Positions 1 through 64,000 of a DNA stretch of 64,000 bases are shown piece by piece; position 1 is the stretch's first letter; each line of letters opens with the position of its first letter. Position numbers and translations under genes: made by a program. This stretch comes from Citromicrobium bathyomarinum (lineage in GTDB: Bacteria > Pseudomonadota > Alphaproteobacteria > Sphingomonadales > Sphingomonadaceae). The stretch is taken from contig NZ_JAINWL010000002.1 in NCBI RefSeq assembly GCF_021021475.1, positions 434,001-498,000 of the forward strand, in the 5' to 3' direction. The notes under the pieces are model-generated. The model was given only the letters and a program-made list of their open reading frames with translations. It did no database searches and had not been told where the DNA came from.

Positions 1-21
1 GTAAAGAAAGGCATTCGAGCC

Positions 22-573
22 ATGACCACCGAGACGCAGGACGAGGCCAAGCCTGAAGAGGGCGCAAAGCCGCCGCGCTTTTCCAAGAAGAAAAAGATCA
101 TTGCCGCGGCGGGCGCTGTGCTGCTGGTCGGCGGTGGTGCCGGGGCCTTTCTTATGGGCGGCGGCGGCGATGCCGAGGCCAAGGAGTCCGGCGATCATTC
201 GGGCAAGGAAGCCAAGAAGGATGCGGGCCACGGCGAAAAATCGGGTGGTGGCCACGGCGAAGAGGGCGGGAGCGGGCTGGTCGAAGTCGCCCCGCTCATG
301 GTCAACCTGCGCACCAATGATGGCCAGGCCCGGTTCCTGAAGCTGCGTATCATGCTGGCACCGGGCTCGCCCGAGGATGCTACGACGATCGAAGAGAACC
401 TGCCGATGATCATCGATCGCTACCAGCCGTTCCTGCGCGAACTGCGCCCGGAAGATCTGGCCGGATCGGCGGCGGTCTACCGGCTCAAGGAAGAACTCAT
501 TTTGCGCGCAGCGGACACGGTGGGCGAGGGCGTGGTCGCCGACGTTCTTATTCAGGACATGGTCCAGCAGTGA
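22..573 (+). CDS. fliL: Flagellar basal-body protein FliL
   Basis: FliL-family protein of 183 residues, a single-pass inner-membrane protein that sits around the flagellar stator and supports motor torque. A short basic cytoplasmic N-terminus is followed by a hydrophobic segment near residues 27-46. A Gly/His/Lys/Glu-rich linker spans about residues 48-85. The C-terminal periplasmic FliL domain follows, with a strand-forming block around FLKLRIML and a final helix ending in DVLIQDMVQQ. The ATG is preceded by an AAAGAAAGG-type ribosome binding site. Its stop overlaps the start of fliM, as expected for a fliL-fliM operon. The Gly/His-rich linker is longer than in enteric FliL. Confidence 0.93.
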   Translation: MTTETQDEAKPEEGAKPPRFSKKKKIIAAAGAVLLVGGGAGAFLMGGGGDAEAKESGDHSGKEAKKDAGHGEKSGGGHGEEGGSGLVEVAPLMVNLRTNDGQARFLKLRIMLAPGSPEDATTIEENLPMIIDRYQPFLRELRPEDLAGSAAVYRLKEELILRAADTVGEGVVADVLIQDMVQQ

Positions 574-1592
574 TGACCGACGACGATTTCGAAGAGTTCG
601 ACCTTCCCGATCCCCCGGCAATGGACATGCCGGAGGGGGCGACGTTCGACCAGGCCAGCATCGATGCGCTGTTCGGCGATTCCAGCTCGGACCTGCCACA
701 AAAGAGCGGCCTGCGCGCAGTGATCGAATCCCGCGTCGTCAGCCATGCCCGGCTGCCGATGCTGGAGGTGGTGTGCGAACGCATGGTCCGTTCCTTCGCC
801 ACCAGCATGCGCAACCTTACTTCGGACGCGATCGAGGTCTCGCTCGACGATATTGCCTCGGTCCGCTTCGGCGACTTCATGAACCGCGTTCCGCTGCCTT
901 GCATGATCGCCGTATTCAAGGTGCCTGCGTGGCAGGACTACGGTCTGGTCACGATCGAGGCGAACCTGATCTATGCCGTGGTCGATGCGCTGCTGGGCGG
1001 ACGCAAGGGCGCTGCCCCGCGCAAGATCGAGGGGCGCGCCTTCACCACGATCGAGACGACGCTGGTATCGAAGATGATCGAGCTGGTGCTGCGCGAATTC
1101 AGCACCGCATTCGAACCGATCGCGCCGATTACGATGGAGCTCGAACGGATCGAGACCAGCCCGCGTTTTGCGGCGATCGCAGGCCCCACCAACGTCGCAT
1201 CGGCCGCAACCTTCGCCGTCGATATGGACGGGCGGGGCGGCAACTTCACCATTCTGCTCCCCTTCGCCACGCTGGAGCCGGTGCGCGGCAAGCTGTCGCA
1301 GCGCTTCATGGGTGAAAAGCTTGGCGGCGATAACACCTGGCGCGATCACATGCGCAACGAGATTCTCCGGACCGAGGTCGAAATCTACACCGTCCTTGGC
1401 GAACGGGAGATGCGGCTCGCCGACGTTCACTCGCTGGAAATCGGCCAGACGATCCCCTTCGACGTGACGCCGGACGACCCGTTCGAGGTCTGCTGCGGGG
1501 GCGTGCCGCTGGCACGGGCGCAGATCGGTCGCCAGCGCAATCACGTCGCCATCGGCATCGTCGACACCATCAAACAGGGTCAATCGCAATGA
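573..1592 (+). CDS. fliM: Flagellar motor switch protein FliM
   Basis: FliM, the C-ring switch protein that binds phosphorylated CheY and joins FliG to FliN. The product has 339 residues from the ATG at 573; a GTG one codon upstream is also possible. The acidic N-terminus contains the segment SIDALFGD, which matches the CheY-binding EIDALL-type motif. The middle CheC-like domain is followed by a C-terminal SpoA (FliN-like) domain from about residue 260. The start overlaps the fliL stop and the stop overlaps the next start, so the first four genes form one translationally coupled run. Confidence 0.94.
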   Translation: MTDDDFEEFDLPDPPAMDMPEGATFDQASIDALFGDSSSDLPQKSGLRAVIESRVVSHARLPMLEVVCERMVRSFATSMRNLTSDAIEVSLDDIASVRFGDFMNRVPLPCMIAVFKVPAWQDYGLVTIEANLIYAVVDALLGGRKGAAPRKIEGRAFTTIETTLVSKMIELVLREFSTAFEPIAPITMELERIETSPRFAAIAGPTNVASAATFAVDMDGRGGNFTILLPFATLEPVRGKLSQRFMGEKLGGDNTWRDHMRNEILRTEVEIYTVLGEREMRLADVHSLEIGQTIPFDVTPDDPFEVCCGGVPLARAQIGRQRNHVAIGIVDTIKQGQSQ

Positions 1593-2224
1593 GCTTCACC
1601 GTCTTCACCAATGTCATCACGGTCCTCTTCTGCATCGCGGTGCTCATCCAGAGCGTACGGATGATGCGCAGCCTCAAGCAGGTTCGCGAGGGCCAGCTCG
1701 ATCGTACCGTTGGCGCTCTCGATACGGCCACGGCGAAGGCGCAGGGCGTGCTTTCGGAGCTGAAGCAGACACTGTCGATCGAAGGGACGGCCCATGCGCG
1801 CGCGCTGGGCGATGCGCGCGAGGTGCGCGAAGAGCTCCATCTCATGATCGGCATTGCCAATGCGATGGCGGAGCGCCTGATCGAGGCCGCCTCCGTTGGC
1901 TCGGCTCAGGAAACCAAAGCGGCCAAGGTGGCCAAGGCGACCCGTCCGGCGCGCACGCGCAGCACCAAGCCGACGCAGTCCAAGGCCGATACGCCCAAGG
2001 CGACCAAGGCCGCAGATGCGAAGACCAAGAGAGCTACGAGCACGAGCGCCACCGCTCCAAGTGCAAAAGCTCCGAGCGAGAAGACACCCTCCGCAAAGCC
2101 CACCACCGCGCAGCCCACTGCCGCCACCGCGACCGCAGCGAAGGCTGTGGCGACCAAGAAGACTCCGGCCCGCACGTCGCGCAAAAGCTCCACGCGTGCT
2201 GCCGGTGTTAAGGAAGCAGCATGA
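1589..2224 (+). CDS. DUF6468 flagellar-operon protein with a histone-like Ala/Lys/Thr tail
   Basis: Membrane-anchored protein of 211 residues. Residues 1-20 are a hydrophobic segment and residues 20-100 are helical, with the character of the DUF6468 family that sits after fliM in alphaproteobacterial flagellar operons; the family assignment is from memory. From about residue 108 to the end the protein is a low-complexity tail of Ala, Lys, Thr, Pro and Ser resembling histone H1 or AlgP tails. The start overlaps the fliM stop (ATGA) and the stop overlaps motE. The function is unknown; the position suggests a flagellar role. Confidence 0.75.
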
Positions 2225-2793
2225 CCATCAAGCGCCCCTCTTTGCTGATGCTGATGGCAGGTGCCGCCGCGCTCTCGACGCTGGCCCACGGCGTCAGCGC
2301 CTCGGGCACAGGCGAGGAGAAGGCACCGGCCAAGGCGTCGCAGTCGCGGCTTGGCTCTGCCATCCAGTCGGAACTGAGCGAAAAAAGGCAGACCGCCAAA
2401 GAGCGCGAACGTGCGCTCGACCTGCGCGAACAGGCGATCAGAGCGTCGGAGAAGCGGCTGAAGGACAATCTGCAGAACCAGCAGCAGCGGCCCCAAACCG
2501 ATGGCGCGGCCGCGGCCAAGGCCGACGCAAAAGCCGATAAGGCGGCCGAGGAGGCAGAGACGCTCGATCAGTTGGCGCGGATCTATCAGTCGATGAAGCC
2601 GAAGCAGGCGGCGGTGGTTTTCGAACAGCTGGACATCGATGTGCAGATCGCCGTGGCGCGCAAGATGCGCGAGCGCTCGACCGCGCAGATCCTCGCTGCG
2701 ATGACGCCGGCGGCTGCGGCGCGGCTGAGCATGGCGCTGGCGGGCAAGCGGCCTGCGCCGCCCAAACGGGTAAGGTCCGAACCCGTCGGGTGA
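2221..2793 (+). CDS. motE: MotE-family flagellar periplasmic chaperone
   Basis: MotE-like protein of 190 residues. It has an N-terminal signal peptide or anchor (residues 1-27) and a charged coiled-coil stretch (about 45-105). The C-terminal MgtE-N-like helical domain contains [20 protein letters not shown] followed by a second motif ending in [17 protein letters not shown]. In rhizobia MotE is a chaperone for the periplasmic motility protein MotC. Here it is the last gene of the fliL-fliM-DUF6468 run. Its partner may be the exported TPR protein about 0.8 kb downstream, but that link is only inference. Confidence 0.85.
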
Positions 2794-2839
2794 GCTGAAC
2801 GCTCGCCCGGCAGCAATAACGTTAACTGGAAGCTGAGGG

Positions 2840-3244
2840 TCAGGAGGTTCGGGCAGCCACCTCTACCAGCAGCACCCTGTCGATCCCTTCGTAGCGTGCG
2901 TGCAGGGCTTCGGTCAGTTCGTCCGACAGCCGCTGCGCATCCACCGCCAGGAATGGCGACGCCCGCAGGCGGGAAAACTCTGCCCCCGTGGCGAGGGCTT
3001 CGGCACGCAATCCCGGCAGCTCTGCGGCAATTTCCTTGGCCGCCTCGGCGTCGTGCGCCTCCAGCACGATGCGGAATCGCAAGGTACCCTGAAGCTTGGC
3101 ACCATCGACTATCGGCACCGCGATCGCCTCCATATCGATCAGGTCCTCGGCGGCACCCTTGCCGCCGCCGCCTGCCCCCGAGGCGCTGCTAACAGGCACC
3201 GCAGCGAGGAGGGCGCCGCCCAGCAGGAGTTTCTTGCTATTCAT
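2840..3244 (-). CDS. Small secreted FliL-like protein of unknown function
   Basis: Protein of 134 residues starting at the internal ATG (MNSKKLLLGG), which begins a clear signal peptide or anchor ending near residue 23. A Gly/Lys-rich spacer leads into a domain whose pattern parallels FliL: a strand-forming block (LRFRIVLEAHD), a helix with LPGLR, an FSRLRASPFL block, and a terminal helix-strand ending in RVLLVEVAARTS. That similarity was judged by eye. It is coded on the strand opposite its flagellar neighbours and points towards motE. A longer reading frame runs upstream to 3340 but overlaps the divergent small gene. The function is not known. Confidence 0.6.
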   Translation of the reverse strand: MNSKKLLLGGALLAAVPVSSASGAGGGGKGAAEDLIDMEAIAVPIVDGAKLQGTLRFRIVLEAHDAEAAKEIAAELPGLRAEALATGAEFSRLRASPFLAVDAQRLSDELTEALHARYEGIDRVLLVEVAARTS

Positions 3245-3307
3245 GTCGCGCTGCCAATCTGTTCGAAAAAGGGGTGCTGCAGCCGGCCTGCAAGCCGGTC
3301 TCTCCCC

Positions 3308-3313
3308 TATAAT
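3308..3313 (+). promoter_or_regulatory. Candidate -10 element (TATAAT)
   Basis: A perfect TATAAT lies 26 bases before the ATG of the small membrane protein at 3339, preceded by a C-rich run. No good -35 box is visible 16-18 bases upstream. The same arrangement occurs before flbT (9979-9984). Confidence 0.35.
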
Positions 3314-3338
3314 AGAGGATATCCCGACCGGAGCGGAC

Positions 3339-3578
3339 ATGAGCTACGACCAAAAACCCAGCCGCATCAAGCTTGTCAGCACTGGCGGGTCGGCGCGCGC
3401 GCCTCAAAATGCGCCCACCGACACACAGCCGCTGCAGCAGGCAATCGAAGAAGCACAGCGGCCCGAGGTCGAAGTCGCGCCCGCTCGCCGCTTCTCGATC
3501 CTGTCCGCAATTCTGTTCCTCGCCGGTTGCGCCGTTGGTGGCGCGGGTCTCGTCGCCTGGCCGCATCTGGTCGGCTGA
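3339..3578 (+). CDS. Small single-pass membrane protein
   Basis: A 79-residue protein from the ATG at 3339, with GGAG seven bases upstream. The soluble N-terminal part is polar (about residues 1-50). A C-terminal hydrophobic segment (about 54-76, ILSAILFLAGCAVGGAGLVAW) ends three residues before the stop, giving a tail-anchored topology. It diverges from the FliL-like minus-strand gene and precedes the exported TPR protein by 7 bases. No family recognised; the context suggests motility. Confidence 0.6.
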   Translation: MSYDQKPSRIKLVSTGGSARAPQNAPTDTQPLQQAIEEAQRPEVEVAPARRFSILSAILFLAGCAVGGAGLVAWPHLVG

Positions 3579-3585
3579 CACATTC

Positions 3586-5454
3586 ATGCGCAAAATCGTA
3601 GCTCTGTCTGCCACCTTGACGCTGGCGTTGGCCGCTTCGGCATTTGCCGAAGACGGCACGCATGGCCATGAAAAACCCGCCGACGGTCAGGCCGAGGCAG
3701 ACGCCGCCACCCAGGGCGATGGCCCGCTCGACGCGCCTACCGGGGACGCGATGCCGAGCGTTCGGCTGCCCGGCTTCGCCGCCGCGCTGGCCAACCAGCC
3801 GCTGGCTCGGGATGCCGACGGCTGGCCGGTCGTGTCCGACCACGAGGCGTGGCAGGCGATCGCGGCCAGCAACGAACAGACGCGCCAGGCGGCCCGGTGG
3901 CGCTATGCGCGCAGCCTGATCGGCAAGGGCCGCGCGGCGGAGGCCTATGGCGTGCTCGTCACGATGGCGAAGGACGATCCCGATCTCTCGCTCGTCCCGG
4001 CGCACCGGCTTGCGCTCGGGGCCACGCTGGTGGAACTCGACCGGCCGATGGACGCGCTCGATATGTTGGCGACCGAGCAGCTCGCGCAGAACCCCGAAGC
4101 GTGTGCCTGGCGGCTGCGGGCGATGGCGGCGCTGGACATGACCGCCGAGGCGGTCGGCGAGTGGACCTGCGCGCGGGGGGCTATCGCTTCGCGCACTCCG
4201 CAGCAGGGTGGATCCTTCCTGCTCGCCGCGGCGCAGGCCGCGCTCGATGAAGGACGCCCGCGTAGTACGCTCGCTTTGCTCAAATATCTCCCCGATGCAG
4301 ACCCCGAGGCCAATCTGATCCGTGGTCGCGCGCTCTTCAGGCTCGGCAGCGAGCAGCAGGCGCGGCTCAGGCTCGACCGGGCTGCGGATAATGGCTCCCA
4401 AGAACAGCAGATCGATGCGCGGATCTCTTTGCTCGAAGGGCTGGTCGCGCAACGCCGCGCCAAACCGGGAAAGGCGCTCGAGCAGCTTGAACGGCTCGGC
4501 TACGTCTGGCGTGGCGGGTCGCTCGAACGACGGGGGCTCAAGCTGCGATTTTCGCTGGCTGAAGAGCTGCATGACGACCGTGCGGCGCTGGCCGCCGGTG
4601 CGGCGCTCCTGCGCTATCATCCGGTATCAGTCGATACCGGTGAGATGCTGCAGGTGCTGCAAGGTCGGCTTCAGGCGATCCTTGCGCCGGATAGCAAGGT
4701 ACCCCTGCCTGAGGCGGCGGGGTTGTTCTGGGATTACCGTGATCTCAGCCCGAGCGGGGCTGGCGGCGATCTGCTGGTCAGTCGACTGGCCGATCGGCTG
4801 CAGGGCGAGGGGCTGTATGAACGCGCGGCGGAACTGCTGGACTATCAGCTGATGGCCCGGGCCAAGGACGTTGCGCAAGGCCCGCTCTCTGTCCGGGTGG
4901 CGAAACTCTATATTCTGGCAGACAAGCCGACCGATGCCGTGCGGGCGCTGCGCGCTACCGATGGCAATATCTATCCCAACCCGATGCTGTGGGCACGTCT
5001 GCGGATAGAGGCGGTCGCGCTGCACAAGCTGGGACGGACCGACGAGGCGCTGGCGGTTCTCGACGGGGTGCCGCAAGGCGATGCCATTCGCGACGAGATC
5101 GAATGGGGGCGCCAGAACTGGCAGGCACTGACCGGTTCGGACGAAGTGTTACCTTCGCAAAGCGGGGGCCTGACCCAAGTGGAGCAGACCGTCGTCCTCC
5201 GGCGCGCTGTCGCGCTCGCCATGCTGGGCCGCGAGACGTCCCTGCAAAGCTTGCGCGCGCGCTATGCCACCGCCTTTGCCGGGAAGCCGACTGCGGCCGC
5301 GTTCGATCTGCTGACAGGTCCGGTTGAAGATCTGAATCCTGCCGCAGTTTCGCAGGCCATGGCCGCTATGCCGACTGCGAGCCCGGCGGGCGAATTCGCC
5401 GACCTGCTGGCGGGCGAAACCCGCAAGGCAAAGACCAAAACCAAAAAATCCTAG
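3586..5454 (+). CDS. Exported TPR-repeat protein in the flagellar cluster
   Basis: Protein of 622 residues from the ATG that begins MRKIVALSATLTLALAASAF, a typical signal peptide cleaved near the AFA/ED junction. After an acidic spacer the rest is alpha-helical with repeated TPR-like pairs (for example around AAEAYGVL, ALRATDG and KLGRTDEALAVLDG), and it ends in a Lys/Thr-rich tail. An upstream in-frame extension to 3373 overlaps the previous gene and is rejected because it would bury the signal peptide. It lies between motE and flgL, so a periplasmic flagellar role, perhaps comparable to rhizobial MotC, is plausible but unproven. Confidence 0.72.
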   Translation: MRKIVALSATLTLALAASAFAEDGTHGHEKPADGQAEADAATQGDGPLDAPTGDAMPSVRLPGFAAALANQPLARDADGWPVVSDHEAWQAIAASNEQTRQAARWRYARSLIGKGRAAEAYGVLVTMAKDDPDLSLVPAHRLALGATLVELDRPMDALDMLATEQLAQNPEACAWRLRAMAALDMTAEAVGEWTCARGAIASRTPQQGGSFLLAAAQAALDEGRPRSTLALLKYLPDADPEANLIRGRALFRLGSEQQARLRLDRAADNGSQEQQIDARISLLEGLVAQRRAKPGKALEQLERLGYVWRGGSLERRGLKLRFSLAEELHDDRAALAAGAALLRYHPVSVDTGEMLQVLQGRLQAILAPDSKVPLPEAAGLFWDYRDLSPSGAGGDLLVSRLADRLQGEGLYERAAELLDYQLMARAKDVAQGPLSVRVAKLYILADKPTDAVRALRATDGNIYPNPMLWARLRIEAVALHKLGRTDEALAVLDGVPQGDAIRDEIEWGRQNWQALTGSDEVLPSQSGGLTQVEQTVVLRRAVALAMLGRETSLQSLRARYATAFAGKPTAAAFDLLTGPVEDLNPAAVSQAMAAMPTASPAGEFADLLAGETRKAKTKTKKS

Positions 5455-5458
5455 CTAG

Positions 5459-5498
5459 CGCGCGGGGGCGGCATGGCTTGCCATGCATCCCCCGCGCG
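5459..5498. terminator. Large hairpin between convergent genes (probable bidirectional terminator)
   Basis: A perfect 10-bp outer stem (CGCGCGGGGG at 5459-5468 with CCCCCGCGCG at 5489-5498) encloses a perfect 7-bp inner stem (GCATGGC/GCCATGC) with a 2-base loop. It lies between the ends of the TPR gene and flgL. No U-run follows on either strand, so it may be Rho-assisted or simply protect both mRNA ends. Confidence 0.55.
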
Positions 5499-5515
5499 TA
5501 GTCGCTGGCCTTTGG

Positions 5516-6421
5516 CTAGAGGTACTTGGTGAGATTGAGCTGGCTGAGCTGTGCGAAGACGGAATAGCTCGCCTCCAGCGTCGCCTTCTGCTGCGCGAGA
5601 TCGACCGCGACCTGGCCCAGATCCGCGTCTTCGTTCGCGGCGATGATGTCGCTGAGGACCAACGATCGCTGTTCGGCACGTTCGCCGAGCGTTTCCACGC
5701 GCGCCTGCTTGCGCCCGTTTTCGGCATTCGCAGCGCGCAATCCGACAGAGCCCGTATCGATCTGCACGAGTGCGTCCTGCAAGGCGGTTTTCTGTGCATC
5801 GGTCAGCCGTTCGCCGATCGGGCCGGCGGCCGCCAGAGTGCGAAACGCTTCGTAGATTTCTGCACCGAGATCGCTGGCCGTAATGCCATATGTTACCGAA
5901 GTGCCCTCGGAGAGATGCGCGACGGCGCGCACATCGTCGTTCCTGAACGCGTCGGACGCCGGCGTGGCGGCCACGTCGGCCAGGCTTTCGGGGGCGAAGG
6001 GCAGCACATCGGTGCGCGAGCCGCCGAATAGTGGGATACCGCCTTCCTTGGCGTTGAGGCTGCTGCGGAACTGTTCGAACGCGCCCTTTATCGTTTCCTG
6101 CAGGCCCGAGGAATCTTCCGTCCCGATCGCGGTTGCCATGCGGGTGCGCAGGTCGATCAGGGTGTTGTCGAGGCCGGTGACGTGCGCATCGTAGATCGCG
6201 AGCGAAGTGGTCACGTGCTTGGAGACGACCGCCTGCGCCTCCTGCTTGGCGAGCATCGAGCGTGCCGACATAGTGCGCACGGCTTCGGTACCCAGGCCCG
6301 CATAATCCTGCGCCTTCTTGCCGGTCGACAGCGAGGTCTGCGTCTTGGCGAGGTTTTGCTGAGCGCGCTGGATGGCATCGGCCATCGTGCGTTGCAGCGG
6401 AATGGTGGCAACCCGGGTCAT
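5516..6421 (-). CDS. flgL: Flagellar hook-filament junction protein FlgL (HAP3)
   Basis: FlgL of 301 residues, the second junction protein between hook and filament. The flagellin-like N-terminal helical region contains QRAQQNLAKTQTSLSTGKKAQDYAGLG and the C-terminal helix ends LEASYSVFAQLSQLNLTKYL, both typical of the D0/D1 domains. It follows flgK with an 11-base gap on the same strand, the usual flgE-flgK-flgL order of alphaproteobacteria. Confidence 0.93.
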   Translation of the reverse strand: MTRVATIPLQRTMADAIQRAQQNLAKTQTSLSTGKKAQDYAGLGTEAVRTMSARSMLAKQEAQAVVSKHVTTSLAIYDAHVTGLDNTLIDLRTRMATAIGTEDSSGLQETIKGAFEQFRSSLNAKEGGIPLFGGSRTDVLPFAPESLADVAATPASDAFRNDDVRAVAHLSEGTSVTYGITASDLGAEIYEAFRTLAAAGPIGERLTDAQKTALQDALVQIDTGSVGLRAANAENGRKQARVETLGERAEQRSLVLSDIIAANEDADLGQVAVDLAQQKATLEASYSVFAQLSQLNLTKYL

Positions 6422-6432
6422 TGGATGTCCTT

Positions 6433-8529
6433 TCAGCGGACCATATCGAGGAGAGTGTCGTACATTTGGGTGGCGGTCGTCATGACGCGCGCGGCGGCGG
6501 AATAGCTGTTCTGGAGGACCACCATCTGCGAGAGTTCCTCGTCCAGATTGACGCCGGAGAAGCTGTCGCGCCGGTTGATCGCGTCGTCGCGCCGCGCAGC
6601 GGCATCCACCAGCATGTCCTGCGCGCGCGCGGCCTGGGTTCCGGCGCGGCCCATCAGCAGGCTGGAGAAACGCTCGATCGTCGCCGACCCGGCCTTGCCG
6701 AAGTCGATCGGCTTACCCAGCGCTTCGACAAGGGCACCGGCAACCCGCGTGTCGCCACCGCCCAGCGCAGGCTCACCAACGGCGGCATCCGTCCGCAGGC
6801 GGGAGAGCGGCAGCCGGTCGCCGCTGGCCAGCACGTCGCTTCGCACGCCTGCTTTGTTCAGCCCGCTGGCACCGCCGGTCAGCCCGGAGAGCGCGGTAAA
6901 GGATACGCCGGTGCCGAAGCGGTCGGTCGAATCCGTGGGGATGGAAAGCAGTGAACCGCTGGCCCCCGGGCTGGGCGTAAAGGATATGCGGCCCCGGTCA
7001 TCCAGCGCAAAACTGCCGAACTTTGCCAGCGGGCTCTGCCCCAGCTCGGTGACCAGATCGCCCATGGTGGGGCCGACCGTGCCGGTAAGCGTCGTGGTCG
7101 CGAGAGAGCGGCCGGTGGCATCGCGCAGCACCAGCTGCGCGGACTGTCCGGCGCCGAACCCGTGCGGATCGCTGGCGACGAAACCCGGCGCGACGAGCGT
7201 TGCGGACTCGCTACGGACCACGTCGTTGAGGCCGAAATAATGCGAGAAGCCGTTACCCGCGCGCGCGCTTGGCGGATCGCCCTGCGCCACCGCGACCCCA
7301 TTGCTGCCGCTTGTGGCGACGAAGGACAGGCGCCCGTCCTGCAGGGCAACGGTGGCATTGCCTGCCAGACCACCATTGATCGCGGCGATGGCATCGTCGA
7401 CGGTAGCCAGTGGCCCCAGTGCGTCGAAATCGACCGTGGTGCTCGCGACGAGAATGCCGCTCTTGTCGGTTACCGCGAAGGTTGCCTGTCCGGTGAACCC
7501 CAGGCGGTCGCCGCCAATCAGCCCGGTAGGTCGGCCGTCAAGCCGGTTGGGAGGCGGGACCGCGGTGCCCGAGTTGGACACCGAATTGAGGGTTTCGGCA
7601 AGCCCGCCGAACAGCGAACCAAGCTGGTCGGAGAATTCCGGCAAGGCACGATCGCGCAGGTCGAGCAGGCCGCCAAGCTTGCCGCCAATGGCAGAAGAAT
7701 CGAGCTTCTCGCCCGTCGCAGTGGTCGGCTCACCCGCCTCGTTGGTGAAACGGATATCGATCACCGGGTAGGTCGGCTGCGCAACCCCGTCGCCGGGGCT
7801 GGGGTACGACAATTTCCGAAGTCGCCCGTCGAGCAGAACTGCACCAGTGGCGGAATCGATATTGACCCGCCCATCGGGCTGCTCACGGATGGATACCTTC
7901 ATCAGTCCGCTCAATTCCTCGAGCGCGGACATGCGCTGATCCTCGGCCCCGCCGGCGCTGCGGCCAAGACCGCGAAGCTGCGCAACAGTAGCGTTCAGGC
8001 CATGGATCCGTTCGAGCAGGTCGTTGACCGTTTCAATCGAGTAGCCGACTTCCGATTCAACATCGCCACGCAGCACCTGGATATCGTCGTCGAGCTGGCG
8101 GATGGAGCCGATGGCATCCTGCACCTCGGCGACGAAGCTCGCCGCGTTCTGCGGCGCGCTTCGTCCGCTCGTCAGCGCGATCGCCGATGCACTGATCGCG
8201 TCGAGCCGCGCGGGCACGCCGCTTTCGGCCCCCGGTGCGCCCAGGAATGCCTGCAAGCGATCCATGTAGTTCGCGGTCACCTCTGCGCGGCCCATGTCGC
8301 CCGCGCGAAGATATACCGTCTGCTCCAGAAAGCGGTCGGCGATCCGGGTGGGCTCGCCGATCACGACCCCGTTGATACGGCCCTGGGTCACACCCGTAGA
8401 GAGGGATACGCGCTCGCGCGCGTATCCCGGCGTACTGATGTTGGCGATGTTGTTGGATACCGATTTGATGCCGGCCTGCGACGCCGACAGGCCGGACACC
8501 GCCGTTCCCAGGATATTGCTCAGCGACAT
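6433..8529 (-). CDS. flgK: Flagellar hook-associated protein FlgK (HAP1)
   Basis: FlgK of 698 residues. The N-terminal rod motif reads SGLSASQAGIKSVSNNIANI with a downstream GYARE element, and the C-terminal D0 helix contains LVVLQ-type packing before AARVMTTATQMYDTLLDMVR. The central region is variable and Gly/Ala/Ser-rich, making this FlgK longer than the roughly 550 residues of enteric forms. It lies between flgE and flgL on the same strand. Confidence 0.93.
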   Translation of the reverse strand: MSLSNILGTAVSGLSASQAGIKSVSNNIANISTPGYARERVSLSTGVTQGRINGVVIGEPTRIADRFLEQTVYLRAGDMGRAEVTANYMDRLQAFLGAPGAESGVPARLDAISASAIALTSGRSAPQNAASFVAEVQDAIGSIRQLDDDIQVLRGDVESEVGYSIETVNDLLERIHGLNATVAQLRGLGRSAGGAEDQRMSALEELSGLMKVSIREQPDGRVNIDSATGAVLLDGRLRKLSYPSPGDGVAQPTYPVIDIRFTNEAGEPTTATGEKLDSSAIGGKLGGLLDLRDRALPEFSDQLGSLFGGLAETLNSVSNSGTAVPPPNRLDGRPTGLIGGDRLGFTGQATFAVTDKSGILVASTTVDFDALGPLATVDDAIAAINGGLAGNATVALQDGRLSFVATSGSNGVAVAQGDPPSARAGNGFSHYFGLNDVVRSESATLVAPGFVASDPHGFGAGQSAQLVLRDATGRSLATTTLTGTVGPTMGDLVTELGQSPLAKFGSFALDDRGRISFTPSPGASGSLLSIPTDSTDRFGTGVSFTALSGLTGGASGLNKAGVRSDVLASGDRLPLSRLRTDAAVGEPALGGGDTRVAGALVEALGKPIDFGKAGSATIERFSSLLMGRAGTQAARAQDMLVDAAARRDDAINRRDSFSGVNLDEELSQMVVLQNSYSAAARVMTTATQMYDTLLDMVR

Positions 8530-8555
8530 TAATCAGTTCCTCGCCCGACCAGGCT

Positions 8556-9854
8556 CTAGCGCTTGAGCGCGCTGACTTCCTGGAGCATGTCGTCGACCGT
8601 GGTGATGATCTTGGACGATGCGCTGTAGGCCCGCTGGAAGCGGATCATGTTGGTGAATTCCTGCGCCAGATCGACGTTGGATGCTTCCAGGGTGCCGGCC
8701 GAAATCGTGCCGCCGCCCAGCTCTCCCGGGCGCCCGATGGCGACATTGCCCGACTGCTGAGAGACAGTGTAGGCATTGCCCGGCAGGCGCGAGAGACCGT
8801 CCGGATTGGCGAAGGTCGCCATCGGCAGCTGGAACACCGGACGCGAGGTGCCATCGTCGAAGACGGCGCTGACGATACCGTCCTTGCTGACTTCCACCGA
8901 GACGAGATTGTTAAGCATGCCGCCGTCGGTGCTGGATGCGATCAGCGCCGAGCTGCTGCCGAACTGGGTCAGACCGTCGAGCCCGTCCTGACTGCCAAGG
9001 TTGAGGTTGATCGGAGAGGAGCCGGCCTGGTTGGCCCAGGAGACGTTGAGCGTTCCGAACAGGGCAGGCGAGGAGTTGGCGAGATCGAGGCTGCCGTCGG
9101 GGTTGAAGGCGACGTTGCCGCTGGCCAGCAGGCCGTTGGCCGCGGTCACATCGGCGGGGTCGCCATAGATCTCTGAAACCCACTGGTTGGGGCCGGTCTT
9201 GACGAAACCCATCGTTACCTGATGGCCGCCACCCTGTGCATCGAAAATTTCGAAGGTGCGAGAGAAATGCGGCTCCAGAGCGCCGGTCGCCATATCGCCT
9301 GCGGCATAGGCACCGGTGAACGGCTCCTGCGTCGATTGCAGGTTGATGCGAGCGGTCAGGCGGGTGGTGGCCGTGGCGGTGCCGGTCAGCCCGCTCAGTC
9401 GGACAGGTTCCAGCTCGCTCACGCCGCCGGTGCTGGTGTAGCCGCCGGTCGTGTCCAGCCGCCAGCCCTGCAGGAAATAGCCACCAGTATTGCGCAGATA
9501 GCCCTGCTCGTCCGGGCGGAAAGCCCCGGCGCGGGTGAATGCGATGCCGCTATCGGCGCCGCTGCCCGTGCGGGTGACGAAGAAACCGCCCCCGTCGATG
9601 CCCAGATCGGTCTGGCTGGAGGCTGCCTGGAGGAGCCCCTGCTTGGAAATCATCGCGCGGGGTGCCGCCGCAACGCCGCCAGCCGAATAGCTGCTCTTCA
9701 GGCGTCCGTCCGTGACGAGAGTGCGAAAGTCCGCCTCTGCGCCTTTGTATCCCACGGTGTTGATGTTGGTGATGTTGTCGGCAACCGTCGCCATCGCGCT
9801 CGATTGGGCACCGAGGCCGGACACACCGGCGTACAGGGCAGAATATAGGCTCAC
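8556..9854 (-). CDS. flgE: Flagellar hook protein FlgE
   Basis: FlgE of 432 residues, the hook subunit. The N-terminus has the rod/hook signature GLGAQSSAMATVADNITNIN followed by TVGYKG. The middle has GGGFFV and the hook domains, and the C-terminus ends EFTNMIRFQRAYSASSKIIT followed by a final TVDDML element. Translation probably starts at the GTG at 9854, with AGGAG ten bases upstream. It is the first gene of the minus-strand flgE-flgK-flgL set and diverges from flbT. Confidence 0.92.
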   Translation of the reverse strand: MSLYSALYAGVSGLGAQSSAMATVADNITNINTVGYKGAEADFRTLVTDGRLKSSYSAGGVAAAPRAMISKQGLLQAASSQTDLGIDGGGFFVTRTGSGADSGIAFTRAGAFRPDEQGYLRNTGGYFLQGWRLDTTGGYTSTGGVSELEPVRLSGLTGTATATTRLTARINLQSTQEPFTGAYAAGDMATGALEPHFSRTFEIFDAQGGGHQVTMGFVKTGPNQWVSEIYGDPADVTAANGLLASGNVAFNPDGSLDLANSSPALFGTLNVSWANQAGSSPINLNLGSQDGLDGLTQFGSSSALIASSTDGGMLNNLVSVEVSKDGIVSAVFDDGTSRPVFQLPMATFANPDGLSRLPGNAYTVSQQSGNVAIGRPGELGGGTISAGTLEASNVDLAQEFTNMIRFQRAYSASSKIITTVDDMLQEVSALKR

Positions 9855-9978
9855 TGAATTGCAACTCCTGCTTGGCGGGCACGCGCCCGGTCACAAGAGC
9901 ATTGTAGGAGAGCGGCATAGGCAAACCCAAAAGCAGGCAATTTTTTCCGACCCGGCCCCGGCACCACTCGCACCCCTC

Positions 9979-9984
9979 TATAAT
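9979..9984 (+). promoter_or_regulatory. Candidate -10 element (TATAAT) before flbT
   Basis: A perfect TATAAT lies 27 bases before the flbT ATG, after a run of C residues, as before the small gene at 3339. A recognisable -35 box is missing, so an activator or an alternative sigma factor could be needed. Confidence 0.35.
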
Positions 9985-10011
9985 GGTCCCATCAATCAGA
10001 AGGGACATGCG

Positions 10012-10443
10012 ATGCTCCATATTACTCTTCGCGAAGGCGAAAAGGTCGTCATCAACGGTGCGGTGCTGCGCTCGACCGGTCGCGCAGAGATCGTCGTCGA
10101 AAACGCTGCGGCAATCCTGCGCGGGCGCGACGTCATGTCGCCCGCAGAAGCGAACACTCCGGCGCGCCGGCTCTATTTCGCGTGCATGATGGCTTATCTC
10201 GATCCGGCCAACCTGACCCAGTATCAGGGCCGCATCCTTTCGCTGTTCGAGGATCTCGTCGAAGCGGTGGAAGCACCCGAAGCAAAGGCGCACTGCGTGT
10301 CGTTCGCGCGCAGCGTCGCCTATTGCGATTTCTATCGCGCGCTCAACGATTGCCGCGCCCTGATCGCCTACGAAACCCAGGCGCTGGCCCGTTTCGCCCC
10401 GGTCGAAGAGGCCGAAACCGTCCAAGCGGCCAACGCGGCCTGA
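10012..10443 (+). CDS. flbT: Flagellin synthesis post-transcriptional regulator FlbT
   Basis: FlbT of 143 residues. In Caulobacter FlbT binds the 5' leader of flagellin mRNA and couples flagellin synthesis to hook assembly. The start MLHITLREGEKVVINGAVLR and the ARRLYFACMMAYLD block match the family. The ATG at 10012 is preceded by AGAAGGGA; the longer open frame upstream is rejected because family homology starts here. The usual partner flaF is not seen in the window. fliI follows after 10 bases. Confidence 0.9.
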   Translation: MLHITLREGEKVVINGAVLRSTGRAEIVVENAAAILRGRDVMSPAEANTPARRLYFACMMAYLDPANLTQYQGRILSLFEDLVEAVEAPEAKAHCVSFARSVAYCDFYRALNDCRALIAYETQALARFAPVEEAETVQAANAA

Positions 10444-10453
10444 TCCTTTCGCC

Positions 10454-11782
10454 ATGCAGACGCTGGCATCCGCCGCGCGGGCAATCCGCGCGTTTCCGCC
10501 CGATCGGCACTTCGGCTCCGTCGCCGCCGTACGCGGCGCGCTGATCGAGGTCGAAGGGTTGGTCGGCTCCGCCCGCATCGGGTCGCGCATAGCGATCGAG
10601 TGCGAGGGCGGGACCGTGGATGCAGAGATCACCGGGCTCGACCGGCAGACCGCGCATTGCCTGTCGTTCAACGATCCGCACGGGATTGCCACTGGGACCC
10701 GCGTTGACCTGATGCCAGGGCAGTCGATGCTGCGACCGACCGACCAGTGGCTGGGCCGCGTGGTCGACGGGCTTGGTCGCCCGATGGACGACAAGGGACC
10801 GCTTCCTGTCGGCCCTGAAGCGCGCCTGTTCAAGGCCGACCCGCCGGCAGCTGCCAACCGCACCCGCGTGGGGCGCAGGCTTGAAACGGGAGTGCGCTCG
10901 CTCGACCTGTTCGCGCCGCTTTGCCGGGGGCAGCGGCTGGGACTGTTTGCGGGCTCGGGCGTCGGCAAGTCGACCCTGCTGTCGATGCTGGCGCGCTGGG
11001 TCGAAACCGACATCGCGGTGATCGGCCTGATCGGCGAGCGTGGCCGCGAAGTTCAGGAATTCATCGAGGACGATCTGGGGCCGGAAGGCTTGGCGCGCAG
11101 CGTCGTTGTCGTCGCGACCTCCGATTCACCGGCCCTCATGCGCCGTCAGGCGGCGTGGACCACCCTCGCCATCGCCGAGCACTTCCGTGATGCGGGCCGC
11201 GACGTGATGTGCCTGATGGATTCGGTCACCCGCTTCGCCATGGCGCAGCGCGAGATCGGCCTTGCCAATGGCGAGCCCCCGGCGACCAAGGGATATACGC
11301 CCACCGTTTTCGCCGAACTTCCGCGCCTGCTCGAACGCGCGGGGCCCGGCGGTCCCGGTCAGGGATCGATCACCGGTCTGTTCAGCGTGCTGGTCGACGG
11401 CGACGATCACGACGAACCGATCGCCGATGCGGTGCGCGGCATTCTGGATGGTCACATCGTCATGTCGCGCAAGATTGCCGAGCGTGGTCGCTTCCCCGCC
11501 ATCGACATCCTCAAATCGGTCTCGCGCATGCTGCCCGACTGCCACGCGGAGGAAGAAAACCGGCTGCGCCTCGCGGCGCTGCGGCACCTGTCCAATTATG
11601 CCGACATGGAAGAGCTCGTCCGGCTGGGTGCCTACAAGTCCGGCTCGGATGCAGAGGTGGACGAAGCAATCCGCCTCGCGCCGGCGATCGAGGACCTGCT
11701 GAAGCAGCGCAAGGACGATCGCGGATCGCTGGCCCACAGCTTCGCCCGGCTCGCCGAACTGATGACGGAGACTTCGCAGTGA
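10454..11782 (+). CDS. fliI: Flagellum-specific export ATPase FliI
   Basis: FliI of 442 residues, the ATPase of the flagellar type III export gate. The P-loop is GLFAGSGVGKSTLLSMLA and the Walker B region reads DVMCLMDSVTRFAMAQRE, with the T3SS-type motifs GLANGEPPATKGYTP and SITGLFSVLVDGDDHDEPI after it. The stop overlaps the GTG start of fliJ. Confidence 0.95.
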   Translation: MQTLASAARAIRAFPPDRHFGSVAAVRGALIEVEGLVGSARIGSRIAIECEGGTVDAEITGLDRQTAHCLSFNDPHGIATGTRVDLMPGQSMLRPTDQWLGRVVDGLGRPMDDKGPLPVGPEARLFKADPPAAANRTRVGRRLETGVRSLDLFAPLCRGQRLGLFAGSGVGKSTLLSMLARWVETDIAVIGLIGERGREVQEFIEDDLGPEGLARSVVVVATSDSPALMRRQAAWTTLAIAEHFRDAGRDVMCLMDSVTRFAMAQREIGLANGEPPATKGYTPTVFAELPRLLERAGPGGPGQGSITGLFSVLVDGDDHDEPIADAVRGILDGHIVMSRKIAERGRFPAIDILKSVSRMLPDCHAEEENRLRLAALRHLSNYADMEELVRLGAYKSGSDAEVDEAIRLAPAIEDLLKQRKDDRGSLAHSFARLAELMTETSQ

Positions 11783-12231
11783 AGACGCCCTTCGACACCG
11801 TCCTGCGCATGCGGCGGCGGGAAATCGACCGCACCCGCATCGCCATTCACATGGAAACCACGCGGCTCACGGAGATCGATCAGCAGAGCCGCGCGCTGGA
11901 GGAAGAGCTGGCGCGCGAGTACGAGGTCTGCGCGCAGAGCTGGGCCTCGTCTGCCGAGGCATTTGTCCGGCGCAGGATGGCGCAGCAGGCGGACCTGGTG
12001 GCGCAGCGCGTCGCCGTATCGGAGGAAATCGGCCGCCTGCGGCGCGAGGCGGTCGACGCCTATGGTTCGCAGCACGTGCTGGAAAACGCCGCCGAGGCGT
12101 TTCGAGACGACCATCGGCGGCAGCAATCGCGGGCCGAGCAGCGCGAAACGGACGATCTGTGCGCGGCGCGCGTGGTTCCCGCCACGCGCACACGGACCAA
12201 GCCTACCATTCCGCAGCTTACGGCCCGGTGA
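11779..12231 (+). CDS. fliJ: Flagellar export chaperone FliJ
   Basis: A 150-residue, highly charged, almost wholly helical coiled-coil protein starting at the GTG that overlaps the fliI stop (GTGA). It follows fliI exactly as FliJ does and has the FliJ length and composition. FliJ forms the central stalk of the export ATPase and escorts substrates. The C-terminal 20 residues are basic and Thr-rich. Sequence similarity within this family is low, so the call rests on position and architecture. Confidence 0.82.
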   Translation: MKTPFDTVLRMRRREIDRTRIAIHMETTRLTEIDQQSRALEEELAREYEVCAQSWASSAEAFVRRRMAQQADLVAQRVAVSEEIGRLRREAVDAYGSQHVLENAAEAFRDDHRRQQSRAEQRETDDLCAARVVPATRTRTKPTIPQLTAR

Positions 12232-12237
12232 CGTGCG

Positions 12238-13314
12238 ATGCAGCAGGTAGGACTCGAATCGCTCTCCCCGCAGGACCGGGCACGCGTCATCTATACGCAG
12301 GCCCGTTCCGAGATGACCGACCGCCTGTGGCAGGCGGCCATCGGCAGTGCGCAAGACGATAAGTCAGGCGCGCAGGGGCCGTGTCGCCACGGTCCCATGG
12401 GGCTCCCGATGGGGATGATGGACCTGTTCGGCACCGGTCAGGATGCCAGCGCGCTGGCGATGGCCTTCGAAGCCATGCAAGGAGCCGGTGCGAAGCCGGG
12501 GATCGGGATCGACTCCATTCGACCCCCGGTGGCCAAGCCCGAGATTAGCATCGAACCGATCGTTCCGGCGGTGACCAAGCCGGGCCTCGGTTTCGATGCG
12601 CCGTCGCCCTACAGCCCCGTCATCAAAGAGAGTTCCGCCAGCGGCCCACTGGGCAGCCTGGGGGCCAATTCCGGCTACGCGGCGACCTTGCAGAGGGCTG
12701 CCGAGCGTAGCGGACTGCCCGCGACCACGCTTGCCGCGATCGTCGATGCAGAGGCGGCCAAACGCCCGGATGGCAGCTGGAATCTGATGTCGCGCAATCC
12801 GCGTTCGAGCGCGGCGGGGCTGGGCCAGTTCCTTTCCGGCACATGGATCGGCATGGCCCAGAAGCCCGGCACCTGGCTGTATGACGTGGCACGGCAGAAG
12901 GGGTGGCTGACCGAGAGCGGCCGCGTCGCTCCCGCGGCGCGCGGATCGCTACTCGCGCTGCGTTACGATGCGACGGCGTCGATCAACAGCATCGCCGATT
13001 ATGCCACATCCAATATCGCGACCATTCGCAGGTCGGGCGTCAGGACTGGAGACGATCCGCAGGCGCTCGCCCGGATTGCCTATCTCGGCCACCATCTGGG
13101 GCCGGGAGACGCGATCCGCTACCTTAAGGGCGGATTGGCGGAGGGTCGGGCCACCGTTTTACTGAAGGCGCAGATCGGATCGGCATCGGCGCGCGAGCGG
13201 ATCGCCCGTACCGGCGATGCCGCGCAGGCGCACCGTGACTGGCTCAACGGCTACATCGCCCGCAAGATCAGGCCGGATCGGTTTGCCGCCCTGCCGCAGG
13301 CGGCCAGCAGCTGA
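12238..13314 (+). CDS. Lytic transglycosylase-like protein of the flagellar cluster
   Basis: Protein of 358 residues. Residues 1-40 are helical. Residues about 75-125 contain a three-fold imperfect repeat (KPGIGID, KPEISIE, KPGLGFD). From about residue 140 there is a lysozyme-like SLT domain with the candidate catalytic Glu in AAIVDAEAAKRPDGSWN and the core motif SSAAGLGQFLSGTW. No signal peptide is apparent, so it may leave through the flagellar export system, as FlgJ does. It would act on peptidoglycan during rod assembly. The gene follows fliJ by 6 bases. Confidence 0.78.
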   Translation: MQQVGLESLSPQDRARVIYTQARSEMTDRLWQAAIGSAQDDKSGAQGPCRHGPMGLPMGMMDLFGTGQDASALAMAFEAMQGAGAKPGIGIDSIRPPVAKPEISIEPIVPAVTKPGLGFDAPSPYSPVIKESSASGPLGSLGANSGYAATLQRAAERSGLPATTLAAIVDAEAAKRPDGSWNLMSRNPRSSAAGLGQFLSGTWIGMAQKPGTWLYDVARQKGWLTESGRVAPAARGSLLALRYDATASINSIADYATSNIATIRRSGVRTGDDPQALARIAYLGHHLGPGDAIRYLKGGLAEGRATVLLKAQIGSASARERIARTGDAAQAHRDWLNGYIARKIRPDRFAALPQAASS

Positions 13315-13456
13315 TCCAGACAGACAGACAGACGGACTGCCGACAACCCGCAGGATGCCTGACTTTCCGGGGAAATCTGCCGACCCCGGTGGCCTGCGAT
13401 GCGCCCCGAGGCGGGGCTCCGAAACCGTCCGGGCATGACCGTAGTGGCCCTTCCGT

Positions 13457-13610
13457 AAAAGTACTGAAGCCAAGTTCGGTATGGTTCCTTAAAGGAGAAA
13501 ACCGGAACCTCCAAGAAAGAGGTCGTTTATAGGCTGCCTACTATCCCTTGATCGTCACAAGACAGCATTTGACGTAAGGGGAGCTTACTCATGTCGAAAA
13601 GTACTGAAGC
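13457..13610 (+). repeat. 14-bp direct repeat flanking the sigma factor start
   Basis: The 14-mer AAAAGTACTGAAGC occurs at 13457-13470 in the leader and again at 13597-13610 inside codons 3-7 of the sigma factor gene, exactly 140 bases apart. The surrounding bases differ. The 13315-13590 leader also holds a GACA tandem run (GACAGACAGACAGACGG near 13318) and no other gene. Confidence 0.6.
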
Positions 13611-14643
13611 ACTGGAAGTCGCGGTAGCAGAAGTTATCGCCAACATGAATTCGGACGGATCGCGTGGGTCCGCTCGTCAGCGCGCAAATATCGATCGCGC
13701 TTTTATCAGAATTCTCAAGATCGCAGCGCCGCGTATTCGGCACTTCATTCGCCAATACGGCCTGGCTGCTCATTATGAAGACGCCGAGCAGGTCTGTGCG
13801 ATTGCAGTCCACCGCGCGATCGAGGCCTATGACCCGACCAAGGCCAAGTTCACCACCTTCCTCAACTGGCAGATCCGTGGCGAACTGCAGAGCCTGCGCT
13901 TCCGCCTGATGACCGATCAGCGGCCGTCCGCCCGCAAGGTGGAAGCGGTGACTATCGCTCTCACCACCGGGTCTATCAGCGACGATGGCGAAGAAACCAG
14001 CCTCGAAGCGCTGATCGAAGACGAAGCGGCGCTGGAGCGGACCGAGAGCTCCGCCTCGGAACATCTCGCCAATCAGGCCTGCATCGCGCTGGTCGACGCC
14101 TATATCGAAGCCGAGCGCAAGACAGGCGTCGAACAGTTGCGCAAGCGCGCCCGGACCCGTCGACCCGCCCGTGACATCCGCGAATCCCGCCCCGATCTTC
14201 CGGCGAGTTTTCGTGCCCACATGGCAGGCCCCGACCCGGTCGAGCTGGAAAAGCTGCACGAACGGCTGGAGCGCGATCGTGCGATTATCGAGCGCAGCAT
14301 GTTCTCCGGCGATACCAAGCTGGCGCTCAGCATCGATAACAGCCTGACCCGTGAACGGATCCGCCAGATCGTGCGCCGCGCTGGCAAGCACATGGCGCAA
14401 CTGGTGCAGACCGATCCCCGCTTCGCGATGCTGGCAGAGCAGGCCGGGGTCGCGATCGAACCGGCGACGGCGACACGCCCGGCAACTCCTGCGGCACCTG
14501 TCGGCATGCTGCCGTCCATGAACCAGCCGCACAATCAGACGATCACCGTTTCTGTTCCGGCGGAGCCCGCTGCGGATCGGCGTGCGGTGCGCGGTCCTTC
14601 GGTCACTCCGGTGCGGCACCAGTCGGGTGGGCTGTCTGCCTGA
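13591..14643 (+). CDS. Divergent sigma-70-family RNA polymerase sigma factor
   Basis: Protein of 350 residues. Residues about 33-110 match sigma region 2: the HYEDAEQVCAIAVHRAIEAY element is followed by FTTFLNWQIRGELQSLRF. Residues about 227-270 form a region 4 helix-turn-helix (SLTRERIRQIVRRAGKHM). About 120 residues of acidic and then basic sequence separate the two, and no RpoH box or FliA-type region 3 is evident. A Pro/Ala-rich tail follows. It ends the flagellar block, so control of motility genes is a reasonable inference. A weak AAGGGGAG ribosome binding site precedes the ATG. Confidence 0.75.
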   Translation: MSKSTEALEVAVAEVIANMNSDGSRGSARQRANIDRAFIRILKIAAPRIRHFIRQYGLAAHYEDAEQVCAIAVHRAIEAYDPTKAKFTTFLNWQIRGELQSLRFRLMTDQRPSARKVEAVTIALTTGSISDDGEETSLEALIEDEAALERTESSASEHLANQACIALVDAYIEAERKTGVEQLRKRARTRRPARDIRESRPDLPASFRAHMAGPDPVELEKLHERLERDRAIIERSMFSGDTKLALSIDNSLTRERIRQIVRRAGKHMAQLVQTDPRFAMLAEQAGVAIEPATATRPATPAAPVGMLPSMNQPHNQTITVSVPAEPAADRRAVRGPSVTPVRHQSGGLSA

Positions 14644-14699
14644 CGTCGGCGGCACCGGATGCCAGGAAGTGGCCTAACGCTCACCCTTTCAACAAAAGA

Positions 14700-14736
14700 G
14701 GCCTCCGCCCCTTGGAACAGGGCGGAGGCCTTTTAT
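14700..14736 (+). terminator. Strong intrinsic terminator after the sigma factor gene
   Basis: Perfect 11-bp stem GGCCTCCGCCC (14700-14710) with GGGCGGAGGCC (14720-14730), a 9-base loop, then TTTTATT. An A-rich stretch precedes it, so it could also work on the opposite strand. It closes the flagellar block. Confidence 0.9.
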
Positions 14737-14787
14737 TATGCCCGCAATGCGAGCACCCGTGGTGCCAGTGGCGCAAACCGCACCGGC

Positions 14788-14940
14788 TCAGTCGACCATC
14801 GTTGCTACGATCTTTCGTAGCTCGGGGGTTGGGATTGTCGCAGGGGCGGGCGCGTGGCCCGTGAGTGCCCGTGCATGGACTGCACCATAGCGCAGCGAAA
14901 GCTTGGCGCGAGGCGCGCCGTGCGAATTCGAGATATTCAT
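14788..14940 (-). CDS. Possible small protein downstream of infA
   Basis: An open frame of 50 codons from the ATG at 14940, giving a basic N-terminal half and a Pro-rich C-terminal part ending PTPELRKIVATMVD. Codon third positions are mostly G or C, as in real genes here, but no strong ribosome binding site precedes the ATG and no family is recognised. It would be cotranscribed with infA. Otherwise the 14737-14986 gap shows nothing. Confidence 0.3.
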   Translation of the reverse strand: MNISNSHGAPRAKLSLRYGAVHARALTGHAPAPATIPTPELRKIVATMVD

Positions 14941-14986
14941 CTGTAAGTATGTCCGGCGGATATTTTCCCGCCGCCTTCTGGTATTG

Positions 14987-15253
14987 TCAGCGCCTGCCAC
15001 CGCGGCTGCGCGCACCGGCGGGCCCTTGCCCGGGTGTGCGCTCGCGGAAGACGATCCGGCCTTTGCTCAGATCGTAGGGCGTCATTTCGACATGTACGCG
15101 GTCTCCAACGACCGATCGGATACGATAGCGACGCATCTTGCCAGCAGTGTAGCAGATGATGCGGTGCTCATTATCGAGGGTGACGCCGAAACGTCCGTCA
15201 GGCAGGATCTCGTCGATCGCGCCTTCCATCGTGATGAGCTCTTCTTTCGCCAA
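14987..15253 (-). CDS. infA: Translation initiation factor IF-1 (TTG start)
   Basis: IF-1 binds the ribosomal A site during initiation. The S1/OB-fold sequence is complete, from [19 protein letters not shown] through [20 protein letters not shown] to [15 protein letters not shown], with an extra Gly/Arg-rich tail of about 15 residues. Homologues start just before AKEE, which here is a TTG at 15253 with AAGGA seven bases upstream. The in-frame ATG at 15304 would add 17 unlikely residues and lacks a comparable ribosome binding site. The product is 88 residues from TTG. Confidence 0.9.
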
Positions 15254-15534
15254 ACCATAGTCCTTAGCGTACGTAAAATCATCCGTGCGGACGTATTCCG
15301 TCACGGAGCCGTGGTGTGTGAAAAGGAATTGGTGCCGAACTTGCGCTCAGGCGCGTATCTCGGCGGTAACAATCCGTCGCAAACGACGTCAGGCAAGATC
15401 AATATAGCAGTAAGTGAAAAAATTACAATGGCGCTGGATTGGCTTTTGCATTTGAGCGGCTGCCAGCAATATTTTTTCTGGCCTGGGGGCGGGCGGCCTC
15501 TTCAGCAACGCGGGTTTTGATCGAAGCTCGCTTC

Positions 15535-15654
15535 CTAGCGCCAGCGGTCCTTGCGCTTGCGTTTGCGATCGCGCCTGTAGGCAACGATGCCGAGCGCGGC
15601 CGATAAAATCAGAAGCGCGATAATCGAATAGGCAATTATGAGGCGAGTTTCCAT
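15535..15654 (-). CDS. 39-residue single-pass membrane protein
   Basis: Reads METRLIIAYSIIALLILSAA and continues as a hydrophobic helix to about residue 26, then ends in a strongly basic tail (YRRDRKRKRKDRWR) before TAG, so the tail is predicted to be cytoplasmic. The ATG has GGAGG four bases upstream, among the strongest ribosome binding sites in the window, but that site is paired in a hairpin. It lies upstream of infA on the same strand with a 281-base gap. No family is known to me; the ribosome binding site and topology make it a likely real gene. Confidence 0.6.
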   Translation of the reverse strand: METRLIIAYSIIALLILSAALGIVAYRRDRKRKRKDRWR

Positions 15655-15657
15655 GTT

Positions 15658-15676
15658 TCCTCCGGAAAGCGGAGGA
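15658..15676 (-). promoter_or_regulatory. Hairpin sequestering the ribosome binding site of the 39-residue protein
   Basis: On the minus strand TCCTCCG and CGGAGGA form a 7-bp stem with a CTTTC loop. The 3' arm is the Shine-Dalgarno sequence itself, ending four bases before the ATG. Such a structure would keep the gene weakly translated until it melts or is bound. Confidence 0.5.
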
Positions 15677-16119
15677 CAGGATCATCCGGCGCACCTGCCG
15701 GTACCACGGAAAAACAGGAAGGCAAGGTAATAAAGGCGGTATGTATAAGTAGGAGTTGACTGAAGGATAGGGTGAATCGCCTCGCATATTGGCAGGAAAT
15801 TCGTTCGGTCTTATGCTGCGCGGCAAGACTTCTTTTTTTCGGCGTTCCCCCCGTTTTCCGAGGTCTCGCTCGAGCAGACCAGCGTCACTTGACCCCTGCG
15901 CGCGCCGGGCGCGACCGCTACGGCGCAGCTTGACGAATCCGCCGCCATATCTACTGGTGCGCGCGGGATTTTTCGCCGACGGCCTGATGCAAGCTGGATG
16001 ATCGCAGCGGGCAGGCGAGGGGGGAAGCGAGTGCTTTGCGTTGATCTCCCATCCTCCCTCCACCGGTCCGGCCCATCCGGGCTGGCGAGGCGCGCCGGGG
16101 TTCGAAAAGGCTGCTGACA
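15677..16119. other. Intergenic region between the divergent small protein and MBOAT genes
   Basis: About 440 bases with no convincing gene. It includes an AT-richer patch (about 15725-15795) that could hold the minus-strand promoter, and a GC-rich leader before the MBOAT gene. Open frames across it (such as minus 16063-15389) have atypical composition and look like chance. Confidence 0.4.
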
Positions 16120-17694
16120 GTGCTGTTTACTGACCCGGCCTACCTCTTCCTGTTCCTGCCGATAGTCGCCTTCGTGTGCGCAGGCGTACGCTCGCGCTTC
16201 GGGGTCGAGTGGGCGCTCGCGTTCCTGTTCATCGCCTCTTGCGCATTCTACGTCGGCTGGGGCGTCGACTATCTGATCATGATGCTGGCGAGCATCCTGG
16301 TGAACTGGGCCGCCTCGCAGTCGCTGATCCATCTGGGCGACGACAGAAGCGGGATGCGAAGGGCGATCTTCTGGGCTGGCATCGCGTTCAATTTCGGTGC
16401 GCTGATCTGGTTCAAATACTCGTTCTTCTTCCTGAATTACGCGGAAAGCTCGGCCGCCTTCAACGCCGGGCTGGTGGCGATTCCGGTCGGCATTTCCTTC
16501 TACACCTTCCAGCAGGCGGTCTTCCTGCTCGACGCGTATCGGCGCGACCGCGAGGTGATCGACTATCTGGGGACGGAGCGGGGCGCGCGCGGACGGGCGC
16601 GCGGCTTCGTGCGCTACGCCGCCTTCATCGCCTTCTTTCCCCAACTGGTGATCGGCCCGATCGTCTATCTGAAGGAATTCGCGCCGCAGGTCCGCAGCGC
16701 CGATTTCGGGCGGCTGGTGCGCATCAATATCGAAGTCGGCCTGTTTCTGATCATCGTCGGCCTGTTCAAGAAAGTCCTTATCGCGGACAATATCGCGCGC
16801 TATGTCGACCCTGTCTTCGACATGGTTGCGGCGGGCGGCGAACCCAATCTGATCGACGCGTGGACCGCTGCGCTTGGCTATTACGCGCAGCTCTATTTCG
16901 ACTTTTCGGGCTATAGCGACATGGCGCTCGGCTCGGCGCGCATCCTCGGCATTATCCTGCCGATCAACTTCGCCTCGCCGCTCAAAGCGAACTCGATCGG
17001 CGACTTCTATCGCCGCTGGCACATCACGCTGACCCGCGTGATCGCGCTTTTCATGTACACGCCGCTGTCGCTGTTCGGCGCGCGGTTCGCGGCGAGGCAT
17101 ATCAAGTGGAAGCCGCTCGCCCGGTTCCCGCTGATCTGGCTTCCGCTGCTGGTCAATTTCGAGGTGATCGCACTGTGGCACGGCGCGACGATGACCTTCG
17201 TGCTGTTCGGCCTGCTGCACGGGTTGTGGTACGTGCTGGAGACCGAGGCGAAGAAGACGTCGGCCTGGCGCACATGGAAATCACGCTCTAGCGAGACCGC
17301 GCGCAACATCATCGGCCGGGTCGCCTTCACCGTGCCGATGGTGCTGTGTTTCGCGCTGTTCCGGTCCGAAAGCGTCACCACTTGGAGCCATATGGTGGGC
17401 GCCATGTTCGGCCAGCAGGCGCTCCCCCTCGATCGGGTCGGCCTGCGCGACTTCGGCGAGCTGGCGCTGGTCTTCGCCATTCTCGGCTTCTGCTGGTTCC
17501 TGCCCAATGCCTACGAACTGGCGCGCGATCACAAGCCGGGGCTGTTCACCTGGACCTACCCGGCCAACCGCAACCTGCTGGCGCGGATCAAGTGGGCCCC
17601 CAACATAATCTGGGGCGGGATCATGGCGGGGGCCTTGCTCGCCACGCTCTATTACGTCAGCCGTCTTCCGCCGTTCATCTATCTGGGATTCTGA
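16120..17694 (+). CDS. MBOAT-family membrane-bound O-acyltransferase (AlgI/DltB-like)
   Basis: Multi-pass membrane protein of 524 residues with MBOAT features: an AlgI-like N-terminus (LFTDPAYLFLFLPIVAFV), a VGISFYTFQ block, the FFPQLVIGPIVYLKEF segment, the DFSGYSDMALGSA motif, and the invariant His of the ALWHGATMTF motif near residue 354. AlgI and DltB move acyl groups across or at the membrane onto exported polymers. It starts at GTG 16120 and is the first gene of a run with an SGNH-like protein, methyltransferase, ACP and FkbH, which points to an ACP-bound donor. Confidence 0.9.
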   Translation: MLFTDPAYLFLFLPIVAFVCAGVRSRFGVEWALAFLFIASCAFYVGWGVDYLIMMLASILVNWAASQSLIHLGDDRSGMRRAIFWAGIAFNFGALIWFKYSFFFLNYAESSAAFNAGLVAIPVGISFYTFQQAVFLLDAYRRDREVIDYLGTERGARGRARGFVRYAAFIAFFPQLVIGPIVYLKEFAPQVRSADFGRLVRINIEVGLFLIIVGLFKKVLIADNIARYVDPVFDMVAAGGEPNLIDAWTAALGYYAQLYFDFSGYSDMALGSARILGIILPINFASPLKANSIGDFYRRWHITLTRVIALFMYTPLSLFGARFAARHIKWKPLARFPLIWLPLLVNFEVIALWHGATMTFVLFGLLHGLWYVLETEAKKTSAWRTWKSRSSETARNIIGRVAFTVPMVLCFALFRSESVTTWSHMVGAMFGQQALPLDRVGLRDFGELALVFAILGFCWFLPNAYELARDHKPGLFTWTYPANRNLLARIKWAPNIIWGGIMAGALLATLYYVSRLPPFIYLGF

Positions 17695-17700
17695 GCGACC

Positions 17701-18864
17701 GTGACGAAGCCCGACGACAGCACGACCTCTCCCGCCGAACGCCAGCGCGGCGGCCGGCTCCTGCGCTCTCCCTTCATCCTCGCGATCCTGTCGGTGGTCG
17801 CGTTCTTCTGGGTGGTGACCGGGGCGGTGATCGCGATCGACCCGCTCGACCTCTACGACTGGGGTGAGCCGCCGCGTCTGCTGCCGGACTATAACCGCCA
17901 CACCAATCGCGAGATGTACATGGTCGCGGCGCGTACGGACGTGGACGTGCTGCTGCTCAGCAGCTCGACGCTCGCCGCGATCACCAGCGATGAGATGGAA
18001 AAGAGCTTCGGCGTCGAAAAGGCGTTCAACTTCGCGGTCTCCGGCCCACGCCCCGCAGACCGCCGTTTCCTGCTGCAGCAGGTGGCCGCCCATTCGCCCG
18101 CCGAGCGGGTGATCGTGAGCTTCGACTATCTCTTCGTGCTGCCGCCCGACTACGCATCGGATCTGTTGCCGACCTATCTGTACGACGACAATCCGCTCAA
18201 CGACCTCAGGATCGCATCGCCAAACGTGCTTCGGCTGACCATGCAGAAGCTGAAGGGAGAGCCGATCGGGCTACCTGGATGGGAGTATTCCACCGCGTTG
18301 GCGGCCGAACGGCAGGAATATGCGGCGTTCCAGCAGAAGCTGACAGAAGAGCGGGAGGACGACCGGCACCGGGCATCCGCCGCAGATATGGACAGCGCAT
18401 CGCAGGACTGCGCGGACTACCCGCTGGTCTCGCAGATCCTCCCGGAACTGGTCGACCGGATGACCGCGCGCGGCAAGACAGTCGATTTCGTGATCCCGCC
18501 CTATTCCCTGCGGCTTTATCGCAGCTGGCAGGATTATGGCGTCGCGGCGGAGGTTGCCATGGCCGAACCCTTTCTGTCAAAGCAGATCGCGATCCGCCGC
18601 TGCCTCGTCCGCGCCTTTGCCGGGCGTGACGATGTCAGGGTGTTCGCTTTCGACAACGAGACCTGGATTACCGGCGACCTGACCAATTATCGCGACGAGG
18701 CGCACGTACAGAACCCGGCCATCTACCGCTTTATTCTGAACAGCATGGCGCGGGGCCGCCATCGCCTGACGACCGGGAATTTCGAGAATTACGCAGCTAG
18801 GCTGACCCGCAATGTGGAGCAGGGCGCGGGCACAGAGATGAACCAGAAGGGGCCGACGACATGA
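17701..18864 (+). CDS. SGNH/DltD-like single-pass membrane protein
   Basis: Protein of 387 residues from GTG 17701. One N-terminal membrane segment (about residues 24-45) is followed by an extracytoplasmic SGNH-type domain. A Ser block (VLLLSSSTLAAI, near residue 87) stands where the nucleophile is found, an AVSGPRPADRRFLLQ stretch follows, and a C-terminal DEAH-type Asp-His pair (about residues 332-335) fits the catalytic dyad. This pairing with MBOAT recalls DltB-DltD and AlgI-AlgJ/AlgX. The stop overlaps the methyltransferase start. Family membership is inferred from architecture. Confidence 0.68.
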   Translation: MTKPDDSTTSPAERQRGGRLLRSPFILAILSVVAFFWVVTGAVIAIDPLDLYDWGEPPRLLPDYNRHTNREMYMVAARTDVDVLLLSSSTLAAITSDEMEKSFGVEKAFNFAVSGPRPADRRFLLQQVAAHSPAERVIVSFDYLFVLPPDYASDLLPTYLYDDNPLNDLRIASPNVLRLTMQKLKGEPIGLPGWEYSTALAAERQEYAAFQQKLTEEREDDRHRASAADMDSASQDCADYPLVSQILPELVDRMTARGKTVDFVIPPYSLRLYRSWQDYGVAAEVAMAEPFLSKQIAIRRCLVRAFAGRDDVRVFAFDNETWITGDLTNYRDEAHVQNPAIYRFILNSMARGRHRLTTGNFENYAARLTRNVEQGAGTEMNQKGPTT

Positions 18865-19775
18865 ACAGGCTGGAACAGCATTCGACCTTGTCGCGGCTTT
18901 ATGCGCTGCAGCTGGAGGTATTTCCCGAGCATGAGGATTTTCTCAGCCGCCGGATCGCGAACAGTTCCGACGAGCATCTCGTCGAACTGGAGCATCTGGC
19001 GCAGGTGATCGCGCGGATCGGCGAAGGCAAGCTGGAGACGATCGCGCGCGACTATGCGTGGCTGACAAACGAGATGCTGGAAGAGGAATACTACTTCCGG
19101 CGCCATGGCACCTATCGCCTCTCCACCTTCGAGGAGGCGGAGCGCACGGTCTACGCCAATGCGGAGTTTATGCAGAAATACATGAACGGCGTGCTGTTTT
19201 CCCACCTGTGGTGGGGCAATCACTCGCGCGTGATCATCCACTTCCATCGCGAATTCCTGTCCCGCATCAAACAGGGCGCGCATCATCTGGAAGTCGGGCC
19301 GGGCCACGGCCTGCTGCTGTATCTGGCCGCCAATTCGCCGCGCACCGGATCGGTGACCGGCTGGGATGTCAGCGCGACCAGCCTGCGCGATACGCGCCAC
19401 GCACTCGAGGCGATGGGTGTGCGGAAGCCGGTGACGCTGGAAGCGCACAACATCGTCGATGCGCCCTCGGGCAATTTCGACAGCCTGACCTTCTCCGAAG
19501 TGCTCGAACATCTGGAACAGCCGCGCGATGCGCTGAAGACGCTCCGCTCGCTGCTCAACGACGGGGGCAAGATCTTCGTCCACGCGCCGGTCAACTCGCC
19601 TGCGCCCGATCACATCTATCTGTTTCGCGAGCCGGAGGAGATCGTCGAGATGGTGCGGGATGCGGGCTTCGCGATCGACGAGACGGTGAATTTTCCCGGC
19701 ATGGATGCCTCGCTGGAGCGGGCGCGCAAGCTGAAGCTGACGATCTCGACCATCGTCGTCGGGACCGCGATCTAG
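18861..19775 (+). CDS. Class I SAM-dependent methyltransferase
   Basis: Protein of 304 residues. A helical N-terminal region (1-130) precedes a Rossmann methyltransferase domain with the SAM-binding loop HHLEVGPGHGLLLYLA, then SVTGWDVSATSL and the FSEVLEHLEQP motif. The substrate is unknown; in this operon it could methylate the FkbH-derived acyl group or the polymer acceptor. The start overlaps the previous stop (ATGA), and the ACP follows after 11 bases with an AAAGGG ribosome binding site. Confidence 0.82.
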   Translation: MNRLEQHSTLSRLYALQLEVFPEHEDFLSRRIANSSDEHLVELEHLAQVIARIGEGKLETIARDYAWLTNEMLEEEYYFRRHGTYRLSTFEEAERTVYANAEFMQKYMNGVLFSHLWWGNHSRVIIHFHREFLSRIKQGAHHLEVGPGHGLLLYLAANSPRTGSVTGWDVSATSLRDTRHALEAMGVRKPVTLEAHNIVDAPSGNFDSLTFSEVLEHLEQPRDALKTLRSLLNDGGKIFVHAPVNSPAPDHIYLFREPEEIVEMVRDAGFAIDETVNFPGMDASLERARKLKLTISTIVVGTAI

Positions 19776-19786
19776 AAAGGGTGCAG

Positions 19787-20032
19787 ATGACCAGGGAAGA
19801 CGTTTACGCAAAGCTCGAACCGATCTTTCGGGAGCTGTTCGATCAGTACGACGGGCCGATCACTGGCGAGCTGACGGCCAATGATGTCGAGCAGTGGGAC
19901 AGCCTCGGCCATGTGCAGCTGGTCGTCGCGCTGGAGCAGGAGTGCGGCGTGCGCTGCGCCCCACAGGAGGTCACCGGACTGCCCGATCTGGGCGCGCTGG
20001 TCGATCTCTTCGCCGCCAAGACCCAGGCCTGA
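19787..20032 (+). CDS. Acyl carrier protein
   Basis: An 81-residue acidic carrier protein with the phosphopantetheine site WDSLGHVQL (Ser near residue 39) and the four-helix pattern of ACPs. As a dedicated carrier between a methyltransferase and an FkbH protein, it probably holds the donor group loaded by FkbH, as DltC holds D-alanine. The ATG at 19787 has AGAAAGGG upstream. Confidence 0.88.
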   Translation: MTREDVYAKLEPIFRELFDQYDGPITGELTANDVEQWDSLGHVQLVVALEQECGVRCAPQEVTGLPDLGALVDLFAAKTQA

Positions 20033-20075
20033 GCCGCGCCGGGGCGGGCGCTGACGTGATGGCGGGCTGCTGAGA

Positions 20076-22019
20076 ATGGCGATGCTCGAATGGAAGCCTC
20101 CGCTGTCGCCGGAATGGGGCGAGTGGAAGTCCACCGCCGATGCGCTGCTGACCGAGGCGGAAAACCGCGCTGAGCTAAGTCCCGACGCGCAGCGGCCGCT
20201 GGCCGAGTGCCTTCACCGCATGGCCGGCGAAAAGCTGGGGCCCATGCAGCAGTTGCAACTGGAACGGCTTGCGCGCCGTGCGGTCCAGGCCGTGCCTCAG
20301 CTGGAGCCGTTTCGGTTTCTGAGGGTCGGGATCGTCTCCGATCGCACGCTCGATTTTCTGGCCCCCGCGCTCCAGGCAGCCGGGCTCGCGCGGCTTTTGC
20401 TGATCGAGCCGGTGCTGGCACCGCCGGGCAGCGCGGCATCGCTGGCGTTCGGCGCAGGCGACCCGTTCGGCGGACCGGTGGACATCGTGCTCTACTGGCA
20501 CGACGCCACGATGACCCACGCGCGTACCGCGCTGCTCGACGCGCAGGCGCAAGAGGCGGCGATTCATGCGAGCACGGCGGCGCTGCGACAGACGGTCGAA
20601 GCGCTGCAGACAAAGTGCCGCGCGGACGTGATGGTATCGACCACACCGCTGCCGCCTGCGCAGCGCGTGTCATCGATCGACGCAATCACGCCCGGCTCCA
20701 TGGCGGCGCATGTCGCACAAACCAACGCGGCGGTGTTCGAGGGCGCGGCACGGGGTGACTGGACAGTGATCGATATCGCCGCGCTCGCCGCCGATGTGGG
20801 GCACGCGGGCTGGTGCGATCCGATGCGGCTGTTCGATCTCAAAGTGCCCTTCGCGATGGAGCTCAATCCCGTGGTCGCGGACCATGTCGCGCGCCACCTG
20901 GCGGGGGCGTTCGGAAAGGCACGGCGCGCGCTGGTGCTCGATCTCGACAACACGCTGTGGAGTGGGGTGATCGGCGATGACGGGCTGGAGGGGATCGAAG
21001 TCGGGCAGGGCAGTGCGGCGGGCGAGGCCTACCTTGCGCTGCAGCAGCTCGCGCTGACCCTCAAGGATCGGGGCGTTGCGCTATGCGTGTGCTCCAAGAA
21101 CAACGACGAGACCGCACGCCAGCCTTTCGCACAGCATCCCGACATGCTGCTGCGGCTGGACGATTTCGCCGTGTTTCATGCCTCTTGGGACGACAAGGCA
21201 AGCGGCGTCAGGGCCATCGCGCAGGCGCTGCGGCTGGGGCCGGAATCGCTCGTCTTCATGGACGATAACCCGGCGGAACGCGCACGGGTGCGGCAGGAGC
21301 TGCCCTTCGTCTTCGTGCCCGAACTGCCCGAGCAGCCGTTCCGCTACGCCACGATCCTCGCCGCGTCGGGCGCATTCGAGCATGGGCCGCTCAGCGGCGA
21401 CGATCTCGCCCGCGCGCAGTCTTACGGCAGCGATGCGAAGCGGGTCGAAATGCAGGCGGCCATCGGCAATTACGAGGATTACCTGCGCGCGCTCCAGATG
21501 GAGATCTTCATCACCCCGTTCGACGATATAGGCCTGCCGCGCATCGCGCAGCTGGTGGCCAAGTCGAACCAGTTCAACCTGACGACGCGACGCCACGGAA
21601 AGGACGAACTCGCCCGAATGCAGGCATCAGGCGATGTGCTGTGCTGGCAGGTGCGCCTCAGCGACCGGTTTGCCGATCACGGCATGATCGCGGTCGTCAT
21701 CGTGGCCAGGCGCGGGGATGACTGGGTGATCGACACCTGGCTGCAATCCTGCCGGATATTGCAGCGCGGGGTGGAGCAGGAGATCGCCAACCGGCTGGTC
21801 GAGGCTGCGCGTCGCGAGGGCGCGGGCCGCGTGCTTGGCGAGTATATCTCGACCAGCAAGAACGCGCTGGTTGCCGATCTCTTCCCCCGACTGGGCTTCG
21901 CAGCCATCAACGCACCGGCATACGGCGACGAGGCAAGCGAATGGTTCGCCTGCGAGGTGGATGGCTTTACTGCGCATGCGACCTTCTTCGGGTCGCCGGA
22001 TGCAGGCCACCCGGCCTGA
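20076..22019 (+). CDS. FkbH-type HAD-superfamily (HAD-IIIC) acyl-loading protein
   Basis: Protein of 647 residues. The N-terminal third is the FkbH-associated domain. The HAD core begins with the FkbH signature ALVLDLDNTLWSGVIGDDG (first Asp near residue 289), with CVCSKNNDETA and VFMDDNPAERARV as motifs II-III. The C-terminal GNAT-like part has AKSNQFNLTTRRH and WLQSCRILQRGVE. FkbH proteins dephosphorylate 1,3-bisphosphoglycerate and load a glyceryl group onto an ACP. No dehydrogenases for methoxymalonate formation are nearby, so glyceryl or methylglyceryl may be the final donor. It is the last gene of the operon. Confidence 0.88.
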   Translation: MAMLEWKPPLSPEWGEWKSTADALLTEAENRAELSPDAQRPLAECLHRMAGEKLGPMQQLQLERLARRAVQAVPQLEPFRFLRVGIVSDRTLDFLAPALQAAGLARLLLIEPVLAPPGSAASLAFGAGDPFGGPVDIVLYWHDATMTHARTALLDAQAQEAAIHASTAALRQTVEALQTKCRADVMVSTTPLPPAQRVSSIDAITPGSMAAHVAQTNAAVFEGAARGDWTVIDIAALAADVGHAGWCDPMRLFDLKVPFAMELNPVVADHVARHLAGAFGKARRALVLDLDNTLWSGVIGDDGLEGIEVGQGSAAGEAYLALQQLALTLKDRGVALCVCSKNNDETARQPFAQHPDMLLRLDDFAVFHASWDDKASGVRAIAQALRLGPESLVFMDDNPAERARVRQELPFVFVPELPEQPFRYATILAASGAFEHGPLSGDDLARAQSYGSDAKRVEMQAAIGNYEDYLRALQMEIFITPFDDIGLPRIAQLVAKSNQFNLTTRRHGKDELARMQASGDVLCWQVRLSDRFADHGMIAVVIVARRGDDWVIDTWLQSCRILQRGVEQEIANRLVEAARREGAGRVLGEYISTSKNALVADLFPRLGFAAINAPAYGDEASEWFACEVDGFTAHATFFGSPDAGHPA

Positions 22020-22023
22020 CCCG

Positions 22024-23007
22024 CTAGGGCTTCTCCAGCAGGGCGAGCAGAGCGAAGCTCGCCAGCCAGTGCTCTCCCATATAGTCGCCGGTCACATGGG
22101 GCAGCGCGGCTTCGAGGTGCGCGGTGGCGCAGGCATCGATCAGGTCGCGATCCTCGGCATGGCTGAGTGCAGGGAGGATCGCGCGCAGCGCCCAGGCGCG
22201 GCTGAGATTGAGCCCATCGAGATGGGCGATCTTGCCGTCGCTCCGGTCGGAGACGCTGGCGGGCCGAAGCCGCTCAAGCCAGCGATTGTCGAGCACCAGT
22301 CCGGCGAACCAGTGAGCAAAATCGACCCGGGACATGACGTTGCGCATCAGCAGCGAAGCGCTGAGCACGGGGGAGAGAAACTCGTCGCCGCCCGGCTCCC
22401 ATCCGCAATAATCGCGGCGATCGCCGAATGCCTTTGCGGACCAGCTATCGATCGTTTCGACCAGTTCCGGGTCGCGGGTTTCGGCCCACTCGCGCGCCAG
22501 CGTCAGCGCGAAGGCGGTGTTGTAATGCGTGCCGACGAAGACGGGGTAGGTGAGGACGCCAAGATAATCCTTGAACGCCTGCGCGAAATGGCGCGCCAGC
22601 GGCTCCAGCCGTGCGGCCCATTCTTCGTCATGGCGTGCCGCTTCGTGGTGCAGATAGAGCAGCCAGCCCCAGCCATAGGGCCGTTCGAACCCGCGCGAGG
22701 AAGGTCGCTGCGCGTAGGCCAGTTCCACCGCCAGTTTATCGGTGGTGAAGGTCTCTCGGCCAAGCGTTTCGATCGCGTGCGCTTCGTCGCTCTCGGGAAA
22801 CAGGCGCCGCAGGGTCAGCAGGGTCCACCAGCCATGCACGCACGAATGCCAGTCGAAACTGCCGAAGAAGCACGGATGCAGTTCGCGCGGGGGCCGAACG
22901 TCGGCATCGCCATCCATGACATGGTCGAGCTTGCGCGGATATTCGCGCGCGACATGGCCCAGCGCGGCCTGCGCAAAGCGTGTCGCCGTTTCCTGCGTCA
23001 ACTCCAT
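22024..23007 (-). CDS. DUF2891 family protein
   Basis: Soluble protein of 327 residues from the ATG at 23007, matching DUF2891 with HPCFFGSFDWHSCVHGWW near the N-terminus and repeated Trp/His-rich helical segments of an alpha/alpha toroid type. Its biochemical function is unknown to me. It overlaps the DUF979 gene by 10 bases as the last gene of an operon with DUF979, DUF969 and an oxoprolinase, which suggests a role in handling 5-oxoproline or related compounds. The longer open frame upstream lies inside the DUF979 gene and is rejected. Confidence 0.82.
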   Translation of the reverse strand: MELTQETATRFAQAALGHVAREYPRKLDHVMDGDADVRPPRELHPCFFGSFDWHSCVHGWWTLLTLRRLFPESDEAHAIETLGRETFTTDKLAVELAYAQRPSSRGFERPYGWGWLLYLHHEAARHDEEWAARLEPLARHFAQAFKDYLGVLTYPVFVGTHYNTAFALTLAREWAETRDPELVETIDSWSAKAFGDRRDYCGWEPGGDEFLSPVLSASLLMRNVMSRVDFAHWFAGLVLDNRWLERLRPASVSDRSDGKIAHLDGLNLSRAWALRAILPALSHAEDRDLIDACATAHLEAALPHVTGDYMGEHWLASFALLALLEKP

Positions 23008-23960
23008 AGCAGGAACCCTCCGATATAGATGATTGCGATGTTGCAGACCCACAGCGGGATCGCAGTCCACACCTGCTGCTTGATGACGCCGTTCTGATCG
23101 TCCAGCTCCAGCAGAGCGGCAGGCACGATGTTGAAGTTGGCTGCCATCGGAGTCAGCAGCGTGCCGCAGAAGCCGGCCAGCATTCCGACCGCGCCGATCA
23201 CTGCGGGATTGCCGCCATAGCCTTCCACCAGCAGCGGAATGCCAATCGCGGCGGCCATTACCGGGAATGCGGCGAAGGCATTGCCCATGATCATGGTGAA
23301 GATCGCCATGCCCAGGCAGAACACGATCACCGTCAGCAGCACGCTGCCTTCGGGAATAACCTGCCCGGCAAGGCTGCCGATGATGTCGCCCACCCCGGCC
23401 ACTGCGAACACCGCGCCCAGCGCCGCGAGCATTTGCGGCAGGATCGCCGCCCAGCCGATCGAATCGAGCAGGCGGCGGCCTTCTTCCGCAGGGGCGAGGG
23501 CAGGGGGCCTCAGCCACGCCATCGCCACCACCAGCGCGACCAGCACGCCGATCGCGAACAGCAGCAACGTCTCGCGCCGCGGCTCGAACAGGCCGGTCCC
23601 GCTGAGGGGCGTCCAGTTATATGCGAGCGTGCCTGCGACCGCGACGAAGGGCACGATCAATGCAGGGACGAACAGCCTGTTGCCCTTCAGCTCGGCCAGC
23701 TTGAACCGCTCTTCCAGCGTTGTGGTCGGCGGATCGCTGCGGCCCAGCCCGCCAACGCCCGCGATGGCGACCAGCGCCAGCACCAGCACTCCGTTGAGCA
23801 AAGGCGTAAAGTGGCTCCCGAACAGGAAGCTGACCGCAAGCAGACCCCAGAAGGCGGCATTGCCCCACCGCTTGCCATTGCTGCGATCGAGCGCGCTCAG
23901 CACCGCCCAGATGGCGAAGAAGATGCCGGCGAGGATATAGAGCCATTCGTAGGTGATCAC
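22998..23960 (-). CDS. DUF979 family membrane protein (transport pair with DUF969)
   Basis: Integral membrane protein of 320 residues with about 8-9 hydrophobic segments, including the conserved-looking MGNAFAAFPVMAAAIGIPLL and MLAGFCGTLLTPMAANFNIV. DUF979 and DUF969 occur as adjacent pairs resembling two halves of a secondary transporter. The start overlaps the DUF969 stop (ATGA). Next to an oxoprolinase, uptake of 5-oxoproline or a hydantoin is the simplest reading. Confidence 0.82.
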   Translation of the reverse strand: MITYEWLYILAGIFFAIWAVLSALDRSNGKRWGNAAFWGLLAVSFLFGSHFTPLLNGVLVLALVAIAGVGGLGRSDPPTTTLEERFKLAELKGNRLFVPALIVPFVAVAGTLAYNWTPLSGTGLFEPRRETLLLFAIGVLVALVVAMAWLRPPALAPAEEGRRLLDSIGWAAILPQMLAALGAVFAVAGVGDIIGSLAGQVIPEGSVLLTVIVFCLGMAIFTMIMGNAFAAFPVMAAAIGIPLLVEGYGGNPAVIGAVGMLAGFCGTLLTPMAANFNIVPAALLELDDQNGVIKQQVWTAIPLWVCNIAIIYIGGFLLWS

Positions 23961-24697
23961 TGACCGTCTCCCCGTTTGGTGAGGACGATGGTGGGTTCTT
24001 CGACAGGCCTGTCTCTGTGCGCGATGGCCGATGGAAGCCGGCCCAGTCGCCGGTCCATCGTCATGATCCGGCTCGAATGGATCAGGAAGGCGCAGATCGC
24101 GGTCGGGATCGCCCAGACCGAGAGTTGCAGCGGCGTCATCGGATAGCCTGCCGATTCAAACACGCCCTGGATCAGCAGGATGGAGGCGATGGCGAAGAAG
24201 ATGTCCTCGCCAAAGAACAGCCCGACATTGTCGGTCGCCGCCGACATGGCGAGCACTTTCTGGCGCTCACCCTGGGGCAGGTCGCCGTGGGTTTTGACCG
24301 CCGCCGCCTCGGCCATGGGCGCAACCAGCGGGCGGACCGCCTGCGGGTGTCCGCCGATGTCCTTCATGCCGAGCGCTGCGGTCAGCTGACGGAACGCGAG
24401 GTAGATCACCAGCAGCTTGCCCATGGTCGCCCCGCGTACGCTTTCGATCAGGCCGCGCGCGCGTTGCTGCAACCCATACCGCTCGAGCAGGCCGATCACT
24501 GGCAGGATGATCCAGGTGACCGAGATGTAACGGTTCTCGTTGAAGGCTTGCCCCAGCGCCTCGATTACCGAAACCGGATCCAGCCCTGCCAACAGTCCGG
24601 TCGCGATCGCCGCGCCGACCACCACCAGCAGCGGATTGAACTTGAGGGCAAACCCGATGACGACCAGCGCGATGCCGATCAGCGGCCAGTAGTTCAT
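23957..24697 (-). CDS. DUF969 family membrane protein
   Basis: Integral membrane protein of 246 residues with about five membrane segments and the family-type blocks TWIILPVIGLLERYGLQQRA and SAATDNVGLFFGEDIFFAIA. It forms the first half of the DUF969-DUF979 pair. The ATG overlaps the oxoprolinase stop, so the enzyme and transporter halves are translationally coupled. The C-terminal 40 residues are polar and likely cytoplasmic. Confidence 0.82.
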   Translation of the reverse strand: MNYWPLIGIALVVIGFALKFNPLLVVVGAAIATGLLAGLDPVSVIEALGQAFNENRYISVTWIILPVIGLLERYGLQQRARGLIESVRGATMGKLLVIYLAFRQLTAALGMKDIGGHPQAVRPLVAPMAEAAAVKTHGDLPQGERQKVLAMSAATDNVGLFFGEDIFFAIASILLIQGVFESAGYPMTPLQLSVWAIPTAICAFLIHSSRIMTMDRRLGRLPSAIAHRDRPVEEPTIVLTKRGDGQ

Positions 24698-27600
24698 CCG
24701 TTTGTCTCTCCATACCCGCCCCCGCCGGGCGTGAGGATCACGAAACTGTCGCCCGGCTGCATGTCCGCGCTGTCGGTCGCGGACAAGTCTTCGTGCGATC
24801 CGTCTCCGCGTTCGACCCAGTTTTCCCCCGGCAGCGCATCGCCGCCGCCCGCGATCCCGCGCGGCGGTACGGTGCGCCGGTTGGCGAGGATGTTGGCGCG
24901 CATCTCTTCGAGGAAGGTCACCCGCCGCTCGACCCCGTCGCCGCCGGTATGCGCGCCCGTGCCACCCGATCCGCGCCGGATCGCGAAGGTGTCCAGCCGC
25001 ACGGGCAGCCGCGTTTCGAGGATTTCGGGGTCGGTCAGGCGCGAATTGGTCATGTGGGTCTGCACCGCGCTGGTCCCGTCATGGTCGGGGCCCGCTCCCG
25101 ATCCGCCAGCGATCGTCTCGTAATACTGGTGATCCTCGTTGCCGAAGGTGAAGTTGTTCATCGTGCCCTGGCTGGGGGCGAGGCGACCGGTCGCGGCGAA
25201 CAGGCAATCGGTTACCACCTGGCTGGTCTCGACATTGCCCGCGACCACCGCAGCGCCGGGCCTTGGATTGAGCATCGATCCTTCGGGCACGATCAGTTCG
25301 ACCGGGCGCAGGCAACCATCGTTCATCGGGATCGGATCGTCGATCAGCGTGCGCAGCACATAGAGCGCGGCGGCGCGGGTGATCGATCGCGGCGCGTTGA
25401 AGTTGTTGTCCTGCTGTGCGCTGGTGCCGGTGAAATCGAACACCGCGGAGCGGGTCGCATCGTCGATCCGGATCGCGACCTGCACCTGCGCTCCGTTGTC
25501 CATCGGGTAGGTGAACGCGCCATCCTCCAGCCGGCCGAGCAGCGCGCGCACGCTCTCCTCCGCATTGGCGAGGACGTGGTCCATGTAGGCGGAGACCATC
25601 TGCGCCCCGCGCTCATGCGCCGCCTGATGCAGCAGTTCCGCGCCGCGGGTGCAGGCGGCCAGTTGCGCGCGCAGGTCCGACAGGTTGCGATCGGGCCGGC
25701 GCGCCGGGTATTTCGCATCGGCCAGCGCCGCGCGCACCGCATCCTCTCGGAAGGTGCCCTCATCGACCAGCAGGAGGTTGTCGATCATCACCCCCTCCTG
25801 CTCGATGGTGCGGCTTTCGGGCGGCATCGAGCCGGGCGCGATCCCGCCGATATCCGCGTGGTGCCCGCGCGCGGCAACGAACGCGTCGGGCGTGTCGTCG
25901 TCGTCCGAATAGAATACCGGCGCGATCACCGTGATGTCGGGCAGGTGGGTGCCGCCGCGGAACGGATCATTGACCACATAGGCATCGCCGCGCTGGATGC
26001 CTCGGCCGTCGCGCGCATCTCCGCGCACCTCGATCACGCGGGCGATGGAGTCGCCCATGCTGCCCAGATGCACCGGGATATGCGGCGCATTGGCGATCAG
26101 CTCTCCGCGTGCGTTGAACAGCGCGCAGGAGAAATCGAGCCGTTCCTTGATGTTGACCGAGGTCGCGGTGTTCTGCAGCACCACGCCCATTTCCTCGGCA
26201 ATCGCCATGAACAGGTTGTTGAAGATCTCCAGCCTGACCGGATCGACTTCGGTCCCCGCCGCGCGCGTGCGTTCGAGCGGGACCGTGCGGGTCAGCACCA
26301 GGCTGCCTTCCTTGGCGAGCTGCGCTTCCCATCCTTCGTCGACCACGGTGGTAGAGCCCGGATCGATCACCAGCGCGGGGCCTGCGATCACCTGTCCAGT
26401 GGTAAGCGCGGCGCGTTCGTAGGTCGGCCACTCGCCCGAAGCTTCGCCATCGACTGCGACCGGCTCAATCCTCGCGTCGCCAAGCCCGCCGGATGTCCCG
26501 CTCGCATCCACGCTAAGCGCTTCGACGATGATTGCTGCGTCCTTGTCCGAATAGCCGTAGCGCTGGCGGTGGAGCACGCGGAAGGCGGCATCCATCGCGT
26601 CCGCATCGGTACACTCGATGGTCAGCATGGAATCGCTGCCGTCGAACCGCAGCCGCGCGCGGGCGGCGAGCGTGACGTCTTTCGCGGCGATGCCCTGTTC
26701 GGTCAGCGCGGCGCGAGCCTCGTCTCGCAAGGTATCGAGTTCTTCGGCAAAGCCATCGTGCAGCGGCCGGACCAGACTGACCTCGCGGATCGCCTTTACG
26801 GGGGCGAGCCCGATGCCATAGGCGGAGAGGATACCGGCGAGCGGATGGACCAGCACGGTCTCGATCCCCAGCTCGTCCGCCACCTTGCACGCATGCTGCC
26901 CGCCCGCGCCGCCGAAGCAGGCGAGCGCATATTCGGTCACATCGTGCCCGCGCGCGACCGAGATCTTGCGGATCGCATTGGCCATGTTGTCGACCGCGAT
27001 CGCGAGGAAGCCGCGTGCGATGTCTTCCAGCGGCTTGGGTTCGGGCAATTGGGCCGCGATCTCTTCCAACCGTTTGCGCGATGCTTCGGGGGCGAGCGGC
27101 TGGTTGCCCTCCGGTCCGAAGACATGCGGGAAGAAGGCCGGGTCGATCCGGCCGAGAAACAGGTTGCAGTCGGTCACCGTCAGCGGGCCGCCCTTGCGGT
27201 AGCAGGCCGGGCCCGGGTCCGCACCGCCGCTTTCGGGTCCAACGCGGAAGCGTGCGCCGTCGAAGCTGCACACCGAGCCGCCGCCCGCCGCGACGGTGTG
27301 GATCTGCATCATCGGCGCGGCGACCCGAACGCCTGCGACCAGGTTCTCCGCCGCAAGTTCCAGCTCACCCGCATAATGCGCGACATCGGTGCTGGTCCCG
27401 CCCATGTCGAAGCCGATCAGCTTGCGATGGCCGAGCGGTTCGCCCGCCGCGACCATCCCCACGACGCCGCCAGCCGGGCCGGACAGAATGGCGTCCTTGC
27501 CGCGAAACGCGCCGACCTCCGCCAGCCCGCCATTGGATTGCATGAAGCCGAGCCGCTCGACCGGGGGCAGGTCCCGCTGAAGCCCGTCTGTGTAGCGCTT

Positions 27601-28251
27601 GAGCACCGGGGAGAGATAGGCGTCGACCACGGTGGTATCGCCGCGCGGCACGTATTTGATCAGCGGCGCGACCTCGTGGCTGACGCTGACCTGCGTGAAG
27701 CCGAGTGCGCGCGCGATCTCGCCCAGCCGCGCCTCATGATCGCGGTATTTCCAGCCGTGCATCAGGATGATCGCCAGCGCATCGAACCCCTCGTTGCGCA
27801 GGTTCTGCAACGCCGCGCGCGCGGCATCATCGTCGAGCGGGTGCAGGATCGTTCCGTCGGCTCCGATCCTCTCGTCGATTTCGACAACCTTGGCAGGCAG
27901 TTGCTCGGGAAGGATGATGTGGCGGGCGAAAATCTCGGGCCGCGCCTGCGCGCCGATCCGCAAGCCATCGCCGAAGCCGCGCGTGGTCACCAGCGCGAGC
28001 CGTTCGCCCTTGCGCTCCAGCAGCGCGTTGGTTGCCACGGTGGTGCCGATCCGCAGCTCCGCGATCGGTGCCTCGCCGTGCTGCGCCATCAGGCGGCGAA
28101 CGGCTTCGGTCGCGGCATCGTCGTAGTGGCCGGGATTTTCGGACAGCAGCTTGTCGGTCACCAGCCGCCCGTCGGGCGTGGTTGCGACCACATCGGTGAA
28201 AGTACCGCCGCGGTCGACCGCGAAGCGCCATGCGCGGGAATGTTCGGTCAC
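24694..28251 (-). CDS. Hydantoinase/5-oxoprolinase (HyuA-HyuB fusion)
   Basis: Protein of 1185 residues from the GTG at 28251; an upstream start at 28380 would add 43 residues of non-family sequence. The N-terminal half is HyuA-like with the ATP-binding [34 protein letters not shown] and [18 protein letters not shown]. The C-terminal half, from about residue 700, is HyuB-like with [20 protein letters not shown] and a terminal GGGGYGE. ATP-dependent 5-oxoprolinases open 5-oxoproline to glutamate; hydantoinase activity is the alternative. It is the first gene of the operon with DUF969, DUF979 and DUF2891. Confidence 0.92.
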
Positions 28252-28583
28252 GAAGGCTCGCTCGTCTTGCCGTAGAAGGGAGGCGAAACGTTGTAGGGCT
28301 GTGCGCGGGCTTGTCCAACCGGGCATGCAGGCCGCGATGCCGTTGTCGGGCGAACACCATTTGCACCGGACTATTGTCAAGAATCTGTAGCACAGACCCC
28401 GATCAATCGTTGCCAGGCGGCGAGATCGTCGAGAATCTCCTGCCTATAGATGATTGGAATTGCGAATTGATCACTGTTGCCCAAAAATAGATTGGCATGT
28501 AAAAATTGGATTGGGCGATTCGGCTTAATTGTAGTGATTGATTTCGCTGCGGGCAGAGGCGATTGGGTGAGGGGGGTGGCTTT

Positions 28584-31500
28584 ATGCCGACAATTACGTT
28601 CAGCGAGCGATCAGTAGGAGCGCGTAACCCAACATTTTCTTTCGACGAGAACACCGTTCGAACATCGGGGCAGATCGTTCGCGATGGCGCTCAGCCAGCA
28701 TCCCCCTCTTTTGCCGCAAACAGTAACTATTTCGGCCCTGTTTTCCTGTTTTTCGAGCGGGCCGTTACTTCGGTCTCGCTCGCCGCCGGCTATTTCGACA
28801 ATCTCGGCAGCACGCGGATCGAGTTTCTGGACGGTTCTGGCCGAGTACTGAGTTCGATTCTCAATTCCGCGTTCGGCGTACAGACCTACAGCTTTACCAG
28901 CGAAGCGGGCATCGCCTCGGTCCGTGTGATTGATGAATCCTATGACGCCGCCGGGTTCTCGATCGACACGGTGATTTTCGGCGATCCCGTCGCCTCGCTC
29001 TCTCCGCCTGTGGTGAGCCAAACGGCAGGCGCTCTCCTCCTCGATCGCGATTTCGGACAGGTCGGCCCATCTTCGCTGGTCTTCAGTGAGGAGCTCGGCC
29101 CCGGCGACAGCTTGGACACGATCGCCTTCACGGCAGCGGCCCCGGGGGCGATTACTCTTACCGTCGCGCTTGACTCCGATCCGGGAAACATCCGCGCAAT
29201 CACCTTCGCAGTGACCGAGGGACGTAACTTTTTCAGCTTCCGGCCCCCAGAGGCCTATACAAGCGACCAGTCGTACACCGTTCGGATGGATGTCGACATT
29301 CAGCAACCGGATGCCGAACGGCTCATGGATGCCTGGGTCAGCGACACGGCAGCGGACATACTGGGCGGTACATTCGATTTTCAGGAAGCGAAGTTCAAAC
29401 TTCTCCAAATCGCGGCAAGCGTCGATTCTCCCGATAGTGCTGCCCGGCTGCTGGGCAAGGTGGCTGGGGTGTACAGCCTTGTCGGGCTGGTATTCGATGC
29501 CTCCGTTCGAACTAGCCGGGTTCGTAATGCGGAAGATTTTCGCGAAGAGTTTTTCGTACAGGCTTTCGATGCCGCAACGGAGACTCTCGTCTCTTCCGGG
29601 CCTGCCGCCGTAGGCGCGATGACGCGACATCCGATAGGTATCGCCCTTGGTATCGTCACGGGCTTCGTCGGAGGTGTCGCGTATACCGTTTTCTTCAGTG
29701 ATGACGTGCAAGACTATGCGAGGACGCTTTACAGGGAGTCCTTCCAGTCTCTCGATGATCTGCCATACGTGTATGACACCGATTACGCCGACAGTAATAC
29801 CGCGCCGATAAGCTTCGATGCCGATTACTATCTCGACACCTATGCGGACGCTGCGACCGCCGTCGCCAACGGCGACTATGCGACCGCCTATCTGCATTAT
29901 ATCGGCGTGGGGGCGGCGCTCGGCTATGCGCCCGCAGAGGGGGTGGCTCCAATCCCGGCCTCGGCCATTGCCAGCGAGACGACCCCAGAGCTCGCCCGGC
30001 AAGGCTACAACAGCGCGCTCTTCATCCAGGCAGCCGGCGATTTTTCGGGCGATACCGCTTCCGCCACTGAGATCGGGATTGCCGCCACCCTCAACGATGC
30101 GCGAACCGCCGGATCCGAGCTGGGCCTGAGCGGTGCGCTGTTCACGCTTGCCAACCGGATCGCTCAGGACGTTGCCGTCAACCGGCTCGTGGAGCCTTCG
30201 GTCGCGTTCACGCCGACCGATCTGCAAGGCTGGATCGCCACGATGTCCAACGGGCAGGCAATTCCGGACGCATTCGCATCCTATCTCGGAGGAAGTGCGA
30301 ACCTCCAGTTCTTTGCGGTCTATTCCGACGATGTGCAGCCCGAAGACATTCTTTCGCGCTTCCTTGCCGACGCTGAAGCCGCCCCAAGCCTGCTTGGCAC
30401 GTCGATCCGGAGCATCGGCATCGGTGAACATGCGGGCGTCTACGTCATCGCGGTCAGCACCAGCGTCGCAGGCTCCGGCCCTGCCGAAGACGCGGCACCT
30501 CGCGAGCTTGTTCTGGCGGGTGATGAAGGCGCCGATACCTTCTATGCGGGTGGCGGAGTCGCCAATCTGACCGGTCGGGATGGCGCCGACATGCTGGTCG
30601 GCAGTGCGTATGCGGACCGCCTCGACGGCGGCGCGGGAGGCGACGTCATCCGGACCAACGGCGGGGCGGATATCGTGTTCGGGGGCAGCGGAAACGACCG
30701 CTTCATCATCGATTCCGGAAGCGCGCCGGTAGATCGGCCCGACATCGTCAAGCTGGTAACGCAGGTAAATGGAACCCGCGAAACCGCGATCGCGCTCGAA
30801 GGGGGGTTCGACCTTGTCTCCGACTGGAGGATTGGCGACTCCGCGACAATCCCGCATGCGACCGTCAATGCCGTCTCCAGCAGCGGGCGGGAGTTCTACG
30901 CGGTGACCGTGGCCCAAGGGGCCACGATCATCATCGATATCGATCGGACGACCGATTTCGACAGCGCGCTCAGGATAGTCGATTCCGCTGGGCAGACAAT
31001 TTCGGCCAACGCGACTGCCAGCGTGATCGATCCGGGGAGCGATTTTACCTACGATGCCTATCTCACGCACACGTTCGAAGCAGGCGGCACCTATTACATC
31101 GAAGTCACCAACGAGCGCGGGGAGATGCCCGCAGGCTCTTCCTACACCATGAATGTTTCCCTCACCGGGACGACCATCCCGTCGCTCAGTGCTGCTGCGA
31201 CAGTCTATGGGGGGACGGGCGACGATGTTTATGAGGTGGCTGGCGCTGGCGATTTGCTGGTCGAATATGCCGGAGGAGGCACCGACACGGTCCTTAGCCG
31301 TGTATCCTACACACTCGGCGCGAATATCGAAAACCTCACGCTCGTCAGTGGATCGGGTGCAGTCGAGGCTGCCGGAAACGACCTGGATAATCTTCTTCGT
31401 GGGAACGCGGCAGACAATGTGATCCGCGGAGGCGCAGGCGACGATATTCTGGTGGGAAGCGGCGGGAACGATGCGATCGACGGGGGCGCTGGCACGGATA

Positions 31501-33185
31501 CCGCAGTGTTCTCTGGCAACCGGTCGGACTATACCATCTTCAATATTGCCAATGGTCAGGTCCAGCAGATCAGCGGGCCCGACGGCGTCGACACGCTGTT
31601 CAGCGTTGAACGCCTCGCTTTTGACGATGGCATTTACGCGCTCGGCGCACAGGCTGGCGAGTTGCAGTTCCGGTATGACCAGTTTGGCGCCGGAGATGCC
31701 GCAGGCGGCTGGTCGAGCAACGAGCGCTATCCAAGGACCGTCGCGGATGTGAATGGGGATGGGCGCGCCGACCTGATCGGATTTGCGTCTTCGGGTACTT
31801 TCGTGGCGCTTGGGCAGGCGAATGGCACCTTCGCGCCGCTCCAGCTGGGCATTGCCGGCTTTGGATCGGCAGATGCCGCAGGCGGCTGGGCGGATGGCGA
31901 CCGGTTCCCCCGCACGATGGGTGACGTAAACGGCGATGGCCGTGCAGACATCATCGGCTTTGGCAGCGGTGGTGCCTACGTGTCTTACGGCCAGGCGAGC
32001 GGCACCTTCGCGGCACCGGTGCTTGCCTTGGCGGGTTTCGGCTCCGCCGACGCAGCGGGCGGATGGCTCGACAACACACGCTTCCCGCGCGAAGTAGCGG
32101 ACGTGAACGGCGACGGACGCGACGATCTGATCGGTTTTGGCGGCGCAGGCGTCTACGTGTCGCTGGCGCGCGCCGATGGCGGCTTCGGGAACACCTATCT
32201 GGCAACCAACAGCTTTGGTTTTAGCCAGTCCGCTGGCGGCTGGAGTAACAACGACCTCTACCAACGCACTCTTGCCGACATCAATGGCGACGGTCGTGCG
32301 GATATTGTCGGTTTCGGGAGTGGCGGGGTCTACATCTCCTACGCGCTCGAAAACGGAACTTATACCGACCCCGTCCTCGGTTATAGCGGATTTGGCTCGG
32401 CCCCGTCTGCCGGCGGGTGGCTGACACAAGACCGGTTCCCGAGAATGCTTGGCGATCTGAATGGCGACGGAGCCGTGGACATCGTCGGCTTCAGTTCGAA
32501 CGGCACGTGGGTGGCATTGGGCGATGGTGAGGGCGGGTTTTCCAACGCAACGCTCGCGACCGATCAGTTCGGCTATGGTGATGCAGCCGGAGGTTGGGCC
32601 ACCAATGATCGTTTCCCTCGCATTCTGGCCGATATCAATGGCGACGGGACCGACGATATCGTCGGCTTCTCGTCCGGCGGCGTAGTCGTCGCTTACGGCG
32701 GCACCAGTGACTGGGTCCGCATCGGCCCCGCGCTGGACTATTCCGGTGAGCCTGGTTTCGGGACCGCGCAAACCGGTGCGGACCTGCTGTTCGATGTCGC
32801 GTCCAATCAGGCCCTGTTCGGCGAACTGCGTGACAACGAAGTCCATCTGCCCAGTGACAGGGTGCTGCACCCCGTGGTGTTCGACGAAGGATCGCGCGAG
32901 CTGTTGATCGGTCCCGACCAGCCCGTCTTCCGCTTCGAAAACAGTTCCAGATGGGGCCGCGCCTCGGTGATGGAGAGCGAGGTCGAACTCGCCGGCCTGC
33001 AGGTCTTCGGTGCGCCCGACACGCATGTTGTCGAGCCGGGCTTTGAGTACGGCGCCGCAAGTGCCGCGCTCCGCGCATTGCAGGCAGAGGAGAACTTGTT
33101 GGGCGATGCGCTGCATCAGCCGCCCGTCGTCTCACCCATTGCGCCGGAACTGGAACCGCTGATCGACAATATTGCGCTGTTCTAG
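28584..33185 (+). CDS. Giant secreted RTX/FG-GAP repeat protein with CAP-like domain
   Basis: Protein of 1533 residues from the ATG at 28584 (GGGGGG upstream). Two N-terminal beta-rich domains (1-300) are followed by a hydrophobic patch (about 342-369), a DADYYLDTYADAATAV motif (from about 411), a degenerate CAP/SCP-like domain (about 455-630), RTX calcium repeats (GGAGGD, GGSGND; about 645-710), a PPC-like beta domain (722-862), more RTX repeats (872-975), six tandem FG-GAP-like repeats (1033-1386) and a 147-residue tail. There is no Sec signal; RTX repeats suggest type I secretion. No transporter genes are adjacent. Likely an adhesin or surface enzyme. Confidence 0.85.
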   Translation: MPTITFSERSVGARNPTFSFDENTVRTSGQIVRDGAQPASPSFAANSNYFGPVFLFFERAVTSVSLAAGYFDNLGSTRIEFLDGSGRVLSSILNSAFGVQTYSFTSEAGIASVRVIDESYDAAGFSIDTVIFGDPVASLSPPVVSQTAGALLLDRDFGQVGPSSLVFSEELGPGDSLDTIAFTAAAPGAITLTVALDSDPGNIRAITFAVTEGRNFFSFRPPEAYTSDQSYTVRMDVDIQQPDAERLMDAWVSDTAADILGGTFDFQEAKFKLLQIAASVDSPDSAARLLGKVAGVYSLVGLVFDASVRTSRVRNAEDFREEFFVQAFDAATETLVSSGPAAVGAMTRHPIGIALGIVTGFVGGVAYTVFFSDDVQDYARTLYRESFQSLDDLPYVYDTDYADSNTAPISFDADYYLDTYADAATAVANGDYATAYLHYIGVGAALGYAPAEGVAPIPASAIASETTPELARQGYNSALFIQAAGDFSGDTASATEIGIAATLNDARTAGSELGLSGALFTLANRIAQDVAVNRLVEPSVAFTPTDLQGWIATMSNGQAIPDAFASYLGGSANLQFFAVYSDDVQPEDILSRFLADAEAAPSLLGTSIRSIGIGEHAGVYVIAVSTSVAGSGPAEDAAPRELVLAGDEGADTFYAGGGVANLTGRDGADMLVGSAYADRLDGGAGGDVIRTNGGADIVFGGSGNDRFIIDSGSAPVDRPDIVKLVTQVNGTRETAIALEGGFDLVSDWRIGDSATIPHATVNAVSSSGREFYAVTVAQGATIIIDIDRTTDFDSALRIVDSAGQTISANATASVIDPGSDFTYDAYLTHTFEAGGTYYIEVTNERGEMPAGSSYTMNVSLTGTTIPSLSAAATVYGGTGDDVYEVAGAGDLLVEYAGGGTDTVLSRVSYTLGANIENLTLVSGSGAVEAAGNDLDNLLRGNAADNVIRGGAGDDILVGSGGNDAIDGGAGTDTAVFSGNRSDYTIFNIANGQVQQISGPDGVDTLFSVERLAFDDGIYALGAQAGELQFRYDQFGAGDAAGGWSSNERYPRTVADVNGDGRADLIGFASSGTFVALGQANGTFAPLQLGIAGFGSADAAGGWADGDRFPRTMGDVNGDGRADIIGFGSGGAYVSYGQASGTFAAPVLALAGFGSADAAGGWLDNTRFPREVADVNGDGRDDLIGFGGAGVYVSLARADGGFGNTYLATNSFGFSQSAGGWSNNDLYQRTLADINGDGRADIVGFGSGGVYISYALENGTYTDPVLGYSGFGSAPSAGGWLTQDRFPRMLGDLNGDGAVDIVGFSSNGTWVALGDGEGGFSNATLATDQFGYGDAAGGWATNDRFPRILADINGDGTDDIVGFSSGGVVVAYGGTSDWVRIGPALDYSGEPGFGTAQTGADLLFDVASNQALFGELRDNEVHLPSDRVLHPVVFDEGSRELLIGPDQPVFRFENSSRWGRASVMESEVELAGLQVFGAPDTHVVEPGFEYGAASAALRALQAEENLLGDALHQPPVVSPIAPELEPLIDNIALF
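31683..32744 (+). repeat. Six 177-bp tandem coding repeats (59-residue FG-GAP-like units)
   Basis: Units start at 31683, 31860, 32037, 32214, 32391 and 32568, with an exact 177-bp period. Each encodes FG-x-x-x-x-AGGW, then a FPR-type turn, a calcium-type DVNGDGRADI(I/V)GF loop and a V(A/S)(L/Y)G strand. DNA identity between units has drifted while the period is exact, so selection acts on protein structure. Six units fit one beta-propeller. Confidence 0.9.
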
Positions 33186-33286
33186 CGGATCACTGCTGAC
33201 GCGAGAGACGCGGGGCTGCTTCGCCGTTCGGCGTGTGCCGACCAGCGCCGCCTCTCTCCAGCCAGGTCTACCAGAGCGTCGGCGCA

Positions 33287-34000
33287 TCAATCCGGTATGC
33301 GGAACACGCCCCAGACGGGAAGGTGGTCGGACGCGCGCGAGGCGAGCGGGCTGTGGTGCACGCCGAACTCCACGGCCTCCAGCGGTGCTCCGTGCATGAT
33401 CCGGTCGAGCCGCCCCATCGGGCGCTGGCTGTGGAAGCTGCGCCCGCAATCGAGCATGGTGAAGTGGCGTGCGAATTCCTTGAGGCAGCCGCCGTTGGGT
33501 CGCCATTCATTGAGGTCACCCGCCAGCAGCGTGGGCCGCTGCTCCTGCGCCACGCGTGCCAGTTCGGCGATCGCGCGCGCCTGTCGCACGCGCCACAGGC
33601 CGGACAGATCGAGATGCATACCGAACACGGTCAGTTCCGGCCCGGTGGGAAGCCGCAGGGTCGCGGTCACGACCCCGCGCGGTTCGAGATAGGGAATATG
33701 GAGGACGTCATGCTCCAGGACGGCGATGTCGCGCCGGACCATGATCGTGTTCCCGTGCCAGCCCATTGAATCGTGCTGCACGTCGAAGGGCACCGGCATG
33801 TAATCGGTATGCTGCTCGACCAGAAAATCGGGCAGGGTGCGCTCGCGCTGCCCGAACCGCCGGTCTGCCTCCTGCAGGATCACGACGTCCGCATCGACCT
33901 CACCCAGAACTTTGAGGATGCGTGACGGATCGCGCTTGCGATCCGTGCCGACCGCCTTGTGGATGTTGTAACTGGCGAGCTTGAAGGTGGGATTGGCCAT
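33287..34000 (-). CDS. Endonuclease/exonuclease/phosphatase (EEP) family hydrolase
   Basis: Protein of 237 residues with all EEP landmarks: SYNIHKAVG, the metal-binding Glu in VILQEADRR, FGMHLDLSG, AGDLNEW, and the catalytic Asp-His in SDHLPVWG. Substrates in this family range from nucleic acids to phospholipids. It lies 4 bases downstream of a cardiolipin synthase on the same strand, an arrangement that suggests a phospholipid or membrane role. No signal peptide is present. Confidence 0.88.
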   Translation of the reverse strand: MANPTFKLASYNIHKAVGTDRKRDPSRILKVLGEVDADVVILQEADRRFGQRERTLPDFLVEQHTDYMPVPFDVQHDSMGWHGNTIMVRRDIAVLEHDVLHIPYLEPRGVVTATLRLPTGPELTVFGMHLDLSGLWRVRQARAIAELARVAQEQRPTLLAGDLNEWRPNGGCLKEFARHFTMLDCGRSFHSQRPMGRLDRIMHGAPLEAVEFGVHHSPLASRASDHLPVWGVFRIPD

Positions 34001-34004
34001 CGTT

Positions 34005-35462
34005 TCAGATCAGCTCGCTCAGCATTCGTGCGGTGTTCTCCAGCACCTTGTGCATCAGGGGGCGATGCTTCCATTCGGTGAACGACACGGGAGTGGATTG
34101 TTCGAGATAGCGATTTTCCACCTGCTGGAGGTCCTCGGCGAAAGTGTGATCGTAACATAGCAGATCGATCTCGGCATTCAGTTCGAACGAGCGCATATCC
34201 ATATTGCTCGATCCCAGGATCGAAACCTCGTGATCCACCCGGGAATGCTTGGCGTGCAGGAATTCGGGGCCGAACAGGTGAATTTCTGCCCCGAGCGAGA
34301 GGATTTCCTCGTAATAGCTGCGCTGCGCCAGCCCGGCGAGGTACTGATCGCATTTCGCCGCAGTGATCAGCCGCACCCGGACCCCGCGCAACACCGCGCC
34401 GCGGATGGCCGTCAGCAGCGAGTCATTGGGCACGAAATAGGGCGTGACGATAACGATCTCTTCGCTCGCATTGTGCATCGCCTGCGCCACGATCAGATCC
34501 ATCCCGCCAACCGGATTGTCCGGCCCGGTGGCGATCATCTGAGCCGCCAGTCCGGCTTCCCCGGGTTCGAGCGGAGGGAACATCGCTTCCTCGACCAGCT
34601 GCTCGAGCGTTTCGAGATACCAGTCGCACACGAAGATCGCCTGCAGCTGAACGACAAGCGGCCCCGTAACGCGAACCGCGAGTTCGCGGTTGGCCTGTCT
34701 CCCATGATCTTCTGGCGCCCAGATATTCTGCGAGCCAGTGTAGCCGACCCGACCATCCACCACCACGATCTTGCGGTGATTGCGCAGGTCCACGCGTGAA
34801 CTGGACAGACGCCGGCGTAGCGGCAGGATGTCGTGCACCTCGATGCCCGCAGGCTCCAGCCGCCGCTTGATCGATGCGACCGAGCCGTAGGAGCCCAGCG
34901 CATCGATCAGCAGGCGGCAGGTCACGCCCCGCGTGCTCGCCCGTTCGAGTGCCGCGAGCACGCGATCGCCCGCACGGTCGTTCTTGAAGATGTAGAACTC
35001 GACATGCACGTGGTGCCGGGCGCGGTCGATATCCTCGACGATCCGGTCGAACGTGGCGTGATAGTCACCGAGCGGCGCGATCCGGTTGCCATCGACCGCC
35101 GGGAACTGGCCCAGCCCGTGTGCCAGGTTGGCCAGCGAGTGATTATCCTCGCAAAGTCGGGGTGATATCTCTGCCTTGTCGAGCCCCGATTGCCGGGTAA
35201 TCCGGTCCAGAATGCGCGGCAGGTCCGCGACCCGCTCCTGACGCTGCTTCGCATATTGCGGCCGACCGATCAGCCAGTAGATGAGCAGCGCGACCCACGG
35301 CAGCGCAAAAAAGATCAGCAGCCAGTTACGCGCCTCTGCTGGCGGGCGGCGGAAGGGCACCACCACGAAAGCAATCATGGCGATGATCCAGCCGATAATT
35401 GCGAAGAGGTGGTCCCAGATCCACGCGAAGGTGCCATCGACGATGCTGCCGATATCGATCAT
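34005..35462 (-). CDS. cls: Cardiolipin synthase (phospholipase D family)
   Basis: Protein of 485 residues, the length of bacterial ClsA. Two N-terminal membrane segments (about residues 15-60) belong to the PLD-nuclease N-terminal region. The two HKD motifs are present: LRNHRKIVVVDGRVGYTGS and FLHAKHSRVDHEVSILGSS. It condenses two phosphatidylglycerols to cardiolipin in the inner membrane. It is cotranscribed with the EEP-family gene downstream. Confidence 0.93.
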   Translation of the reverse strand: MIDIGSIVDGTFAWIWDHLFAIIGWIIAMIAFVVVPFRRPPAEARNWLLIFFALPWVALLIYWLIGRPQYAKQRQERVADLPRILDRITRQSGLDKAEISPRLCEDNHSLANLAHGLGQFPAVDGNRIAPLGDYHATFDRIVEDIDRARHHVHVEFYIFKNDRAGDRVLAALERASTRGVTCRLLIDALGSYGSVASIKRRLEPAGIEVHDILPLRRRLSSSRVDLRNHRKIVVVDGRVGYTGSQNIWAPEDHGRQANRELAVRVTGPLVVQLQAIFVCDWYLETLEQLVEEAMFPPLEPGEAGLAAQMIATGPDNPVGGMDLIVAQAMHNASEEIVIVTPYFVPNDSLLTAIRGAVLRGVRVRLITAAKCDQYLAGLAQRSYYEEILSLGAEIHLFGPEFLHAKHSRVDHEVSILGSSNMDMRSFELNAEIDLLCYDHTFAEDLQQVENRYLEQSTPVSFTEWKHRPLMHKVLENTARMLSELI

Positions 35463-35735
35463 CGGGCGTACCCAGCATCTTTGAATGGCAGAAAATCGAA
35501 CATCGCGTGATTGACCCGATCGGCTCTTGCTTGGTTAACGGCCGGTTGCGGCTTGCCGTTTCCGGAAAGTTTCAGATTCTTGGCGTATCAAGGACGCTTC
35601 GCAAGCATTTTCGCGGCGGAGCAGACCATCAGCGAGGCGGCACGAGAGCGCCGCGTCGGTTGCCTCGCCGCTGTGAACACTCCTTTTACGCATATTTACT
35701 AGGACGGATGCGCAAAACCGGAAGGGCCTCATTTC

Positions 35736-38015
35736 GTGCATCGCAAGTTCTGGCTGAGCGAGAGATCGCGCCACGTGTACATCGCGATTGCAATCGCGCT
35801 GTTGGCGGGTGCGATTTCCCTTCTCAAGCCCTTGGACATCACTGCGTGGGCGATCCAGTCCAAGCTCGGCGACAGAGAGTCTAGCGGCACCATCGCGCTT
35901 GTCGAAGTGGGTGCATACACGGACCAGAATGCGGCCGAAGGAAATCGCCGCATAGCGTCGTTGGTCAGCAAGCTCCGCGATGCGGGCGCGCGCCGGATCT
36001 TCGTGAACATCCCTCTCCGGCGTAGCGACACGCCTTCAGCCGACCTACGCCTCAAGCGCGTTTTCGCCGAGAATCGCAATCATGTCTTTCTTGCGGACAA
36101 GGGCCCCCCGCGCAGGGAAGGGGGTGTCTTGGAGCGGCGTCCAGACGCTTCTTTTGCCGCAGGATCGCAAACTTTCGACAACCATATCGAACAGGACTTC
36201 CTGGGTTTCGTATGGAACATCAAAGCGCGGGGGCGCGACGGGCGCGAAAGCCTGGCCTTCGCGCTTCCTCCGGGCGGTGAGGCGCGGGGCCAGGTCTTCA
36301 TCGATGGAACGATCGATGCCTCGTCGATTCCCAGAATCGACGACGAAAACCTCGATGCTGCCATTGATAGCTTCGACATCCCCAACACCACGTTCGTGAT
36401 AGGCGTCACGCGGCTCGGTAACGAACTGCGGATTGCGAACGACGGCTACGTGGCGGATTCGGTTCCGCACATCCTCGCCGCGGAAACCCTACTCCGCGGT
36501 ACAGGACAACACATTCCGTTCTATGCCTTCCCGCTCGCGGTCGGATTTGCGCTGCTGCTCAGTGTGTGGCTCGCGCGAACCGCCAGGCTGAGGCGAATTC
36601 TTTATGCCGCCTGCGTCCTTGCCCTCCTCGGCGGAGTTGCTCTGACAGGCGTTGCAGGAATGCAGGCGAATTTCGGCGACACGTTCCTACTCTTGACGCT
36701 TTACGCGATTATGCGCGGATTCGTCTTGTACAAGCAGCGCCACCTCTACATCGACCCGATCAGCAAGCTGCCCAATTTCTCGGCATTGAGGCGCGATTTC
36801 TCGGCTAGCGAAGGGCAGGGCGATCTGGGTGTAGTGGTCGTCAAAATCCTCCGCCTGGACTCCATTTTTGCGCACCTCAGCGAGGGAGAAAAGCGCGCCT
36901 ATCTGAGGCAGATATCGGACCGCTTGTCGATCACGGGCAAGGATACGAAGATCTATTTCGACGGCGGGAAGTACTTCGCATTCATACTGGATGCGGCGAT
37001 CGACTATGAGTCCCACCTGTCGGGTCTGCGCGCAATCGTTTCGCAGCCCATCATTATCGCCAGCAAATCGATCGACGTCGCGGTCACGGTCGGGGCAGAT
37101 TTTTCTTCACGAGGGCTGCCCGCGCACAGAATGAGCTCGGCCATTGCGGCAGCGGATCACGCGCGCGAAGCATTCCAGCCCGTCTTCATCGTTTCGGACG
37201 CCTGCCATGACGACGATGAATGGGACCATTCGCTGACGGCGCGACTGGCCGAAGCGCTTGCCGAAGATCGCATTTCGATCAAGCTCCAGCCGCAAGTCGA
37301 CTTCAAGACCGGTAAATTCGTGGGCGCCGAAGTGCTGGCGAGATGGCAGGATGAAGCGGGCAACGAGATTTCGCCGGCGCGCTTCATCCCGCAGTTCGAG
37401 CGCATGGCACGGCTCGACGAGCTCACAAGTCGAATTCTCGACAAGGCAATGGCTGCCTTGCGTTCCTTGCAGGAGTCGGGATGCGCCCTTCCTCTTTCGG
37501 TTAACGTATCAGCCGTGCAGTTCGTGGACGAACGCATCGCCGAAATCGTTGAAAAGAGCCTCAGAGAGTACGACGTCGATCCCTCGCTCCTGAAGATCGA
37601 AGTGACCGAAACCGCCCGGATCGAGGATTTCGAAACCGCCTGCCAGATCGTCGAGCGTCTTCGCAAGCAAGGCATCACATTCTCGCTCGACGATTTTGGC
37701 GTAGGCAGCGCCAATCTGGAGGCGTTGCAACGGCTTCCGTTCGACGAGGTCAAGATAGACCAGCTCTTCATCCAGCAGCTCGCCGGATCATGCAAGACAC
37801 GCGCGATCGTCGAGGGCGTCCTTCACACTGCCTCGAAGGCGGGAATGACATCTGTCGCGGAAGGGATCGAGGATCTCGAGACGCACACCTGGTTATCCAG
37901 CCTGGGCTGCGATCGCGGCCAGGGCTACTTCATCGCCAAGCCGATGCTGGTGTCCCAGTTTACCAGTCTGATCGAGCTCAACCGGTATGTCACACCACGT
38001 CCGGATTATGGTTAA
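35736..38015 (+). CDS. CHASE2-GGDEF(degenerate)-EAL c-di-GMP phosphodiesterase
   Basis: Protein of 759 residues from GTG 35736. An N-terminal membrane segment, a periplasmic CHASE2-like sensor (about 45-260) and two or three membrane helices (about 265-335) lead to a degenerate GGDEF domain in which the signature is replaced by DGGKYFAF. The EAL domain (about 505-750) keeps the catalytic set: Glu of EVLAR near 532, the Asn of SVNVS, Glu of EVTET, the DDFG pair, Lys of KID, AEGIED and GQGYFIAKPM. It should hydrolyse c-di-GMP in response to an envelope signal. No ribosome binding site is strong. Confidence 0.9.
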   Translation: MHRKFWLSERSRHVYIAIAIALLAGAISLLKPLDITAWAIQSKLGDRESSGTIALVEVGAYTDQNAAEGNRRIASLVSKLRDAGARRIFVNIPLRRSDTPSADLRLKRVFAENRNHVFLADKGPPRREGGVLERRPDASFAAGSQTFDNHIEQDFLGFVWNIKARGRDGRESLAFALPPGGEARGQVFIDGTIDASSIPRIDDENLDAAIDSFDIPNTTFVIGVTRLGNELRIANDGYVADSVPHILAAETLLRGTGQHIPFYAFPLAVGFALLLSVWLARTARLRRILYAACVLALLGGVALTGVAGMQANFGDTFLLLTLYAIMRGFVLYKQRHLYIDPISKLPNFSALRRDFSASEGQGDLGVVVVKILRLDSIFAHLSEGEKRAYLRQISDRLSITGKDTKIYFDGGKYFAFILDAAIDYESHLSGLRAIVSQPIIIASKSIDVAVTVGADFSSRGLPAHRMSSAIAAADHAREAFQPVFIVSDACHDDDEWDHSLTARLAEALAEDRISIKLQPQVDFKTGKFVGAEVLARWQDEAGNEISPARFIPQFERMARLDELTSRILDKAMAALRSLQESGCALPLSVNVSAVQFVDERIAEIVEKSLREYDVDPSLLKIEVTETARIEDFETACQIVERLRKQGITFSLDDFGVGSANLEALQRLPFDEVKIDQLFIQQLAGSCKTRAIVEGVLHTASKAGMTSVAEGIEDLETHTWLSSLGCDRGQGYFIAKPMLVSQFTSLIELNRYVTPRPDYG

Positions 38016-38028
38016 GGGTTTACTAACA
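38012..38028 (+). promoter_or_regulatory. Candidate CtrA-like site
   Basis: TTAAGGGTTTACTAAC, just downstream of the EAL stop, matches TTAA-N7-TTAAC with one mismatch (CTAAC), and a TAATAT -10-like element follows at 38037-38042. It could drive the short Trp-rich peptide transcript. One site alone is weak evidence. Confidence 0.3.
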
Positions 38029-38082
38029 ATCTTGGTTAATATAGGTAAACGTCCTCTATCCTTAGAACCAAGGGGACGAATT

Positions 38083-38118
38083 ATGTGGGATATCTGGGAA
38101 TGGATCTTCGGTCGCTAA
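38083..38118 (+). CDS. 11-residue Trp-rich peptide (leader-type mini-ORF)
   Basis: Encodes MWDIWEWIFGR followed by TAA, with three Trp in eleven residues. AAGGGGA lies six bases before the ATG, an excellent ribosome binding site. A small hairpin (TCGC-TAA-GCGA) covers the stop codon, and an intrinsic terminator lies 22 bases further on. The layout is that of a Trp attenuator leader, yet no tryptophan gene follows: the next gene is tRNA-Leu on the other strand. It could act as a stand-alone peptide or small RNA. Confidence 0.55.
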   Translation: MWDIWEWIFGR

Positions 38119-38140
38119 GCGATCGTCAGTTCAATCAACG

Positions 38141-38167
38141 AAAGGCCCCGTTTTCGGGGCCTTTTTT
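38141..38167 (+). terminator. Intrinsic terminator after the Trp-rich mini-ORF
   Basis: AAAGGCCCCG (38141-38150), a TTTT loop, and CGGGGCCTTT (38155-38164) continuing into a run of six T. It is a perfect 10-bp stem counting the A-T pairs, and ends the short transcript and probably the EAL gene. Confidence 0.93.
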
Positions 38168-38447
38168 GTTGGTTGAACAAGGCTGAGCGGACCGCTTGGC
38201 GGCATGTCCGGCAAGGCAATGTCACCTCCGCCAGCGGCTGGATGCCGCGCGAGACGAATCGGGTTTCAGGGGCTTTTCGGACAGCAAAATGCGCTGCCGG
38301 GATTGGCGGGTCTTCGGCGAGGAAGAGGGAGAGCTAGGAATTCTTGGCCTTCAGTCGTCCATTCATTCGCCGCGAGCCCGCGCAAGCACGCGCTTTGGGT
38401 GGTCCGGCAGGGCCGGTATCGTTTGTCCGGATCCCTTAAGGAGATTT
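38168..38447. other. Intergenic region between the terminator and tRNA-Leu
   Basis: About 280 bases with no supported gene. Short open frames here cover parts of the tRNA or lack ribosome binding sites. It would contain the 3' processing region of the minus-strand tRNA. Confidence 0.4.
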
Positions 38448-38534
38448 TGGTGCGGTCGAGAAGACTCGAACTTCCACGGCCTTGCGGCCACAACGACCTC
38501 AACGTTGCGCGTCTACCAGTTCCGCCACGACCGC
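38448..38534 (-). tRNA. tRNA-Leu (anticodon GAG)
   Basis: 87 nt including an encoded CCA. Acceptor stem GCGGTCG/CGACCGC, D arm with the class II GGCGGAACTGGTAGACGCGC pattern, anticodon stem CAACG/CGTTG with loop TTGAGGT (GAG), a long variable arm (TGGCCGCAAGGCCG) and a T arm with GTTCGAGTC. It reads CUC and CUU leucine codons. Confidence 0.96.
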
Positions 38535-38692
38535 ACACAAGCCCGTAAGTTTCGGGCTGCATCCGGGGCCAGCCAGTCAGGCTCTGCCCCGTGAGGAAGC
38601 GGCCCACTAGCAGGGGGCGCGGCACCCCGCAAGCGGGTTTGCGGAACAATCTTGCAAGAACCTCCACACGCGCCTGCTGTGTGGCTTTTGCG

Positions 38693-39409
38693 TCAGGACG
38701 GGCTCCAGCCGATCTCCGCAAAACGCGCCGATTTGGGCAGGTCGGTGATCGCCTCGTTGATGCTGAGCGTCTCGCCCGGCTGCAGGCGACCCTGACGGGG
38801 GAGGATTTCCCAGTTGTAGACCTTGCGATTGCGCGAATCGTACAGGACGATCAGCACCGGCGGCACCGTCTTGGTCTCGCGCCCGACATTCTTGATCTCG
38901 CCCGCGACGCCGAAATATTCGCTGCCGTCGGGCAGAGTACGCCGATCCTGCTTGCTGGCCGGGAATTCGAGCACCAGGTCGGGCTCTTCCATCGCGAAAG
39001 TCGGCCGGCTCACCGGCACCCAGTCGGGCAGGCCCGCATAGCTTACCGCCGCGATCGCACCGACCGAGATGACCGCGAACAGGCTTGCCGCCATGCCCCA
39101 CATCTTGAGCGGATTGCGCCGCGGGCGGAACGGCGGCTCGGCCGAGAACTGGGAGCGGTCCTCGCTCGCCCGTTCGCGCGGCTCGGCAGCGGCGATCGGA
39201 GGAACGTCGTGCCAGGGCTGGCGCGCGGTCGGCTCGTCCTCGACGCTGGTCGCGGTGCCATCGCGCTCAAGCTCTTCGAGGTCGAGTTCGCTGCCCGACT
39301 GGAACCAGCTATGGCGGCACCGGGCGCAGCGTACCGTGCGTCCTTCGGGGCCGATCGCGCTATCGGGTACGGCATAGCGTGTATCGCAGGCAGGGCAGGC
39401 GAGTATCAT
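38693..39409 (-). CDS. Zinc-ribbon membrane protein (MJ0042/DUF3426)
   Basis: Protein of 238 residues starting MILACPACDTRYAVPDSAIG. It has an N-terminal zinc ribbon (CxxC at residues 5-8 and a second CxxC in VRCARCRHSW), an acidic linker, one membrane segment (about 105-128) and a C-terminal DUF3426 beta domain with a GEIKNVGRETKTVPPVL pattern. The gene is commonly next to ftsE in sphingomonads and diverges from it here. The function is unknown; position suggests the cell envelope or division. Two small hairpins (38622-38638 and 38665-38686) follow the stop. Confidence 0.85.
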   Translation of the reverse strand: MILACPACDTRYAVPDSAIGPEGRTVRCARCRHSWFQSGSELDLEELERDGTATSVEDEPTARQPWHDVPPIAAAEPRERASEDRSQFSAEPPFRPRRNPLKMWGMAASLFAVISVGAIAAVSYAGLPDWVPVSRPTFAMEEPDLVLEFPASKQDRRTLPDGSEYFGVAGEIKNVGRETKTVPPVLIVLYDSRNRKVYNWEILPRQGRLQPGETLSINEAITDLPKSARFAEIGWSPS

Positions 39410-39560
39410 AGTGTCTTTTGCATTACGCCCGGCAAGCGGCGACAGGCAAGCTTCCCGTCGGTGGACGGGCCGGTTTTGCGCCTTTTGTCCACACACAATG
39501 CCCCCTATATCCCCTGCTTGGTTAACGATGGGACGGGTCGACAGGTGATGAGGCAGCACG

Positions 39561-40295
39561 ATGTCGGGGGGTGACGGCGAAGTCGCGTTCTTCGACAATG
39601 TCGGCCTGCGTTACGGGACCGGCAAGGAAATCCTGACCGACGTCAGCTTCTCGCTGTGGCCGGGCAGCTTCTATTTCCTGACCGGCGCAAGCGGGGCGGG
39701 CAAGACGAGCCTGCTCAAGCTGCTGTACCTTGCCCAGCGCCCGTCGCGCGGGATCATCCGCATGTTCGGCAGCGACGTCATCACCCTGCCGCGATCCCGC
39801 CTGCCTGGCTTCAGGCGGCGGCTGGGCGTGGTTTTCCAGGACTTCAGGCTGGTCGACCATCTCTCCGCGTTCGACAATGTCGCGCTGCCGCTGCGCATTG
39901 CGGGGGTGGACGAGAGCGAGCTGGTGCAGCCGGTATCCGACATGCTCGAATGGGTCGGTCTGGCGCATCGGGCCGAGGCGCGGCCCGAGACATTGTCCGG
40001 CGGGGAGAAGCAGCGGGTGGCCATCGCGCGTGCGGTGATCGGCCGGCCCGACATGCTGCTGGCGGACGAGCCGACCGGTAACGTCGATCCCGACATGGCA
40101 TTGAAGCTGATGCGCCTGTTCGAATCGCTCAACCGGCTGGGCACGACGGTGATCGTCGCGACCCACGATGTGCACCTGCTGCAGAACGTGCGCAGTTCGA
40201 TGATCATGCGGCTGGACAAGGGACGCTTGGCGGACCCGACCGGCGCGCTGCGCTATCCCCCGCGCAGCCCCGCGGGCGGGAAAACGCCGCGATGA
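39561..40295 (+). CDS. ftsE: Cell division ATP-binding protein FtsE
   Basis: ABC ATPase of 244 residues with Walker A GASGAGKTS, Q-loop VFQDFRLVD, signature LSGGEKQRVAIARA, Walker B MLLADEPTGN and switch ATHD. FtsE with FtsX controls septal peptidoglycan hydrolysis. The stop overlaps the ftsX start. The C-terminus has about 20 extra residues rich in Pro and Arg. Confidence 0.95.
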   Translation: MSGGDGEVAFFDNVGLRYGTGKEILTDVSFSLWPGSFYFLTGASGAGKTSLLKLLYLAQRPSRGIIRMFGSDVITLPRSRLPGFRRRLGVVFQDFRLVDHLSAFDNVALPLRIAGVDESELVQPVSDMLEWVGLAHRAEARPETLSGGEKQRVAIARAVIGRPDMLLADEPTGNVDPDMALKLMRLFESLNRLGTTVIVATHDVHLLQNVRSSMIMRLDKGRLADPTGALRYPPRSPAGGKTPR

Positions 40296-41221
40296 GCCAG
40301 CCGCCGCTCAGCGATGCGGCGCGCGCAGGCCATTCGCCCTTCGCAGGCGAAAAGGCGCGCGCGCTGATTCCGCAGGCGCGGCTGGCCGGGCCGATGCCGT
40401 GGGTGCTGGCGATCATGGTCGCACTGACCGTGCTGGCGGCGGGCGCGGGGCTGTCGCTCGGCAATCTGGCGGGAGATGCGCGCTCGGAATTGTCGGGCGG
40501 GGTGACCGTGCAGATCCTCGACGCCGATCCGCGCAGCCGGGCCGAGCAGGCGCAGGCTGCGCAGGCCGTGCTGCAGGGCATGGATATGGTCGCGCAAAGC
40601 CGGATCGTGCCGCAGGAAGAGCTCGACCGCCTGATCGAGCCGTGGCTGGGCAATGCGGGCGATGCAGAGACCGTGCCGGTGCCCGCGCTGATCGACGTGC
40701 GGCTGGGCGGCAAGGCGACCCCGCAGGCGATCGAGGCGCTGGCAGACGCGCTCGCCGGGACCGCGCCCGATGCGCGGATCGATGCGCAGTCATCCTGGCT
40801 GCAGCCGGTGTTCAGTGCGCTCAGGTCGCTCCAATATCTCGCGCTCGCGCTGGTCCTGCTGCTGGCGGTGACCAGTGCGGCGGCGGTGTTCCTCGCGGCC
40901 AGAAGCGCGCTGGGCAACAACCGTGCGACGATCGAGATCGTCCACCTGCTGGGCGGGACCGACGGGCAGATCGCACAGCTGTTCCAGCGGGCGGTGCTGG
41001 TCGATTCGATCCTCGGCGGGGCGGCCGGGCTGGTCCTTGGGCTCGCCGCGGTGCTCGCCCTCGGCTACCAGTTCGCGGCGCTCGATAGCGGGATGATCGC
41101 GAGCGCGGGGCTTGACTGGGTCGACTGGATCGTGATCGCGCTGATCCCGGTTTTCGGGGTGTTGCTGGCGGTCGCGACTGCCCGCTTCACCGTCCTCGCG
41201 GCAGTAAGGAAGATGTTGTGA
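40292..41221 (+). CDS. ftsX: Cell division membrane protein FtsX
   Basis: FtsX-family permease of 309 residues. One membrane helix near residues 34-54 is followed by a periplasmic domain (about 55-170), then three helices (about 175-200, 225-255, 270-305), with the LLGGTDGQIAQLFQRA loop typical of FtsX. The start overlaps ftsE and the stop overlaps the YdcF-like gene. Confidence 0.93.
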   Translation: MSQPPLSDAARAGHSPFAGEKARALIPQARLAGPMPWVLAIMVALTVLAAGAGLSLGNLAGDARSELSGGVTVQILDADPRSRAEQAQAAQAVLQGMDMVAQSRIVPQEELDRLIEPWLGNAGDAETVPVPALIDVRLGGKATPQAIEALADALAGTAPDARIDAQSSWLQPVFSALRSLQYLALALVLLLAVTSAAAVFLAARSALGNNRATIEIVHLLGGTDGQIAQLFQRAVLVDSILGGAAGLVLGLAAVLALGYQFAALDSGMIASAGLDWVDWIVIALIPVFGVLLAVATARFTVLAAVRKML

Positions 41222-41748
41222 TCTGGCGTGTCGGCCTTGCCATCGTGCTCGTCTGGGTGCTCGGCTTCATCTGGTTTGCCGGCTGGCTGCCGGGCCCTGC
41301 GCCGATGGAGCGGACCGATGCGGTGATCGTGCCCACCGGCTATGCCGGGCGGATCGAGCGCGGGCTGGAGGTTGTCCAGACCGACAGCGCCGACACCCTG
41401 CTGGTCACCGGCGTCGATCCCGAGGTCAAACCGGGCGAGTTCGCCGCGCAGTTCAAGGTGCCCGAAGATGTGATGGAGTGCTGCGTCACGCTGGGCTTCG
41501 CGGCGACCGATACGCGCGGCAATGCGCAGGAAACGCGCGAATGGGTGGAGGCGCATGGGATCAAGAGCCTGCGTCTGGTCACCAGCGATTGGCACATGCG
41601 CCGTGCGGCGACCGAACTGCGCCGCCAGCTGCCCGGCGATGTGAAGCTGATCAAGGATGCCGTGCGCAGCGAGCCGAGCCTGTGGCTGCTGCTGATCGAA
41701 TATCACAAGTGGCTGGTCAGCCGCACGGTCGGGCCGCTGTTCTCCTGA
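41218..41748 (+). CDS. YdcF/SanA-family envelope protein (DUF218)
   Basis: A 176-residue protein from GTG 41218 that overlaps the ftsX stop. An N-terminal membrane anchor (about 3-24) precedes a DUF218 domain with DAVIVPTGYAGRIERGLEV, TLLVTGVD, DTRGNAQETREW and LVTSDWHMRRA. Members are implicated in envelope barrier function, but the reaction is unknown. It is in the ftsE-ftsX-plsC operon. Confidence 0.85.
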   Translation: MIWRVGLAIVLVWVLGFIWFAGWLPGPAPMERTDAVIVPTGYAGRIERGLEVVQTDSADTLLVTGVDPEVKPGEFAAQFKVPEDVMECCVTLGFAATDTRGNAQETREWVEAHGIKSLRLVTSDWHMRRAATELRRQLPGDVKLIKDAVRSEPSLWLLLIEYHKWLVSRTVGPLFS

Positions 41749-41749
41749 T

Positions 41750-42421
41750 ATGAACATGATCCGCAGCCTCCTGTTCTATGCTGTTTTCTACGTCGGCACG
41801 CTGGTGTTGCTGGTGCTGGTGCCCTTCCAGGGGCGGCATGGGATGCGCCGGGTTGCAGGCGCGTGGAGCGGGCTGCATCGCTGGGCGCTGCGCCATATCC
41901 TGCGCATCCGCGTGATCTGCGAGGGCGCGCCGATCGATCGCCCCGCACTCTACGCCATGCGGCACGAGAGCTTTTTCGAAGCGATCGACTCCGCGAAGCT
42001 GTTCGATGCGCCGGTGGTGTTCGCGAAGCAGGAGCTGCTCGAAATTCCCGTCTGGGGCGGGGCCGCGACCAAGTACGGCATCATTCCGGTCGCCCGCGCG
42101 GACGGGGCCAAGGCACTGCGCGATCTGATGCGCGCCGCGAAAGAGGCCAAGGCGGAAGGCCGCCCGTTCCTGATCTTTCCCGAAGGCACCCGCACCCCGC
42201 ATGGGGAAGAGGGCGATATCGTCTCCGGTTTTGCGGGGCTCTACAAGCTGCTCGACCTGCCGGTGGTGCCGGTCGCGGTGAACAGCGGGCCGCTCTATCG
42301 CAGCTTCGTCAAGCGCCCGGGCCAGATCACCTATCGCTTCGGCGCAGCCATCGAACCCGGCCTGCCGCGTGAGGAGGTTGAGCGCCTGGTGCGCGAGGCG
42401 ATCAACGCGCTCAACCGGTAA
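41750..42421 (+). CDS. plsC: 1-acyl-sn-glycerol-3-phosphate acyltransferase
   Basis: PlsC of 223 residues, converting lysophosphatidate to phosphatidate. It has an N-terminal membrane segment, the acyltransferase motif [10 protein letters not shown] with Glu in place of the usual Asp (an HX4E variant), and [12 protein letters not shown] as the glycerophosphate-binding motif. It follows the YdcF-like gene immediately and overlaps the end of the convergent hisC by 11 bases. Confidence 0.9.
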
Positions 42422-43508
42422 TGGCACTCTCGATCGCGTCGCCGACCGCCGCCATATCCTCGGCGCTGCCGATGGTGATGCGCAAGGCTTCGCCCAGGCC
42501 CTGGCCGGGCAGATGCCGCACCGCGTAGCCTGCATCGGCAATGGCATCGCGTACGCGCTCCGCCGTCGGCTGGTCGCCAAAGCGGACCAGCACGAAATTC
42601 GCCTCGCTCGGCACCACGGAAACGCCGCGATTGCCCAGACCCTCCAGCCGCGCGACGAAATCCGCGCGCACCCGCGCATTCGCCTCGCGCGATCGGCGCA
42701 CGAAATCCTGGTCTCCCAGCGCGGCCAGAGCCCCGGCCTGCGCGGCGCCGGTCACGTTGAACGGCCCGCGAATGCGGTTGAGCGCATCGACCAGATGCGG
42801 CGCGCCGGTCGCCCAGCCGACCCGTGCCGAGGCGAGGCCGTAGATCTTGGAGAAGGTCCGGGTAACCAGCACGTTCTCCGCCTCGCTCGCGAGAGCGAGC
42901 CCGGGCGCACCCTCGTCGTCCAAATATTCGGCATAGGCCTGGTCGAGCACCAGCAGCACGTCGCCCGGCAGGCCCGCGTGCAGCCGCATAATTTCCGAAT
43001 GGGGCAGCCAGGTGCCGGTCGGGTTGTTGGGGTTGGCGATAAACACGATCCGCGTCGCGGGCGTCACCGCCGCGAGCAGCGCGTCCACATCGGCCCCGAA
43101 ATCCTTCGCCTTCGCCTCCACCGGCACCGCGCCCACACGCCGGGCGGCGATCGGGTACACGGCAAACGAGAATTGCGGCATCAGCACTTCGTCGCCGACG
43201 CCTGCGAACGCCTGCGCGGCGAGGTTGAGCAGCTCGTCCGAGCCGGTTCCGCACACGATCCGCGCGGGGTCGATCCCGTGCAGTTCGCCCAGCGCACTGC
43301 GCAGCGCGATGCTGTCCGGATCGGGATAGCGCGCCGCCGCGCGGCTCTGCATCATCGCCGCCAGCGCCGCTTCGCTGCACCCCAGCGGGTTCTCGTTTGC
43401 GGAAAGCTTGGTCAGCGCGCGTCCGTCCGCCGCCTTGGCAACGCCCGGCACATAGGGCGCGATGTCGAGGATGTAGGGCTTGGGCGTGGGGATGGACGGG
43501 TTTGTCAT
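42411..43508 (-). CDS. hisC: Histidinol-phosphate aminotransferase
   Basis: PLP enzyme of 365 residues (fold type I) in histidine synthesis. It shows [39 protein letters not shown] and the PLP-lysine motif [16 protein letters not shown]. It diverges from metX with about 70 bases between the likely starts. Some HisC also act on aromatic amino acids. Confidence 0.94.
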
Positions 43509-43578
43509 GGACCCAAGCGCTTACGCAAAATCTGCACTTTCACAAGCATGCGAAGTGGCGGTAAGGCGACCAGCGACA

Positions 43579-44700
43579 ATGCCAGCCTGTAATCCCGACC
43601 TGTGCCTGACGCTGCCCGATCCGCTGCCGCTGGATAGCGGCGCGACGCTCGCGCCCGTTACCATCGCCTACCAGCAATATGGCGAGCTTTCGCCGGAGCG
43701 CGACAATGTGGTGCTGATTTTCCACGCGCTGACCGGCGACCAGTACGTGGCGAGCCCGCATCCGGCGACCGGCAAGCCCGGCTGGTGGGACCGGATGGTC
43801 GGCCCCGGCAAGCCGATCGATACGGACCGTTTCTGTGTGATCTGTGCCAATGTGATCGGCGGATGCATGGGGTCGACCGGCCCGGCCAGTGTCGATCCCG
43901 AAGCTGGCGGCGAGGGCACGCCCTACGGCCAGCGCTTCCCGGTGGTGACCATCCACGACATGGTCCGCGCGATCGCGCGCCTGCTCGATGCGCTGGGGAT
44001 CGAGCGGCTCCATGCGGCGGTCGGCGGATCGATGGGCGGGATGCAGGCGCTCGCCTTTGTGTCCGATTTTCCCGGGCGGGCGAAACGCGTACTGGTGCTG
44101 GCCAGCGCCGCGCGCCAGTCCGCGCAGAACATCGCCTTCCATGAGGTCGGGCGGCAGGCGATCATGGCCGACGCCAACTGGAACGGCGGCGAGTACCACG
44201 GTGGCGCGCATCCCGACGCGGGCCTCGCGGTCGCGCGGATGGCGGCGCACATCACCTATCTTTCCGAAGCCGGGCTGACCGAGAAGTTCGGACGCCGGCT
44301 GCAACAGCGGCCCGATGGCAGCGACGGTGCCAAGTCCTTCGGGTTCGAGGCGGATTTCCAGGTGGAATCCTACCTGCGATACCAGGGCAGCGGGTTCACC
44401 CGCCGGTTCGACGCCAATTCCTACCTCTATATCACCCGCGCGATGGACTATTTCGATCTGGCGGAAACACATGGCGGGCGGCTGGCCGATGCCTTCGCGC
44501 AGGCCACTGCCCGGTTCTGCATCGTCAGTTTCGATACCGACTGGCTCTACCCGACCGAAGAAAGCCGCCACATCGTGCGTGCGTTGAACGCTGCGGGCGC
44601 GCCGGTCAGCTTCGTCGAGCTGTCATCGCCTTACGGCCATGACGGGTTCCTGCTCGATACGCCGGGGCTGGACGAGGTCGTGCAGGGGTTCGTGTCGTGA
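43579..44700 (+). CDS. metX: Homoserine O-acetyltransferase MetX
   Basis: Alpha/beta hydrolase of 373 residues with [13 protein letters not shown], the nucleophile elbow [10 protein letters not shown], the acidic residue in [13 protein letters not shown] and the His of [11 protein letters not shown]. It activates homoserine in methionine synthesis; some relatives use succinyl-CoA. I choose the ATG at 43579, where homology begins (TAAGG upstream). ATGs at 43480 and 43507 would overlap hisC. The stop overlaps the GNAT gene. Confidence 0.93.
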
Positions 44701-45119
44701 CCGAAGTCCCTGAAGGCTATGACCTGCGCGAGGGGGCCGACGCCCGGTCCGCGCACGCTTTTCTGACGCAAAGCTACTGGTCGCCGGGCATCCCGCTCGA
44801 AACGGTCGAGCGGGCGCTTGCCAACAGCCTGTGCGTGTCGGCGCTGCATGGCGGCGTGCAGGTCGGCATGGCGCGGGTCATCACCGACCGGACGACCTTC
44901 GCCTATCTCGCGGATGTCTACGTGCTCGACGGGCATGGAGGCAAAGGGCTGGCCAAGGCGATGGTCGGCCATTTGCAGGAGCATCCCGAATTGCAGGGGC
45001 TGCGCCGCTGGATGCTGGCGACACGCGATGCGCACGGTTTGTACGAAAGTCTCGGCTGGCAGTCTCTTCCCGACCCGAGCCTTTTCATGCAGCGCCATTT
45101 TCCGGACATCTACGCATGA
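44697..45119 (+). CDS. GNAT-family N-acetyltransferase
   Basis: A 140-residue GNAT protein from GTG 44697. The acetyl-CoA loop is in [20 protein letters not shown], followed by [13 protein letters not shown]-type residues that close the fold. It overlaps metX upstream and metW downstream by 4 bases each. metX and metW are usually adjacent, so this gene is an insertion in the pair. The substrate is unknown. Confidence 0.87.
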
Positions 45120-45718
45120 GCACGCTTCCCGATCTGCGCCCCGACCTTGCGGCGATTGCCGGGACGATCCCCGACGGATCGCGCGTGCTCGATATCGGCT
45201 GCGGAGAGGGAACGCTGCTCGCCGCGCTGGCGGAGCACAAGGGAATCGACGCACGCGGGCTGGAGATCGACCCCGAGCGCGTGGCGACCTGCGTGTCGCG
45301 CGGGCTATCGGTGGTGCAGGGCGATGCCGAGGCCGATCTGGTGCATTACCCGGACGACGCGTTCGATTACGCGATCCTCGGCCAGACGATCCAGATGGTC
45401 GATCGGCCTGCCGAGGTGATCGACGCATTGCTGCGCGTGGGCCGCTCCGCCTTCATCAGCTTCCCCAACTTCGCGCACTGGCGGATGCGGGTCGCGCTGG
45501 GGCTGGGTGGGCGCATGCCGGTGACACCCGCGCTGCCCGAAAGCTGGCACGCGACCGGCAATATCCGCAATCTGACCGTGGTCGATTTCAAGGAACTGGT
45601 GAGCGATCGCGGTGCCCGCATCGAGCGCGCGTGGTATTTCGGCAAGGGCCGCGAGATCGGCGAATTCGGCGCAAACCTGCGCGCCGAATTCGCCCTGTTC
45701 CTGATCGGGCGCGGTTAG
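45116..45718 (+). CDS. metW: Methionine biosynthesis protein MetW
   Basis: A 200-residue methyltransferase-fold protein with RVLDIGCGEGTLLAAL, then GDAEADLVHYPDDAFDYAIL and the MetW segment SFPNFAHWRMRVALGLGGRM. MetW partners MetX in many proteobacteria and is needed for full homoserine acylation. It is coupled to the GNAT gene by ATGA. Confidence 0.92.
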   Translation: MSTLPDLRPDLAAIAGTIPDGSRVLDIGCGEGTLLAALAEHKGIDARGLEIDPERVATCVSRGLSVVQGDAEADLVHYPDDAFDYAILGQTIQMVDRPAEVIDALLRVGRSAFISFPNFAHWRMRVALGLGGRMPVTPALPESWHATGNIRNLTVVDFKELVSDRGARIERAWYFGKGREIGEFGANLRAEFALFLIGRG

Positions 45719-45761
45719 CGCCGCAATCTTGCCTCCCCTCAGGGAGGGGGAGTGGCGGGCA

Positions 45762-46151
45762 TCAGCCTGGGCGATACATCGCGCAGATCTTGTTGCCCGC
45801 GGGATCGCGCAGATAGGCGAGATACAGCTTCATCCCCGCGCCTTCGCGCAGGCCCGGCGGGTCTTCGATCGCGGTGCCGCCATGGGCAAGGCCGGCCTCA
45901 TGCCATGCATTGGCCTGTTCCTCGCTGGTGGCGGCGAAGCCGATGGTCGAGCCATTGCCGCAGCTTGCGGGCTGGCCGTCGATCGGCTTGGTGATCAGGA
46001 AGATGCCACCATTGTGCATGTAGATCACCCGGCCTTTGGGATCGACCGAGCCCTCGCGCCCGCCGAGCGCTTTGAAGCACGCATCGTAGAAGGTCTTGGA
46101 CGCCTCGATATCGTCGGCGCCGAGCATCACGTGGCTGAACATATTTTTCAC
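45762..46151 (-). CDS. VOC-family (glyoxalase-like) protein
   Basis: A 129-residue protein with paired beta-alpha-beta-beta-beta modules: FSHVMLGADDIEASKTFYDA at the start and YLAYLRDPAGNKICAMYRPG at the end. His of SHV and the C-terminal Asp/Lys region stand at typical metal-site positions. The substrate cannot be told. It lies between metW and bchI and marks the edge of the photosynthesis cluster. Confidence 0.87.
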   Translation of the reverse strand: MKNMFSHVMLGADDIEASKTFYDACFKALGGREGSVDPKGRVIYMHNGGIFLITKPIDGQPASCGNGSTIGFAATSEEQANAWHEAGLAHGGTAIEDPPGLREGAGMKLYLAYLRDPAGNKICAMYRPG

Positions 46152-46270
46152 TCTCCCATATTGGTTTCAGTCTGCCACCTTTCCCTAGCAGCGCGGGCGC
46201 GTCGTACAATGCGGGAATGGGGAGGAATGCCCTTGCCAGCGCCCTCCCGCTACGACACTCTGCTGTCCAG

Positions 46271-47272
46271 ATGGCGCGTTTCCCGTTTTCAGCGATCGTC
46301 GGTCAGGACGAGATGAAGCAGGCGCTGCTGATCGCCGCGGTCGATCCTGCGATCGGCGGGGTGATGGTGTTCGGCGACCGCGGGACGGGCAAGTCCACCG
46401 CTGCGCGCGCTCTGGCAGGCCTGCTGCCGCCGATCAGCGCAATTCAGGATTGCCCCTACGGTTGCTCCAAGGACGATCAGGCGCGCTACCCCGATGTCTG
46501 CGGCACCGGCCCGCTGCGCAAGCGCCCCGTGCCCTTCGTCGACCTGCCGCTGGGCGCAACCGAAGACCGCGTGCTGGGCGCGCTCGACCTCGAACGTGCG
46601 CTGCGCAGCGGCGAAAAGGCGTTCGAGCCCGGGCTGCTGGCCAAGGCGCATCGCGGCTTTCTCTACATCGACGAGATCAATCTGCTCGAAGACCATCTGG
46701 TCGACCTGCTGCTGGACGTCGCCGCTTCGGGCGAGAACGTGGTCGAGCGTGAAGGCCTGTCGGTCCGCCATCCGGCCAAGTTCGTGCTCATCGGCAGCGG
46801 CAACCCCGAAGAGGGCGAACTGCGCCCGCAATTGCTCGACCGGTTCGGCCTGTCGGTCGAAGTGCGCACGCCGGGCGACATCGAGTCTCGCGTCGAGATC
46901 ATGCGGCGGTGTGCGGCGCAGGAGGCTGATTCTCAACTCTTCGCCGACGACTGGGCGGACGAAGACGCCAAGGTGCTGCGCCGGGTGGACCGGGGGCGCA
47001 AGCGGCTTGCTTCCGTCGCCATCCCCGATGCGGTGCTGCACAAGGCCGCCGAGCTGTGCATGGCGGTGGGCGCGGATGGTCTGCGCGGGGAGCTGACCCT
47101 GATGCGCGCGGCCAAGGCCCTGGCTGCGCTGGAAGGTGCCAAGACGGTCGGCCAGGGGCATCTGGTCGCGGTCGCCCCCTCGGCGCTGCGGCACCGCCTG
47201 CGGCGTGATGTGCTCGACGAGACCGGCTCGACCGCGCGGATCGAGCGTGCGCTCGACGAAGTGTTTGCGTGA
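46271..47272 (+). CDS. bchI: Magnesium chelatase ATPase subunit BchI
   Basis: AAA+ subunit of 333 residues that with BchD and BchH inserts Mg2+ into protoporphyrin IX. Walker A is FGDRGTGKSTAARAL and Walker B FLYIDEINLLEDHL, with LIGSGNPEEGELRPQLLDRF as sensor region. Homology starts at the ATG at 46271 (MARFPFSAIVGQDEMK); an in-frame ATG at 46217 is possible. It overlaps bchD. No TGT-N12-ACA site is seen in its leader. Confidence 0.95.
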   Translation: MARFPFSAIVGQDEMKQALLIAAVDPAIGGVMVFGDRGTGKSTAARALAGLLPPISAIQDCPYGCSKDDQARYPDVCGTGPLRKRPVPFVDLPLGATEDRVLGALDLERALRSGEKAFEPGLLAKAHRGFLYIDEINLLEDHLVDLLLDVAASGENVVEREGLSVRHPAKFVLIGSGNPEEGELRPQLLDRFGLSVEVRTPGDIESRVEIMRRCAAQEADSQLFADDWADEDAKVLRRVDRGRKRLASVAIPDAVLHKAAELCMAVGADGLRGELTLMRAAKALAALEGAKTVGQGHLVAVAPSALRHRLRRDVLDETGSTARIERALDEVFA

Positions 47273-48948
47273 GCGGGTCAGAGCCCGCACCGCCAGACCC
47301 GGCACGCGATGCGTGCCTCGCCCTCTCGCTGTTTCTGACCGCTCCGGCCCAGCTGGGCGGGCTCAGCCTGCGCGGTAGCGGTCCTGCGCGCGAGGCGTTG
47401 CTGGAGATGCTGCGCGATACGGGCGTGGCGGTGCGGCGGATGCCCGCGCATGTCGACGATGAGCGGCTGCTGGGCGGGGTCGACCTCGCCGTCAGCCTTG
47501 CAAGCGGGCGCACGGTGCGCGCGCGCGGCCTGCTGGAAGAGATCGCGGGCGGGGTGCTGGTGGTGCCGCTGGCCGAACGGCTCGACCACGCGATAGCGGG
47601 GCGGCTGGCGCAGGCGCTGGATGGCGATGCGCGGTTCGGCCTGGTGCTGCTCGACGATGGCATCGAGGACGAAGGACCGCCTGCCGCGCTGCTGGAGCGG
47701 ATCGCCTTCCACTGCGACCTGACCCACGCGAGGCTGGTCGAGGGCGCGCTGCGCAGCGCCGACCCCGCCAATGTCGCGCCGCTGGACGAAGAAGCGCTGC
47801 ACGCTCTTGCCGCCACAGCCGCCGCGCTGGGCGTCCACTCGATCCGCGCGCTCAATTTCGCGAACGCCGCTGCCCGTGCCCATGCCGCGCTGGAGGGGCG
47901 CGTAGTGGTGAGCGAGGACGACATCGCCGCCGCCGCGCGGCTGGTGCTCGGCCCGCGCGCGACCCGGCTGCCCGAGATGCCCGAGCAGCCCGAGGATGAG
48001 CCCACCCCACCGCCCGACGACACCGACGCCCGCGAACGCGACGAGGCATCCGATCCCGGCGACACCCCGCTGGACGACGTCGTGCTCGACGCCGCGCTGG
48101 CGAGCATTCCGCCCGACCTTCTCGCACGGCTCGCAGAGGGCAAGGCGCGGCGCAGCAGCGGGAGCGGCGGGGGCAAAAAGCGTATCTCCTGCCTGCGCGG
48201 CAAGCCGCTCTCCGCGCGGCCCGGCAGGCCGCGCGGCGGGGCGCGGCTGGCGCTGGTCGATACCTTGCGCGCGGCCGTGCCGTGGCAGCAGCTGCGCCGC
48301 CGCGAATACGAAGCCGCCAACGACCGCCTCATCATCCGCAGCTCCGACATCCGCGTGCGGCGTTATGAAGAGCGCAGCGGGCGCGTGACCATTTTCTGCG
48401 TCGATGCCTCGGGCTCGGCGGCGGCGGCGCGGCTGGCCGAGGCCAAGGGTGCGGTCGAGCTGATGCTCGCGCAGGCCTACGTCACGCGCAGCGAGGTTGC
48501 GCTGGTCGCTTTCCGGGGCACGGTGGCCGAGCTGCTGTTGCCGCCCACCCGCTCGCTCACCCGCGCACGCCGCGTGCTGTCGGGAATGCCGGGCGGGGGC
48601 GGGACGCCGCTCGCGCTGGGGCTCCAGGCGGGGCACCAGCTGGCCGAGGCGGTGCAGGCGCGGGGCAAGACCGCGCATCTCGTGATCCTGACCGACGGGC
48701 GCGCCAATATCGACGCCGAAGGCAAGGGTGGACGCCCGCAGGCCAAGGCCGACGCGCTGGATGCTGCGCGAGCGATCGCCGCGCGCGGGATCGATGCGCT
48801 GGTGGTCGACATCTCCGCGCGCACCGCGCCCGAGGCGGGCGAGCTGGCACAGGCGATGCACGCGCGCTTCCTCGCGCTGCCGATGGCCGATGCGGCGAAG
48901 CTGCACGCGGCGGTCAGTGCTGCCGCCCCGCAGGCGCGCGCGGCATGA
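47269..48948 (+). CDS. bchD: Magnesium chelatase subunit BchD
   Basis: Protein of 559 residues from GTG 47269, overlapping the bchI stop. It has a degenerate AAA domain (about 1-230), an acidic Pro-rich linker (about 235-270) and a von Willebrand A domain (about 370-555) with MIDAS residues in FCVDASGSAAAARL, GGGTPLAL and LTDGRAN. It forms the platform ring under BchI. The stop overlaps bchO. Confidence 0.94.
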   Translation: MSGSEPAPPDPARDACLALSLFLTAPAQLGGLSLRGSGPAREALLEMLRDTGVAVRRMPAHVDDERLLGGVDLAVSLASGRTVRARGLLEEIAGGVLVVPLAERLDHAIAGRLAQALDGDARFGLVLLDDGIEDEGPPAALLERIAFHCDLTHARLVEGALRSADPANVAPLDEEALHALAATAAALGVHSIRALNFANAAARAHAALEGRVVVSEDDIAAAARLVLGPRATRLPEMPEQPEDEPTPPPDDTDARERDEASDPGDTPLDDVVLDAALASIPPDLLARLAEGKARRSSGSGGGKKRISCLRGKPLSARPGRPRGGARLALVDTLRAAVPWQQLRRREYEAANDRLIIRSSDIRVRRYEERSGRVTIFCVDASGSAAAARLAEAKGAVELMLAQAYVTRSEVALVAFRGTVAELLLPPTRSLTRARRVLSGMPGGGGTPLALGLQAGHQLAEAVQARGKTAHLVILTDGRANIDAEGKGGRPQAKADALDAARAIAARGIDALVVDISARTAPEAGELAQAMHARFLALPMADAAKLHAAVSAAAPQARAA

Positions 48949-49835
48949 GCGACCCGCTCGACTGGGACCGCGACGGGCGCCACTGGCCGCATCGCGACGC
49001 CAGCCGCTTCGTGACAAGCGGCGGCATCCGCTGGCATGTACAGGTGATGGGGCGGGCGCTTGGCACCGCGCCGGTCCTGCTGCTGCTCCACGGCACGGGC
49101 GCATCGTGCCACTCGTGGCGCGGCGTGATGCCGCAGCTGGCGGACCGCTACACCCTGATCGCGCCGGATCTGCCCGGCCACGCCTTTACCGGCAGCGTGC
49201 GCGATTCGCAGATGACGCTGCCGGGCATGGCCGACGCGGTGCATGGCCTGATCCAGACGATGGACATCGCGCCCGCCGCGATCATCGGCCATTCGGCGGG
49301 CGCGGCGATCGCGCTCACGCTGGTGCAGGGGCGCTATCCCGATACGCCGGTGATCGGCCTCAACCCCGCGCTCGCGCCGTTTCCCTGGCCCGCGACGCAG
49401 GTCTTCCCGGCGGTCGCGCGGCTGCTCGCGCTCAATCCGCTGGTGCCGAAGTTCTTCTCCGGCATGACGCGGCTTGCGGGCGATACCGAGGGTTTCATCC
49501 AGCGGTCGACCGGCTCTCGCCTCGATCGCGAGGGCGCGCGCTGCTACGCGACGCTGCTGGGTAATAGCCGCCACGCGCGCGGTGCGCTGGCGATGATGGC
49601 CAATTGGGATCTGGACACGCTCGACCGCGCGCTGCCGGGCATCGCGAACCCGGTGCTGCTGATCCATGCGCGCGGCGACGATGCCATTCCACTCAGCGGC
49701 GTGCAGGATGCCGCGCGCAAGCTGCCCGACGCCACGCTGGAAGTGCTCGACGGCCTCGGCCACCTCGCGCACGAGGAACAGCCCGAGCGGGTTGCGCAGC
49801 TGATCCGCGCGTTTCTGGAAGGCCGTGCTATCTAG
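48945..49835 (+). CDS. bchO: Alpha/beta hydrolase BchO
   Basis: A 296-residue alpha/beta hydrolase found with bchI and bchD in photosynthesis clusters. It shows LLHGTGASCHSWRGV, the nucleophile in IIGHSAGAAIALTL, and the catalytic His in LDGLGHLAHEEQPE. Its reaction is not established; a role with Mg-chelatase is assumed from genetics and position. The start overlaps bchD. Confidence 0.92.
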   Translation: MSDPLDWDRDGRHWPHRDASRFVTSGGIRWHVQVMGRALGTAPVLLLLHGTGASCHSWRGVMPQLADRYTLIAPDLPGHAFTGSVRDSQMTLPGMADAVHGLIQTMDIAPAAIIGHSAGAAIALTLVQGRYPDTPVIGLNPALAPFPWPATQVFPAVARLLALNPLVPKFFSGMTRLAGDTEGFIQRSTGSRLDREGARCYATLLGNSRHARGALAMMANWDLDTLDRALPGIANPVLLIHARGDDAIPLSGVQDAARKLPDATLEVLDGLGHLAHEEQPERVAQLIRAFLEGRAI

Positions 49836-49855
49836 TCGCCAGGGGAGAGCGAGCG

Positions 49856-50005
49856 ATGGAACGCTTCGGCGAGCATTTCGGCTGGATCGAGATCGTGTTC
49901 ACAGCGGTTGTCGCGCTGGGCTTCGCCGGCTGGCAATACTGGTCCGTCAGCCGGGAGATAAGGCGCGACAAGGAGGAGAAGGAGCGCGAGGCCCGCGACG
50001 AGTGA
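49856..50005 (+). CDS. 49-residue single-pass membrane protein in the photosynthesis cluster
   Basis: Starts MERFGEHFGWIEIVFTAVVA with a membrane segment at about residues 10-28, followed by a highly charged helix rich in Glu, Arg and Lys (REIRRDKEEKEREARDE). GGGGAGAG lies 6-10 bases before the ATG. It follows bchO by 20 bases in the same direction and converges on crtC. A short bitopic protein in this place might assist pigment-protein assembly, but no family is recognised. Confidence 0.65.
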   Translation: MERFGEHFGWIEIVFTAVVALGFAGWQYWSVSREIRRDKEEKEREARDE

Positions 50006-50018
50006 GGCCGCTTCGCGC

Positions 50019-51083
50019 TTAAGCGCCGACCCGCGGCATCCGGTAGGGCAGCATGAACTGCACCACCGGCGATGCAAAGCGCTTGAGGTTGAGGCTCTCC
50101 TGCACCGCCACCACCTGTTCGCCGTAGATCCGCGCGCCCAGCGTCGAGCGGGCGTAGAACGGCGAATCCTCCCATGTCTTGATCACGCTCGCATGGCCAC
50201 GATCCGCACGCGTGCGGCGTTCCATCTGCCACGCGGTGTTGGGCAGCGGCGCGGCGAGCGGCAGTTCGGCCTGCTGCGGCAGGCCATAGGCATCGAACCG
50301 GATCGCGCTGGCGAAGCGCGAGCCGTCGCTGCGCTTGCCTTCATAGCTGACCACCGCGCCTTCTTTCAGATGCGCCCGCGACCAGTGCCAAACGTCGAAC
50401 CCGTCTTCGAGCGACTCGCTCCCGAAATTGGAATCGAGATAGGCGCGGCCCGTCCAGCTGAGCGAAGGCTCGTGCATCTCCGCCTCGATCCGCGCGCGCG
50501 GGGCGAGGCAGTGCCAGTGGTGCTTTGCGCCCGGATCGAGCGCGAAGCCGACCGGGTTGAGCGCTTCGGGGATCACCCGGATGACCCCGCGAACCGGGCG
50601 CTGCCAGGGGATGCCCAGCCGCTTGTCGCGCTCCTCGATCGCGATTTCCAGCGCCTCGCCGGTCCAGTGCACGCTGCTCGGCCCGATCGCCAGCGTGTCG
50701 CGCTCCTGCACCACCGCCTCGCCGCCGCGCTCGGTCATCGCCCAGCGCGCCCTGGGGCCGTAGAGTGCGACATTGAGCGCCGCGTGGTTCAGCGGATCGC
50801 CGCGACCGCTGGCCTTGTAATAGGGCGAGAAGACGCTGCCCAGAAAGGCGATGATGGTCAGGCCGTGCTGGCCGTCTTCCGAGATCGCGTCGACATACCA
50901 CCAGCCATAGCCGCCCGGCGGGATGGCCGCATCGAAGCGAGGCGTGCCATCGCCGCGCGCGCCCCGATCTGCCCGGACAAGGCGGCCATCGGCACGCCCG
51001 CGCCCGGATGGGTGCTCCCCCCGACGCAGAAGAGCCCAGGGATCCGCGTGGCTGCCCCCTGGCGCAGGAAGGACGCCGCCCAT
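50019..51083 (-). CDS. crtC: Carotenoid 1,2-hydratase CrtC (start uncertain)
   Basis: CrtC adds water to the psi-end of neurosporene or lycopene-type carotenoids. Family sequence begins at about 50939 (RFDAAIPPGGYGWWYVDAIS) and runs 306 residues with FLGSVFSPYYKASGRGD, GRAYLDSNFGSESLEDGFDV and WHWSRAHLKEGAVVSYEG. In this frame there is no ATG, GTG or TTG near 50939. The nearest is the ATG at 51083, which gives 354 residues and a 226-base overlap with crtD whose first 48 residues look unlike CrtC. The true start may be non-canonical. Confidence 0.85.
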   Translation of the reverse strand: MGGVLPAPGGSHADPWALLRRGEHPSGRGRADGRLVRADRGARGDGTPRFDAAIPPGGYGWWYVDAISEDGQHGLTIIAFLGSVFSPYYKASGRGDPLNHAALNVALYGPRARWAMTERGGEAVVQERDTLAIGPSSVHWTGEALEIAIEERDKRLGIPWQRPVRGVIRVIPEALNPVGFALDPGAKHHWHCLAPRARIEAEMHEPSLSWTGRAYLDSNFGSESLEDGFDVWHWSRAHLKEGAVVSYEGKRSDGSRFASAIRFDAYGLPQQAELPLAAPLPNTAWQMERRTRADRGHASVIKTWEDSPFYARSTLGARIYGEQVVAVQESLNLKRFASPVVQFMLPYRMPRVGA

Positions 51084-52426
51084 CCGTGCGAGGCCCGTCC
51101 ATAGAGGGCCCCACCCGTCGAAGGGAACAGCGCGTCGAAATCCGCCGGGGTGACCAGCCGGTGCGGGAAATCCGCCTCCAGCTCCAGCCCGCAGCGGGCG
51201 AGGCTGCGTGTCATGCTGCGCGTGCATTGGTCGAGCTCCTTCTGGGTAAAGTCGTGGCGGTCGCCATTGGCCGGGGCGTTGACGATCACTTGGAAGCGCT
51301 CGCGCCCGGGTGGCGGAGCGGTGTCTTCGATCAGGTCTGCCGCGCGATCCTGCGCGCAGATGTAGACCGACGGATCGTCGATCTGGCGGCCCTGCTTCAG
51401 CTGGTCGAACTCGGCGCGGTAGTCGGGCGAGAAGAACACGTTGTGGCGCGAGAGCGGGAAGCCGCCGGTCTTCGCGTGCGCCAGCCACACCATTGCGGAC
51501 AGCGAGCGGCGGCCCTGCGGCACGCGGCCGACCGCGCGCTGTGCCTCCTCGCCGAAACACCCGTGGGCCAGCGCTGCCGGATCCGCATTGCACAGCACTG
51601 CGTCGGCTGCGATCCGCTCTCCGTTGGCCAGGATGACGCCCGAAGCGCCCTTGCGATCGGTCTCTATCCGGGCGACGCCTTCGCCCAGCCGGAAACGTGC
51701 GCCGTTCGCTTCTGCCAGCGTCCTGAGCGCCTCGGCCAGCGCGCTCATCCCGCCCTCGATCAGCCACACGCCGCGCGCCTCGACATGCGCGATCAGCATT
51801 AGCGTGGCGGGGGAGGAGAAGGGGGAAGAGCCGCAATAGGTGGTGTAGCGGGCGAATAACTGGCGCAGGCGCTGGTCCTGAAAATGCTCGCCCAGCACCT
51901 TCCACAGGCTCTCGTAAGGGCGGATTGCGGCGAGATCGCCGACCCGGGTAAGGCCGATCCGCTGCATCAGCGGCAGCGGCCAGAAGACCTTGCTCTGCCG
52001 CAGCAGGCTTTCGTCGAGGATGTTGTAGATCCGCCGCGCCTCGGCACGAAACGCGCGATAGCCGCGCGCCGCATCGGCTCCGGCGAAATCGCCGATCGCC
52101 TCTTCGCTGCGCATCGGATCGGCGAACAGGTCGAGTCGCTCGTCCTGCGACCATGCGTGGCGTGCGATGACTTGTGCGGGCCTGACCGAAAGCGCGGAGT
52201 GGATGTCGCTGCCGCAGGCGCGGAACACCTCTTCGAACACCTCGCGCATGGTGAACACGGTCGGCCCGGCGTCGATCGGCTGGCCGTCGACCGCCAGCCT
52301 GCGGGCCTTGCCGCCGACATTGGGCTCCTTCTCGATCACGGTGACGTCGTGCCCGCGCGCGGCGAGGAGCGCGGCGCAGACCAGCCCGCCGATGCCGGCT
52401 CCGATCACGACAGCCTTGCCGCTCAT
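50858..52426 (-). CDS. crtD: Hydroxycarotenoid 3,4-desaturase CrtD
   Basis: FAD-dependent carotenoid desaturase of 522 residues. The N-terminal dinucleotide fold is VVIGAGIGGLVCAALLAARG, followed by the desaturase element IDAGPTVFTMREVFEEVF and the C-terminal LFCVGGSTHPGAGVPMAALS. Next to crtC and without crtB, CrtD is more likely than CrtI. The start MSGKAVVIGAG has GAGG and GGGAG upstream. The last 25 residues overlap crtC and may be unconstrained. Confidence 0.88.
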   Translation of the reverse strand: MSGKAVVIGAGIGGLVCAALLAARGHDVTVIEKEPNVGGKARRLAVDGQPIDAGPTVFTMREVFEEVFRACGSDIHSALSVRPAQVIARHAWSQDERLDLFADPMRSEEAIGDFAGADAARGYRAFRAEARRIYNILDESLLRQSKVFWPLPLMQRIGLTRVGDLAAIRPYESLWKVLGEHFQDQRLRQLFARYTTYCGSSPFSSPATLMLIAHVEARGVWLIEGGMSALAEALRTLAEANGARFRLGEGVARIETDRKGASGVILANGERIAADAVLCNADPAALAHGCFGEEAQRAVGRVPQGRRSLSAMVWLAHAKTGGFPLSRHNVFFSPDYRAEFDQLKQGRQIDDPSVYICAQDRAADLIEDTAPPPGRERFQVIVNAPANGDRHDFTQKELDQCTRSMTRSLARCGLELEADFPHRLVTPADFDALFPSTGGALYGRASHGWAASFLRQGAATRIPGLFCVGGSTHPGAGVPMAALSGQIGARAAMARLASMRPSRRAAMAGGMSTRSRKTASTA

Positions 52427-52468
52427 CCTCGCGCTCTCCCACAAGACGATTGCTATTGACATAGCATG

Positions 52469-52486
52469 TGTCCAACACACTGGACA
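52469..52486. promoter_or_regulatory. PpsR/CrtJ-type operator between crtD and crtF
   Basis: TGTCCAACACACTGGACA matches TGT-N12-ACA exactly and has perfect TGTCCA/TGGACA arms. It lies between the divergent crtD and crtF starts, with a TTGACA at 52456-52461 next to it. PpsR/CrtJ represses bch, crt and puf genes under oxygen or light in purple bacteria. Confidence 0.75.
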
Positions 52487-52535
52487 AATGATAATCGGTC
52501 AAGCGCAATCGGATGGTCCTCCCCGTGGTTGGAGA

Positions 52536-53606
52536 ATGCGCCTGCTGGGCTGGCGTAACCGGATTCTTGGCAGCGCCCGGTTCCAGCGCCACGCGGCGGC
52601 GAACCCTTTTCTGCGTCCGATCGCGAGGCGGCGTGCTGGCGCGCTGTTCGACCTGGTGGCGGGCTTCACCTACTCTCAGGTGCTGTTGTGCACGGTTGAG
52701 AGCGGTTGTGTGCAGCGCCTTGGCGAAGGGCCCGCAAGCGCGGACGAGCTGGCGCGACTCGCTGGATTGTCATCCGACGCAACGCTCAGGCTGCTGCGCG
52801 CGGCGGCGGCGATCGGGATTGTCGAGCACGTGACTGGCGACTGGTGGGTGCTCGGTCGTCACGGCGCTGCGCTGCACGGGAATGCGGGCGCGCTGGCGAT
52901 GATCCGCCATCACAAGCTGCTCTATGCCGATCTCGCCGATCCGCTCGCCTTGCTGCGCGCCGACCGCGCGCAGCCGACCGCATTGTCGCATTTCTGGTCC
53001 TATGCAGGGAGGGCGGCCGAGGCCGATCCGCAGCGTGCGGGCGCCTATTCGCAGCTGATGTCCGCCTCGCAGGCGCCCGTCGCGCAGGAGGTTCTGGCAG
53101 CGTACGACCTGTCGCGCCATGCCTCCCTGCTCGATGTCGGCGGCGGGCAGGGCGCATTTCTGGAGGCCGTCGGTGCCGCGCATCCCGCGCTCCGACTCGG
53201 CCTGTTCGACCTGCCCGAAGTGACCGCGCGACTCGAGGCGGGCCGAGTCGCCGTTCATCCCGGCAGCTTCTTCGAAGATGCCCTGCCGCGCGGCTATGAC
53301 TGCATCTCGCTGGTGCGAATTCTCCACGATCACGACGACGGCCCGGCGCTGGAAATCCTGCGCAACATCCGCGCCGCGCTGGAGCCGGGCGGTACATTGC
53401 TGATCGCCGAACCAATGGCCGACACGCCCGGCGCCGAACCGATGGGAGATGCCTATTTCGGCTTCTACCTCTGGGCCATGGGCCAGGGCCGCCCTCGAAC
53501 CGCAAAGGAAATCCGTTCAATGCTGCGCGACGCTGGCTTCGCGCGCATCCGCCGGATTGCCACGCGTCAGCCGCTGATTGCGTCACTAACCGTCGCCGTT
53601 GCCTGA
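52536..53606 (+). CDS. crtF: Demethylspheroidene-type O-methyltransferase CrtF
   Basis: SAM-dependent O-methyltransferase of 356 residues. It has an N-terminal winged-helix dimerisation region (about 45-115) and the SAM motif SLLDVGGGQGAFLEAVG, with LVRILHDHDDGPALEIL containing the catalytic-type His. It methylates 1-hydroxy carotenoids. The ATG at 52488 is also in frame but would start 2 bases after the operator, so 52536 is preferred. It diverges from crtD and precedes bchC. Confidence 0.87.
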   Translation: MRLLGWRNRILGSARFQRHAAANPFLRPIARRRAGALFDLVAGFTYSQVLLCTVESGCVQRLGEGPASADELARLAGLSSDATLRLLRAAAAIGIVEHVTGDWWVLGRHGAALHGNAGALAMIRHHKLLYADLADPLALLRADRAQPTALSHFWSYAGRAAEADPQRAGAYSQLMSASQAPVAQEVLAAYDLSRHASLLDVGGGQGAFLEAVGAAHPALRLGLFDLPEVTARLEAGRVAVHPGSFFEDALPRGYDCISLVRILHDHDDGPALEILRNIRAALEPGGTLLIAEPMADTPGAEPMGDAYFGFYLWAMGQGRPRTAKEIRSMLRDAGFARIRRIATRQPLIASLTVAVA

Positions 53607-53649
53607 CAACTAATATGTCATACGGAATTGACAGTATTGGTTGTCAGGC
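53601..53649. promoter_or_regulatory. 49-bp palindrome with central PpsR/CrtJ-type site before bchC
   Basis: Outer arms GCCTGACAAC (53601-53610) and GTTGTCAGGC (53640-53649) are perfect inverted copies. The centre holds TGTCATACGGAATTGACA (53616-53633), an exact TGT-N12-ACA. Both share nearly the same centre (53624.5-53625), so four TGACA/TGTCA half-sites are arrayed symmetrically. It begins at the crtF stop codon and may be both an operator for bchC and, as RNA, a long hairpin. Confidence 0.75.
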
Positions 53650-53718
53650 GTAGCCAAAGGTTGGGCCATCGCACCTTCCGGGCGCCGACGGACCCAAGTT
53701 AAGAGAGGGACCGACGCA

Positions 53719-54654
53719 ATGGATGCAATGGCCGTCACACTCGAAGGACCGGGGCGCCTCGCGCTCAAGCGTCTCGAGCTGCATGCGGTCGAGGCATCCG
53801 ACGTGGTCGTCTCCATTCACTGGAGCGGTGTCAGCACCGGTACCGAGAAGCTGCTGTGGACCGGCGAAATGCCGTCCTTCCCCGGCATGGGCTATCCACT
53901 GGTGCCCGGCTACGAATCGGTCGGCCGGATCGTCGATGCCGGGCCGGATGCACAAGGCCGCATTGGCGAGTGGGTCTTCGTCCCCGGTGCCAGCTGCTAC
54001 GCCGATGCACGTGGACTGTTCGGCGGCGCCGCGAAAACGCTGATCGTCCCATCCGCCCGAGCGCTGCCTATCCCGGAGTCGCTGGCTGAGCAGGGCGTGC
54101 TGTTCGCGCTCGCCGCGACCGCGCAGCACGCACTGGCAGGCGGAGAGCCGCCCGATCTGATCGTCGGCCACGGTGTGCTCGGCCGCCTGTTGGCGCGCAT
54201 GACGATCGCCGCGGGCGCACCTGCCCCCACCGTGTGGGACAACAAGGCCCACCGCCGTACCGGTGCGATCGGCTATGACGTGATCGCGCCGAAGGACGAC
54301 GACCGGCACGATTACCACGCGATCTACGATGCCAGCGGCAGCAGCGACGTGATCGATATCCTGATCCGGTGTCTCGCGCGGCAAGGCGAGATCGTGCTGG
54401 CCGGCTTCTACGCCAACCGTATCAGCTTCGCCTTTCCTGCAGCCTTCCAGCGCGAGGCGCGCCTGCGCGTTGCCGCCGAATGGCAGCCCGAAGACCTCGC
54501 CGCGACCCACACTCTCATCGAAAGCGGCGCGCTGAACCTTGCCGGCCTCGTCACCGACGTGGCCCCGGCCAGCGATGCGCGGACCGCATATCCCACGGCT
54601 TTCGAGGATCAGGAATGCCTCAAGCTGGTGCTGGACTGGAGCGAACTTGCATGA
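53719..54654 (+). CDS. bchC: Bacteriochlorophyllide dehydrogenase BchC
   Basis: MDR-type dehydrogenase of 311 residues that oxidises the 3-hydroxyethyl group of bacteriochlorophyllide to 3-acetyl. WSGVSTGTEKLLWTGEMPSF, PLVPGYESVGRIVDAG and LIVGHGVLGRLLARM (nucleotide fold) match BchC. The start MDAMAVTLEGPG has AGAGGGA upstream; the longer frame to 53641 is rejected. The stop overlaps the bchX ATG. Confidence 0.92.
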   Translation: MDAMAVTLEGPGRLALKRLELHAVEASDVVVSIHWSGVSTGTEKLLWTGEMPSFPGMGYPLVPGYESVGRIVDAGPDAQGRIGEWVFVPGASCYADARGLFGGAAKTLIVPSARALPIPESLAEQGVLFALAATAQHALAGGEPPDLIVGHGVLGRLLARMTIAAGAPAPTVWDNKAHRRTGAIGYDVIAPKDDDRHDYHAIYDASGSSDVIDILIRCLARQGEIVLAGFYANRISFAFPAAFQREARLRVAAEWQPEDLAATHTLIESGALNLAGLVTDVAPASDARTAYPTAFEDQECLKLVLDWSELA

Positions 54655-55646
54655 CCCATCTGGACCAACCCTCTGCCCTCGACGCCCTGCGCGAAGAGGC
54701 CGCGATCGAGCCCGATCCGGTCCACGACGGCGAGGTGACCAAGGAAACGCAGGTCATCGCGATCTATGGCAAGGGCGGTTCGGGCAAGAGCTTCGCGCTG
54801 TCCAACCTCAGCTACATGATGGCGCAGCAGGGCAAGCGCGTGCTGCTGATCGGCTGCGATCCCAAGAGCGACACCACCAGCCTGCTGTTCGGCGGCAAGG
54901 CCTGCCCGACGATCATCGAAACCTCGTCGAAGAAGAAGCTCGCGGGCGAGGAAGTGAGCATCGAGGATGTCTGCTTCCAGCGAGACGGCGTGTTCGCGAT
55001 GGAGCTTGGCGGGCCCGAAGTCGGCCGCGGCTGCGGCGGACGCGGGATCATCCACGGTTTCGAACTGCTCGAGAAGCTGGGCTTCCACGAATGGGGCTTC
55101 GATTACGTACTGCTCGATTTCCTGGGTGATGTGGTGTGCGGCGGCTTCGGCCTGCCGATCGCGCGAGACATGTGCCAGAAGGTGATCGTGGTCGGGTCGA
55201 ACGACCTGCAATCGCTCTACGTCGCCAACAACGTGTGCAAGGCGGTCGAATATTTCCGCTCGATGGGCGGCAATGTCGGCGTCGCGGGCATGATCGTGAA
55301 CAAGGACGACGGCACGGGCGAGGCGCAGGCCTTTGCGAAAGCCGTCGACATCCCGGTGCTATGCGCGATCCCCGCGAACGAGGAAATCCGCCGCAAATCG
55401 GCAAACTATCAGATCATCGGCAAGCCCGGCGGCGAATGGGCCCCGCTGTTCGAGGAGCTGGCGTTGAACGTCGCCAGCGCCCCGCCGCAGCGGCCGACGC
55501 CGCTTGAAGGGGACGGCCTGCTCGACCTGTTCAGCCCTGAAGATACCGGCGGCAACGTCCAGCTGATCCCGGCCACCCAAGCCGATATGCGCGGCGGCTC
55601 GTTTGAGCCAAAGCCGAGCCTCGAAGTCGTGTACGACGAGGTTTGA
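54651..55646 (+). CDS. bchX: Chlorophyllide a reductase iron protein BchX
   Basis: NifH-like ATPase of 331 residues, the electron donor to BchYZ in reduction of chlorophyllide a to bacteriochlorophyllide. The P-loop is IAIYGKGGSGKSFALSN and the [4Fe-4S] ligands are in VGRGCGGRGI and FLGDVVCGGFGL. The stop lies 4 bases before bchY. Confidence 0.95.
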   Translation: MTHLDQPSALDALREEAAIEPDPVHDGEVTKETQVIAIYGKGGSGKSFALSNLSYMMAQQGKRVLLIGCDPKSDTTSLLFGGKACPTIIETSSKKKLAGEEVSIEDVCFQRDGVFAMELGGPEVGRGCGGRGIIHGFELLEKLGFHEWGFDYVLLDFLGDVVCGGFGLPIARDMCQKVIVVGSNDLQSLYVANNVCKAVEYFRSMGGNVGVAGMIVNKDDGTGEAQAFAKAVDIPVLCAIPANEEIRRKSANYQIIGKPGGEWAPLFEELALNVASAPPQRPTPLEGDGLLDLFSPEDTGGNVQLIPATQADMRGGSFEPKPSLEVVYDEV

Positions 55647-55650
55647 TGGA

Positions 55651-57195
55651 ATGAGCGACGCCATCATCCCCGATACGAGAAGCGCCGACCGGCTCGATCT
55701 TGGCAAGCCCGACGGGGGCGACTGCGCCAGTGGCGACACGATGCGCGAGGCTGCCCGCGAGGCCGGCAAGAGCGACATCCTCGACCAGTATGCGCGCGAC
55801 TATCCCCTGGACGAGGCCAAGCAGGGCCCGCACGACCAGCCGCAAAGCATGTGCCCCGCATTCGGCTCGCTGCGCGTCGGCTTGCGGATGAAGCGCACCG
55901 CAACCGTGCTCTCGGGCAGTGCGTGCTGCGTCTATGGTCTGACTTTCACCTCACACTTCTACGGCGCGCGACGCACGGTCGGCTACGTGCCCTTCAGCTC
56001 CGAAACGCTGGTCACCGGCAAGCTGTTCGAGGATATCAAGGAAGCGGTCGAGCAGCTGGCCGACCCGGCGCAATACGACACGATCATCGTCACCAACCTG
56101 TGCGTGCCCACCGCCAGCGGCGTGCCGCTGCGGCTGCTGCCCGACCAGATCAACGGCGTGCGCGTGATCGGCATCGACGTACCGGGCTTCGGCATCCCGA
56201 CCCATGCTGAGGCGAAGGACGTCCTCGCCGGGGCGATGCTCAAATATGCGCGCGAGGAGGCCGAAGAAGGCCCTGTTGCGCGGCCCGAAGGCCCGATGGC
56301 GGATCGCCCGAGCGTGGCGCTGCTGGGCGAGATGTTCCCCGCCGATCCGGTCGGCATCGGCATGATGCTTGAGCCGCTGGGCCTCACTGCAGGGCCGGTG
56401 GTGCCAACGCGCGAATGGCGCGAGTTGTACAGCGCACTCGATTGCGGGGTCGTCGCCGCGATCCATCCTTTCTACACCGCCAGCGTGCGCGAGTTCGAGG
56501 CGGCGGGGCGCTCCGTCGTCGGCTCCGCGCCGGTCGGGCGCGACGGCACGGCGGCCTGGCTCGATGCGATAGGCGCGGCCTGCGGTGTTGCGCAGGGCAA
56601 GGTGGACGCGGCTAAGAGTGCGTTCCTGCCTGCTATCGAGGGTGCGCTCGCTGCGATGCCGGTGAAAGGCCGGATCACGGTTTCGGGCTATGAAGGCTCC
56701 GAACTGCTGGTCGCGCGGATGCTGATCGAGAGCGGCGCGGATGTGCCCTATGTCGGCACCGCCTGCCCCAAGACGCGCTGGTCCGATCCCGACCGCGAAT
56801 GGCTGGAAGCGAAGGGCGTGCGCGTCAATTACCGCGCCACGCTGGAAGAAGACATCGCCGCGGTCGAGGAATTCGGCCCGGATCTGGCCATCGGCACGAC
56901 CCCCGTGGTCCAGCACGCCAAGCAGCGCGCCACCCCGGCGCTCTACTTCACCAATCTCATCTCGGCCCGCCCGCTGATGGGGCCGGCGGGTGCGGGCAGC
57001 CTCGCGCAGGTGGTCAACGCCGCGGTGGGCAACAAGGCGCGGTTCGACCGGATGCGCGACTTCTTCGAAGGCGTCGGCGCGGACGACAATGCGGGTATCT
57101 GGGAAGATACCCCCGTCGACCGCCCGCAGTTCAAGAAGAAGTTCGCAGCGCAGACCGCAGCCGCGCTCAAGGCGGCAGAGGCGGTGGGATCATGA
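55651..57195 (+). CDS. bchY: Chlorophyllide a reductase subunit BchY
   Basis: NifD-like subunit of 514 residues. Cys ligands for the shared FeS cluster lie in [30 protein letters not shown] and [18 protein letters not shown]. The first 60 residues are polar, as in other BchY. The stop (TGA 57193-57195) overlaps the ATG of a 23-codon mini-ORF that leads into bchZ. Confidence 0.95.
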
Positions 57196-57263
57196 CGCTC
57201 GTCCTCGATCACGGCGCCTTTGGTTTCGTCGCGATCTCCTGTCGCTCGGGAGGCGGGGCATGA
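57192..57263 (+). CDS. 23-codon mini-ORF copying the bchZ start between bchY and bchZ
   Basis: Encodes [20 protein letters not shown] plus GGA. Its first seven residues are identical to those of BchZ (MTLVLDH), and the DNA agrees at most positions with the true start 68 bases downstream. It overlaps bchY by ATGA at its start and bchZ by ATGA at its end, so ribosomes could pass bchY to mini-ORF to bchZ. Probably a partial duplication of the bchZ 5' end kept as a coupling cistron. Confidence 0.5.
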
Positions 57264-58720
57264 CCTTGGTTCTCGATCACGACAGGGCCGGCGGCTACTG
57301 GGGCGCGGTTTACGTCTTTACCGCGATCAAAGGCCTGCAGGTCGTCATCGACGGCCCGGTCGGCTGCGAAAACCTGCCGGTGACCAGCGTTCTGCACTAC
57401 ACCGACGGCCTGCCACCGCACGAACTGCCGATCGTCGTCACCGGGCTGGGCGAGGAAGAGCTGGGCAAGACCGGCACCGAAGCCGCGATGAAGCGCGCGT
57501 GGAAGACGCTCGACCCCGAACTGCCCTCGGTGGTCGTCACAGGCTCGATAGCCGAGATGATCGGTGGCGGGGTGACGCCCGAAGGCACCACGATCCGCCG
57601 GTTCCTGCCGCGCACGATAGACGAGGACCAGTGGGAGAGTGCGGACCGTGCGCTCAGCTGGCTGTGGACCGAGTTCGGGCCGAAGAAGATGCCCAAGGCC
57701 AAGGCGTTGAAAGAGGGCGAGAAGCCGCTCGTCAACATCATCGGTCCCGCTTACGGCATGTTCAACATGGCCAGCGACATGGTCGAAATCCGCCGGCTGG
57801 TCGAAGGGATCGGGGCGGAGGTGAACTGCGTCTTCCCGCTCGGCAGCCACCTCGCCGACATGCGCAAGCTCGCCAACGCGCACGCCAACGTGTGCATGTA
57901 CCGCGAATATGGCCGCAACCTGTGCGAGCTGCTTGAGCGGCCGTTCTTCCAGGCTCCTATCGGGCTGACCTCGACCACCAAATTCCTGCGCGCGCTGGGC
58001 GAGGAACTGGGGCTCGATCCGGAACCCTTCATCGAGAAGGAAAAACACACCACGATCAAGCCGCTGTGGGATCTGTGGCGCTCGGTCACGCAGGATTTCT
58101 TCGGCACCGCCAATTTCGGGATCTGCGCGAACGAGACCTACGCGCGCGGAATCCGGCACTTTCTCGAAGACGACATGGGCCTGCCGTGCAGCTTCGCCTT
58201 TTCCCGTTCCGCCGGCGTGAAGCCCAAGAACGAGGACGTTCGCGCGGCGATCCACGCCAATCCGCCGCTGGTCGTGTTCGGCAGCTATAACGAGCGGATG
58301 TACATGGCCGAGGTCGCAGGGCGCGGCCACGGCCCGCAGGGCCAGTTCATCCCGGCGAGCTTCCCCGGCGCGGCGATCCGGCGGCACACCGGAACGCCCT
58401 TCATGGGCTATTCGGGCGCAACCTACCTCGTGCAGGAGGTTTGCAATGCGCTGTTCGATGCGCTGTTCCACATCCTCCCGCTCGGCACCGACATGGACAA
58501 GGCCGAGGCTACCCCCGCGCGCAAACAAGCTGCGCTGGGCTGGGAGCCTGCGGCCAAGGCCAGGCTCGACCAGATCGTGGAGGCACAGCCCGTGCTGGTG
58601 CGTATCTCCGCCGCCAAGCGCTGGCGCGATGCGGCCGAAGCTGCCGCCCGCCTCGCGGGCGAGACCACTGTCACCGCCGACCGGCTTGCCGATGCCCTGC
58701 TCGAAGGAGCGGGTCGGTGA
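57260..58720 (+). CDS. bchZ: Chlorophyllide a reductase subunit BchZ
   Basis: NifK-like subunit of 486 residues with [38 protein letters not shown] and a C-terminal PCP-reductase-type segment ([20 protein letters not shown] onward). It completes the bchXYZ set. The ATG at 57260 has GGGAGGCGGGGC upstream and overlaps the mini-ORF stop. pufB follows after 124 bases. Confidence 0.95.
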
Positions 58721-58798
58721 GCCGCGCGGCCATCCGATCTGCCCGGCTTCGGGCCCAGAAATTCGTGGGGGAGAGCTGTTTCTCACGCGGATACCGCC

Positions 58799-58814
58799 GG
58801 GGCGGCGACGCCCC
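58799..58814 (+). promoter_or_regulatory. Hairpin in the pufB leader
   Basis: GGGGCG and CGCCCC close a GCGA tetraloop (GNRA class) 31 bases before the pufB ATG. It would protect the 5' end of a processed puf mRNA. The rest of the 58721-58844 gap has no recognisable pufQ. Confidence 0.55.
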
Positions 58815-58844
58815 ACCTTGTCCAGCAAGTTTGGAGATTGACCA

Positions 58845-59009
58845 ATGAACGATCCGACACCTGGCGATGATCGCTTCGGTCTGCGGACCTATCTGACGCC
58901 GGAAGAAGCCAAGGAATTTCACAAGATATTCCTCGGTTCCTTCATGGGCTTCACCGGGATCGCCGTCCTCGCCCACATCGCGCTGTGGATCTACAAGCCC
59001 TGGCTCTGA
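58845..59009 (+). CDS. pufB: Light-harvesting 1 beta subunit PufB
   Basis: A 54-residue bitopic antenna polypeptide with a polar N-terminus, then TPEEAKEFHKIFLGSFMGF and a membrane helix with the bacteriochlorophyll-ligand His in VLAHIALWIYKPWL. It ends in the family WIYKPW motif. GGAG lies nine bases before the ATG. It forms the LH1 ring with PufA. Confidence 0.95.
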   Translation: MNDPTPGDDRFGLRTYLTPEEAKEFHKIFLGSFMGFTGIAVLAHIALWIYKPWL

Positions 59010-59087
59010 CCGATCCGCCTCGCTCGCCCGACGCGTGTTGGCGTCAGCGAGCCACATCTGCCGTAACCACATGAAAGGAATTATGAA

Positions 59088-59276
59088 ATGTGGAGAATCT
59101 GGCTCATTTTCGATCCGCGCAGGGCGCTTACCGGCCTGTTCGTGTTTCTCTTCGTTCTCGCGCTGCTGATCCACTTCATTCTGCTCAGCACCAACCGGTA
59201 CAACTGGCTGGATGGCGCAAGTGCCGCCCCGGCGACGACCACTGCGGCGGTCGAAGGCCCGGCGACGACGGGTTAG
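59088..59276 (+). CDS. pufA: Light-harvesting 1 alpha subunit PufA
   Basis: A 62-residue LH1 alpha polypeptide starting [18 protein letters not shown], the classic alpha signature, with the ligand His in [19 protein letters not shown] and an Ala/Thr-rich tail of about 18 residues that may be processed. An AAAGGAA site precedes the ATG; a second ATG five bases upstream is out of frame. Confidence 0.95.
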
Positions 59277-59293
59277 CAACCCGCCGGACGTTA

Positions 59294-59391
59294 CGGGGGC
59301 GGGCCTGAACTTCCGTCCCCGCAGCCGGCGTCGCTCGCGCGGCACGGCACGAGTATCTGGGATGAACCCTAGAAGCCCCGCGTGACGGGGC
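59294..59391 (+). promoter_or_regulatory. Two intercistronic hairpins between pufA and pufL
   Basis: Hairpin one pairs CGGGGGCGG (59294-59302) with CCGTCCCCG (59313-59321), with one G-T pair. Hairpin two pairs GCCCCG (59375-59380) with CGGGGC (59386-59391) around CGTGA. Such structures stabilise pufBA over pufLM mRNA and set the antenna to reaction-centre ratio in purple bacteria. Confidence 0.6.
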
Positions 59392-59406
59392 GGGAAGGAT
59401 GGACCT

Positions 59407-60231
59407 ATGGCGCTCCTTAGCTTCGAGCGAAAATACCGTGTGCGTGGCGGCACGCTGATCGGTGGCGACCTGTTCGATTTCTGGGTCGGTCCATTTTACG
59501 TCGGGTTCTTCGGTGTGACCGCGGCGATCGCGGCGTTGCTGGGCACGTTGCTGATCTTCGCTTCGGCCTCACAGGGGCCAACGTGGAATCCGTGGCTGAT
59601 CTCCATCGAACCGCCCCCCATCGATGCGGGGCTTGCCGCCGCGCCGCTCAACGCTGGCGGCTACTGGCAGATCATCACTGTGTGCGCGCTGATCGCGTTT
59701 GTTTCATGGGCGCTGCGGCAGGTGGAAATCTCCCGCAAGCTGGGGATGGGCTATCACGTGCCGGTCGCCTTCAGCTTCGCCATTCTGGCTTATGCCACAC
59801 TGGTTGTAATCCGACCGCTATGGCTGGGGGCGTGGGGCCATGGCTTTCCTTACGGCATATTCACCCACCTCGATTGGGTATCCAACACCGGATATTCCTA
59901 CGTCAACTTCCACTATAATCCGCTGCACATGGTCGCGATCACGTTCTTCTTCACGACCTGCCTCGCGCTGGCGCTGCACGGTGCGCTGGTCCTGTCTGCA
60001 GTCAACGTGCCGCGCGGTACGGAGGTGAAGTCGCCCGAGTACGAAGATACCTATTTCCGCGATTTCGTCGGCTATTCGATTGGCACGATCGGCATCCACC
60101 GGCTGGGCCTGCTGCTGGCGCTCAACGCCGGGTTCTGGAGTGCGGCCTGCATGATCCTCGCCGGGCCGCTGTACCAGGGCAGCTTTCCCGAATGGTGGAG
60201 CTGGTGGCGCAGCATCCCGATCTGGTCCTGA
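59407..60231 (+). CDS. pufL: Photosynthetic reaction centre L subunit
   Basis: PufL of 274 residues with five membrane helices, starting [20 protein letters not shown]. Chlorophyll and iron ligands are in [33 protein letters not shown] and [19 protein letters not shown]. The length is typical. GGAAGG precedes the start. Confidence 0.97.
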
Positions 60232-60246
60232 GGAAGGGAGTACGTC

Positions 60247-61176
60247 ATGGCACGCTACCAGAATATCTTCACGCAGGTGCAGCTTGAAGGGCCCGCCGAG
60301 ATGGGCATAGACCTTCCCTTCACCGACGAACCGCGCATCCCGATCCACTCCAACGCCTACTGGTTCGGCAAGCTTGGCCAGGCGCAGCTGGGGCCGATCT
60401 ATCTCGGCTGGCTGGGCGTCGCCTCGCTGCTGTTCGGCTTCATCGCGATCGAGATCATCGGGCTCAACATGCTCGCCTCGGTCAACTGGAGTCCGGTGGC
60501 CTTCGTGCGCGAGTTCTTCTGGCTCTCGCTCGACCCCCCGGGGCCTGAATGGGGCTTCTCGCCCTTCGTCCCGCTGGCCGAAGGTGGCTGGTGGATCATG
60601 GCCGGGTTCTTCCTGACCACGTCGATCCTGCTGTGGTGGGCCCGGACCTACCGCCGCGCGAAAGCGCTGGGGATGGGCCTGCACGTCTGCTGGGCCTTCG
60701 CCAGCGCCATCTGGCTGTACCTGGTGCTGGGCTTCATCCGCCCGGGGCTGATGGGCAGCTGGTCGGAGGCGGTGCCTTTCGGGATATTCCCGCACCTCGA
60801 CTGGACCAACAATTTCTCGCTCATCTACGGCAACCTGTTCTACAACCCGTTCCACGCGCTATCGATCGCTTTCCTCTACGGATCCGCGCTGCTGTTCGCG
60901 ATGCATGGGGGCACTATCCTGGCGGTCAGCCGCTATGGCGGGGAGCGCGAGATCGAGCAGATTACCGATCGCGGCACCGCGTCCGAAAGGGCTGGCCTGT
61001 TCTGGCGCTGGACCATGGGCTTCAACGCGACGATGGAATCGATCCACCGCTGGGCCTGGTGGTTCGCCATCCTGACCACGCTGACCGGCGGGATCGGCAT
61101 CCTGCTGACCGGCACCGTGGTCGACAACTGGTACCTGTGGGCGCAGGAGCACCACTACGCCCCGCCGCCGCGCTGA
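60247..61176 (+). CDS. pufM: Photosynthetic reaction centre M subunit
   Basis: PufM of 309 residues, beginning [20 protein letters not shown], with five membrane helices and ligand His residues in [36 protein letters not shown] and [30 protein letters not shown] site precedes the ATG. No cytochrome subunit gene (pufC) follows, so a soluble or membrane c-type cytochrome should reduce the primary donor. Confidence 0.97.
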
Positions 61177-61202
61177 CGCGTGGTTTCAAACTCCGACACG
61201 CG

Positions 61203-61229
61203 AGAGCCCGGCCCCGGTGGTCGGGCTCT
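61203..61229 (+). terminator. Terminator hairpin after pufM
   Basis: AGAGCCCG (61203-61210) and CGGGCTCT (61222-61229) form a perfect 8-bp stem followed by a weak T-rich tail (TGTCGTTTC). It would end the puf transcript and faces the convergent small membrane gene. Confidence 0.65.
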
Positions 61230-61242
61230 TGTCGTTTCGGGA

Positions 61243-61512
61243 TCAGCGGGTCGCGCGCAGCCTGTGCCGCAGGTCGAGCAGATGCAGCGGGAAGGCGAGC
61301 GCGACCGGCAGCGAGACCCAGTACCACTCCGCGTCTACAAGGGCCGCGCGCAGGCCGAGCACGATCAGCGCGGCAGGTCCGATCAGGCCGATGATCGCGG
61401 TAAAGGCCCAGCCGCGCCGGGCGAGGATTAGCGCTTCGATCGCCAGCACGCCGAGCACGATGTCCGCTGCGTGACCGCTGGCGAACAGCGCCTCCATCAT
61501 GGCTGCGGCCAT
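61243..61512 (-). CDS. Small three-helix membrane protein next to tspO
   Basis: A hydrophobic 89-residue protein with about three membrane segments (about 15-32, 37-55, 63-80) and a basic C-terminus (LRHRLRATR). It begins 1 base after the tspO stop, so it is cotranscribed with tspO and bchP. An internal ATG five residues later (MEALFASGHAAD) has GATGG rather than a good ribosome binding site. No family recognised; position implies pigment or membrane biogenesis. Confidence 0.7.
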   Translation of the reverse strand: MAAAMMEALFASGHAADIVLGVLAIEALILARRGWAFTAIIGLIGPAALIVLGLRAALVDAEWYWVSLPVALAFPLHLLDLRHRLRATR

Positions 61513-61513
61513 G

Positions 61514-61993
61514 CTAGAACGGGCCGTTGAGCTGGACGATGTTCCAGTTGAGCGCGCCCGCGATGCTGACCCAGATCAGGTAGGGGACCAGCGCCAGTGC
61601 GGAGAGGCGCGAGAAGCGCCCGCAATAGAGGATCAGCACCAGCACCGAGAGCCACAGCGCTACCAGTTCGGCGAAGGCCCAGTCGGGCCTCTGCAGACGA
61701 AAGAACAGCAGGCTCCATAGGATGTTGAGGAAGCCGTTAAGCGCGAACAGACCGATCGTGGTGGTGCGCGCGTTGGCATTGGGGGCAGAGAGCCAGGCAC
61801 TCACCGCAGCAAGCGCGGCCAGCGCGAAGATGGCGGTCCATGCGATGGGGAAGACGTAGCCGGGCGGGGTCCAGTCCGGCTTGGCGAGCGACTGATACCA
61901 CGGGCCCAGATCGGTGATCGTGCCGCCCAGCATCGCCACGCCAAGCGCGGCAATGCCCGCCACCAGAATCGGCAAAAACCAGCTGCGCCCCAT
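61514..61993 (-). CDS. tspO: TspO/MBR family tryptophan-rich sensory protein
   Basis: TspO of 159 residues, five membrane helices and many Trp: GPWYQSLAKPDWTPPGYVFP, AWTAIF, FALNGFLNILWSLLFF and ALNWNIVQLNGPF. In Rhodobacter TspO exports or senses porphyrin intermediates and modulates pigment gene expression with oxygen. It lies between bchP and the small membrane gene. Confidence 0.95.
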   Translation of the reverse strand: MGRSWFLPILVAGIAALGVAMLGGTITDLGPWYQSLAKPDWTPPGYVFPIAWTAIFALAALAAVSAWLSAPNANARTTTIGLFALNGFLNILWSLLFFRLQRPDWAFAELVALWLSVLVLILYCGRFSRLSALALVPYLIWVSIAGALNWNIVQLNGPF

Positions 61994-62006
61994 TACGTCG
62001 GTATCC

Positions 62007-63200
62007 TCAAGCGGGTGCCTTCAACCCCAGCAGATGGGCGCAATCCTTCAGGAAGATGCGGACATGCGCAACCGGTTTCGCGCGCACCAGCCGCTTGTTC
62101 ATATATGCTTCCCAAGTCAGCTGCTGCACATCGCGGTCGGCGCACATGGTCACGAACCGCTCGCGCCGCTTGTCGCTCGAATACCAGAAGTGCTGCATCA
62201 TCCCGAGCACCCAGAACACCTTGCCGTGTTCGCGCATGAACGCCTTGCGCGCGCTGCGCAGCGCCGCAGGCTGCCCGGTCGCGAGGAACTGCGCGGCGGC
62301 CTGCGCCACGCAGCGCCCGCCCATCATCGCGTAATAGATGCCCTCGCCACTGGCCGGAGCGACCACCCCCGCAGCATCGCCCGCGACAATCACGTCAGCG
62401 CCGTTATCCCACCGCTTGAGCGGCTTGAGCGGGATCGGCGCGCCTTCGCGGCGGATCGTCTCGCAGCCATCGAGTCCCAGATCGCCGCGCATCCGCGCAA
62501 CCGCGCCACGCAGCGAAAAGCCCTTGTTCGCGCTGCCGACGCCCACGCTCGCGGTTTCGCCGTGGGGGAACACCCATGCGTAGAAATCGGGCGACAGGCG
62601 GCCCTGATAAAACACGTCGCAGCGCGATGCGTCGAAGTGATCGCTGTCGTTCGCGGGCGACTGGATGATTTCGTGATAGGCGAACACGCACTTCATCCGC
62701 TCGGCCCCGGCGATGTTCTGTGCCGCGACCGCAGAGCGTGCGCCGTCCGCGCCGATCACCAGCCTTGTGCGCACCCGCTGGATATTGCCGCCGCGCTGCT
62801 CGCGATAGCACACGGTCGGCGGCTGGCCTTCTTCGCGCTCGATCGTCTCGAACGTGCCCGTGCGCCGCTCGGCGCCTACTTCCGCCGCACGCTCGCGCAG
62901 CCATTCGTCGAACACGTCGCGGTCGACCATCCCGACATAGCCGATCTCACCCACCGGCATGTCGACCGTGCGGTTCGACGGGGCGATCATCCGGGCCGAG
63001 CGGGCGCGGGCGACCAGTAGGTGGTGCGGGATCTCGAAATCCTTGAGCAGGCGCGGGGGCACCGCGCCGCCGCACGGTTTGATCCGGCCCGCCCGGTCGA
63101 GCAGCAGCACCCGGTGCCCCTCGCGGGCAAGGTCGGTTGCGATCGTGGCTCCCGAGGGGCCACCGCCGACCACCACTGCGTCGTAAACCGTCTCAGTCAT
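62007..63200 (-). CDS. bchP: Geranylgeranyl reductase BchP
   Basis: FAD-dependent reductase of 397 residues that saturates the geranylgeranyl tail of bacteriochlorophyll to phytyl. Dinucleotide motif DAVVVGGGPSGATIATDLA, then RIKPCGGAVPPRLLKDFEIP, VIGADGARSAVA and VAGDAAGVVAPASGEGIYYA. The ATG overlaps the stop of the upstream transporter gene. The longer frame to 63407 is rejected. Confidence 0.95.
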   Translation of the reverse strand: MTETVYDAVVVGGGPSGATIATDLAREGHRVLLLDRAGRIKPCGGAVPPRLLKDFEIPHHLLVARARSARMIAPSNRTVDMPVGEIGYVGMVDRDVFDEWLRERAAEVGAERRTGTFETIEREEGQPPTVCYREQRGGNIQRVRTRLVIGADGARSAVAAQNIAGAERMKCVFAYHEIIQSPANDSDHFDASRCDVFYQGRLSPDFYAWVFPHGETASVGVGSANKGFSLRGAVARMRGDLGLDGCETIRREGAPIPLKPLKRWDNGADVIVAGDAAGVVAPASGEGIYYAMMGGRCVAQAAAQFLATGQPAALRSARKAFMREHGKVFWVLGMMQHFWYSSDKRRERFVTMCADRDVQQLTWEAYMNKRLVRAKPVAHVRIFLKDCAHLLGLKAPA

Positions 63201-64000
63201 GCCGTCGCCACTCCCTTGTCTGCCATTGGCGCCCTGCGGGTCGCCTGCACCGCCAGCACGGCGGCGAGGATGAACAGGCACGCCTCGATCGCGAAGATCA
63301 GCTGGAAGGCCGCGCCGTCGCGGCCGATAAGGTGGCGCGCCGCATCGACGCCGAGCGCGCCGGTCAGCCCGCCGAGCCCGAAGGCGATCGCCTGCGCTGC
63401 GCCCCACACGCCCATGCGCACCCCCTCGCGGGTGTTCTCACCGGCACCGGCAAGACCCATCATCGCGCCGATCGCGGAGACCGCGAACACGCCGTTGCAC
63501 AGGCCGAGGGCGAAGACATTGGCGCTCAGCGGCCAGCCCGGCCCGGCCAGCGCCGCCATCGCGAGGCCTGCGAGCGCAAGGCCAGAGCCTGTGCAGCCTG
63601 CGACGATCCACACGCGCAGGTCCACGGGCAGCCGTCCTGCAAAGGCGCTGCCGCCCACGCCCGCGATAATCATTCCGAGCAGCACGCCCGAATGCTGGGT
63701 GCCCGAAAGGCTGGTCGATTCTCCGGGCGACATGCCGAAGACCAACCCCGCGAAGGGCTCAAGGATCAGGTCCTGCATCGAATAGGCGAGCATCGAGACG
63801 AAGATTAGCACCGTGAAGCGCCGCGCCGGGGTCTCCTGCATGATCTCGCGCAGCGCCTCGGCGAAGCCGGGAACCTCGCCGCGGGGTCGATCGGAGAAAT
63901 CCTGCATCGCGCGCGGCTCCAGCCGCCAGATCGCTGCGCAGGCGAGCGCGAATGCGGCGAGGGCGACGCCTGCGGCAACGCCGATCAGTCGCGCCTCGCT
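63197..64000 (-). CDS. PucC-family (BCD) MFS transporter, 5' end beyond the window
   Basis: The open frame continues past base 64000, so only the last 267 codons are seen. At least seven membrane segments are visible, with the PucC-type YSMQDLILEPFAGLVFGMSP and a TSLSGTQHSGVLLGMIIAGV stretch. PucC/LhaA/Bch2 proteins deliver bacteriochlorophyll during antenna assembly. Directly upstream of bchP it is probably the bch2-type member. The stop overlaps bchP. Confidence 0.88.
   Translation of the reverse strand, partial: SEARLIGVAAGVALAAFALACAAIWRLEPRAMQDFSDRPRGEVPGFAEALREIMQETPARRFTVLIFVSMLAYSMQDLILEPFAGLVFGMSPGESTSLSGTQHSGVLLGMIIAGVGGSAFAGRLPVDLRVWIVAGCTGSGLALAGLAMAALAGPGWPLSANVFALGLCNGVFAVSAIGAMMGLAGAGENTREGVRMGVWGAAQAIAFGLGGLTGALGVDAARHLIGRDGAAFQLIFAIEACLFILAAVLAVQATRRAPMADKGVATA

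Follow-up and report, generated by a model that had tools for sequence, protein, structure and literature searches.

The window, by which we mean the whole 64,000-nucleotide stretch of Citromicrobium bathyomarinum DNA analysed here, carries five tightly packed open reading frames on the plus strand at positions 16120-22019. In order, they encode an MBOAT protein, an SGNH protein, a methyltransferase, an acyl carrier protein (ACP) and an FkbH protein. The original prediction described five same-strand genes with almost no gaps, and this description is confirmed by the reading frames, the family matches and intergenic gaps of 6, -4 (an ATGA overlap), 11 and 43 bases. The features discussed below are as follows.

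16120-17694, plus strand: MBOAT acyltransferase, 524 amino acids, GTG start; putative DltB role, with a fused shuttle tail
17020-17100, plus strand: MBOAT H301 and helix 302-327, lacking PLGG; proposed counterpart of DltB H289 and its DltC-docking helix HC
17179-17181, plus strand: MBOAT catalytic histidine H354, in W-H-G; invariant in the alignments
17674-17691, plus strand: FIYLGF at the MBOAT C terminus, fitting the acyl-shuttle consensus FXYXXF, with invariant Tyr521 and Phe524
17701-18864, plus strand: SGNH membrane-anchored acyltransferase, 387 amino acids; putative DltD/PatB role
18861-19775, plus strand: class I SAM-dependent methyltransferase, 304 amino acids
19787-20032, plus strand: stand-alone ACP, 81 amino acids, PF00550
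20076-22019, plus strand: FkbH-type HAD-IIIC protein, putative glyceryl loader, 647 amino acids, TIGR01686

The neighbours of the operon are flagellar genes, infA, and genes for DUF2891, DUF979, DUF969 and a hydantoinase. We took neighbour assignments only from annotated records or Pfam matches, because greedy selection of open reading frames is unreliable in high-GC loci. The operon had been said to adjoin flagellar genes. This needs correcting, since an IF-1 (infA) paralogue at 14987-15304, on the strand opposite to the operon, stands between it and the flagellar-side genes, the last of which is a sigma factor gene (13591-14643). Within the genus, FkbH identity is 94-97%. When the five-gene order was searched across genomes, as the original prediction had proposed, the unit was found again in another genus, where its proteins are 55-74% identical, the gene order is kept and the flanks have no homology. 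This pattern of conservation argues that the operon is not a chance arrangement.

Several features of the MBOAT protein resemble DltB, the MBOAT of the Dlt pathway for D-alanylation of teichoic acids. It matches PF03062 (64.9 bits) and the NCBIfam DltB model TIGR04091 (119.6 bits, which is below the curated cut-off of 375), and phmmer relates it to DltB (8jem/6bug; 1.2e-16). Its GTG start falls where most relatives read M-L-F. The best PDB match of its AlphaFold model (pLDDT 87) is DltB, with Z 27.6 over 384 residues versus 22.4 for the second-best MBOAT structure, but DltB is the nearest MBOAT fold partly by default, because the hit list includes no AlgI or PatA structure. FXYXXF is the acyl-shuttle motif of DltX and PatA (PMC12148441), and complete fused FkbH-linked MBOATs carry this tail. 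Three FkbH-linked loci (L016, L078 and L089) have an MBOAT that lacks the tail, but they encode a separate DltX-like microprotein; for the short MBOATs of L018, L021 and L083 we found neither a tail nor such a microprotein. In the window the motif is fused to the MBOAT and there is no separate DltX microprotein.

The SGNH protein has no family match in Pfam or NCBIfam. Its AlphaFold model consists of a transmembrane helix (residues 24-46) followed by an SGNH fold, and Ser89 and His335 are invariant across 31 aligned proteins. Foldseek ranks DltD first (E 3.7e-4). With VIA-align, generic SGNH esterases score a little higher (Z 12.2) than PatB (11.4) or DltD (10.7); the SGNH fold by itself is therefore no specific mark of DltD. 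The ACP matches the phosphopantetheine-binding family PF00550 at 22.0 bits (cut-off 20.8). Its phosphopantetheine serine, Ser39 (codon 19901-19903), lies within W-D-S-L, and WDS is invariant in 29 aligned ACPs. The FkbH protein scores 272 bits against TIGR01686 (cut-off 146.65) and matches PDB 3slr over residues 228-438; D289/D291/T293, S340, K374, D396/D397 and C559 are invariant in 41 aligned proteins. The methyltransferase matches PF13489/PF08242 (Methyltransf_23/12/11) and has an N-terminal extension of about 130 amino acids.

Linkage of these genes recurs well beyond the window. An ACP, an MBOAT and an SGNH partner are found at 17 of 20 FkbH loci of the family. For the class as a whole, an even draw of 385 Alphaproteobacteria genomes yielded 40 FkbH loci; 16 of these have an MBOAT within ~10 kb, versus ~0.1 expected. 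An ACP is present at all 16 MBOAT-FkbH loci and at only 1 of 40 MBOAT loci without FkbH (Fisher 4e-13). An SGNH gene was detected by profile at only 6-7 of the 16; as a lone query over the class, the SGNH protein gave weak matches only, and it became informative once used in an iterative profile. The plant symbiont Sinorhizobium meliloti carries MBOAT, SGNH, ACP and FkbH genes on pSymB adjoining capsule-export genes, and several relatives adjoin capsule or Wzy genes.

FkbH-linked and other MBOATs differ between the two active-site histidines. In DltB, the DltC-docking helix HC includes M302, V305, I306, M309 and K312, with R317 near by (PMC11035591). We compared the length and motif of the corresponding segment against 44-46 MBOATs without FkbH. 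In those proteins, the segment reads P-L-G-G-N-R and the two histidines are 40 residues apart, and the GG segment is present in 46/46 controls. The MBOAT in the window has 53 residues between H301 and H354 and no LGG; PLGG is absent from 39/40 FkbH-linked MBOATs, in nearly all of which the segment is longer. Among the sequences placed in a tree, the FkbH-type segment is found in 36/37 FkbH-linked MBOATs and 0/44 others. The FkbH-linked proteins do not form one clade (p-AU 0.002), and all five independent tree pairs agree on the segment (p 0.0625). The exceptions are L089, which is FkbH-linked yet has PLGG, and L027, whose segment is short. The DltC salt-bridge residue Glu40 is not conserved in FkbH-linked ACPs. 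Judging from these alignments, the PLGG segment may be a mark of CoA use.

These data bear on whether the MBOAT and SGNH proteins are an ordinary O-acetylation pair fed by acetyl-CoA, with FkbH, ACP and methyltransferase as unrelated neighbours. Such pairs with an FXYXXF tail are described, apart from Dlt, as users of acyl-CoA (PMC12148441), which is the attraction of this reading. We regard it as very improbable, given that an ACP accompanies an MBOAT almost solely where FkbH is present, that the five-gene unit travels whole and that the PLGG segment of other MBOATs is missing. The original prediction would have been refuted by a described O-acetylation system using acetyl-CoA, and this refutation is not borne out: the MBOAT differs from other bacterial MBOATs at the docking segment.

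We therefore consider it probable that the operon encodes an MBOAT-SGNH acylation system fed by a carrier protein, resembling Dlt but transferring a different acid, a glyceryl group loaded by FkbH. The Dlt-like roles of the core (FkbH as DltA, ACP as DltC, MBOAT as DltB and SGNH as DltD) are strongly supported by controlled recurrent linkage, catalytic residues, the shuttle tyrosine, the docking segment and the predicted folds. These four assignments had been made in the original prediction and they stand; what it missed is that the C terminus of the MBOAT includes a counterpart of DltX. Both systems have a loader, a stand-alone carrier, an MBOAT, an FXYXXF tyrosine, an SGNH protein and a carrier-docking segment between two active-site histidines, and the best fold matches are DltB and, by Foldseek, DltD. 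They differ in that the Dlt loader is an adenylating ligase (DltA) and that the operon has a fused shuttle motif and an added methyltransferase. No DltA ligase occurs in the operon, and no protein of the genome exceeds the TIGR01734 cut-off of 559.85 (the best, on another contig, scores 158 bits). Since the host, judged by its relatives, is a Gram-negative sphingomonad, one would not expect its acceptor to be teichoic acid.

In the mechanism that we propose, FkbH would take glyceryl from 1,3-bisphosphoglycerate and place it on the Ser39-phosphopantetheine of the ACP, where the methyltransferase would probably O-methylate it before transfer. The ACP would dock on the cytoplasmic helix that follows H301 of the MBOAT, and H354 would serve in moving the acyl group to Tyr521 of the MBOAT's own FIYLGF tail on the periplasmic side. 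This tail could then pass the group to Ser89 of the SGNH protein, and the latter would form an ester with a glycan that is either periplasmic or lipid-linked. The individual transfers, the identity of the acid as glyceryl, its methylation ahead of transfer and the polysaccharide nature of the acceptor are predictions. The acyl group is presumably glyceryl or O-methylglyceryl: characterised and proposed FkbH reactions load glyceryl (PMC7489565, PMC13122637), and glycerate esters occur on the sphingomonad polymer gellan (PMC9104527). We found no chemical structure of the product for any relative of the operon.

The same machine could carry another cargo if FkbH loads lactyl, phosphoglyceryl or a different hydroxy acid. 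FkbH is identified here by family membership alone, and in Helicobacter cynogastricus (L027) the ACP and the MBOAT are separated by two inserted MaoC dehydratases and an SDR, which probably process the acyl group. However, the active-site residues of the window FkbH, including C559, match those of relatives from diverse clusters, and with glyceryl loading as the known or proposed reaction we think a different cargo unlikely. Somewhat less doubtful, but still not favoured, is that the methyltransferase modifies the acceptor sugar, or that it acts once transfer is complete. Sequence does not disclose the substrate of this enzyme, and its gene is missing from S. meliloti and from most relatives in the family, so the core can do without it. 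In contrast, the gene lies between those for SGNH and ACP, has relatives in about ten other FkbH clusters (L016, L062, L066, L078, L089, L092, L097, L109, L110 and L165), and proposals for suomilide have carrier-bound glycerate being methylated (PMC13122637).

FkbH proteins are most familiar as members of clusters for polyketides and tetronates, with records in Methylosinus, Pseudalkalibacillus and Streptomyces, and suomilide clusters unite FkbH, an O-methyltransferase and an MBOAT (PMC13122637). FkbH, ACP and methyltransferase might thus make methoxymalonyl or another small-molecule unit, with the MBOAT acylating a secreted natural product. We found no dehydrogenase, ketosynthase, NRPS/PKS or KASIII-type synthase gene in the operon or among its neighbours, and the absence of methoxymalonate dehydrogenases and polyketide genes that the original prediction had claimed thus holds there. 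Such genes are also absent from some relatives, as the annotated cassettes of S. meliloti and SC52 confirm, which goes against a refutation that it had envisaged. Since the SGNH partner and shuttle tail also point to an extracytoplasmic polymer, a small-molecule product is very unlikely, and a methoxymalonyl or PKS reading was rejected for lack of such genes near the operon. The operon shares TIGR01686, a carrier and, in several cases, an O-methyltransferase with the FkbH loaders of tetronate, methoxymalonyl-ACP and aeruginosin/suomilide pathways, but its product is apparently exported by the MBOAT and SGNH proteins.

Flagellin glycans had been suggested among the possible acceptors, in view of the flagellar genes near by, and the flagellin glycan of Campylobacter jejuni does carry di-O-methylglycerate, on pseudaminate (PMC3068675), with an FkbH-domain gene, cj1302, in the glycosylation locus (PMC7099621). 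Moreover, the operon and flagellar FliI co-occur in the four genomes of the genus that have either. This suggestion is nevertheless weakened, and we judge such an acceptor quite unlikely: two genomes of the other genus (G399 and G608) lack flagellar FliI despite having the cassette, relatives have the capsule or Wzy neighbours noted above, infA intervenes, and no NeuB was found in the genome. The C. jejuni group is also an amide described on a CMP-sugar (PMC3068675), so it would not need an MBOAT and an SGNH protein, whereas the operon product is a proposed exported ester. Because the other genus has the operon without FliI, flagella are unlikely to be required for it; searches with FliI and DUF979 led us to reject this requirement.

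The preferred reading, a carrier-fed system for glyceryl, has precedents in part. PatA/PatB and AlgI/AlgJ/AlgX likewise pair an MBOAT that has a C-terminal FXYXXF tail with an SGNH partner that has Ser and His, but they are described as using acyl-CoA without a carrier protein (PMC12148441), whereas the operon has ACP and FkbH and a longer segment in place of PLGG. The L-glycerate of gellan in Sphingomonas and the C. jejuni pseudaminate are similar in placing glycerate, methylated or not, on surface glycans. In the open-access papers searched, we found no description of an FkbH-MBOAT-SGNH machine for surface decoration, nor any that named the genes for the glyceryl transferase of gellan. Searches for FkbH with MBOAT returned only the aeruginosin/suomilide work, those for FkbH with glyceryl and O-antigen returned nothing, and for FkbH with polysaccharide only the C. 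jejuni case bears on glycans; no paper on an envelope FkbH-MBOAT system was among the matches listed (the best 20 of 35).

More broadly, we lean, by a small degree, towards a widespread Gram-negative branch of MBOAT-SGNH systems fed by FkbH-loaded ACPs. Several MBOAT lineages would have given rise to it separately, a Dlt-like carrier-docking helix taking the place of PLGG in each case, and its products would be surface polysaccharides esterified with glycerate or O-methylglycerate; the sequence of the docking segment would then suffice to tell whether an MBOAT is fed by a carrier or by CoA. A 2025 paper on mechanism states that MBOAT-SGNH pathways other than Dlt have no carrier protein (PMC12148441). 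FkbH-fed systems appear to break this rule in several phyla, and would thus represent a new class of acyl donors for modification of the cell envelope. In addition, they yield a rule by which carrier-fed MBOATs could be recognised from sequence, testable in S. meliloti, which is a tractable laboratory species. They also offer candidate genes for the glycerate that decorates polymers of bacteria, for example the glyceryl substituents of gellan gum, a commercial product of sphingomonads.

The operon occupies 16120-22019 and consists, as the original prediction described, of five same-strand genes with near-zero gaps (6, -4, 11 and 43 bases between consecutive genes).

Operon gene 1, + strand: MBOAT, 524 amino acids
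Operon gene 2, + strand: SGNH protein, 387 amino acids
Operon gene 3, + strand: SAM methyltransferase, 304 amino acids
Operon gene 4, + strand: ACP, 81 amino acids
Operon gene 5, + strand: FkbH, 647 amino acids
14987-15304, - strand: second IF-1 gene (paralogue), separating the operon from the flagellar cluster

The source genome is 3.2 Mb, and its closest named relative is Alteriqipengyuania abyssalis (Erythrobacteraceae), whose FkbH protein is 95% identical. Downstream of the operon, a convergent DUF2891 gene ends 5 bases away. A close FkbH is found in 21 of the 299 genomes of the family, and a search for the five-gene order recovered it in three genus relatives (G543, G390 and G664) and in G399, a genome of another genus. 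The G399 proteins are 68, 55, 74, 71 and 63% identical to those of the operon, and its DNA is about 71% similar to the window from window position 16116 to 21900. Because this likeness spans the operon while both flanks show none, the five genes behave as a single transferable unit.

We ran profiles built from relatives on the flanks of FkbH genes. Within the family, ACP, MBOAT and SGNH genes lie beside FkbH at 17 of 20 loci; at the other three, MBOAT is absent from the fetched stretch, one of which is a 3.5 kb contig. MBOATs are sparse in an even draw of 385 alphaproteobacterial genomes (124 have one), and flanks were fetched for 40 FkbH loci. An MBOAT lies within about 10 kb of FkbH at 16 of these 40, against a rough expectation of 0.12 that assumes about 190 MBOATs in total. 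ACP is present at all 16, compared with 1 of 40 control MBOAT loci lacking FkbH (Fisher p 4e-13). Since profiles found an SGNH partner at 6-7 of the 16 and at 23 of the 40 controls, the SGNH gene is common to both kinds of locus and ACP is not.

Cassettes also occur in records from Armatimonadetes, Verrucomicrobia, Helicobacter and Nitrosomonadales; an SGNH gene was sought in the last and none was detected. S. meliloti pSymB carries MBOAT, SGNH, ACP and FkbH in that order (43, 30, 48 and 46% identical to the window proteins), with no methyltransferase, adjoining rkp capsule-export genes. The SGNH partner there (L118 2386-3615; L119 10415-11644) is annotated "TonB-dependent receptor", probably a wrong name. 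The FkbH frame of S. meliloti 1021 (L122 9767-11874) is split into two overlapping pieces, but it is unbroken in 2011 and in most of the other strains. A VOC-family protein gene adjoins the ACP-FkbH cassette in three records (L120 11909-12337, L165 9124-9591, L119 7997-8464).

The docking site of DltC on DltB is helix HC (M302, V305, I306, M309 and K312, with R317 near), flanked by the active-site histidines His289 and His336 (PMC11035591). The matching residues of the window MBOAT are H301 and H354. In FkbH-linked MBOATs, mostly 47-60 residues separate these histidines and the LGG motif is missing; in those without FkbH, 40 residues do so and a P-L-G-G motif is present. Some larger counts were inflated where the regex picked an earlier residue; measured uniformly, the segment is 37-55 residues in FkbH-linked proteins, except in locus L089 (33), and 35 in all controls. 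The motif is absent from 39 of 40 FkbH-linked MBOATs and from 0 of 46 controls, where one that the motif search scored as lacking it reads P-I-G-G. The exceptions are L089, with PLGG, and the Helicobacter locus L027, with a short segment (42). In a tree built with the segment masked, parts of which long branches leave unsure, FkbH-linked MBOATs are spread over several lineages, and placing them all in one clade is rejected (p-AU 0.002). In all five independent pairs the segment follows FkbH (p 0.0625, the lowest possible with five). From known acetyl-CoA systems, we infer that PLGG may mark CoA use.

In Dlt systems, D-alanine passes from DltC to DltB, to the tyrosine in FXYXXF of the microprotein DltX, and on to DltD; other MBOAT-SGNH pairs carry the motif as a fused C-terminal tail of the MBOAT and use acyl-CoA as donor (PMC12148441). 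Unlike Dlt, with its separate DltX, the window MBOAT itself ends in such a motif, FIYLGF, whose Tyr521 and Phe524 are invariant among 34 aligned MBOATs. The tail is missing from six FkbH-linked MBOATs (L016, L018, L021, L078, L083 and L089). Three of their cassettes hold a single-helix ORF of about 36-49 amino acids that ends in FFVYQNF, FFVYQNF or FIYQGF and overlaps or abuts neighbouring cassette genes. Only five ORFs in 2.03 Mb pass the same filter, so chance occurrence is unlikely. The acyl shuttle is thus retained, either fused or as a microprotein. A DltX-like single-helix ORF ending in APFIYTIF also lies outside any MBOAT cassette found (L090 19398-19571).

The predicted MBOAT structure (mean pLDDT 87) supports its proposed role as DltB counterpart: DltB is the best match (Z 27.6 with rmsd 3.3 over 384 residues), human MBOATs score lower (Z 22.4), and helix 302-327 covers the dock. 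The SGNH protein is modelled (pLDDT 77) with an SGNH domain and, at 24-46, a TM-like helix; no alignment column is invariant except those of Ser89 and His335. Its assignment as DltD counterpart holds in Foldseek, where DltD structures come first (E 3.7e-4), but VIA-align places SGNH esterases (Z 12.2) and PatB (11.4) above DltD (10.7).

FkbH scores above its family cut-off, and its HAD residues and Cys559 are invariant in 41 proteins; we therefore infer that glyceryl is the likeliest acyl group. O-methylation on the carrier is likewise the likeliest reading, and the methyltransferase is optional across the wider family. In Helicobacter cynogastricus (L027 6171-13475), FkbH and ACP are accompanied by two MaoC dehydratases, an SDR, an MBOAT and a pair of SGNH genes; in this variant the acid on the carrier seems to undergo further processing. 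FkbH proteins of over 800 amino acids also lie beside SDR genes without MBOAT (L168 5615-8074, L170 5552-8065), one of them also accompanied by pseB and a member of the N-acetylneuraminate synthase family; these represent a third, glycan-linked context.

The operon had been described as adjoining flagellar genes, which made flagellin a candidate acceptor. A flagellar cluster does lie upstream, with a sigma factor gene after it that ends at 14643, but the IF-1 gene on the opposite strand intervenes. The other IF-1 copy in genus genomes is only about 56% identical to this one, and the genus member G482 keeps the second copy without the operon or the window-type flagellar FliI. Against a flagellin acceptor, G399 and G608 carry the cassette and no flagellar FliI: their only matches are as strong as those of F1-ATPase subunits and Rho in all genomes and, judging by score, are probably these proteins. 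A NeuB search of the window's genome also found none, which likewise weakens the flagellin glycan proposal. The flagellar set at 1-14643 (FliI 96-100% identical) is in only 4 of 7 genus genomes examined. It may be a second flagellar system, since all seven also have another, divergent FliI-like protein (39-41%). A polysaccharide acceptor is favoured by the capsule genes beside the S. meliloti cassette and by Wzy-type genes near loci L062 and L070; the annotated relative cassette SC52 likewise lies among glycosyltransferases and a sulfotransferase. Elsewhere, the window's genome encodes three Wzy-family proteins, and gellan, a sphingomonad polymer, bears L-glycerate esters (PMC9104527).

The original description as Dlt-like stands for the mode of action but not for family membership. 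The operon works like Dlt yet lies outside the Dlt family, because the window has no DltA, no protein reaching the DltB cut-off and no separate DltX. No description of a carrier-fed MBOAT-SGNH donor was found in the literature searched, and it is to this kind, an MBOAT-SGNH pair whose donor is supplied by a carrier, that the operon belongs.
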